Shown: piece by piece, positions 1 to 37,305 of the stretch
How the letters are laid out: each line of letters begins with the position of its first letter
Numbering within the stretch: the stretch's first letter is position 1
NCBI GenBank assembly: GCA_024638565.1
Contig: JAHEKC010000018.1
Location: 1-37,305, forward strand
Reading direction: 5' to 3'
DNA: 37,305 nucleotides
Origin: Bacteroidota bacterium
GTDB lineage: Bacteria > Bacteroidota > Bacteroidia > AKYH767-A > OLB10
Translations under genes and position numbers: made by a program
Notes under the pieces: generated by a model
The model's database searches: none
Seen by the model: only the letters and a program-made list of their open reading frames with translations
Told to the model about the DNA's origin: nothing

Positions 1-134
1 TGCCGGTGCTGTTTGATAAAGTCACGGGTTTCCTCCTTGCGTACCCACCAATTCACTTTATTCCGGTCGGACAGCACCTTGACCAGCGCCGTGGCCCAGC
101 TACCTCCACCGATAACGGAAACTTTACTTGCCAT
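1..134 (-). CDS. gpsA: Glycerol-3-phosphate dehydrogenase [NAD(P)+], N-terminal part (cut by window edge)
   Basis: Only the first 44 codons are present; the gene runs off the left edge. The protein starts MASKVSVIGGGSWATAL, a Rossmann dinucleotide-binding motif with the GGGSWATAL signature of GpsA, followed by a second strand ending WWVRKEE. GpsA reduces dihydroxyacetone phosphate to sn-glycerol 3-phosphate for phospholipid synthesis in the cytoplasm. The ATG at 132-134 is the natural start because the nucleotide-binding strand follows directly. A TACTTTG element on the minus strand at 175-181 could be its -7 box, so it may be transcribed independently of the AT-rich gene upstream. Confidence 0.88.
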   Translation of the reverse strand, partial: MASKVSVIGGGSWATALVKVLSDRNKVNWWVRKEETRDFIKQHR

Positions 135-188
135 AAACTAGCGATAAAGCAATAAACTCATCTGACACAACGAGCAAAGTATCAGGAT

Positions 189-905
189 TTATTGAGAACT
201 TTTGCACCAAATTTTCTGAACGCCATATTTATATTCTTCTTTGATAATAGAAAGCCCAGATTGATTTAAAAGGTGCTGCAAGTCCTTTCTGTCAAACTCG
301 CTTACATGATCACTATCACTATAAATCAATGAGTTTGATAACTCTACACGATATCTATTTAAATAATAGCGATCAAAATCTGGAACTTCGATATAAATAA
401 GATTGAATTGATTCTTAAACCTATTTAGGAATTCTAATGGATTATCAATGTGTTCAATTATGTGTGATAGAATGAGAACGTCAAATTTTTCTTCACAGCC
501 TGAAAGAAAACTTTCAGCTTCATCGCAAACAAAAGTTAGATTGTTTCTTTTGAATGTACTCTTAGCTTTTTCAATTGATTTACGATTTAGATCTATTCCT
601 ACGACCTTGTTCGCAGCTTCTGAAATGTAATTACTAATTACCCCCGTACTACAACCAAGGTCCAATACGCGATGATCTTTGGTTATTTGGGATAGAATAA
701 ATTTTTTCGAAAATATTCTTGCAGGATGATCGGAGGGCGAATAATGCAAAAACGACATCTCATGAGCCAGTCGGTCGAAAATCCATTCTAGATCTAAGTA
801 TAATTTGAATTTTCGTTTAGAGCTTAATGGCACAAGATTGTGGAGTTTATAGAGAATGGAAACTAATAAGTTTCGTTGTTTTTCTCTTCTAAGTTGTACT
901 CCCAT
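189..905 (-). CDS. Class I SAM-dependent methyltransferase, AT-rich
   Basis: A 238-residue protein. Motif I is VLDLGCSTG near residue 80, followed by the acidic ribose-binding strand VVGIDLN and the post-motif FDVLILSHIIEHIDNP, which is typical of the Methyltransf_11/23 group. The roughly 60-residue N-terminal region before the fold is not recognised. The substrate cannot be told from sequence; relatives act on lipids, quinones or sugars of surface glycans. The gene is visibly AT-rich compared with gpsA and with everything after 1872, and uses A/T-ending codons, which suggests recent acquisition together with the divergent acetyltransferase at 1083. It lies directly upstream of gpsA in the same direction but with no overlap. 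Confidence 0.85.
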   Translation of the reverse strand: MGVQLRREKQRNLLVSILYKLHNLVPLSSKRKFKLYLDLEWIFDRLAHEMSFLHYSPSDHPARIFSKKFILSQITKDHRVLDLGCSTGVISNYISEAANKVVGIDLNRKSIEKAKSTFKRNNLTFVCDEAESFLSGCEEKFDVLILSHIIEHIDNPLEFLNRFKNQFNLIYIEVPDFDRYYLNRYRVELSNSLIYSDSDHVSEFDRKDLQHLLNQSGLSIIKEEYKYGVQKIWCKSSQ

Positions 906-1082
906 AAATAGGTTTAGGTTGAATTAGTTTACATGGACCAAATTACCTATTTTTCCATGACCGTGCAAAAGCAAATTTCCGTGAAAATGATATTACATTT
1001 AGAATAACTGAGTTTTTTTATGCTTGTGTTCAAATTTATTTCCAACACTTAATTTGTGCTAAACGGGTTCGATCAGTATAAT

Positions 1083-1826
1083 ATGAAGAGCTTAAATATT
1101 AGTGAATTAGATACAACTAGGTTTGGACTTATTGTATCGAAGATTGATGATACAAACTTACTATTGGATAAAACTTACAGGCAGAGGCTAAAGGATGCTA
1201 AAGTTAAGCTAGTGATTAGTCGCATTGATAATGAAAGAATTGTTGAATTAAACAAGTTAGAGGATATAGGCTTTAGGCTTAAGGACATGCAGTCAACTTA
1301 TAGGTATGATTTAGTGGGAGACAATTTCGCCGGTAGCCATGCCTCGCCCAAACAGGTTGAGATACAAAAAGCGAAGAAAAGTGATGCGAATTCAGTAGCT
1401 AGGTTGGCATTAGAATCATTTGATGCATATGGACATTACTTTACTGATCAAAGGCTCGATAAGGAGAGTTGCGTAGCAATATATGCTGATTGGGCTAAAA
1501 GATGTTGTACTGACAAAGAGGTGGCAGATATAATGTTTATTGCTAGGATTAAGACTGAAATTGTTGGGTTCTTATCATTTAAACTTAAAAAACTAGATCA
1601 GAAAAAATATGGCTATGGACTGATAGGCTGTGTGTCATCAGCGCATAGAAATAAAAAAATATTTTCCTCTATTGTATCTGATTCACTTACTTGGGGCAAA
1701 GAAAAAAAGTTGAATTGGATGGAACACAATGTTCTTACAACAAACTATCCAGTGAATAGAACGTTCGCAAAGTTGAATTTTAGAATTGTTAAGTCCTTTT
1801 CTACTTTGCACTATTGGATCAATTGA
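1083..1826 (+). CDS. GNAT-family N-acetyltransferase (WecD-like), AT-rich
   Basis: I place the start at the ATG of 1083 (247 residues); a GTG at 1056 in the same frame is possible but adds nothing recognisable. The C-terminal half looks like a GNAT domain: a strand resembling acceptor contact (ADIMFIARIKTEIVGFLSF), a degenerate acetyl-CoA loop (SSAHRNKKIFSSIV) and a final TTNYPVNRTFAKLNF, which matches the N-x-P-x-x-x-x-F/Y-x-x-L-G-F block of sugar N-acetyltransferases such as WecD. The N-terminal half (about residues 1-100) may be the second, vestigial GNAT fold seen in that group. The gene shares the low GC of the divergent methyltransferase. Acetylation of an amino-sugar nucleotide is plausible but inferred. 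Confidence 0.72.
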   Translation: MKSLNISELDTTRFGLIVSKIDDTNLLLDKTYRQRLKDAKVKLVISRIDNERIVELNKLEDIGFRLKDMQSTYRYDLVGDNFAGSHASPKQVEIQKAKKSDANSVARLALESFDAYGHYFTDQRLDKESCVAIYADWAKRCCTDKEVADIMFIARIKTEIVGFLSFKLKKLDQKKYGYGLIGCVSSAHRNKKIFSSIVSDSLTWGKEKKLNWMEHNVLTTNYPVNRTFAKLNFRIVKSFSTLHYWIN

Positions 1827-1871
1827 AAATGGCAACATGAAGAGGGCACTAAAAATATATTTTTCAGCCAA

Positions 1872-3545
1872 TTAAAATGTTATCCCCGTTTCAACAACCT
1901 CTTCACCACGCTTAACCTTGACAATGGTTTCGTCGCCGGCCTTGAACTTGCTTAATGCTTCCATGTAGCTGAACATATCCTTCACCCCGTACCTGCCAAG
2001 CTGCACGACTACATCTCCTGCTTTCAGTCCGGCCTTGCTCGCCGGCTTGCCGTCGCTGACGCCGTCAATTCGCATCCCTTCGCCATCGAAGGCATAATCA
2101 GGCACCACGCCCAGGGTGACCTTGAAGCGTGGTACAGCCTTGTTGTCGGAGTCCTTGGTTTTGGTGAAGGCAAGCCCTCCGCGGCTGTTGGCCTGCCGGA
2201 TGATATCAAGCATTATCCGCATGACGGAAACCTGACCGTCGTAATTGATCTTGTCTTCGTCATCCGTTGGTTTGTGATAGTCGGGATGGGATCCGGTAAA
2301 AAAGTGCAGCACCGGGATGTCCTTCAGGTAAAATGATGTATGATCGGAAGGCCCCACACCACTTTCCGTACGCTTGATTTCCACAGAATCAATGTTCACG
2401 GAGCTGATGATTTCCTCCCAGGCAGGAGAGGTGCCGGTGCCCATCAGCTGCAGGGTACGGTCTGCCGAATCCAGCCTCCCCACCATGTCCATGTTCATCA
2501 TGTAATTAACAGTGGCCAGGTCAATGGTGGGATGTTTAACGAAATAGTTGGAACCCAGGAGGCCCTTTTCCTCCCCGGAAAATGCTATAAAAAGGTAATT
2601 GGGACCATCCTTTTCCGACAGCAGCGTCCGGCCCAGCTCAATCAGGGCCGCCGTGCCGCTGGCATTGTCATCCGCACCGTTATGAATGGCGGGCTCGCCA
2701 CGATAGAGAGACCCTGAATGTCCGTAACCAAGATGATCGTAATGTGCACCGATAACTACCGTCGCGGGTGCCTGCTTGTCGATAAAGCCGATGACATTAT
2801 TTCCCGTGGCGGATACTTTTTTCAGTTCGGATGAGAGTTTAACATGCGCGCCCTTTCCGAGCGCCTTGACAGCCTCCGGTTCGGAAACGAACAAAACCGG
2901 AACATCCGAGGGCGTAACCTTGTTCCGGTATACCTTTCGCGGGTCGTCGGATTCATCGTCCGTATTGATCACAAGCACCGCTGCGGCGCCCCTGCCGGCC
3001 GCCGTGTCAATCCGGGTCCGGATATCTGCAAATTCGGCAAGCCTTGAATGGGGATCGGCATTTTCAGGTGCTGCCCATTCGATTACGACCACGCGACCTT
3101 TGCTTTCCAGTCCGCGATAATCGTCACGGTCCACCGGGGGCGCAATCATTCCGTAGCCGGCATTCAGGGTCTTCCCTTTGGCCGTACCATTTGCAGAATA
3201 GATCAACGGGAAAAAATCCTTACCCGGTTCGAGCTTCCTGCCGTTAACCTGCAATGCACATCCATCACCCATTTCGGTCTTATCCGTAAACGTAAACGGC
3301 TGCAGGTATCCCTCCGTGCCTTTCGGGATCATGCCCGCCAGCCTGAACTCGCGTATCAGGTATTCAAATGCACGTTGTTCCCCGGGCTTGCCTGCTTCCC
3401 GCCCCTCGAAACGGTCGGAGGCCAGCGTGGAAATATGCCTTTTCAGCTGTACGCCCGTCTGTGCGGCGTCCAGGGTATACTGTGCAGGCGCAGCCATGGT
3501 GCCTGCCAGCAGCCACAAAATCAGTGAGATGCTCTTGAGTTTCAT
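1872..3545 (-). CDS. Secreted M28-family metallopeptidase with PA and PDZ domains
   Basis: I choose the ATG at 3545 (557 residues) rather than 3557, because MKLKSISLILWLLAGTMAAP is a standard signal peptide. After it come a protease-associated (PA) insert at about residues 130-240 and an M28 zinc aminopeptidase core at about 250-450. All expected metal ligands are visible: AHYDH (His), HNGADDNASG (bridging Asp), SGEEKGLLGS (catalytic Glu plus ligand Glu), NMDMVGR (Asp) and DYHKPTDD (His). A PDZ domain fills about 465-557 (SDGKPASKAGLKAGDVVVQLG). The protein should act in the periplasm or at the surface, trimming N-terminal residues from peptides. There is no lipobox and no T9SS sorting domain. 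It is divergent from the FG-GAP gene at 3646. Confidence 0.92.
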   Translation of the reverse strand: MKLKSISLILWLLAGTMAAPAQYTLDAAQTGVQLKRHISTLASDRFEGREAGKPGEQRAFEYLIREFRLAGMIPKGTEGYLQPFTFTDKTEMGDGCALQVNGRKLEPGKDFFPLIYSANGTAKGKTLNAGYGMIAPPVDRDDYRGLESKGRVVVIEWAAPENADPHSRLAEFADIRTRIDTAAGRGAAAVLVINTDDESDDPRKVYRNKVTPSDVPVLFVSEPEAVKALGKGAHVKLSSELKKVSATGNNVIGFIDKQAPATVVIGAHYDHLGYGHSGSLYRGEPAIHNGADDNASGTAALIELGRTLLSEKDGPNYLFIAFSGEEKGLLGSNYFVKHPTIDLATVNYMMNMDMVGRLDSADRTLQLMGTGTSPAWEEIISSVNIDSVEIKRTESGVGPSDHTSFYLKDIPVLHFFTGSHPDYHKPTDDEDKINYDGQVSVMRIMLDIIRQANSRGGLAFTKTKDSDNKAVPRFKVTLGVVPDYAFDGEGMRIDGVSDGKPASKAGLKAGDVVVQLGRYGVKDMFSYMEALSKFKAGDETIVKVKRGEEVVETGITF

Positions 3546-3645
3546 ATCGGTTGTCATTCATACAAAGAAAGAGAATTTGGGTTAACGGTACTCCGGCACG
3601 CCCGGCAAAATCCTTACTTTTACTTTGCCCTAACAATAACCGCTC

Positions 3646-5406
3646 ATGCGATATATCATACTCCTGCTGGCCGGCCTCCTGCCATGGTCGGCGACCGCTC
3701 AATCCTATACCGTTGATTCGACGGCATTCAATGCACTGAACCTGGATGGTGGCAAGACGGAATTGGCCGTTTCCGACGTCGACCAGGATGGCCATCCCGA
3801 CCTGCTGACCGTGGGGGACCACGGAAGCCCGTTCATCAATACCAACCAGCATGGGGTCAGCGTGTTTTTCGGCAATGGCACTGGTGCCGGATGGACGCTG
3901 TTTCAGAACGGGAATTTCGGCTATGGCGGCATAGCGGTGGGGGATGTGAATAACGACCGGTACCAGGACGTGGCATATGGCATCCATCATGATTATTCCA
4001 GCACGGACTTCGGAGACCAGCTTATCGAAGCCGCGATCGGTGACGGCACCGGAACCGTATGGACACCCTGGGACGACCTGCTGGGCACCGCCGGTGAAAC
4101 CTACGGGATGATGGGTACGGACCTGGGGGACGTCAATAACGACGGCTGGCTGGACATCGGCTCAGGATCTTTCGGTTGCTGCGCGGGCACCCATGTATAC
4201 CTGAATCAAACCAATGGCACTTGGATGCATTCATACGGGTATACGGGCGGTAACACCTCAAAGTACTTTGAATTCGGTGACCTGAACCACGACGGAAACC
4301 TCGATTTCGCCTGCTGTCACCAGAGCGGGGCGGTTTATTTCGGGGACGGCACGGGAAATTTCACACCCATGCAGGCAAACCTGCCCACCACCGGCAACTT
4401 CGGGTTTGGTGACATCTCCCTTGGCGATGCCAACAACAACGGCGCGGATGATATCGCCTTCCTGCAATCCGGGAAGCCATACGTATATGAATGGCACCCG
4501 GTCCAGCAATGGGTAAGCATGTCTGCCGGACTTCCCGTTACCGGCAGTTACAGCGACCTGGAAATGGCTGACCTGGATATGGACGGCCATATGGACCTGG
4601 TCCTCGTGCGTGAGGAAACACTGGAGATATGGAAAGGGAATGGCGGAAGCGCATGGAGCCTTTTCCAGTCATTTACGTTTGGCAATATGGACGATGCCAA
4701 GGACATTGCCATTGCCGATATTGACCATAATGGCATGCCTGACATCCTGTTCTGGGCAGAGTATTATATAAGCTGGTTCACCTACGAGAACAGGTTGCGG
4801 CTTATCCGGGAAACCAGCGTGGCCGCCAGCCTGGCAGTGACCTTACAGTCTCCTGGAAACTATGCATGCCTTCCTTCGGGTGCAGTCAGGTTCATCCACT
4901 GGGTAAGCGCCGTACCGCAAAACCACCCGTCATCAGTGAAAATCGAATTTTCGTCCGGCGGACCTTCAGGTCCATGGACAACGGTTGAAACTGACGTTCC
5001 AAATAACGGCAAGTACCAATGGGACGTCCCGGCCGGAGTTTCTTCCGCCGACTGCTACCTGCGGCTCGTGGTGACGGACAGCACAACCCTGGCATCCGAT
5101 ACGAGTGTTAACGCACTGCCGTTCCAGGTGGGTGTTTGCAACCCGCTGCTTGGCAGGGATGAAATCAGTGAAATACACGTTGCGGTTTACCCGAACCCTG
5201 CAACGGACTTTATAGTAGTGAGCGCCCCGTTTGAAACATTCGGGTTCGGGCTGTACGATGTCTTCGGAAAAAAGATTTTATGGAAGGAAGCAATGACCCC
5301 TGGCCGTCTTTCATTCAGCAGGGAGTCAGTCCCGCCTGGATTTTACGTGGTTGAGATCCGCCCGGAAGGAAAGCCGTCGGCGGCATTGAAACTCCTTATC
5401 GAATAG
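3646..5406 (+). CDS. T9SS-exported FG-GAP/VCBS-repeat beta-propeller protein
   Basis: A 586-residue secreted protein. The signal peptide is MRYIILLLAGLLPWSATAQ. Seven acidic calcium-loop motifs of the D-x-[DN]-x-[DN]-x-x-x-D type follow over about residues 40-370 (DVDQDGHPDL, DVNNDRYQDV, DVNNDGWLDI, DLNHDGNLDF, DANNNGADDI, DLDMDGHMDL, DIDHNGMPDI). That count fits a closed seven-blade propeller like integrin alpha subunits. An Ig-like segment spans about 390-500. The last 75 residues (from VAVYPNPATDF) form a type A T9SS sorting domain, so the protein should cross the outer membrane and be attached to the surface or released. The binding partner is unknown; propellers of this kind often mediate adhesion or carbohydrate contact. 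Confidence 0.92.
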   Translation: MRYIILLLAGLLPWSATAQSYTVDSTAFNALNLDGGKTELAVSDVDQDGHPDLLTVGDHGSPFINTNQHGVSVFFGNGTGAGWTLFQNGNFGYGGIAVGDVNNDRYQDVAYGIHHDYSSTDFGDQLIEAAIGDGTGTVWTPWDDLLGTAGETYGMMGTDLGDVNNDGWLDIGSGSFGCCAGTHVYLNQTNGTWMHSYGYTGGNTSKYFEFGDLNHDGNLDFACCHQSGAVYFGDGTGNFTPMQANLPTTGNFGFGDISLGDANNNGADDIAFLQSGKPYVYEWHPVQQWVSMSAGLPVTGSYSDLEMADLDMDGHMDLVLVREETLEIWKGNGGSAWSLFQSFTFGNMDDAKDIAIADIDHNGMPDILFWAEYYISWFTYENRLRLIRETSVAASLAVTLQSPGNYACLPSGAVRFIHWVSAVPQNHPSSVKIEFSSGGPSGPWTTVETDVPNNGKYQWDVPAGVSSADCYLRLVVTDSTTLASDTSVNALPFQVGVCNPLLGRDEISEIHVAVYPNPATDFIVVSAPFETFGFGLYDVFGKKILWKEAMTPGRLSFSRESVPPGFYVVEIRPEGKPSAALKLLIE

Positions 5407-5419
5407 CTGAACTGAAATC

Positions 5420-5671
5420 CTATGCCTTTGTCAATTCGAATTCGTAAGATTCGATAATGGGATTGGCAAGCAGTTTCTTACAGGCATCTTCAACTTTTTG
5501 CCGGGCTGTCTTCTCGTCTGGCGATTCAACCTCAAGGGTAATGTGCTTGCCGACGCGTACGTTCCGGATCTCGGGAAGATCCAGGTTAGCCATGCTGTTG
5601 GATACGGCCTTGCCTTGCGGATCAAGCAAGGCTTTCAGCGGCATGACGGTAATGTTCGCAGTGTATTTCAT
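5420..5671 (-). CDS. purS: Phosphoribosylformylglycinamidine synthase subunit PurS
   Basis: An 83-residue protein of PurS size and pattern: an opening strand MKYTANITVMPLKALLDPQG, the turn KAVSNSMANL, the strand IRNVRVGKHITLEVESPDE, a helix TARQKVEDACKKLLANPIIE and a closing strand YEFEL. PurS bridges PurQ (glutaminase) and small PurL in the fourth step of de novo purine synthesis, so the genome should carry the three-subunit enzyme; purQ and purL are not in this window. Its ATG lies one base after the stop of pssA, so the two are probably translated from one message. It converges with the FG-GAP gene with only 13 bases between. Confidence 0.9.
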   Translation of the reverse strand: MKYTANITVMPLKALLDPQGKAVSNSMANLDLPEIRNVRVGKHITLEVESPDEKTARQKVEDACKKLLANPIIESYEFELTKA

Positions 5672-5672
5672 A

Positions 5673-6401
5673 TCAGGCGGGGGCGTTTTTCATGAGGTAA
5701 TACCGGATGACCGATAAAAGGACATACAGGCATATGATTATAGGAATGGCAGTGAATTGAAGCACAATAACGAGCACCAGTGATATGCCCAGGAAGATAA
5801 ACCGGATCTTGTTATCCTTCCAGCCCATGTTTGCAAACTTCAGGCTGAACAGCTGCAGATCGGAAATCATCAGGTAGGACAGCACCACGCTTGCGACAAG
5901 CAGGAAAACCGGGTGCATGATAAGCGAGCCAAGGCCAAAGTTATCAAAGCGAACGATCAGCGGAAATGAGGTCACCAGGATTCCAGCGGCAGGAACCGGC
6001 AGACCGTAAAACACATGTTTCGGACGGGTGTCGGTGTTGAACTTTGCCAGCCGGTAAGCGGCGAATACGGTAACTACAAACGGGAAGTACTTTAACAGGT
6101 GGAAAAGCGTAAAACTTCCTAAAAACTCCTGGTCGGGCTGCTTGATGAACAGGTTGTACAGTATCATGCCGGGGACCACACCGAAAGTCACCACGTCTGC
6201 CAGCGAATCGAGGTTCTTTCCAAGCTCGGAATATACATTCAGGGACCGCGCCGTCAGCCCGTCCATGAAATCAAATAGTGCCGCCAGGAACACCATGCCG
6301 GCCATCAGCACCACATTTCCGTGAAAAACGGAGATGATGGCCACGCATCCGCATAACAAATTCATGCAGGTCAGCACATTGGGCAACTGCTTCTTATTCA
6401 T
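5673..6401 (-). CDS. pssA: CDP-diacylglycerol-serine O-phosphatidyltransferase
   Basis: A 242-residue membrane protein with about seven hydrophobic segments. The complete CDP-alcohol phosphatidyltransferase motif is present: D44-x2-D47-G48-x2-A51-R52-x8-G61-x3-D65-x3-D69. Opening residues NKKQLPNVLTCMNLLCGCVAI are typical of the Bacillus/Bacteroidota type of phosphatidylserine synthase. The reaction is CDP-diacylglycerol plus serine to phosphatidylserine plus CMP in the inner membrane, the precursor of phosphatidylethanolamine. A phosphatidylglycerophosphate synthase is a less likely reading. The gene is followed at one base by purS. A TATTTTTG box lies just upstream of the start on the minus strand (6418-6425). 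Confidence 0.9.
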   Translation of the reverse strand: MNKKQLPNVLTCMNLLCGCVAIISVFHGNVVLMAGMVFLAALFDFMDGLTARSLNVYSELGKNLDSLADVVTFGVVPGMILYNLFIKQPDQEFLGSFTLFHLLKYFPFVVTVFAAYRLAKFNTDTRPKHVFYGLPVPAAGILVTSFPLIVRFDNFGLGSLIMHPVFLLVASVVLSYLMISDLQLFSLKFANMGWKDNKIRFIFLGISLVLVIVLQFTAIPIIICLYVLLSVIRYYLMKNAPA

Positions 6402-6417
6402 GGTTTCCGGGCGCAGG

Positions 6418-6425
6418 CAAAAATA
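6418..6425 (-). promoter_or_regulatory. Candidate -7 box of pssA-purS
   Basis: On the minus strand this reads TATTTTTG, matching the Bacteroidota -7 consensus TAnnTTTG, 17 bases before the pssA ATG. No convincing -33 TTG is found at the usual 17-23 base spacing, so the call rests on the -7 box alone. Confidence 0.35.
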
Positions 6426-6444
6426 GCCAATTTACCAACCGGGC

Positions 6445-6467
6445 CTTTTGCATATTTCATGCAAAAG
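6445..6467. promoter_or_regulatory. Perfect 9-bp inverted repeat between divergent pssA and porV
   Basis: CTTTTGCAT (6445-6453), loop ATTTC, ATGCAAAAG (6459-6467). It lies in the 243-base divergent intergenic region, 44 bases upstream of pssA and about 178 bases upstream of porV. No T-tract follows it and it is not at the end of a gene, so an operator for a dimeric repressor fits better than a terminator. The regulator is unknown. Confidence 0.45.
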
Positions 6468-6493
6468 CATGATATCTGATCAGGCTAATTTGC

Positions 6494-6501
6494 TAATTTT
6501 G
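6494..6501 (+). promoter_or_regulatory. Candidate -7 box of porV
   Basis: TAATTTTG matches TAnnTTTG and lies 143 bases before the porV ATG. It is preceded by a near copy (CTAATTTG at 6485-6492). A -33 TTG at correct spacing is not evident. If used, the porV message would carry a leader of roughly 135 bases. Confidence 0.3.
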
Positions 6502-6644
6502 AGTATGCCCGACAGAGGTGATATTACCTTCGGGCCATACTTTTAAATAGCGGTTGCCGTTTAGGACTTCAGAAACCCGTTGTCTGCCTGAAAACAGGAT
6601 TGCGGGTAATTACGTTTAGATGATCCGTACCTGCTAGCTGCCTG

Positions 6645-7754
6645 ATGATGAAAAAAGCCATTGCCGTTTGTAGCTTGGTCCTGGGGACCGCAACGCTGTC
6701 ACCCTGCCAGACCAGCACACCCAAATACAGTAACGAATTCCTGTCCATAGGGGTGGGGGCCAGGGCACTCGGCATGTCCGGTGCCCAGGTGGCCTCCGTA
6801 AGTGACGCCTCGGCAGCCTATTGGAACCCCGCCGGCCTGTGCCTGGCAGATGGCGACCTCCAGGTAGCCGTGATGCACAACGAGTATTTTGCAGGCATCG
6901 CCAAGTTCGATTACGGAACCCTGGCCGCAACTGTGGATGCCACACGCACGGTGGCCGCTTCCGTAATCCGTTTTGCGGTGGATGATATCATAGATTCAAC
7001 AGAGCTGATTGACGCAAACGGGGCCGTGGATTACGACAGGCTCAAATCATTTTCCGCTGCCGACTACGCATTCCTGTTTTCGTATTCAAAGCGCACGGGC
7101 ATCCCCGGCCTGCGGTACGGGGGGAACTTCAAGATCGTACACCGCAAGGCCGGCAAATTCGCCAGCGCATGGGGATTCGGACTTGATGCCGGCGTGCAAT
7201 ACGAAAAGGACAAGTGGAAGTTCGGCGCCGTGGGCAGGGATATTTCTTCCACGTTCAACGCATGGAGCTTCAACACGGAGGAACTGGAGGATGTATTCAT
7301 CCAGACCGGCAACGAGATCCCGCAAAACGGACTGGAGGTCACCTTACCCAAACTTGTTCTCGGAGCCGGCTACCTTCATGACCTCACACCAAAATTCACC
7401 ATCCAGCCAGAGGTAAACCTTGATGTGACCTTTGACGGCAAACGGAACGTCCTTATCAAAAGCGACCCGGTGAGCGTAGATCCCAGGGTAGGATTGGAGC
7501 TTGGGTACAATAAGTTTATTTTTCTGCGGGCAGGAATCGGAAACATACAGGAAATCAAGGATATAGATGGCAGCACAAGTACATCCATACAGCCAAACCT
7601 GGGTTTGGGGATCAAGCTGCGGAACCTGACGATCGATTACGCGCTTACCAATATTGGCAGTGTGGGCGAGACCCTGTATTCCAACGTGTTCTCTCTCAGG
7701 CTCAGTATTTTTAAACAAAACAAGGCCGGAGCCGTTGAAAATGTACAGGGGTAA
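6645..7754 (+). CDS. porV: PorV-family T9SS outer-membrane protein
   Basis: A 369-residue predicted outer-membrane beta-barrel of the PorV/PorQ (LptO) group. The signal peptide is MMKKAIAVCSLVLGTATLS. The diagnostic block follows at about residues 30-65: EFLSIGVGARALGMSGAQVA, then DASAAYWNPAGL. Alternating strands with aromatic ends continue to the C-terminus (YSNVFSLRLSIF). PorV carries T9SS cargo from the SprA/Sov translocon and, with the sortase PorU, presents it for removal of the sorting domain and attachment to the cell surface. The sortase-like gene starts six bases after its stop, which supports a shared role. A paralogous PorV-like protein rather than the main PorV cannot be excluded. 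Confidence 0.85.
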   Translation: MMKKAIAVCSLVLGTATLSPCQTSTPKYSNEFLSIGVGARALGMSGAQVASVSDASAAYWNPAGLCLADGDLQVAVMHNEYFAGIAKFDYGTLAATVDATRTVAASVIRFAVDDIIDSTELIDANGAVDYDRLKSFSAADYAFLFSYSKRTGIPGLRYGGNFKIVHRKAGKFASAWGFGLDAGVQYEKDKWKFGAVGRDISSTFNAWSFNTEELEDVFIQTGNEIPQNGLEVTLPKLVLGAGYLHDLTPKFTIQPEVNLDVTFDGKRNVLIKSDPVSVDPRVGLELGYNKFIFLRAGIGNIQEIKDIDGSTSTSIQPNLGLGIKLRNLTIDYALTNIGSVGETLYSNVFSLRLSIFKQNKAGAVENVQG

Positions 7755-7760
7755 TGTATA

Positions 7761-10700
7761 ATGCTGAAATATAGGTGCATGGGCAGACTTTACGCCATTT
7801 TACTGCTGGCTCTTTTCACCGCATCACTGCAGGCCCAAACATACCGCAATGAGTGGATCGTCACCTCCGTGACCAACCCCCATTCGCTGCAGCAGTACCT
7901 GCGCATTGATGTCAGCCAGGATGGAATCCACCGGATCACGCAGGCTGATATTGCCCAGTACACTTCCATCACGCTCCAGGACCCGAACCGCTTTCAGCTG
8001 TTCCACCGGGGTGAGGAGCATTTCATCCATGTGGAAGGCGAGGGAGACGGCTCGTTCGATGCAGGTGACTACATCGAATTTTATGGCAGGACAAATGACG
8101 GCTCATTCGACACGCACATATACGATACCACGACCAGCCAGGTAAATCCCTATTACAGCCTGTTCAACGACACCTCGGCTTATTTCCTCACGTTCAATGC
8201 CGATGTAACCAAGCAGAACAAGCGCATGGTAGTCGAAGCTGCCAATAACTTTCCCGCCTACACACCAGCGGATTACTTCTACAGGGAAAAGATCGACTCC
8301 TACCACGGCGGGGAATATGCTACAGGGTATGCCGAGGTAAGCGTGGATGCGGAGTACAGCAGGGGTGAAGGCCATACAGGCCCGCGATTCGCCAATGCGC
8401 AGTCTCGTGTCATCGCCACTCCCAACATTCATATTGCATCAGGGATCAACGCCGAGGTCAGTACGATGTTCCTGCGGCTGAATTCACAGGGGGGGTCGTG
8501 GGATGTCCTTGTCAACGGAAACCTTGTGGGGACCACATTCGCACCCATTGGTTATTCTGTCAGCCCGGTAAGTGGCACCGTTCATACTACATCCTTCGAT
8601 CCAGCCAACCCGCAAGCGACGTTTTCCTATATGCCAGGCCAGGGCCTGACCGGCGCCCAGAGCAACTCGGTTCCCTGGGCGCGCATCGTATACCCCCACC
8701 GGTACAGCCTTAAAGGCGAGACGGACGGGAACTACAGGCTGACCATCAAGGCCAGTAGCACCGATGCGCTTACACTGATGAACGTGGATAGCTTCCAGGT
8801 GGGCAATACTTCGGCTAAATGGATCTACGTGTTGGACGGGGAAACGCCATCTGATACGGTACGGAAGGTGACGGTTTTCCCCAACGGCACCCTCTGGCAG
8901 GCACTGCCCACGACAAACTTCCAGGACCGGGTCGCGGTGCTCAGCACCGAGAGTACAATGATCACGAGTACGGGTTTCGACATCCGGCCTGTGTCAACGG
9001 ACCCGGCACGGTATGGCCGTTTCCTGAATTTCGAATTCCAGGGCCTGTATGACGCCGATTACCTGATGGTCACGCACCCGGTGTTATGGTCATCGGCGCA
9101 AGCTTACCGCGACTACCGCGCTTCTGCGGCCGGAGGGGGCTTCAATGTGCTGATGGCTGATGTCAATGAGCTGTATGACCAGTTTGCATATGGCATCCGG
9201 CAAAACCCCGTGGCCATCCGGAATTTCGCACTGCTGACGATGGACAAGTACAACGCCCATCCGAAGTATATGTTTCTTTTCGGCAAGTCGTACCGGCCGG
9301 AGAACATTCGCCGCAACCCGTCGCATTACCAGTACAACCTGGTGCCCACGTACGGCAACCCGCCCTCGGACATGATCCTGACGGCGAAGGACCAGGGCGA
9401 CTCGCTCCTGGTGCCGCAAATGGCCACCGGGCGCCTCGCTGCAAGAGATTCCAGCGATGTGTACATGTACCTCGACAAGATTATTGCCCACGACCTTCAG
9501 CACCAGCTGGCACCGCAGCCATGGATGAAGCGGGTGCTGCACTTCGGCGGCGGCAGCAATGCTTTCGAGCAGACAGAAATCAGGAATGTCCTGGCGAACT
9601 ATGAATCCGTCATCGAGGATACGCTTTATGCCGGCCATGTCACCACATTCCTCAAGACCTCCACCGCACCCATACAGATCAACCTGAGCGCCTACCTGCA
9701 GTCTCTCATCGACAGCGGCACGACCATCATGACATTTTTCGCGCATGCTTCAGGTTCCACGTTCGATATCACCACGGATGACCCCGCCAACTACAATAAC
9801 AAGGACAAATACCCGGTCATTATTGCCAATTCCTGTTTCGTGGGCGATATTCATGTGCATGCGCGGCAGTACAGTGAAGACTTCATTTTCCAGGTGGACA
9901 AGGGTGCCATTGGATTTATTGCCTCCCCGAATGTGGGTTACATCCATGACCAGGCGGCGTATACCACCCCCCTGTACAAGAACATCGCGAGCTGGAGCTA
10001 CGGCGACGGCATCGGCATATGCATGGCCAATACCGTGGACAGTGTCTGGTATGGCAGCCGCCTGGCCACACAGGCGCTTACGCTGGGTATGACGCTGCAT
10101 GGAGACCCGGCCATCAGGCTGTACGACCATGACAAACCCGACCTGGAGGTGACCAATTCCAACGTGTTCTTCACTCCTGCGAATATCTCCTCCGACATGC
10201 CATCTTTCGAGATCAATGTGATCGTGCGAAACCTGGGCCGTGCCATCAATAAACCCTACCAGCTGCGGATCGTGCGGCGCTTCCCGGACGGATTTACCCC
10301 CTGGGTGCACGAGCAGACGCTTGCCGCGATGCCGTTCATTGATACCGTCACCGTTTCAGTACCCATGAATTTCCTGCATGCCCCCGGGCTGAACTTCTTC
10401 GATGTGCAGGTTGACGCCACCATCCCCGATGAGATCGACGAAAGCAATGAATTCAACAACGAAGCCAAGAATGTACCGTTGCTGATCCGGTCCGGAGACA
10501 TTGTACCCGTCTTCCCGGCAGAATACGCCATCGTGCCGGGCGACAGCATTACCCTGAAAGCGTCGACCACTGACCTGTTCGCTGAGGCTACCGACTACCT
10601 GTTCGAAATTGATACGACGGACCGGTTCAATTTCACTTCGGGGGTGTACCAGTCGGTCACCATCAACAGCAAGGGCGGGATCGTGAGCTGGAACCTGCCG

Positions 10701-12896
10701 TTCAAGCTCGACCCCAACCAGGTGTATTACTGGCGCGTGGCGAACAAGCTCATCCAATCGGATACGACCTACAAGTGGAACGAAAGCTCCTTCATATACA
10801 TTCCCGGTAAGACGGGTTGGTCGCAGGCGCACTATTCGCAGTTCAAGGAAGACGATTTCCAGAATGTGATCTATACCAACAAGCCGGCAAGCCAGGATAC
10901 CACGTTTACATTCGTGTCGGTGGCAAAATCGCTGGTATGCAACAATTCCCTCAAGCCTAATTACATTATCGGGGACCTATGTGAATACTACCTCGATAAC
11001 CAGCTCATGGATTACGGGGGCTGTCCCAACCAGGTGAACCTGGCCGTGCTCGACAGCATCACGCTCGACCCGTGGACCAATGCCACGCACGACCTGGGGA
11101 ACTGGAACAAGTACGACAACATTTCCGGTAAGTCATACGGCTGTGCCGGACCGAATACAGGACGCAGCCGGCCTGAAGCATTCTTTGCTTTCAGAATGAC
11201 GGACCCGGCGGGGCGCGACAGCCTCCGGTACGCACTGGACAGCCTCATCCCTGCGGGCAATTATATCCTGGCGTATACATTCGCCAACCCGTATTACGGT
11301 CAGTGGGAACCCGCGCTGCGCACTGCCTTCGAGAACCTGGGCAGCCAGCTGGTGACAGCCGTGGATACGCCTGCCTGGTGGCAGCCCCTGATCTTCTTTG
11401 CGAAGAAAGGTGATCCGGCCAGCGCCCGCGAAGTACTTGGCGATTCCGTAAACACAGCCATCCAGCTGGATACGCTGCTGGGCGGAAACTGGGACAAGGG
11501 ATTCGTTACCTCGGTGACCATCGGGCCGGCTAAGCAATGGTCGGAGTTGCACTGGGAGCAGTTCCCGGTGGAACCCACGCCGCTGGCGGACAGCATCCAC
11601 CTCAAGGTGATCGGCCTGGACACCACGTTGAACGAAACAGTGCTCATTGATGGCATCCCCGTGGACTCCATGGATATGTCGCTGGCAGGCATTGACGCCA
11701 CGAATTACCCGTACCTGAAGCTAAAGGCCTATATGCAGGATGAGTTGCAAAAATCACCACCGCAGCTTCAGCGCTGGCAGATCTATTTTACTGAAGTACC
11801 CGAGGGAGCGCTGAACCCGATCAGGCATTTCAGCGTCGCAAAAGACACCGTTCAGGAAGGGGAGAACTATGATTTCGAAATGGCTTTTGAAAACATCAGC
11901 ACCACTGATTTCCCCGACAGCATGACGGTTGATTTCTTTATTTATGACGGGAACAATAACCGGGTGGATGTAGGATCACCGAAGTACAAGCCGCTCACCG
12001 CCGGGGACTACTTTATCGCATCAGCCAGTTTCGATACGCGGGGTCATCCCGGCCTGAGCTCCATGTGGATTGAAGTCAATCCATTCAATGCGCAGCACCT
12101 GCAGGAGCAGTACCATTTCAACAACATCACTTCAAGGGCGTTCAAGGTGAACAGTGACATCACCAACCCCATCCTGGACGTGACTTTTGACGGCATCCAT
12201 ATCCTGAACGGCGACATCGTTTCACCGAAGCCGGCCATCCTCATCAGGCTGAAGGACGAAAACCAGTTTGTAGCCCTTGAGGATACGGCCAAGTACCGCG
12301 TATTCCTGACCGACTCCACGGGTGGGTCGAAACAGGTCTTTTTTGAAGGCAGTCCCAACAGCGGTACGGGAACGGACAAGATGAAATGGTCGCCCGCAGC
12401 CCTTCCGGATAACACCTTTGTGATAGAATATTACCCCAACTTCCCGGTAGACGGCACCTACACCCTGGAAGTACAGGGCAGCGATGAAGCCGGAAACCTG
12501 TCAGGCGGAAACAGCTACAAGATTTCATTCGAGGTGATAAACCGTTCCACCATCACGGAGGTGATCAACTATCCGAACCCGTTCTCCACCTCCACGCGAT
12601 TCGTGTTTACGCTGACCGGCCAGGAGATCCCCACCGGTATGCGGATCCAGATCATGACGGTGACCGGAAAGATCATACGAACGATACTCCAGGACGAACT
12701 CGGGCCTATTCATATAGGCAGGAACATCACCCAGTACGCCTGGGATGGCCGTGACGAGTACGGGGACCAGCTTGCCAATGGCATTTACCTGTACCGTGTC
12801 AACACGGAGATTAACGGCCAGGGCATCGAACGCCGTGCCACTGAAGCGGACCGCTTTTTCAAAAAGGGCTGGGGTAAGATGTACCTGATGCGCTAA
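7761..12896 (+). CDS. Giant C25-family cysteine peptidase, T9SS sortase of the PorU2 type
   Basis: A 1711-residue protein. A signal peptide (GRLYAILLLALFTASLQAQ) follows either the ATG at 7761 or that at 7779. A beta-rich N-terminal region precedes a gingipain-like C25 domain at about residues 430-780. The catalytic pair is visible: His662 in FFAHASG and Cys692 in IANSCFVGD. A CARDB-like Ig domain follows at about 792-890 (PDLEVTNSNVFF...), then further beta-rich modules, and a FlgD/T9SS-type C-terminal module from about 1595 (INYPNPFSTSTRF ... WDGRDEYGDQLANGIYLYRV). Classical PorU is about 1100-1300 residues, so this is larger and fits the proteins named PorU2. It probably cleaves C-terminal sorting domains at the outer surface together with the PorV-like partner encoded just upstream. 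Cleavage activity is inferred from family. Confidence 0.85.
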   Translation: MLKYRCMGRLYAILLLALFTASLQAQTYRNEWIVTSVTNPHSLQQYLRIDVSQDGIHRITQADIAQYTSITLQDPNRFQLFHRGEEHFIHVEGEGDGSFDAGDYIEFYGRTNDGSFDTHIYDTTTSQVNPYYSLFNDTSAYFLTFNADVTKQNKRMVVEAANNFPAYTPADYFYREKIDSYHGGEYATGYAEVSVDAEYSRGEGHTGPRFANAQSRVIATPNIHIASGINAEVSTMFLRLNSQGGSWDVLVNGNLVGTTFAPIGYSVSPVSGTVHTTSFDPANPQATFSYMPGQGLTGAQSNSVPWARIVYPHRYSLKGETDGNYRLTIKASSTDALTLMNVDSFQVGNTSAKWIYVLDGETPSDTVRKVTVFPNGTLWQALPTTNFQDRVAVLSTESTMITSTGFDIRPVSTDPARYGRFLNFEFQGLYDADYLMVTHPVLWSSAQAYRDYRASAAGGGFNVLMADVNELYDQFAYGIRQNPVAIRNFALLTMDKYNAHPKYMFLFGKSYRPENIRRNPSHYQYNLVPTYGNPPSDMILTAKDQGDSLLVPQMATGRLAARDSSDVYMYLDKIIAHDLQHQLAPQPWMKRVLHFGGGSNAFEQTEIRNVLANYESVIEDTLYAGHVTTFLKTSTAPIQINLSAYLQSLIDSGTTIMTFFAHASGSTFDITTDDPANYNNKDKYPVIIANSCFVGDIHVHARQYSEDFIFQVDKGAIGFIASPNVGYIHDQAAYTTPLYKNIASWSYGDGIGICMANTVDSVWYGSRLATQALTLGMTLHGDPAIRLYDHDKPDLEVTNSNVFFTPANISSDMPSFEINVIVRNLGRAINKPYQLRIVRRFPDGFTPWVHEQTLAAMPFIDTVTVSVPMNFLHAPGLNFFDVQVDATIPDEIDESNEFNNEAKNVPLLIRSGDIVPVFPAEYAIVPGDSITLKASTTDLFAEATDYLFEIDTTDRFNFTSGVYQSVTINSKGGIVSWNLPFKLDPNQVYYWRVANKLIQSDTTYKWNESSFIYIPGKTGWSQAHYSQFKEDDFQNVIYTNKPASQDTTFTFVSVAKSLVCNNSLKPNYIIGDLCEYYLDNQLMDYGGCPNQVNLAVLDSITLDPWTNATHDLGNWNKYDNISGKSYGCAGPNTGRSRPEAFFAFRMTDPAGRDSLRYALDSLIPAGNYILAYTFANPYYGQWEPALRTAFENLGSQLVTAVDTPAWWQPLIFFAKKGDPASAREVLGDSVNTAIQLDTLLGGNWDKGFVTSVTIGPAKQWSELHWEQFPVEPTPLADSIHLKVIGLDTTLNETVLIDGIPVDSMDMSLAGIDATNYPYLKLKAYMQDELQKSPPQLQRWQIYFTEVPEGALNPIRHFSVAKDTVQEGENYDFEMAFENISTTDFPDSMTVDFFIYDGNNNRVDVGSPKYKPLTAGDYFIASASFDTRGHPGLSSMWIEVNPFNAQHLQEQYHFNNITSRAFKVNSDITNPILDVTFDGIHILNGDIVSPKPAILIRLKDENQFVALEDTAKYRVFLTDSTGGSKQVFFEGSPNSGTGTDKMKWSPAALPDNTFVIEYYPNFPVDGTYTLEVQGSDEAGNLSGGNSYKISFEVINRSTITEVINYPNPFSTSTRFVFTLTGQEIPTGMRIQIMTVTGKIIRTILQDELGPIHIGRNITQYAWDGRDEYGDQLANGIYLYRVNTEINGQGIERRATEADRFFKKGWGKMYLMR

Positions 12897-12939
12897 CCGG
12901 AAGGTTCGCGGATTAACCCTGACTGCCATCAGGCAGGGA

Positions 12940-12975
12940 TTGCGGTTCACGGATAACGGATCACCAACCACCTTT
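12940..12975. repeat. Degenerate intergenic repeat, copy A
   Basis: The segment at 12952-12964 (GATAACGGATCAC) is, read on the minus strand, GTGATCCGTTATC, which differs by one base from GTGATCCGTAATC at 20736-20748. It sits in the 128-base gap between the sortase gene and lnt. Confidence 0.4.
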
Positions 12976-13024
12976 CACGCGCCCCAACCCAATTCTCTTC
13001 GTTTTCGCACATTTGTTGAACCGT

Positions 13025-14599
13025 ATGAACAGGGCAACGCCTTTCCTGCTTACTGCCGGAAGCGCATTGCTGGGCTGGCTGGCCTGGCCTGCCGGTGGGT
13101 TCGCCCCGCTGCTGTTCCTGGCCTGGATCCCGCTTTTGGTGCTGGAGGACCGGTACTTCCGTGCGGGAAGGTCCCGGGGGCTTTTCGGCTGGGTCTATTT
13201 GTCATTCTTTCTTTGGAATCTGCTCACCACATGGTGGGTGTACAATTCCTCCCTTTTTGGCGTGGTGGCGGCGGTGTTATGCAATTCACTGTTCATGGCG
13301 CTGGTGTTTATGCTTTTTCACCAGACCCGCAAGAAGGTACAGGACACGTTTGCCTACCCGGCACTGATCGCCTACTGGCTTTCATTCGAGTACCTGCACC
13401 TGAACTGGGATATCTCATGGCCGTGGCTTACCCTGGGCAACGGGTTGGCTACCATGCCTCGATGGATCCAGTGGTATGAATACACAGGTATCCTTGGCGG
13501 CTCGCTATGGATACTGGCACTGAACATCATGTTGTACCGCCTGCTCTTTTTCGCGCGTGAGGAAACACGGAAAACAAAATCCGTGATGGTCGCGGCCCTG
13601 CTGTTGATCCCGGTTGCCTGTTCGCTGACACGGTATCATACATACGAGGAAACGCCGCACCCGGTGAACATAACGGTGGTACAACCTAATATCGACCCCT
13701 ATCATGAGAAGTTCGGTACCCTTTCTGCCCGCCAGCAACTGATCCGGCTGTTGCAGCTTGCGGCCTCCAAAACGGACTCGGCGGTTGATTACCTGGTCGC
13801 ACCTGAAACGGCCATGGTGTCTGGCATGTGGGAGGAAGAGCTGCACCTGCATCCGGATGTGGGCCTGCTCAGGAAATTCATGGGCGCGTTCCCCGGCCTT
13901 AGAATCGTTATTGGCGCCTCAACTTACAGGCAATACCCGGACTCGACACAACGATCGTCCACGGCACGGAGATTTACGAAATCAGAAGGTTATTACGACT
14001 CATTCAACACCGCGCTGTTTCTCGATACCACGGACTCCATCCAGGTGCATCACAAGTCAAAACTGGTACCGGGAGTGGAGAAGATGCCCTATCCACGCAT
14101 CTTCGGATTTCTCGAAAAATTCGCCATTGACCTGGGCGGTATTTCAGGCAGCCTGGGAAAGGACCCGGAAAGAATGGTATTCCGGTCCGGGGAGCACGTT
14201 GCCGCTCCTATTATCTGCTATGAGTCGGTGTACGGGGAGTATGTGGCCGATTACGTCAGGAAGAATGCCGATTTGCTTTTCATCATTACAAACGACGGCT
14301 GGTGGGGTCACACGCCTGGCCATCGGCAACACCTGCAGTACGGGCGGCTGCGTGCCATCGAAATGCGTCGAAGCATTGCCCGTTCGGCTAACACGGGGAT
14401 ATCCTGCTTCATCAACCAGCGGGGCGATATCCTGCAACCCACAAAATACTGGGAAGAGGATGTCATTTCCGCCACGATCAATGCCAGCGACAAGGTGACA
14501 TTTTATGCACGTTATGGGGATTACCTTGCCAAGGCCGGACTGCTCTATGCCTCGGCCATGCTGATCCTGGTGATGATCAGGAGAAGAGGGGACAGGTAA
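13025..14599 (+). CDS. lnt: Apolipoprotein N-acyltransferase
   Basis: A 524-residue inner-membrane protein; the ATG at 13025 is preferred over an in-frame TTG 12 bases earlier. About six N-terminal membrane segments (residues 5-200) are followed by a periplasmic carbon-nitrogen hydrolase domain (about 210-480) and a last membrane segment near the C-terminus. The catalytic triad is intact: Glu261 in VAPETAM, Lys344 in HHKSKLVPG and Cys398 in IICYES. The trailing ITNDGWWGHTPG and RRSIARSANTG blocks are also characteristic. Lnt adds a third acyl chain to the N-terminal cysteine of lipoproteins. GldD and the GH16-like lipoprotein in this window are potential substrates. Lnt is convergent with the response-regulator gene. 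Confidence 0.93.
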   Translation: MNRATPFLLTAGSALLGWLAWPAGGFAPLLFLAWIPLLVLEDRYFRAGRSRGLFGWVYLSFFLWNLLTTWWVYNSSLFGVVAAVLCNSLFMALVFMLFHQTRKKVQDTFAYPALIAYWLSFEYLHLNWDISWPWLTLGNGLATMPRWIQWYEYTGILGGSLWILALNIMLYRLLFFAREETRKTKSVMVAALLLIPVACSLTRYHTYEETPHPVNITVVQPNIDPYHEKFGTLSARQQLIRLLQLAASKTDSAVDYLVAPETAMVSGMWEEELHLHPDVGLLRKFMGAFPGLRIVIGASTYRQYPDSTQRSSTARRFTKSEGYYDSFNTALFLDTTDSIQVHHKSKLVPGVEKMPYPRIFGFLEKFAIDLGGISGSLGKDPERMVFRSGEHVAAPIICYESVYGEYVADYVRKNADLLFIITNDGWWGHTPGHRQHLQYGRLRAIEMRRSIARSANTGISCFINQRGDILQPTKYWEEDVISATINASDKVTFYARYGDYLAKAGLLYASAMLILVMIRRRGDR

Positions 14600-14649
14600 G
14601 CATTTGTTCAGGGGTCCAGGCTACTCTTGCATAAACCCAAGCCATGCGC

Positions 14650-15171
14650 TTACAACCAACCGGGCCGGTCTGTGATCAGGCCCTGCTGCTGCATGAAAAT
14701 AAAAAGGATGATCATAAGCACGAAGGCAATGCCGAATGTAATGGTCAGCTTTTTATACTTGCTCGCATCACCCTTCATCTTGGTATACCGGTAGATATTG
14801 AAAATGGCTTTTTCAGCCCGGTAGTACGCGCTTTCACCTTTAACGATGTAATCAAACGCACCGTATTTCATCACATCCACCGCCACTTCTATTTTGTCCT
14901 GGCCTGACAACATCACCACTTCGGATTCCGGAAGGTGCTTTTTTACCTCGGTCAGTACTTCCAATCCGTCGCTCGCATCCTTCTTCACACTGTTCAGAAA
15001 ATAATCCATGAATACGATAACAGGCTTTTCTCCGTTCCGGATGGCCTGCAGGCAATCCTCTCCCGTTTCAAAGGCCTTCACCCTGTAATGTGACATCTTG
15101 GAAAGGTGATCCACGAGCATCTCTCGCTGCATCATCTCGTCTTCGACAACAAAAACGGTTTTTTCAGCCAT
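14650..15171 (-). CDS. Tail-anchored response regulator (REC domain plus C-terminal membrane helix)
   Basis: A 173-residue protein. Residues 1-125 are a receiver domain with the acidic pocket EDE (10-12), phospho-acceptor Asp56 in VFMDYFL, Ser89 in MLSGQD at the switch position and Lys111 in YIVKGES. There is no DNA-binding or enzymatic output domain. A short basic linker (YTKMKGDASKYKK) leads to a single hydrophobic helix at about 142-160 (LTITFGIAFVLMIILFIFM) and a short tail ending RPGWL. The basic residues before the helix predict the receiver in the cytoplasm and the tail in the periplasm. It is the last gene of a kinase-Hpt-regulator series, 63 bases after the Hpt gene, so it is probably the end point of that phosphorelay. 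Its output is unknown. Confidence 0.88.
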   Translation of the reverse strand: MAEKTVFVVEDEMMQREMLVDHLSKMSHYRVKAFETGEDCLQAIRNGEKPVIVFMDYFLNSVKKDASDGLEVLTEVKKHLPESEVVMLSGQDKIEVAVDVMKYGAFDYIVKGESAYYRAEKAIFNIYRYTKMKGDASKYKKLTITFGIAFVLMIILFIFMQQQGLITDRPGWL

Positions 15172-15234
15172 GGCGGTTAGGTTTGGTGTGCAATTTCCGT
15201 ATTTAATTTTATATGAACAACCAGGCCCGGCGTG

Positions 15235-15576
15235 CTAGCCGGTAATGGCGCTCTTTAGCTCCGGGTATGCTTGATCGAGCAGCTTTTTAAGCTCATCGAG
15301 TTGTCCGGGTAAACTTTCGGTGTTTTTCTGTTCTCCTGCGTTATTCTCTATGCGCTTGATGAGCTCTTCACCACCCTTGATTCCCATGTAGGTGATCTGC
15401 GGCTTAAGCGCATGCGCGGTGGTCTTAAGAGATGGATAGTCCGCATCCCCGAGATGCTTCTCCATGGAAGATACCATGGCCGGGGCATGCTGCAGGAACA
15501 GGTTGATGTACTTGTTGACTTTTTCACGGTCCCCCCCTGCAAAGGAGTTAAGGAATGTAAGGTCTGCGACAGGCAT
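15235..15576 (-). CDS. Histidine phosphotransfer (Hpt) protein
   Basis: A 113-residue protein starting at the ATG of 15576 (MPVADLTFLNSF); the open frame extends further upstream into the end of the kinase gene but without homology. The Hpt four-helix pattern is clear, with phospho-acceptor His55 in the motif TAHALKPQITYMG and the usual GD-x-x-x-x-x-x-Y-x-x-x-F-L opening. It would shuttle phosphate between the receiver of the hybrid kinase encoded 52 bases upstream and a final receiver, most simply the tail-anchored regulator encoded next. It is a free-standing domain rather than fused to the kinase. Confidence 0.88.
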   Translation of the reverse strand: MPVADLTFLNSFAGGDREKVNKYINLFLQHAPAMVSSMEKHLGDADYPSLKTTAHALKPQITYMGIKGGEELIKRIENNAGEQKNTESLPGQLDELKKLLDQAYPELKSAITG

Positions 15577-15628
15577 AAGCTTATGATAAATTCTTGTATT
15601 TGGTTTTAACAGTTTCAGGACCCGCGTA

Positions 15629-17263
15629 TCAGGAATCCGGCAGGGGGTCGCCAAGCAGGAGCTTGCTGATCTGCCTGATAAGGTCATCAGGGTTAAATGG
15701 TTTCGTGATGAAGGCATTCATGCCCGCGTCAAGGCACTTGTCCACTTCCTCTTGCATGACGCTGGCGGTCATCGCCAGAACGGGGGTTTGGCTTTTCGGG
15801 GCATCCAGGTCAGCACGAATCCGGCGGGTGGCCTCAAAGCCGTCCATTTCAGGCATCTGGACGTCCATGATCACCAGGTTGTACGGTTCCTTGATGATCA
15901 TGTCCAGCGCCTCCCTTCCATTGGTGGCTTCATCAATTTGCACGCCCTTTACGTAGGCGTGTATCGTGTCCGCCGCCACCACACGGTTAAACGGGTTGTC
16001 GTCCACCAACAGGATCTTCTTTCCACTGAGCGCTCCCAGGCTATCGGGATCGATTTTTTCGGACAAATCGTTTTTATCCGCTTCGGTTGCCACCGGGTAC
16101 GGGATGACGAACGAGAATACGGAACCTTCGCCATACTTGCTGGTTACGGAAATGGTGCCGCCGTGATGCTCCACGAGTTGTTTCGAGATGGTCAGCCCCA
16201 GCCCTGTCCCCCCGAACTTACGGGTGGTATCGCCGGAGGCCTGGGTGAACTTCTCGAATACACTATTGACTTTGTCCTCAGGAATGCCTATGCCCGTATC
16301 CGTGACATCAAACCGGAGCCGGCAGGTATCGTCCTTTTCGCTTTCCAGGGTACAGCTTACTGTTACCATGCCTTCGCTGGTGAATTTAATGGCATTGCCC
16401 GCCAGGTTGACCAGTACCTGGTTCAGGCGCACAGGGTCGCCAAGCACCGTGTCAGGAACTTTCTCTTCAACGGTCACCTTGAATTCCAGCCCCTTTTCTT
16501 CCGACTTCACACGCAGCGCCACATCGACCAGGTTCATGACTTCACGGATCGAAAGGGGAATGGTTTCCATGCTGATCTTCCCGGCTTCAATCTTGGACAG
16601 GTCCAGGATGTCATTAATGATGACAAGCAGGTTGTCGGATGAGTCCTTGATTGCCCGCAGGTATTTTAGCTGGTTCTCTTCCGGATTATTCTTCAGAAGC
16701 AGGTTGGTCATGCCAATGACCACGTTCATGGGGGTCCGGATTTCATGGCTCATGTTTGCCAGGAACTGCTGTTCATGCTTCTTGCTTTCCAGTGCCTGCC
16801 GCCGTTCCACTTCCGCGATTTCCTTTTCATGAATCGTCTTTCCAAGTTTCTCCCGCGCCTCGATCCCCTCACGGATGACTTCCACTTCCCGGATGGTCTT
16901 TTCCATGGTTGCCTGAAGGTCGTTGAAGTCGATGGGCTTGGTAATGAAATCGAAGGCCCCCTTATTCATGGCCGAGCGGATGTTTTCCATATCGCCATAG
17001 GCGGAAACAACCACGGCCTTGTGCACGCCTTTTCTTTCCCGGAGCTTGGACAGGAGCGTAAGCCCATCCATCATGGGCATGTTGATATCGGTGAAAATGG
17101 CATCTACCGGCCCGCCCTGTTCGATCTTCTCCAGTGCTTCCATGCCATTGCCTGCAAAGTCGAATTCAAGCAAACCCTTTCGTATGTCACTCCGGAACTT
17201 CTGCCTGATGAGAAGCTCCAGGTCGGGTTCATCGTCGACAACCAGGATTCTCTTTTTGGACAT
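15629..17263 (-). CDS. Soluble hybrid histidine kinase, REC-HisKA-HATPase-REC
   Basis: A 544-residue protein without signal peptide or membrane helix. The N-terminal receiver (residues 4-125) has Asp59 in IFTDINMP and Lys108 in FITKPI. A coiled helix (about 125-165) leads to HisKA with His172 in [14 protein letters not shown], then the HATPase with NAIKFTSEG (N box), [10 protein letters not shown] (G1), [14 protein letters not shown] (G2). The C-terminal receiver (about 415-535) has Asp467 in [13 protein letters not shown]. Input thus comes through a receiver rather than a sensor domain, so another kinase may feed it. It starts 62 bases after secA in the same direction and is followed by its Hpt and a receiver gene. 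Confidence 0.93.
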
Positions 17264-17325
17264 AAAGGCAGCGGGTTCTTTCGGGTATCGTAATCAGTCG
17301 GTTGGCCGGGAATGATAATTCCTGG

Positions 17326-20300
17326 TTACAGCTTGGCCACTGCTGCCCCATGACAGTTTTTATATTTCTTACCGCTTCCGCATGGGCAGGGCTCATTCCT
17401 TCCCACTTTTCGTTCCACGCGTACGGGCTGTGCTTTCTGAGCGGGCTGCTGTCCTGGCGGTCCGCCGGGACGCTGTGGCGCACCCGCGGCAGCATCAGTC
17501 CGGCTGGTACGCAAGCCGCTGAGGTCGCTCCGCTGGGGGGCCGTGCCCTCTTTGACGGAGGATGAGTCCTTGACAGCGATAAACCCCTTGAACAGGAATG
17601 ACAGGATTTCCTTGTTGACGCGATCCAGCATTTGCTTGAACACCTCGAAGGATTCGAACTTGTAAATAAGCAACGGATCCTTTTGCTCGTAGACGGCACC
17701 CTGAACAGAAGTCCGCAGCTCATCCATTTCCCGGAGGTGTTCTTTCCATGCCTCGTCGATAAAAGCGAGCGTCACAAAACGTTCAAACGCCATGTTCAGC
17801 TCACGGCCTTTCGACTCGTAGCACTTTTCCAGGTTGGCGACCACCTGAAGCTGTTTGCTCCCGTCGGTGAATGGCACCACGATGGTTTCGTACACCTGGC
17901 CCTGGTTCTGGTAAACATCCTCGATGACCGGAAACGACTTCTCCGCAATCAGCTGTGACTTTACCGTGTAGTGGTTATGGGCTGTTTCGTATACCTCCTG
18001 TGTAAGGGCCGCGGTGTCCGCTTTAAAGAATTCTTCCTCCTTCACTGGCGTCTCGATCGAAAAGTACCGGAGCAGGTCCATCTTGAAGTCTTCGAAATCG
18101 CGCGTTTCTAGCCTCGAGTGTACAACGCTTTCCGCAACGTCCCACTGCATGTTAACCAGGTCGAGTGACAACCGCTCTCCGAACAGTGCATGCCTGCGCT
18201 TCCTGTAAATGAGGTTCCGCTGCTGGTTCATGACATCATCATACTCGATGAGCCGTTTGCGGATTCCAAAGTTGTTCTCCTCTACCTTTTTCTGGGCACG
18301 TTCGATAGACCGTGAGATCATGCTGTGCTGGATCACTTCCCCTTCTTCGATTCCCATGCGGTCCATCAGCCTGGCGATGCGGTCTGAACCGAACAGCCGC
18401 ATGAGGTCATCCTCAAGGGATACGAAAAACTGGCTCGTGCCGGGGTCGCCCTGCCGGCCGGACCGTCCTCTCAGCTGGCGGTCCACGCGCCGCGACTCAT
18501 GTCGTTCCGTTCCGATAATGGCAAGGCCACCGGATTCACGTACCCCCTGGCCCAGCTTGATGTCAGTTCCACGTCCTGCCATGTTGGTGGCAATGGTCAC
18601 CGTGCCGGGCTCACCGGCCTCTGCAACTATTTCCGCCTCACGTTGATGTTGTTTCGCATTCAGTACGTTGTGGTTGATCTTGCGGAGCTTCAGCATCCGG
18701 CTCAGCAACTCCGACACCTCGACAGAGGTGGTCCCCACGAGCACAGGCCTGCCGGCCTCCCGGAGCTTGACGATCTCATCGATCACCGCATTGTACTTTT
18801 CCCGCTTGGTCTTGTAGACCAGGTCCTCCATATCATCGCGGGTAATCGGCCTGTTGGTGGGAATCACCACCACATCAAGTTTATATATCTGCCAGAGCTC
18901 ATTGGCTTCCGTTTCGGCCGTTCCGGTCATGCCCGCCAGCTTGTGGTACATGCGGAAATAGTTCTGGAGGGAAACGGTTGCATAAGTTTGTGTGGCCGCT
19001 TCTACTTTCACATTTTCCTTGGATTCGATGGCCTGGTGCAGGCCGTCACTGTACCGGCGCCCTTCCATGACCCGCCCGGTTTGTTCGTCGACGATCTTCA
19101 CCTTTCCGTCGGCGATAATGTATTCCACGTCGCGCTCGAAAAGTGTATAGGACTTCAGGAGCTGGTTTATGGTATGGATGCGTTCGGACTTGATGGCAAA
19201 ATCGCGCATCAGTTCATCCTTCTTTTCAAGCTTGTCCTTGTCTTCAAGGTCAGACCCTTCAATTTCGGCGATTGAAGCTCCCACATCAGGCATGATAAAA
19301 AAGCCCGCGTCCTCGTTTGCGGTGGTGATCAGTTCCACGCCTTTGTCGGTGAGGTCTACCGAGTTGTTTTTCTCGTCGATGACGAAGTATAGCTCCTCGT
19401 CCACCTTATGCATTTCACGGTTGTTATCCTGCATGTACCGCCCTTCTGTCTTCTGCAGCAGGGACTTCACACCGGTTTCTCCGAGAAACTTGATCAGCGC
19501 CTTGTTTTTGGGCAGCCCGCGAAAGCAGCGCAGCAGCGGCATGCCCGCATCGTCTTCCTTGCCCTCTCCGAATTTCTTGCGTGCGTCGGCAAGCATCGTA
19601 TTAAGGTAATTGCGTTGCGCGTTGATCAGTTGCTGCACCTTGGGCTTAAGCGCATGGAACTGCTGGTCGTCGCCCTTGGGTGTGGGACCGGAAATGATAA
19701 GCGGAGTACGCGCATCATCGACAAGTACGGAATCCACCTCGTCCACGATGGCATAATGATGCGGCCGCTGAACCATGTCCTGGGGCGAGCGGGCCATGTT
19801 ATCACGAAGGTAGTCGAAGCCGAATTCGTTGTTCGTGCCGTAGGTGATGTCAGCCTGGTATGCCTTTCTTCGTTCAGGACTGTTTGGCTGGTGTTTGTCG
19901 ATACAATCCACGCTCAGTCCGAGAAACTCGAAAATGGGACCGTTCCATTCGCTGTCACGCCGGGCGAGGTAGTCGTTTACCGTGACCACGTGCACGCCCC
20001 TGTTGGGAAGGGCATTCAGGTAAACCGGCAGGGTCGCCACAAGGGTCTTGCCTTCACCGGTCGCCATCTCGGCGATTTTGCCCCTGTGCAGGACAATACC
20101 TCCTATTAGCTGCACGTCGTAATGCACCATGTTCCATTCCACTTCCACTCCGGCCGCCATCCATTTTTTACGGTATATGGCCTGGTCACCTTCGATCACC
20201 ACACTTTCCCGGTCCGCGGCGATGGCACGGTCGGCGTCGGTCGCTGTTACGCGCAGGTCACCGTCTTCGGTCAACCGCCGCGCCACTTCCTTAACCACGT

Positions 20301-20643
20301 TGAAGGCATCGGGAAGGATTTCCTGAAGTACCTCTTCAATGGTCTCCAGCTGCTGTTTCTTGAGTGCATCGACACGTTCGAAAAGGCGTTCTTTCTCTTT
20401 GATATCCTCGTTGTCCTCTGCCTCCTGGCTCAGGCGGGCCAGCTCCTCATCGGAATCCTTCAGGGCATCCGTGATCTGCTTGCGATACTTTGCCGTCATG
20501 CCACGGAGCTCGTCGTTGCTGAGTTCGCTGATAGGTCCATGGGCACTAAGCGTGCTTTCCAGGACAGGTTTCAGCGCTTTGAGGTCTGATTCGGCCTTGC
20601 TGCCGAACAGCTTTCCGAAGGTCTTGTTAAGGATGCCGATCAT
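17326..20643 (-). CDS. secA: Protein translocase ATPase SecA
   Basis: A 1105-residue protein, the long form usual in Bacteroidota. It opens [20 protein letters not shown]. Walker A is ATGEGKT at about residue 195, and the DEAD-type box appears as [20 protein letters not shown]. The second motor domain carries [12 protein letters not shown] and the arginine-rich [13 protein letters not shown]. The C-terminus has a proline/glutamine-rich linker and the zinc-binding SEC-C motif C-x-C-x8-C-H in [17 protein letters not shown]. SecA drives post-translational export through SecYEG, the first step for the many signal-peptide proteins here. It is followed co-directionally by a phosphorelay. A TACCTTTG box at 20660-20667 lies just upstream. 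Confidence 0.97.
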
Positions 20644-20659
20644 GGGTAAAAAACGGCTG

Positions 20660-20667
20660 CAAAGGTA
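20660..20667 (-). promoter_or_regulatory. Candidate -7 box of secA
   Basis: Read on the minus strand this is TACCTTTG, a perfect TAnnTTTG, followed by CAGCCG, and lies 16 bases before the secA ATG. The leader would be about ten bases. A -33 TTG at usual spacing is not seen. Confidence 0.45.
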
Positions 20668-20719
20668 CTAAATAGTGCTGAAACTCAGCCTCTCCGGTTG
20701 TCAGTCAAGGGATTATGAA

Positions 20720-20800
20720 AGGGGATCGGTGAACAGTGATCCGTAATCAGAGATCAGCGGTTCGTGATCTGTCACCGGTAACCAATGGTCAGTATCAGAG
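20720..20800. repeat. Degenerate intergenic repeat, copy B
   Basis: This part of the 253-base secA-gldD gap contains repeated GATC-centred words (GATCGGTGAACAG, GTGATCCGTAATC, GAGATCAGCGG, CGTGATCTGTCACCGG). One 13-base word matches copy A near 12952 in inverted orientation with one mismatch. GTGAACAG recurs at copy C. No gene is seen in the gap. Confidence 0.45.
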
Positions 20801-20896
20801 GCCGGAATATACCAGATACATGAATTGGACTGCCAACTGCCGCTGGCGCCTGCCGCTTGTCAGTGAAAAGAAGGAAATTCAGCAACAGCCAGCATG

Positions 20897-21484
20897 TTAT
20901 TCATGCAAAGCGCCCTGCTTCCACCTCAGCGTCTCGATCATATGTTCAATATCATCCCTCAGGAAGCGCGCCACCGGCGCGATGGAGTCACTGTTCGGAA
21001 GCGCATTGAAATAAAGGGCGCCGCGTATAAAATGCCTGGTGGAGTCAGTCACGAAAAACTGCGCGTCAGACGCAGCGTTTCCGCCAATGATATACAAGAC
21101 GCCGAATACCCCGCCAGCTGTGGCGAATCGTTTTTCATTGATCTCACTGGCTTTGATGGTATGCTTGTACACGAGCTCATATGTATCTTCTATATACTGC
21201 CCGAGGTTTCCATCCACCGGCTTGTAAGACAAATAGAGCGTGCCGTTGAACCGGGGATACTGCACATACCACCAGCAGGGCTCGGAAAGCCTGTCCGTAT
21301 CCGGCAAGACCACCGAATAGGCCGGGATCTCAAAAGTAAACGGGCAGGTGCCGGGTCGGAATTCACTGTAATTCTTGTCAGGAAATTCTATTCTGAAATA
21401 ACCCCGCGGCTTAGGCACATAGTCTGATGTGCAGGAGGCCAGGCAAACGCCGATGAATACAAAAAGGAGATATCCCAGCTTCAT
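20897..21484 (-). CDS. gldD: Gliding motility lipoprotein GldD
   Basis: A 195-residue lipoprotein. The signal ends in a lipobox (VCLASC, Cys at 18), followed by the family hallmark PKPRGYFRIEFPDK and later WWYVQYPRFNGTLYLSY. GldD is required for gliding in Flavobacterium johnsoniae and is thought to support the motility/T9SS apparatus; its biochemical role is not known. Its ATG overlaps the stop of gldE by four bases (ATGA), so the two are translationally coupled. The gldE-gldD pair next to ssb and mutY is widespread in Bacteroidota. Acylation would depend on Lnt, encoded at 13025. Confidence 0.93.
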   Translation of the reverse strand: MKLGYLLFVFIGVCLASCTSDYVPKPRGYFRIEFPDKNYSEFRPGTCPFTFEIPAYSVVLPDTDRLSEPCWWYVQYPRFNGTLYLSYKPVDGNLGQYIEDTYELVYKHTIKASEINEKRFATAGGVFGVLYIIGGNAASDAQFFVTDSTRHFIRGALYFNALPNSDSIAPVARFLRDDIEHMIETLRWKQGALHE

Positions 21485-22803
21485 TCGTTCGCCTTTTCCT
21501 TCGGTTCAGTGAGCCGCGTTACTTTTATGCGCATGATCCTGCGCCGGTCCGATGCTTCGATCGTGAATCGCAGGTTTTTTCCTTCGATGACTTCCCCTTT
21601 TCCAGGGATGGTGCCGCTTTGTTCAAGTATGTAGCCGGCCAGGTTATCGGCTTTGCCGAAAACCCTGCGGTCCACATTCATGATCCGGCATACGTCGTTA
21701 ACCGGCGTCTTGGCCTCGAACACGTAATTTTGATCGTCAAGCTTTGAATAAAACGGCTCCTCATCGTCGAATTCATCGCTGATCTCCCCCACGATCTCCT
21801 CGAGGATGTCTTCCAGGGAGACGATTCCCAGTGCCGTACCGTATTCATCAATGACGATGGCCATGTGTATTTTCTTCTCCTGGAATTCATCAAGCAGATC
21901 GTTGATCTTCTTGTTTTCCGGCACGAAATAAGGGCGCCGCACAAGGGCCTGCCAGTCGAAGTCATCATCCTTGTCAAGATGCGGAAGCAGATCTTTGATG
22001 TAAAGCATTCCGGTGACGGTATCATAGGAGCCTTCGTAAACCGGTATCCGGGAGTACCCCTGCTCCTTCACCTTTGCCAGCACTTCGGTAAATCTCATTT
22101 GGCTGTCGAAGGCCATGATATCCACCCGCGGTCTCATGACCTGCCGTACCACGATGTTCCCGAATCGCACAATGCTTTTCAAAATCTTCTTTTCGTCAGC
22201 AGGCGTACTCTGGTCTGAGGTAAGGTCTATGGCATGCGTCAGGTCATCGATAGTGGCATGGTAGCCCTTGCGCGCAATGCGTTTGTCCACGGCAGCTGTC
22301 CACCTGACCAGCAGGTAGCTGAACGGGGTCAGAATCTTGTCCGCGATATAGACAGGATAGACCACGAAGCGGGCCAGGGACATGGTTTTTTGCGTGGCAT
22401 ATATTTTGGGCATCACCTCGCCCATCAATACAATAACGAATGTCACCAGGATCACTTCAATCACGAATCCCAGCGTCGGAAATTCAGAGAAGTCGAAAGT
22501 GCCCAGTACAAAAACAGAGGCGAGAATGACAATGGCCACGTTCACCAGGTTGTTTGAAATCAAAAGGGTGGCCAGCAGCCGCTTGGGACGCTGCAGCAGC
22601 TTCAGCATCATGGCGTGTGGTCCCGTGGGTTTTTTCTGGATTTCCGCCAGCTGAACAGGGTTCAGTGAAAAGAACGCCACTTCTGAACTGGAAAACATGC
22701 CGGAAAGGAAAAGCAGGATGGCAATTACCAGGAGATCAAGGGCAGCATCGATTCCAATGTGGCGGATAAAGTCGAGCGGCAGGCAGGAAAACGTCAGTTC
22801 CAA
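21481..22803 (-). CDS. gldE: Gliding motility-associated protein GldE (CNNM/CorC-type)
   Basis: A 440-residue membrane protein. The DUF21/CNNM membrane domain covers about residues 20-180 (FLSGMFSSSEVAFFSLNPVQL, then LLISNNLVNVAIVILA). A CBS pair lies at about 205-335 (VMRPRVDIMAFD; GYSRIPVYEGSYDTVTGMLYIKDLL; IVIDEYGTALGIVSLEDILEEIVGEI). A CorC/HlyC C-terminal domain closes at about 350-430. Relatives transport or sense divalent cations. GldE is associated with gliding and can partly compensate for gldD defects in F. johnsoniae. It overlaps gldD by four bases and lies 93 bases downstream of ssb. Confidence 0.92.
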   Translation of the reverse strand: MELTFSCLPLDFIRHIGIDAALDLLVIAILLFLSGMFSSSEVAFFSLNPVQLAEIQKKPTGPHAMMLKLLQRPKRLLATLLISNNLVNVAIVILASVFVLGTFDFSEFPTLGFVIEVILVTFVIVLMGEVMPKIYATQKTMSLARFVVYPVYIADKILTPFSYLLVRWTAAVDKRIARKGYHATIDDLTHAIDLTSDQSTPADEKKILKSIVRFGNIVVRQVMRPRVDIMAFDSQMRFTEVLAKVKEQGYSRIPVYEGSYDTVTGMLYIKDLLPHLDKDDDFDWQALVRRPYFVPENKKINDLLDEFQEKKIHMAIVIDEYGTALGIVSLEDILEEIVGEISDEFDDEEPFYSKLDDQNYVFEAKTPVNDVCRIMNVDRRVFGKADNLAGYILEQSGTIPGKGEVIEGKNLRFTIEASDRRRIMRIKVTRLTEPKEKANE

Positions 22804-22896
22804 TTACGGGATGCTTTTCACAAACCTACAATTTTTCGGTTCGCGACAATAAACAGTTCAGCCGGAACGTGGTGGGGGAGACGCTTGTCGCGTAAG

Positions 22897-23328
22897 CTAA
22901 AAAGGTAAATCGTCGGTGGTGTCGGAGGCCGGCGGTACCTGCTTTTGCGATTCAGATTTCGCATACTGGCTGGAGACCGCATCCTTGGTGGCTTCATCCG
23001 GGCGACGGCCAAGCATCGTCATGACATCGGCCACGATTTCGGTAAAATATTTCTTGACACCCTTGTCCTCCCATGACCTGGTTTTTATCTTGCCTTCAAT
23101 ATAAACAAGGCTGCCCTTGCGCAGGTACTTTTCAGCGCTTTCAGCCAGTCCGCGCCACATGACAATGTTGTGCCATTCCGTGTTCTCCACACGTGTGCCA
23201 TCAGACTTCTTATAGGTTTCGGAAGTGGCCAGCGGAAACTTCGCCACGGTAACCCCGCCTTCCAGGTGCCTTACTTCGGGATCCTTTCCCAGGTTGCCTA
23301 CCAGGATTACTTTGTTGATGCCGGACAT
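22897..23328 (-). CDS. ssb: Single-stranded DNA-binding protein
   Basis: A 143-residue protein. The OB fold opens INKVILVGNLGKDPEVRH, contains NTEWHNIVMWRGLAESAEKYL and KGSLVYIEGKIKTRSW, and is followed by a flexible linker and the acidic tip DDLPF that recruits replication and repair partners. It binds ssDNA in replication, recombination and repair. It has its own good promoter (23366-23396) inside the mutY-ssb gap, so it need not depend on mutY transcription. Confidence 0.95.
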   Translation of the reverse strand: MSGINKVILVGNLGKDPEVRHLEGGVTVAKFPLATSETYKKSDGTRVENTEWHNIVMWRGLAESAEKYLRKGSLVYIEGKIKTRSWEDKGVKKYFTEIVADVMTMLGRRPDEATKDAVSSQYAKSESQKQVPPASDTTDDLPF

Positions 23329-23365
23329 TAAGGTAAAAATTTGCTTTGATTGCCGTTATGAAAGG

Positions 23366-23396
23366 CAAACTTAATTGTTTGAGACTAGAATGCCAA
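23366..23396 (-). promoter_or_regulatory. Bacteroidota-type promoter of ssb
   Basis: On the minus strand a TTG (23394-23396) is followed after 20 bases by TAAGTTTG (23366-23373). This matches the -33 TTG / -7 TAnnTTTG pattern at accepted spacing and lies 37 bases before the ssb ATG. Confidence 0.6.
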
Positions 23397-23430
23397 GTGA
23401 ACAGGGAACAGTTACCGGCAATTCGTTGTC
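23396..23430. repeat. Degenerate intergenic repeat, copy C
   Basis: Contains GTGAACAGGGAACAGTTACC, sharing the word GTGAACAG and the ACCGG ending with copy B (20720-20800). It is a weaker match than A to B and lies just upstream of the ssb promoter. Confidence 0.3.
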
Positions 23431-23433
23431 ATG

Positions 23434-24492
23434 CTATCCATGTGCCGCTTCCAGGTACCTGCTGATTATTCTCGGAACCGGGTACTGGTCAAGTTGGACT
23501 TCAGGAACGAGCAGCAGTGCGGGATTGCGCAATTGCGGTTTACTGGAAAGGTGAACCTCGTAATACCTGACATGCAGGGTTTGATGTGTGAGCTGGTGCT
23601 TATGCAGTGGCCCCGGCTCGGGAAGGCCTTTCCTGCCTTCCTGGCTGATGCCATACCGTGCAAGGGTTGCGTTCTCCAACCCGGGCCTGCTGCTTTCCAC
23701 CAGCGGGAATTCGAATAGCCCGCGCCAGATGTCCCTGTTTCCGCGTTGATGCAGCACCACGTGACCCTTCCAGCGCACCACCAGGAAGTGAAAGTACCTT
23801 GACCGCACCTTGCGTTTCAAAGACCTGACCGGCAGCATGCCCTGCATCCCCTGCAGAAATGCCCGGCAGCCATTCCTCAGGGGACACCGGATGCAATCCG
23901 GACTGGCCGGCGTGCACTGCAGGGCGCCGAATTCCATGAGCGCCTGGTTGAGGGTTCCGGGAGCGCGGCAGCCATCCATGAGTGCCCGGGCATACGGCAG
24001 GAACGAATTGCGGGCCTGTGGCCCGTCCACGGGCCTGTCAATGCCATAATACCTGGCCAGGAACCGAAACACATTCCCGTCCAGCACTGGCTCCCTGATG
24101 CCGAAAGCGATGGAACCGATGGCGGCCGCTGTATAGGGTCCAATGCCCTTCAGGCCCATTATTTCCTCATAATCAGATGGAAACGTGCCATTCCCAGATG
24201 ACATCAAATGCCGTGCTGCGGCATGCAGGTTCCGGGCGCGACTGTAATAGCCCATTCCTTCCCAGGCTTTAAGTACCTGCTGCTCAGAGGCAGCGGCCAG
24301 CTTTCTGATGGTGGGGAACCGCCGTAAAAAGGACCTGTAATAGGGCAGCCCCTGGTCAACCCGTGTTTGCTGCAGGATGACCTCGGAAACCCAGATCCTG
24401 TAGGGGTCCCTGGTCCTGCGCCATGGAAGGTCGCGTTGATGTGTTCTATACCACCGCAACAGCCGGCTTCGAAGGGCATTTTGAGGCATCAT
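23434..24492 (-). CDS. mutY: A/G-specific adenine DNA glycosylase MutY
   Basis: A 352-residue protein. Catalytic Glu37 is in SEVILQQTRV; the helix-hairpin-helix is MGLKGIGPYTAAAIGSIAFG; the catalytic Asp is in PVLDGNVFRF. The iron-sulfur ligands follow the C-x6-C-x2-C-x5-C pattern (CTPASPDCIRCPLRNGC). A NUDIX-like recognition domain makes up the C-terminus (about residues 225-352, with GLFEFPLVE). MutY removes adenine mispaired with 8-oxoguanine. The gene starts with two consecutive ATGs; an 8-bp hairpin covers the second ATG and the codons after it. It is divergent from HU. Confidence 0.95.
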   Translation of the reverse strand: MMPQNALRSRLLRWYRTHQRDLPWRRTRDPYRIWVSEVILQQTRVDQGLPYYRSFLRRFPTIRKLAAASEQQVLKAWEGMGYYSRARNLHAAARHLMSSGNGTFPSDYEEIMGLKGIGPYTAAAIGSIAFGIREPVLDGNVFRFLARYYGIDRPVDGPQARNSFLPYARALMDGCRAPGTLNQALMEFGALQCTPASPDCIRCPLRNGCRAFLQGMQGMLPVRSLKRKVRSRYFHFLVVRWKGHVVLHQRGNRDIWRGLFEFPLVESSRPGLENATLARYGISQEGRKGLPEPGPLHKHQLTHQTLHVRYYEVHLSSKPQLRNPALLLVPEVQLDQYPVPRIISRYLEAAHG

Positions 24493-24517
24493 AATGGCAA
24501 AACAAAAAAATGCCTCA
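24482..24517 (-). promoter_or_regulatory. Inverted repeat covering the mutY translation start
   Basis: TGAGGCAT (24482-24489) and ATGCCTCA (24510-24517) are perfect 8-bp arms separated by 20 bases. In the mutY transcript the 3' arm contains the second of the two start codons. The hairpin could limit initiation, but it may be chance. Confidence 0.35.
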
Positions 24518-24569
24518 TAATTAGCCTTATTTTGTTTATAAAATTGTAGAAAACAGGGAATTAATGTGG

Positions 24570-24597
24570 TTTGATATATGTAAATAGGCTATATTTG
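24570..24597 (+). promoter_or_regulatory. Bacteroidota-type promoter of the HU gene
   Basis: TTTG (24570-24573), a 16-base AT-rich spacer, and TATATTTG (24590-24597), a perfect TAnnTTTG. It lies 48 bases before the HU start. The spacer is slightly shorter than usual. Confidence 0.6.
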
Positions 24598-24645
24598 TGC
24601 CTATTAAACAAAGTTCGTTATCAATCACTTAACCATACAACTAAA

Positions 24646-24975
24646 ATGACAAAGGCTGAATTAGTAAACCAGATATCCGAAAAAACAGGGGTTGAAAAAC
24701 TGGTCGTACAGCAGATAGTTGAATCGACGATGAAGGTGATAAAGGCCACCCTGACGAGCGGAGAGAATGTCTATCTGAGGGGGTTCGGCAGCTTTATTTG
24801 CAAGAAGCGGGCGCAGAAAACCGGCCGCATCATTGCCAAGAATACAACAATCATCATTCCAGAGCACTACATCCCGGCATTTAAGCCGGCCAAGATTTTT
24901 GCTGACAGGGTCAAGGCCAATGTGAAGGCCGTCAAGGACACCCCTGCGGAGGATGTAGATTCCGCTGAAGAGTAG
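24646..24975 (+). CDS. HU/IHF-family DNA-binding protein
   Basis: A 109-residue protein starting at the ATG of 24646 (MTKAELVNQISEKTGV); the frame is open 75 bases upstream but that part overlaps the promoter. The HU/IHF core is clear: an N-terminal dimer helix pair, then ENVYLRGFGSFICKKRAQKTGRI, in which the DNA-binding arm follows. The usual RNPQT/P-type arm tip is replaced by a divergent sequence (GRIIAKNTTIIIPEHYIPAFKPAK), as is common among Bacteroidota HU paralogues. An acidic tail (about 15 residues ending DVDSAEE) follows the standard 90-residue length. It is a nucleoid protein that bends DNA. It is followed by the TPR gene after 27 bases. Confidence 0.92.
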   Translation: MTKAELVNQISEKTGVEKLVVQQIVESTMKVIKATLTSGENVYLRGFGSFICKKRAQKTGRIIAKNTTIIIPEHYIPAFKPAKIFADRVKANVKAVKDTPAEDVDSAEE

Positions 24976-25002
24976 CCTTTTCATTTTTAGTTGCAGGTTA
25001 AC

Positions 25003-25809
25003 ATGCTGGGGCGTAATGGCTCTAAATTTCTGTTCGTGGCAGGAGCACTTGTGCTGGTCATCGTATTGTACGTTGCCCCCAAGAAATCAATGAAACAGAA
25101 AACACCGGTCACCGGAAATACATTCGATATGAATGACATGGTCCTGTTCCAGGAAAATACGCTCAGCCAGCCTGAGAAAGAACAGGTGAGCGTTTGGAAG
25201 GATAGCATTCGAAACGGCTCGTATGGGTATTATGACTCATTGGCAGGGCTTTGGGATCAAAGGGGTATTTATACGCTCTCAGCCTGGTTTTATGATGAGA
25301 AGGCTGAGGCCGATGGCGATGAACAATCCTACCTGCAGGCTGCCTACCGTTATTTCGATGCCTACAAGCAGGCGGTTGACACTTCACTGCGCGATGCCAT
25401 GGTGGAATCTGCCATCAGGTGTTACAATAAAGTACTGGAGCTGAACCCGTCGAACGACAATGCGAAGACGGATTTGGGTATTCTGTACGCCGAGGCGACT
25501 CCTCAACCCATGAAAGGTATCATGTTGTTGCGGGAGGTCGTGGACCGCAATCCGCAGCACGAACATGCCCAGCTGAACCTGGGGATCCTGTCGGTGAAAT
25601 CAGGCCAGCTGGAAAAAGCAGTGCAGCGATTCAGGACTGTCCTGGATATCAACCCCGCGCGCTCGGAGGTAAGGCTTATGCTTGCCAGGACATACCTGGA
25701 ACTGGGCATCAAGGATTCAGCAGCCATGGAGCTGGAGGCTTACAAGGCCTCCCAAAAGGATCCCGCCCGCGTCGAGGAGGCGGATCGCATCCTGGAAACC
25801 ATTCAATGA
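25003..25809 (+). CDS. Membrane-anchored TPR-repeat protein
   Basis: A 268-residue protein; the ATG at 25003 is preferred over an in-frame TTG at 24991. One N-terminal membrane helix (FLFVAGALVLVIVLYVA, about residues 8-24) is followed by a soluble, mainly helical region. At least three TPR units are recognisable in residues 140-265 (AIRCYNKVLELNPSNDNAKTD; LREVVDRNPQHEHAQLNLGI; AVQRFRTVLDINPARSEVRL). TPRs mediate protein-protein contact; topology suggests they face the periplasm. A gene of this kind between HU and RNase G appears to be common in the phylum, but the partner is not known to me. Confidence 0.82.
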   Translation: MLGRNGSKFLFVAGALVLVIVLYVAPKKSMKQKTPVTGNTFDMNDMVLFQENTLSQPEKEQVSVWKDSIRNGSYGYYDSLAGLWDQRGIYTLSAWFYDEKAEADGDEQSYLQAAYRYFDAYKQAVDTSLRDAMVESAIRCYNKVLELNPSNDNAKTDLGILYAEATPQPMKGIMLLREVVDRNPQHEHAQLNLGILSVKSGQLEKAVQRFRTVLDINPARSEVRLMLARTYLELGIKDSAAMELEAYKASQKDPARVEEADRILETIQ

Positions 25810-25851
25810 CAAACAGACGATAGATTATAAACCCTTTAAAGAAAATTTAGC

Positions 25852-25947
25852 ATGCCAAGCGGTAAGAAGAGAAAAAGACATAAGATGGCCACGCACAAGC
25901 GTAAGAAGCGCCTGAGAAAGAACCGTCACAAGAAGAAGAACCGGTAA
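25852..25947 (+). CDS. 31-residue basic ribosomal-type protein (AURKAIP1/COX24 domain, bS22/mS38-like)
   Basis: A short frame starting at ATG 25852: MPSGKKRKRHKMATHKRKK then RLRKNRHKKKNR. Nearly two thirds of residues are Lys or Arg. The pattern matches short Bacteroidota proteins carrying the AURKAIP1/COX24 domain, related to bS22 of mycobacterial ribosomes and the C-terminus of mitochondrial mS38, which sit in the small subunit near the decoding site. It is 42 bases downstream of the TPR gene and 6 bases upstream of a strong terminator, which together mark a real, expressed gene. Assignment to the ribosome is by family resemblance. Confidence 0.8.
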   Translation: MPSGKKRKRHKMATHKRKKRLRKNRHKKKNR

Positions 25948-25953
25948 CCGGCC

Positions 25954-25992
25954 GGTCTGCGGGCGCCGTCCGGGCGCCCGCAGACCTTCTTT
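25954..25992 (+). terminator. Strong intrinsic terminator after the COX24-domain gene
   Basis: Two perfectly complementary 14-base arms (25954-25967 and 25973-25986, GC-rich), a 5-base loop and the tail TTCTTT. It ends the HU-TPR-small protein unit and should separate it from RNase G. Confidence 0.88.
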
Positions 25993-26076
25993 ACGGGGGG
26001 AGGCAATGGCCACCCCTGCGCTTTTGCACGGACCGCCGCGCATGACGTGGCGTATCATTGACAGTTTAAAGATTCA

Positions 26077-27636
26077 GTGTTGAACAGTGAATTAGTTATC
26101 AATTCAACCGCCAGCAAGGTTAACATTGCCTTACTTGAGGACCGCCGGCTGGTTGAATTAAGCAGCGAGAAGAAGGATAACAACTTTTCTGTAGGGGATA
26201 TTTACCTGGGCCGGGTTAAGAAACTCATGCCCGGGCTAAATGCCGCTTTTGTCGACATCGGCTACGAAAAGGACGCCTTTCTCCATTACCTTGATTTGGG
26301 ACCCCAGTTCCAGTCGCTGATGAGATACGTCAAGGGCACGCTTAAGGGCAAACAAACCGAAGCGCTGCTCAACAATTTCAACGGCGAAAAGGACATCGAG
26401 AAGACTGGAAAGATTTCCCAGGTGATGTCCGCGAACCAGTGGACCATTGTACAAATAGCAAAGGAACCCATCAGTACCAAGGGCCCCCGCATCACTTCCG
26501 AAATATCATTGCCCGGACGTTTCGTGGTGCTGGTTCCGTTTTCCAACGTGGTTTCCATCAGCTCAAAGATCAAGGGCGGAGAAGAGCGCAGCAGGCTCAA
26601 ACGGCTTGCCATGAGCATCAAACCCAAAAACTTCGGGTTGATCATCCGGACCGTTGCCGAAAGTAAAAAGGTTGCCGACCTGGACAAGGATATCCAGGAC
26701 CTGGTAGCCAAGTGGACCCGGTGCTGGGAAATCCTCAGGTCCGCCAAACCACCGCAGAAACTGTTGGGAGAGATGGACCGGACCAGCACCATCTTACGGG
26801 ACATGCTCAATCCCAACTTCAATGCAGTACACGTCAATGACGTGATCGTGGCCGAGGAGATCAAGTCCTATATAAAAAGCATCGCTCCGGAGCAGCATGA
26901 TATTGTAAAAGTCTACAAGGGCCGCCAACCCGTCTTCGAACGATTCGGCATCGACAAGCAAATCAAGTCGGTGTTCGGCAAAACGGTTAACATGCCCAAT
27001 GGCGCCTACCTGGTTATTGAGCATACCGAGGCCATGCACGTGATCGACGTCAACAGCGGCGGTCGGAACCGGGGCAGCGAAAACCAGGAGAACACCGCCT
27101 TGCAGGTAAACCTGGCAGCAGCACGAGAGATTGCCCGGCAACTGCGGCTGCGTGACATGGGAGGCATCATCATCGTGGATTTCATTGACCAGCGAACCCC
27201 GCAGAACAGGCGGGAATTGTTTGCGGCGCTGAAAGCGGAGATGAAGAAGGACCGCGCACGGCATACCATCCTTCCGCCGAGTAAATTCGGGCTGGTTCAG
27301 ATCACACGCGAACGCGTCCGTCCGGAACTCAAGGTGGACACACTTGAAAAGTGTCCTTCATGTGACGGTACGGGTCAGATCAAGTCCAGTATGCTGCTCC
27401 TTGACGATATCGAAAACAATATCCGGTATTTTATCAAGGAACAGAATGAGAAGAAGCTGCTGCTGAAGGTAAATCCGGTGCTACATGCATACCTGCGTCA
27501 CGGGGGGATGTTCAATTCGATCCGGTGGAAGTGGTACCGGAAATACAAACGATGGATCACGATCGAGCCTGTGACGGCGTACCACTTCATGGAATATCAT
27601 TTCTTCAACCGCAAGGGCGAGGAAATCAAGATCTGA
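26077..27636 (+). CDS. rng: Ribonuclease E/G family endoribonuclease
   Basis: A 519-residue protein of RNase G type, without the long RNase E scaffold tail. There is no ATG at the N-terminus: initiation is from GTG 26077 or the following TTG 26080, the latter giving the usual [20 protein letters not shown] start. An S1 RNA-binding domain spans about residues 35-120 ([24 protein letters not shown]). The metal-binding catalytic aspartates are Asp324 in VIDVNSGG and Asp368 in IIVDFIDQ. The zinc-link [10 protein letters not shown] is near residue 425. It processes rRNA and degrades mRNA from 5'-monophosphate ends. The GT2 gene follows after 20 bases. Confidence 0.94.
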
Positions 27637-27656
27637 GCAAAGGGGCGTTTAGGTCC

Positions 27657-28385
27657 ATGAACCCAGCTGACATCAAGATCCTTTCTGTCGTCATTCCCGC
27701 ATTTAACGAGGCGGCTACCATCCACCGCATCCTGGATAAGGTGTTGGCGGTGAAGCTTGTAAACGGCATTGAAAAGGAAGTCGTGGTCGTGAATGATTGT
27801 TCCACGGACGATACCGCGGCCGTGGTGGAAAAGTATATCGCCCATCACCCCGGGGAAAACATGCGGCTGATCAGCCAGCCCGTGAACAAGGGCAAGGGAG
27901 CGGCCCTGCACAAGGGTATCGAGATGGCCAATGGCGATTACCTCGTCATCCAGGATGCCGACCTGGAATATGATCCCAGTGAATATAACCTGCTTCTGCA
28001 GCCCGTGGTCGACGGCTTTGCGGATGTCGTGTACGGGTCCCGGTTCATGGGAGGCAATGCGCACCGGATCCTGTTCTTCTGGCATACGATCGGGAACCGT
28101 TTCCTGACGGGATTTTCGAACATGATGACAAACCTCAACCTCACAGACATGGAGACATGCTACAAGCTGTTCGACACGAAAATGGTGCAGTCGTTAAAAC
28201 TGAAGGAAAGGAGATTCGGATTCGAGCCGGAGGTCACGGCCAAGATTTCTCGTGTGCCGGGTGTGCGGATTTACGAGGTGGGGATCTCCTACTACGGACG
28301 AACATACAAGGAAGGAAAAAAGATCGGATGGAAAGACGGGTTCAGGGCGTTGTGGTGTATCATGCGATATAATATTCTGAAGTAG
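27657..28385 (+). CDS. Family 2 glycosyltransferase (DPM1-like, soluble)
   Basis: A 242-residue protein starting at ATG 27657 ([19 protein letters not shown]). The GT-A fold motifs are present: [31 protein letters not shown] and the metal-binding [11 protein letters not shown], then [10 protein letters not shown]. It resembles dolichyl/polyprenyl-phosphate sugar synthases but has no C-terminal membrane segments, so it is probably peripheral. It likely transfers a sugar from a nucleotide to a lipid carrier or other acceptor; the sugar is unknown. It follows RNase G by 20 bases and may be read from the same message, although no functional link is obvious. Confidence 0.88.
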
Positions 28386-28413
28386 CGCCCTGAAGGGATT
28401 CTCCGTATTCCGG

Positions 28414-29499
28414 TTATTCCAGTATTATCTTTTCCACCTGTGATTTTTGGCCCTGGCGGGCTTCGATCATATATATACCCGGACCAGTCCTGACATCGGA
28501 AATCCCGAAATGCCCTGTTGCCTCGGCAGACCGGAGCAGCCTGCCGGTAAAATCCATGATCCGGATGGAAACCATTCCGGGCACAGCAAAAATGGCGGCT
28601 ACTCCTGAACCTGCGTACGAATCGAATCTAATTTGAAATAAGGGATCCCCATTTGCCGCAAACGGGTCCCCGGCTGAAAGGCTCGTTCCCATCAGCCATG
28701 CCAGCCCGTCCCGTATCAGGTTGCTGAATAACGTATCGGAGGTAAAACTTGAAGCTGCATGGCCCAGGCTGGTGTAAAATGATTTTCCGCCACCTGCCAG
28801 TATACGGTACCATGCAACCGATCGTGCGGAATCATAGCTGTTGGTCAGGTTGTTTGGCCCAACAGTTTCTTCTACTTGCAGAATGGAGGTAATTGAAGGA
28901 TGCAGGTAACCATTTTCCCAATAATAATACTCCTCGGCCTTAAACCAGGGATCGGGTAAACTGGCAGTGACCGGGTGCGGAAGCAATTGATCGATCCTGT
29001 AAACGGGCGTACCCGATACGTGATTTGGGTTTTGCTGAACGCTTCCTCCAAGTGTTTCAGCGTAAAAGTCCCAGGTTCCGGTTAGTGTTCCGTTTGAAGT
29101 TGAATGCCGGTAGGTATCGGTAGCGGCATGAATCCCCATCATATTGCCGCCCGCATTCATGTAATTCTCGAAATTGACCCGCTGCGTGGAATCCAATATG
29201 GAGTTTCCGCTGGTATTCGAAAAAACAACTACTGAATACTGCTGAAGTGACTGCAGGCTATTGAATGCAACCCCGGTGCTGTCATGCGTCACTGCAAAGC
29301 TATGCTGGGAGCCAAGCTGCTGAAACATATTGTATGATACGGCCCTGGTCTGGTGGTCAAACCCGGTGGTCTCAGAATAATGAAGTACGTGGACCTGGGC
29401 TTTGGCTTTCTCCGGCCCGGGAAATGCAAAAAACAACACCATCCATGCACAGGAAATAAACGGGGCTATTTTTCTATTTGAATGGGATCCCCGGACCAT
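28414..29499 (-). CDS. T9SS-exported ThuA-like protein
   Basis: A 361-residue protein. A signal peptide with cleavage after AKA (near residue 34) precedes a ThuA-like class I glutamine-amidotransferase-type fold at about residues 35-245 (TGFDHQTRAV; GGNMMGIHAATDTYRH; WFKAEEYYYWE; GKSFYTSLGHAASSF). ThuA domains are linked to sugar metabolism and often accompany carbohydrate-active modules; catalysis has not been settled. Residues about 285-361 form a type A sorting domain (SIRIMDFTGRLLRS ... GIYMIEARQGQ), so it should be exported by T9SS. Its ATG directly abuts the TAG of the upstream SGNH-like gene, indicating translational coupling. Confidence 0.86.
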   Translation of the reverse strand: MVRGSHSNRKIAPFISCAWMVLFFAFPGPEKAKAQVHVLHYSETTGFDHQTRAVSYNMFQQLGSQHSFAVTHDSTGVAFNSLQSLQQYSVVVFSNTSGNSILDSTQRVNFENYMNAGGNMMGIHAATDTYRHSTSNGTLTGTWDFYAETLGGSVQQNPNHVSGTPVYRIDQLLPHPVTASLPDPWFKAEEYYYWENGYLHPSITSILQVEETVGPNNLTNSYDSARSVAWYRILAGGGKSFYTSLGHAASSFTSDTLFSNLIRDGLAWLMGTSLSAGDPFAANGDPLFQIRFDSYAGSGVAAIFAVPGMVSIRIMDFTGRLLRSAEATGHFGISDVRTGPGIYMIEARQGQKSQVEKIILE

Positions 29500-30768
29500 C
29501 TATTTTTTCTTGTTGTCCCCGGCCGCCATATATAATGCATCCATCATCACCATCGTATCGAGCGACATATTCCTTGAAGCTGCCTTTTCCCTCACATGGG
29601 AGAGCCAGTCAGCGTTTTCATATATGTATTTTTTATAATCGCTAATGCTCAAAAGCAGGCCCAGCTGGTTGCCGGGTACCGGATCGATATACATCCTGTT
29701 CCTTAATTCGGCCAGTAACACCAGTTCTTTGATGATATCAGAAACCAGTATATTGGAATAGGATGTTGGGTGCCCGTCACCTTTTATCGCGTACTTGTGC
29801 GGGTCGTATGGTCCATCTTTAACTTCCTCATTACGGATCTCCCTGTCAAGCAGGTAGGGCACATTGTTCGATTCGCAGACTTCCCTGATGAAACCTAGTC
29901 GCCATTCATCTGCAGGATGGTGTTCGGGATGAAAAATCAATACCACAAAGTCGGTGTTCAGCCTGTTTAATTCCCGGAATGCGGATTCCAGGATCGCCTT
30001 GTTGAGGCGCTTCATGTCATCAATGTACGACTGGACATCTGCCTCATCCTGCTTAAACGGCCAAACCCTGCTTGATTTCAATCGTTGCCAGAGGTACGAG
30101 GTGATCCGCGGCGGATTTTCTTCAAAATACGCTTCGGAGCTCAGGGTAATCGGTGTGCCCCGCAGGACAAGGCTGTCACGTTCCAGCTTAAAAAACGGCT
30201 TCTGTGCATCGCGTACCCCCAGCATACACCGGTCCATATCCGTCGTTAGCAGGCTGAAAATCACGAAGGGATTTTGAAATTTCGGGGCAGTTTCGCGAAA
30301 CATGAGATAGGTCTGATCCACCCCATAACCACCGACACCGAAATTTAACAGGTAATGGGACCGGGTGAAAACAGAATCACGGTTGAGATACTCATCGAAA
30401 CATATAGTGCTGTCAACACATTGCGCGAACGAGTCCCCGTATAATAACACGGGTCTTCTTCCATTCATTTTGCCGGCTTCATGATGCTGCAGCGTCTCCA
30501 TGTCCATGCTGCCAACCCACCCCAGGAGGGGATGTGGTGAGGTAATATTGAACGACCGGTTAAACAGGTAATTCAGTTTCCAGAATGTCTCATTAAAAAA
30601 TTCCTCGTGTGCTTCGCTCAGGTGCCCTGAATAATAACCTGCATAGCGGATGGACTTGAATGCATTGGAATCACTGAAAAGCACCTTTCTGAATGCATAT
30701 TCAGCCACGACAAGAGTAATGGCAGTTGAAATAGCAATTAGCATGAAGTTGCCAAACTGTTTTTTCAT
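29500..30768 (-). CDS. Membrane-anchored SGNH-hydrolase-like protein
   Basis: A 422-residue protein with an N-terminal signal anchor (FMLIAISTAITLVVAEYAF). SGNH-family blocks are visible: Gly111-Asp112-Ser113 in LLYGDSFAQC (nucleophile block), LNFGVGGYGVDQTYL and the C-terminal GDGHPTSYSN with Asp331/His333 as candidate catalytic pair. Such proteins act as esterases or O-acyl transferases on surface polysaccharides, similar in layout to AlgX/DltD-type proteins. The C-terminal 90 residues are helical and unassigned. The gene is coupled to the ThuA-like gene and lies 126 bases after the GH16-like lipoprotein gene. Substrate unknown. Confidence 0.75.
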   Translation of the reverse strand: MKKQFGNFMLIAISTAITLVVAEYAFRKVLFSDSNAFKSIRYAGYYSGHLSEAHEEFFNETFWKLNYLFNRSFNITSPHPLLGWVGSMDMETLQHHEAGKMNGRRPVLLYGDSFAQCVDSTICFDEYLNRDSVFTRSHYLLNFGVGGYGVDQTYLMFRETAPKFQNPFVIFSLLTTDMDRCMLGVRDAQKPFFKLERDSLVLRGTPITLSSEAYFEENPPRITSYLWQRLKSSRVWPFKQDEADVQSYIDDMKRLNKAILESAFRELNRLNTDFVVLIFHPEHHPADEWRLGFIREVCESNNVPYLLDREIRNEEVKDGPYDPHKYAIKGDGHPTSYSNILVSDIIKELVLLAELRNRMYIDPVPGNQLGLLLSISDYKKYIYENADWLSHVREKAASRNMSLDTMVMMDALYMAAGDNKKK

Positions 30769-30894
30769 AAATCGAAGTTACAGTATTATCGTCGTTTGCA
30801 TGTAAATAAAGGCTCTATTTAATTGTTCTCATGGTGTTCAGCGCCTAACCCGGCATCTCATGTCTTAAGGGTAAGGTCATAAAGCCAAATCATC

Positions 30895-32967
30895 TCAGTC
30901 GATGGTCAGCTCCAGAAGACGTCCTTTGATGGCCTTGTTGGCAAACGGGATATACTCCAGCAACTGGGGCGATTCGGGCCACCATGCGGACGGATGGTAC
31001 TCCTGGGTAAATACCATCAGCATTTGATTATTAGGAATGGCTGAAAGGGTGTTGTCGAGAAATGCAATTTCGGTCAGCTGGTCCTTTTCGGGTCCCATTC
31101 TCCAAATGATGGTATCAGGGCGCCAGTCGATCTGGAAGAAATAATAGTCACGCTTAAACAGCTCGTCATCCGCAACCTTGTGTTTGGTCGTAATGGCCTG
31201 GTACCAGTGATCCCATCGATGAAAAAGATATTTGCTGTCTCCATGGTATGAATACTGTGTTCCGGCGCCAAAGTCCTCGGGTGACGGACATGCCAAATCC
31301 CAGTTCGTGCATGTGACGATTATTTTATTTGAGTCGGATGTGCTTTTTGGCGGCTTTTTATGTGGCTTGTTATAGGAGGTTTCAGGCCAATCCGCGCTGG
31401 CTTTTCTTATCTCGATATCAATTTCGGAATAACTGGTGGTACTTACCCTTGGCGCTTCCTTTCCCAGCAGATGTTTCGGGATGTACCCTTTGTTTTCGCA
31501 GGCCCGGAGGCTGTTCCATTTCTTATTGGATTCATTGATCATCCATAATGCATTTGTCAGGCCGTTCCACATATTGCTTTCATTCAATAATTCCGGAAAC
31601 CTGACCTTGGCCGTGTATCGCCCGTATGTAAATCCATGCCTGGTTGCAAATCCCACATTGGTTTTATTCCAGGCGCCCTGGCGGGCAGGAGGGTTGGCCA
31701 ATTCAATAAACCCGGCTGAATCATTGACGCCCACATCGTGGCAAGGGCAATCGGAATTGGAAATGGACGCACTGACCATGTTGGCGTCGGAATAACTGGC
31801 GAGGTATTCCCGGTAACTGCCGGGTGAGAATGAGGCAGACTGGAGGTCTTCTGTTACCGGAATGTTCTTAAAAGTCATCTCGTCCTTTATGTGGTGAAAA
31901 AACTGCTGAAAAGATGCAGTTTGAAAAAGTTCTGAGCCTGCATTGCAATTTAGATCCATACAATCCCGCGAATAATCAATTTCATAGTTTTCTAATTGAT
32001 GGGAATTGATAAAAATGCCACGGGCCAGATCCACTGATGCTTTAACGGCCAATCTTGATGTGCCGGATATAATGTGTGTTCCGGGAAGATCCCCGGGTGG
32101 AGTCGCTTCAAAAAACGAATAGGGGCTGACAAACCGGCCGTTGAGCTGTTCACCTATATTTTTTACATACCCTGGAATGTGCTTTAATCCCTCTTCAGTA
32201 GTGACCACAAGCAGGAATGAATAGGTGCCGGTCCGGGGGTTACGTTTCCACCGGTTATTATAAATACGGGATTTCCTGTCTTCGTTTATTACAAAAATGG
32301 CATCAAGCTCAATTTGCCCGGCTACAGTAATATTATTGCGGGCTGCCTTTTTGGTAATGTCCTGCATCCAAAGAGAATCACTTCTGATACGGCGCATATT
32401 TGAATCCAATTCATATGCCGAAATGGGTTTTTCAGGCCTGGTGATGGAAAAAAACGTGCGTTCATTTCTTGGATTGCCGACAATCCGGAAATGATCACTT
32501 ATCTTGTAAGCATATTTGTCATTGGGTAACCTGCGGGTGCTTTTAAAGGAGATTGAAGAATCAGCCCAACTGCCATAAAAGTTTTCATGCGAGTATCCAT
32601 GAACCTTTCCGCGTTCATTCAGGTCCGGATATTTATAGGATTCATTCTGGTAATAGATCTTATAATAGAATACAGCAGAATCTTTACCGTTATTAGCAAT
32701 ATTAAAAGTGAACGAAAACGTACCGGCATCAGTTTGGTTTGCGGATGGAATGACAAACCCGCTGTCGATAGCGTTTTCGTAATCGAATGAGATAGATTTT
32801 AACTCTGTGCCGGGCTGGAAATTTGCTATGGGGTTGAACCCGGTTACTGCAAAAGAATGCCCGGCAGGCTTTTCGGATTTACAGCCAGAAACCAAAGCCA
32901 GGAAAGCAACACAGCCGGTCCAAACAAGGGATGCCATCCGCATAGTGATTAACGTATTGAAAATCAA
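30895..32967 (-). CDS. GH16-like lipoprotein with long unassigned N-terminal region
   Basis: A 690-residue lipoprotein. The lipobox is LVSGC (Cys29); alternative starts at Met9 or Met11 also give a good signal. Residues about 40-430 are beta-rich and not recognised. The C-terminal 250 residues look like a family 16 glycoside hydrolase jelly-roll: FTYGRYTAKVRFPEL, the catalytic motif SEIDIEIRK with Glu515-Ile-Asp517-Ile-Glu519, and YYFFQIDWRPDTIIWRMG. GH16 enzymes cleave beta-1,3 or beta-1,4 glucans and galactans. The usual final strand is diverged, so activity is not certain. It probably faces the surface or periplasm and may handle a polysaccharide with the two genes downstream. Confidence 0.75.
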   Translation of the reverse strand: MIFNTLITMRMASLVWTGCVAFLALVSGCKSEKPAGHSFAVTGFNPIANFQPGTELKSISFDYENAIDSGFVIPSANQTDAGTFSFTFNIANNGKDSAVFYYKIYYQNESYKYPDLNERGKVHGYSHENFYGSWADSSISFKSTRRLPNDKYAYKISDHFRIVGNPRNERTFFSITRPEKPISAYELDSNMRRIRSDSLWMQDITKKAARNNITVAGQIELDAIFVINEDRKSRIYNNRWKRNPRTGTYSFLLVVTTEEGLKHIPGYVKNIGEQLNGRFVSPYSFFEATPPGDLPGTHIISGTSRLAVKASVDLARGIFINSHQLENYEIDYSRDCMDLNCNAGSELFQTASFQQFFHHIKDEMTFKNIPVTEDLQSASFSPGSYREYLASYSDANMVSASISNSDCPCHDVGVNDSAGFIELANPPARQGAWNKTNVGFATRHGFTYGRYTAKVRFPELLNESNMWNGLTNALWMINESNKKWNSLRACENKGYIPKHLLGKEAPRVSTTSYSEIDIEIRKASADWPETSYNKPHKKPPKSTSDSNKIIVTCTNWDLACPSPEDFGAGTQYSYHGDSKYLFHRWDHWYQAITTKHKVADDELFKRDYYFFQIDWRPDTIIWRMGPEKDQLTEIAFLDNTLSAIPNNQMLMVFTQEYHPSAWWPESPQLLEYIPFANKAIKGRLLELTID

Positions 32968-33100
32968 TATATAAAAATTGAGCCCAAAGAATTAGTTGAG
33001 AGTCTAATGTAATAAGAATATTTGCAAAGATTTATGCACGAACGGCCCGTCTCCGGGCAGGCCTGGTTAAAACCGTGTATGAACTAACTGTACGGATACT

Positions 33101-34522
33101 GTGAAGATTAAAGAGAAACAAGCAGAGAGGCTTATGCTGGGGATGCTGGCAGTGATATTGCTGGCATTGTCATGGATTGCTGACGGCACCGGCGATGAGG
33201 GGGACAGCATCAGTCATTTCCTGATTGCCAGGCATGCATGGAGCCATCCGGAGCTATTGCTGTACCACTGGGGCAAACCGGTATTTACCTTGCTGGCATC
33301 GCCCTTTGCGCAATTGGGCTTTTGGGGCATCAAGCTGTTTAATATTGGCTGCAGTGTCGTTTCTGCTGCCCTGGCCATACAAGTGGCCCGGGCGTTGTCA
33401 ATTAAACGGGCGTACCTGTTACCGCTCTTATTGGTGACGGTCCCGTTTTTCCTGTTTTATTCGCTGTCCGGGCTAACCGAGCCGCTGTTCAATGCGGCGT
33501 TGATGGCCGGTATTTACCTTTTCATAAGATCGAAAAGGGTTGCAGCATCGTTGATCATTTCCTTCCTTCCTTTCGTGAGATCTGAAGGACTGGTCATATT
33601 AACTTTGGTGCTTATCTATATTGTTGTCATCAGGTGCTGGAAGCACATCCCGCTTCTATTTGCAGGCCATGTGATATATGCAGCAGCCGGTAGTTTCGCC
33701 GGGAAAAAGCCCCATTGGGTATTTTCAGAAATGTCTTACGCTGAGTTAAGAAGCGGATATGGAAGCGGAACCTGGTCCTGGTTTTTTGAGCGGATGCCCG
33801 AAATATATGGCGTTGCGCTCACTATATTATTGACCCTGGGATTGATATGGTCGATTAAAAAGCTCATGATGGACAGGCGCGGGAATCCCATGAACAGGGA
33901 GCTGCTGTTCCTGGTTTACGGGTCGGCTACTTCTGTATTTCTATTTCATGTGATCGCCTGGGCGATGGGCTGGTTTCACTCAATGGGCATGCTCAGGGTC
34001 ATGGTTGGCATCATGGGACCCAGCGCCATTGTCGGGCTGGTCGGGGCCAATAGCATAATGTCTGTGGGAAGCAAGCGCGCGAGAAAATACATTCTCATAA
34101 CGATAATCCTGGGCATTGTCATCAGCCCATTTGCAAGCAGGAATTACGGCTTTGATTATAAAAGGCAATTCTGCCTGAACCCTTCGCAGGTAGTGGCTGA
34201 ACAGGCGGCGGAATACATCGAAAATGAATTTGGCGATTACAGTGGAAGGGTGTTTGCTTTTGAAGCCCCCTATATATCAGTTGCCCTGGGTGTAGATATG
34301 TACGACTGGTATTTATGGAAGTCACTAAAAACCGAGTATTATGATGCAATGCCTGCCGAAACAATTATTGTTTGGGATGATTGGTACGCTCCTGTAGAGT
34401 GTGGCGCCACAAGGGAATACCTCGATAGCAAGGAAGAGGTAATATTTCTACAGGAGTTTTCCATTCCAAATCCATATGGCAAGCCGGAACAGCGTGTATG
34501 TGCCGTATACCTAAAGAAGTGA
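33101..34522 (+). CDS. Polytopic membrane protein, GT-C-type glycosyltransferase-like
   Basis: A 473-residue protein starting at GTG 33101 (no ATG available before codon 12). About nine to ten membrane helices fill residues 10-345. The first loop carries DGTGDEGDSISHFL with acidic residues where GT-C enzymes (PMT/ArnT/GT87-like) hold the catalytic Asp. The last 120 residues are a soluble domain (SQVVAEQAAEYIENEFGDYSGRVFAFEAPYI ... VWDDWYAP). GT-C proteins use polyprenyl-phosphate sugars made by GtrB/DPM-type enzymes, one of which is encoded nearby at 34646, so a pairing is attractive but unproven. It is divergent from the GH16-like gene. Confidence 0.65.
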   Translation: MKIKEKQAERLMLGMLAVILLALSWIADGTGDEGDSISHFLIARHAWSHPELLLYHWGKPVFTLLASPFAQLGFWGIKLFNIGCSVVSAALAIQVARALSIKRAYLLPLLLVTVPFFLFYSLSGLTEPLFNAALMAGIYLFIRSKRVAASLIISFLPFVRSEGLVILTLVLIYIVVIRCWKHIPLLFAGHVIYAAAGSFAGKKPHWVFSEMSYAELRSGYGSGTWSWFFERMPEIYGVALTILLTLGLIWSIKKLMMDRRGNPMNRELLFLVYGSATSVFLFHVIAWAMGWFHSMGMLRVMVGIMGPSAIVGLVGANSIMSVGSKRARKYILITIILGIVISPFASRNYGFDYKRQFCLNPSQVVAEQAAEYIENEFGDYSGRVFAFEAPYISVALGVDMYDWYLWKSLKTEYYDAMPAETIIVWDDWYAPVECGATREYLDSKEEVIFLQEFSIPNPYGKPEQRVCAVYLKK

Positions 34523-34645
34523 TTCCCGTTTTTTCACGGTTACTATTAAGGATACTGGTGCAAGGCCTGGTCCGTCTTATGCCACCTGAATCGGACGCTC
34601 ACGGGCCGCGGCTATAAAAAGCTGCGGAAGGCAATTACAAATCGC

Positions 34646-35572
34646 CTATAGATTCAGGTCTCTTACCACGTACAATGGCCGGCTACGGACATTGGCACTC
34701 ATGCGGCTGATGTACTCCCCAATGATGCCGATGCAGATCAGCTGGACGCCCCCTAAAAAAAGCACGACCAGCATCAGCGATGCCCATCCGGGAACCGCGT
34801 TGTGCGAAATGAATTTTACGTACAAAACGTAAAGACTGGCAAAAAACGCTGCCATCGAAACGATAAAGCCGAGCGCCGTGGCAAACTTTAACGGTGCTGT
34901 AGAAAAAGAGGTAATGCCGTCAAGTGCCAGGCGGTACATTTTGCGCAGCGTATAACCCGTCCTGCCGGCATGCCTGCCGTCACGGTCGTATTCCACAAAA
35001 GTCTGCCTGTAACCTGCCCAGGCGATCTGTCCCCGCAGGTACTTTTCCTGCTCGGGCATTTTTCGCAATACTTCCACGATCCGCCTGTCCATGATGCGGA
35101 AATCACCGGTGTCAACCGGAATCTCGATGGAAGTGATCTTCGCCAGTAAACGATAAAAGTACCTGGCTGTCCATCGCTTCAGCACACCCTCGCCCCTGCG
35201 TTGCCGCCGGCGGGCGTAAACGACCTGGTAACCCTCCTGCATCCTGGCATACATTTCACCTATGAGCTCCGGCGGATCCTGGAGATCGGCATCAATGATC
35301 ACAACGGCCTCGCCGGAACAATGGTCCAGCCCGGCAGTGACGGCAATCTGGTGGCCGAAATTCCGGGAAAAGTCGATGTACCGGACCGAGGAATCACGGC
35401 CGGACAATTTTCTGATCAGCTCCATGGAACGGTCATGGCTCCCGTCATTGACGAAAATCAACTCATGGGAGACATCCAGCCCGGAAACGACGTGCTTGAG
35501 CCGCTCGTAAAGCTTTTCAATGCTGTCTTCCTCATTATAAATGGGAATGATGACAGAAAGGGCGATGCTCAT
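34646..35572 (-). CDS. Polyprenyl-phosphate glycosyltransferase, GtrB/ArnC-like
   Basis: A 308-residue protein. The GT-A domain covers residues 1-225 (LSVIIPIYNEEDSIEKL; LIFVNDGSHDRSMELI; SRNFGHQIAVTAGLDH; VVIIDADLQDPPELI), followed by the family-typical VDTGDFRIMDRRIVEVL and KYLRGQIAWAGYRQ. Two C-terminal membrane helices lie at about 232-255 and 268-290 (LMLVVLFLGGVQLICIGIIGEYI). It transfers glucose, mannose or a similar sugar from a nucleotide to undecaprenyl phosphate at the inner membrane, supplying GT-C enzymes. It starts 31 bases after the SBBP-repeat gene and is convergent with the GT-C-like gene. Confidence 0.92.
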   Translation of the reverse strand: MSIALSVIIPIYNEEDSIEKLYERLKHVVSGLDVSHELIFVNDGSHDRSMELIRKLSGRDSSVRYIDFSRNFGHQIAVTAGLDHCSGEAVVIIDADLQDPPELIGEMYARMQEGYQVVYARRRQRRGEGVLKRWTARYFYRLLAKITSIEIPVDTGDFRIMDRRIVEVLRKMPEQEKYLRGQIAWAGYRQTFVEYDRDGRHAGRTGYTLRKMYRLALDGITSFSTAPLKFATALGFIVSMAAFFASLYVLYVKFISHNAVPGWASLMLVVLFLGGVQLICIGIIGEYISRMSANVRSRPLYVVRDLNL

Positions 35573-35603
35573 GGCACCTTTTATTTACAGATCGGGAACC
35601 GAA

Positions 35604-37247
35604 TCAGTGGGTCACGATGAATCCCTTATGCAGGGTGGCGGCGTTGCCGATCAGTGAAAGGGTGTAACGGCCGGCCGGCAGCCCGCTGAGCGGGATGGCG
35701 ACGGCATGGCCGGACAGATCCGCCTGCTGCCTTTTTACCAGGCGTCCGGTCACGTCGGTAACGGTGATCTCGGCAGGGCCCCTCAGCCATTCACCGGGTG
35801 ATAGGTATACAACGTCACTGGACGGGTTGGGAAACAGGTTGAAATCGACTGCACTTACTTCGGGTAGGCCTACGGTACCTGTGCTGATGCGGGTTACGAA
35901 CTGGAACCAGGTGGATGGTGCCGGAACGGGCAGGTTGTTATTCCCGATGGTCACATTCCCCGTGTACTCTCCCGTCAGGTATATGACGCCCCCGCCTTCA
36001 TCGGCCGATATGGACTTTCCCTGGTCGTAATTATTGCCGCCGATGTTAATCCCGAACATCTCCGTACCGGCATTGTTATACCTCATCACGAAAGCGTCAT
36101 TCACGCCGTTCGATGGGATGAACTTGGTGCCGAATGAACCCGGACCGTTCAGGTATCCCGTCACGTAGGTATTGCCGTCGTTCTTGCGAACTGACATATC
36201 ATAAATCCAGTCCCCGGAGTTGCTTCCTCCGCCCTTCGCCCACTGCCAGGCACCAGATGCGTTCAGCTTGGCTACAAATACATTTCCGAACCCGTTGTCA
36301 AGTACGGTATAGGACCCGAAGGTGGCCGTATCTCCTATGCTCCCGCATATGTAAACATTTCCGCTGTTATCATATCCGATGGCCGCTGCTACATCATTGC
36401 TCTTGCCGCCGCCACTGGTTGCCCAGATATTGCTTCCGCTGTCATCGTACTTGGCGATGAATACATCAGAAAATGCGACGCTGCTGACCACGCTGCTGCC
36501 GAAAGATGCGGTATTGCCGAATTCACCTGTAACAACCAGGTCACCCGCACCATCCTTGACCACATCGGCACCGGCATCCTCGCCGGGCCCTCCGGCATCC
36601 GTGACCCATACCAGGTCACCCTTCAGGTCGTATTTGGCCAGGAAGATCTCCGTGTCATTGGTGCCGCTGGAATTCAGCGTGGTGGTTTCAAATGAAGCGT
36701 TGCCGGTATAGAATCCGGTCATGTAAAGGTGGGTCCCGTCGCACATCATCCCGTTTACCTCGTCAAACAGGCTGCCACCGGCCCGTTTCAGCCACACCGG
36801 GTTACCCGCGAAATCGAGCTTTACAATAAAGATGTCACTCTGGCCCACGGAATTCACGGTGAACGATCCGAACTTGATGGCACCTGTAAAATAACCGGCC
36901 GCGTAAACGTTCCCGGAGAAATCCAGGGCTATGGCCGAGGCATACCCATACGAAAACAAGTCCCCGCCCGTGGCGGTCCAGAGCTGATTCCCGCCCGTAT
37001 CGAGGACGGTAATGTATACATCATTATATCCCACGGCCGTCTTGGTGGTCGTGGCCCCGAAGTTTCGGGTGCTGGTGAAGTCTCCGGTGATATACAGGGC
37101 CCCGAAGTTGCTGTATGCCATGTCGACATTGCCGGTGAATTGCGCGCGCCCGCCAAATCCAGATGCCCAGTGATAGTTAAATGGCTGAGCAACAGATGCT
37201 TGATTAAAAAGCAATACACCCAGCAGTGCTGTGATTAGTCTAGTCAT
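35604..37247 (-). CDS. T9SS-exported seven-repeat SBBP/beta-propeller protein
   Basis: A 547-residue protein. The signal peptide is MTRLITALLGVLLFNQASVAQ. Seven tandem repeats of about 60 residues fill residues 25-455; each has W-x-x-x-x-GG, a stretch with GN-x-Y-x-x-G-x-x-x-G-x-x-x-FG and a (D/F)-x-F-(I/V)-x-(K/R)-x-(D/N) strand. This is the SBBP (seven-bladed propeller-like) pattern. Residues about 470-547 form a type A sorting domain (FNLFPNPSSDVVYLSPGEW ... LPAGRYTLSLIG). It should be exported by T9SS and displayed or released; no enzymatic residues stand out. A plausible -7 box at 37256-37274 is weak. Confidence 0.88.
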   Translation of the reverse strand: MTRLITALLGVLLFNQASVAQPFNYHWASGFGGRAQFTGNVDMAYSNFGALYITGDFTSTRNFGATTTKTAVGYNDVYITVLDTGGNQLWTATGGDLFSYGYASAIALDFSGNVYAAGYFTGAIKFGSFTVNSVGQSDIFIVKLDFAGNPVWLKRAGGSLFDEVNGMMCDGTHLYMTGFYTGNASFETTTLNSSGTNDTEIFLAKYDLKGDLVWVTDAGGPGEDAGADVVKDGAGDLVVTGEFGNTASFGSSVVSSVAFSDVFIAKYDDSGSNIWATSGGGKSNDVAAAIGYDNSGNVYICGSIGDTATFGSYTVLDNGFGNVFVAKLNASGAWQWAKGGGSNSGDWIYDMSVRKNDGNTYVTGYLNGPGSFGTKFIPSNGVNDAFVMRYNNAGTEMFGINIGGNNYDQGKSISADEGGGVIYLTGEYTGNVTIGNNNLPVPAPSTWFQFVTRISTGTVGLPEVSAVDFNLFPNPSSDVVYLSPGEWLRGPAEITVTDVTGRLVKRQQADLSGHAVAIPLSGLPAGRYTLSLIGNAATLHKGFIVTH

Positions 37248-37305
37248 ACCCTGATGATTTTGCCAAAAATGCGAAAAAACTGGGAATGAGGCAGGCGTAC
37301 CGTTT

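Follow-up and report, generated by a model that had tools for sequence, protein, structure and literature searches.

A helical module common to adjacent genes for a GH16-like lipoprotein and an SGNH-like protein in a Bacteroidota genome: a possible pair for tailoring surface polysaccharide

Described systems and the place of the present locus

In several proteobacterial polysaccharide loci, synthesis goes together with a cutting enzyme, either a hydrolase or a lyase, and with acylation enzymes, and in alginate synthesis the periplasmic lyase AlgL clears polymer from the periplasm (PMC8829089). Acylation of envelope polymers by MBOAT-SGNH pairs is also described (PMC12148441).

The locus presented here resembles the alginate system (AlgL with AlgI/AlgJ/AlgX) in that a putative polymer-cutting enzyme is encoded, in this family, near proteins of the polymer-acylating type, and differs from it in that a GH16-like lipoprotein replaces the lyase, while the SGNH-like protein is not of the AlgX type and has no adjoining MBOAT gene. 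With the beta-glucanases and carrageenases of GH16 (clan GH-B), it shares the predicted jelly-roll and the Glu-x-Asp-x-Glu motif of the GH16-like protein; unlike them, this protein falls below the family cut-off, has low sequence identity to them, carries an extra N-terminal region and a helical module, and has relatives with acylation-type neighbours. The third gene encodes a full match to the ThuA family (PF06283; solved relative 4jqs), from which it is set apart by a T9SS sorting domain and by adjoining a GH16-like gene (in its own genome and in the L027 genome only, among 28 genomes). The window pair is a variant of already known polysaccharide loci combining a hydrolase with acyl-modifying proteins; what is new here, as judged by sequence comparison, is a module of ~42 residues, with no convincing Pfam or PDB sequence match, that is common to two adjacent genes. 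We know of no such module in the alginate system, and to our knowledge the gathering of such enzymes, and like systems in uncultured Bacteroidota, have been little studied.

Gene layout

The window, i.e. the whole stretch of DNA analysed, comprises 37,305 nt (positions 1–37,305 of contig JAHEKC010000018.1, assembly GCA_024638565.1) of a Bacteroidota bacterium (AKYH767-A; OLB10). Other loci carrying the GH16-like family are designated by L numbers.

Table 1. Positions of the three genes, the two module copies and the flanking genes in the window.
Feature	Position	Strand	Basis or remark
GH16-like lipoprotein gene	30895..32967	-	ORF list
SGNH/GDSL-like gene	29500..30768	-	ORF list
ThuA-domain gene	28414..29499	-	ORF list
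Helical module, copy 1	32272..32403	-	Residues ~189-232 of GH16-like protein; profile matches
Helical module, copy 2	29509..29640	-	Residues ~377-420, C-terminus of SGNH-like protein; profile matches
Multi-pass membrane protein, 9 predicted segments	33101..34522	+	Homologues near other GH16-like genes
Family 2 glycosyltransferase, two C-terminal membrane segments	34646..35572	-	PgfS/ArnC-like, below model cut-offs
Family 2 glycosyltransferase, far side of ThuA	27525..28385	+	Domain scans

The original prediction, made from the DNA letters, described three minus-strand genes in succession, the last two abutting with no base between them. All three ORFs are indeed present, and the stop codon of the SGNH-like gene (29502–29500) directly precedes the ATG of the ThuA gene at 29499 (0 bp gap); these two genes are probably co-transcribed. 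The spacing between the GH16-like and SGNH-like genes is 126 bp, and a scan for promoters and terminators was uninformative (5 promoter-like sites for 8.4 expected, 7 terminator-like sites for 5.3 expected). The listed start of the GH16-like gene is a TTG, and an in-frame ATG eight codons downstream appears to suit the signal peptide better. Among the flanking genes, the multi-pass membrane protein is, by its appearance, what we take to be a GT-C-like protein, and the glycosyltransferase beyond the ThuA gene has close homologues (E <1e-100) in six GH16-like loci. A SusC/SusD pair, whose absence had been predicted, was not found among the window proteins scanned, which comprise all but a few small ORFs of this stretch: the two ORFs of more than 900 aa encode a PorU2-type protein and SecA, and no scanned protein matched SusD.

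A GH16-like lipoprotein of a sparsely distributed family

The GH16-like protein consists of a signal peptide with lipobox Cys29, an N-terminal region (~36–304) broken up by the helical module, and a C-terminal jelly roll (~305–690) with E515-x-D517-x-E519. Because it scores 16.1 bits against Pfam PF00722, below the 22-bit cut-off, it is referred to as GH16-like rather than GH16, and no PDB sequence match was found either with the single sequence (E up to 1) or with the family profile (E up to 0.01). In contrast to this, the C-terminal part of a structure model built from 22 sequences (pLDDT 86.8, pTM 0.81) has a clear GH16-type predicted fold (clan GH-B beta-jelly-roll), with 5nbo_A, a GH16 enzyme of Bacteroides ovatus, matched at Z 18.0 (rmsd 3.1, 225 aligned), and sequence identities of 10–16% in the listed structural alignments. 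Lichenases, laminarinases and carrageenases are found at similar Z in the structure comparison, and the fold therefore does not tell the substrate. E515, D517 and E519, located on model strand 515–521, are, like the lipobox Cys, invariant in all 27 aligned rows. Both the GH16 catalytic motif (EIDIE) and the jelly-roll geometry foreseen in the original prediction thus have their counterpart, the latter as a predicted fold. The 27-row alignment leaves out the truncated genes of L020, L021 and L026, as well as L019 and L025, which duplicate L027 and L038; L020 was brought back for a 28-row comparison of inserts and partners (see below), and L032, which contains a masked stretch, was excluded from the alignments used for structure prediction.

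Structure prediction of the N-terminal region, proposed earlier as a check, gave a model (pLDDT 81.4 when folded alone) but no fold assignment: the best structural match has Z 7.8, and the Foldseek matches, with low TM-scores, are for the most part hexamerins and hemocyanins. At Z 6.7–7.7 the region also resembles Ig-like domains of GH2 enzymes, RbmA and the carbohydrate-binding domain of Wzt, which may reflect a common arrangement and nothing more.

Matches to the GH16-like family occur in 10 of 42 genomes of the same order (own genome counted). The family is also present at 21 named loci of Bacteroidota, almost all from metagenome assemblies, of which at least two duplicate genomes of the order set. 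Across a phylum sample of 392 genomes, with at most three candidates scored per listed genome, the family was recovered in the own genome and as one weak partial match (E 6.2e-4), and the helical module in the own genome (1/392). Family and module are either rare, lineage-confined, or overlooked in the 392-genome search.

The SGNH-like and ThuA-domain proteins

The SGNH-like protein has one predicted N-terminal membrane segment, and its GDS block, as noted in the original prediction, lies at 111–113, followed by GGYGVDQ (146–152) and DGHPT (331–335); its family assignment is weak (Lipase_GDSL_2, E 0.13; no family above cut-off). When the blocks are compared by eye with those of the L018 protein, Gly-Asp-Ser of Block I and Gly of Block II (G146/G147) are common to both, no Asn was seen at the likely place of Block III in either, and Block V reads Asp-x-His in the window and Asn-x-His in L018. 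Block V of AlgX is also Asp-x-His, and the role of the Block III Asn is that given in PMC9487903. Activity is doubtful because this Asn is apparently missing and the Block V Asp is replaced by Asn in L018. The Block II position is Ser or Asn in PatB (PMC12148441), whereas it is Gly here; the protein, if active at all, therefore leans toward a putative esterase. No match to PF16822 (AlgX/AlgJ) was found at E up to 1, whereas proteins of L033, L034, L047 and L050 do match it, and the Ser block precedes the His block, unlike the permuted H-S-G-N order of AlgX/AlgJ. AlgX-like proteins were considered as alignable homologues and set aside, the identity of 15–21% being unreliable; the sequence link between them is the module.

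The ThuA protein exceeds the cut-off of PF06283 (130.8 bits, cut-off 33.4) and that of the T9SS sorting domain (type A) TIGR04183 (27.1 bits, cut-off 23), in line with the earlier claim of a surface-exported ThuA-like protein. It matches 4jqs at E 1.3e-10, and scores 18 bits against PF18962 (Por_Secre_tail), below the cut-off of 27. A literature search on ThuA returned nothing useful. A ThuA protein above cut-off occurs in 3 of 28 GH16-like genomes, and its gene adjoins the GH16-like gene in two of them (own and L027's): it is best read as a loosely linked extra to the GH16-like/SGNH-like pair.

Changing neighbourhoods of the GH16-like gene

The three genes had been proposed to form one module, a claim that the neighbourhood search does not uphold: not one of 28 further GH16-like loci (several of which end at contig ends) has the complete set, whole-genome searches of the 28 GH16-like genomes agree, and the trio is rejected as a conserved operon. 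A full-length SGNH-like gene adjoins the GH16-like gene only at L018, which belongs to another family of the same order, and a ThuA gene only at L027, a close relative.

The GH16-like gene recurs with changing partners. Recurrent in its vicinity, with genes taken as longest-ORF calls, are an exported protein, MBOAT acyltransferases, AlgX-like SGNH proteins and glycosyltransferases; the profile of the exported protein weakly matches xylanase C 4xup (E 8e-4), and a short relative of it has a CBM_4_9 match below cut-off. An MBOAT gene is present in 7 of 27 GH16-like neighbourhoods (the 28 loci without L021) for 0.31 expected from the MBOAT number per genome, and an eighth, partial, lies at the end of L039; this excess suggests acylation of a polysaccharide of the cell itself, not use of a foreign glycan. 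The window itself contains no MBOAT gene, the sole one of this genome being on another contig. A multi-pass membrane gene lies within four genes of 21 of the 30 GH16-like genes (window included, MBOAT counted), a figure set aside as evidence because it has no background rate.

A helical module common to two adjacent genes

Cross-matches between the SGNH-like and GH16-like proteins were traced to a stretch of ~42 residues, absent from the original prediction, in which a W, a K-A and a D are invariant among 11 seeds, and which, in the GH16-like model, falls in helices between residues 184 and 233. The own genome (3.0 Mb) has two module matches at E 0.01 or better, both in these adjacent genes. 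The link is independent of the mixed profile, as profiles built from a single group find the other one: that of six GH16-like inserts matches the SGNH-like tail of the window at 1.1e-7 and the AlgX-like protein of L050 at 7.9e-15, and that of five SGNH tails matches the GH16-like insert of the window at 8.5e-12. No convincing match to the module was found in Pfam (two families, E 0.11 and 0.17, each with one member of the 11) or in PDB sequences (best E 0.093), and no published description of it, or of such a GH16-like lipoprotein, was found, a nameless module being hard to search for.

Of the 41 genomes in the search around the window genome (own counted), 16 have the module, as do 23 of 28 GH16-like genomes. 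It is not required, since it is missing from 17 of 27 GH16-like proteins and from five of these 28 genomes. Apart from the GH16-like proteins, it is carried by 22 genes of the 28 genomes, merged by hand from 38 places after removal of 12 GH16-like ones and four second copies in the same ORF. By a manual count on the contigs, ten of the 22 have a GH16-like gene within 15 kb (for 0.22 expected). Without the four seed genes the figure is six of 18 (0.18 expected), and an MBOAT gene is found within 3.5 kb of eight of the 22 (for 0.13 expected). These expectations assume random gene placement and overstate significance because genes of one pathway cluster; the relatives are not independent either.

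What do these carriers encode? Among 18 checked, eight are strongly AlgX-like, eight have at least four predicted membrane segments (counted in the sequence stretch at hand), two are SGNH-like (window and L018) and none is GH16-like; one of the remaining four, from L039, is AlgX-like by clustering, and another is an 89-aa frame. A Pfam scan of ten carriers gave five AlgX-like matches to PF16822, one GDSL match, and four proteins without match, which have several predicted membrane segments; these ten include two weak module matches outside the 22 genes (L045 6225–7982, domain E 5e-4, and L063, E 0.0018).

In the 28-row comparison, an exported partner adjoins none of the 11 insert-bearing GH16-like proteins and all 17 that lack the insert (the partner assignment is weak at L038, E 1.6e-12, and the upstream gene of L029 lies beyond the contig end). 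This exclusivity was rejected as evidence: the tree needs one change and offers one independent pair, so that it amounts to a single historical split without evidential weight.

Compartment, proposed function and alternative readings

In Capnocytophaga, lipoproteins are exported by a K-(D/E)2 signal after the lipobox (PMC5080379). This signal is at its optimal place in none of the 27 GH16-like rows; in L040 a K-E-D stands two places further on, and an acidic pair follows the lipobox in L045 and in one copy from L041. The GH16-like lipoprotein likely faces the periplasm, and no more than likely because export signals differ between groups: surface exposure is possible for the L040 and L045 proteins, to judge from these residues.

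Taken together, we give an even chance to the GH16-like and SGNH-like proteins being a periplasm-facing pair that tailors the cell's own surface polysaccharide, possibly gathered by the module. In this reading, the lipoprotein would sit in the outer membrane with its face to the periplasm and cleave or transglycosylate the polymer, so as to clear it or control its length. The SGNH-like protein, through its inner-membrane anchor, would deacylate the polymer or act on it as an acyl transferase, and the module would probably recruit both to one place or partner. Such trimming and acyl editing are proposed by analogy with the alginate lyase and MBOAT-SGNH pairs. The ThuA protein would be exported by the T9SS. 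The original guess of a role on the cell's own surface polysaccharide appears partly supported: the MBOAT and AlgX-like genes near members of the GH16-like family agree with own-polymer processing, while the three-gene unit (0/28 loci) does not stand. In relatives, the module may play a like part for AlgX-like proteins and for multi-pass membrane proteins. We tentatively suggest that it is a docking tag, as yet undescribed, for a complex that assembles envelope polysaccharide in Bacteroidota; present on GH16-like, SGNH-like, AlgX-like and multi-pass proteins, it would place polymerisation, acylation and cutting at one site. As a small module on unrelated envelope proteins, it can be used to search unannotated genomes for systems of this kind and to test directly whether cutting and acylation are physically coupled.

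It is unlikely that the locus instead degrades an environmental polysaccharide through a lichenase- or carrageenase-like lipoprotein that works with an esterase and with the ThuA protein at the surface: the nearest folds are beta-glucanases and carrageenases and ThuA has a T9SS sorting domain, but the window is without SusC/SusD, the lipoproteins are without an optimally placed export signal, and the neighbours in relatives include MBOAT, AlgX-like proteins and glycosyltransferases.

Equally improbable is a loose neighbourhood, in which three envelope genes that do not act together occupy a variable spot between conserved glycosyltransferases and the module is a helical appendage of a general kind. 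In its favour are the lack of conservation of the trio, the absence of the module from most GH16-like proteins, and the L027 locus, whose GH16-like and ThuA genes likewise adjoin glycosyltransferase and ribonuclease G genes, so that the ThuA linkage may reflect shared position only; against this, the two module copies of the 3.0 Mb genome are both in adjacent genes, an SGNH-like gene adjoins the GH16-like gene in another family too (L018), and non-seed module genes are enriched near GH16-like genes.

The GH16-like domain could also crosslink or anchor polymer by transglycosylation, or bind it, without cutting. ExDxE is found in xyloglucan transglycosylases as well. This last reading, the least probable, has in its favour a GH16 beta-1,3-glucosyltransferase (5jvv) among the structural matches; none of the present results argues against transglycosylation, while the invariance of both catalytic Glu in all 27 rows argues against pure binding.

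Neighbouring genes and other features of the window

Insert-less GH16-like genes, those devoid of the helical module of about 42 residues, have an exported protein of 530-793 aa encoded immediately upstream (Bacteroidota loci L018, L022-L024, L031, L033-L038, L040-L043 and L046), whose profile weakly matches xylanase C (4xup), and a 168-205-aa relative of this protein is found close by in 12 loci. In the window, a protein with a type IX secretion (T9SS) tail and weak SBBP-like repeats is encoded next to the family 2 glycosyltransferase (GT2) gene, and this gene pair recurs close to the GH16-like gene of a further Bacteroidota locus, L027.

The adjoining PorV2-type and PorU2-type genes, each scoring above its NCBIfam cut-off, may, judging from sequence, constitute a second type IX sorting pair.

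The start of the window has a GC content of 0.357, versus 0.44-0.56 across the remaining 1.5-kb steps, and harbors a methyltransferase-like gene and a second gene without Pfam match at E 1e-10. Past the gliding motility genes gldD and gldE, which adjoin each other, lie ssb and a MutY-like gene with HhH-GPD and NUDIX_4 domains.

Coordinates of the window features
Feature	Position	Strand
Low-GC start	1-1500	
PorV2-type	6645-7754	+
PorU2-type	7761-12896	+
gldD, gldE	20897-22803	-
T9SS-tailed protein	35604-37247	-
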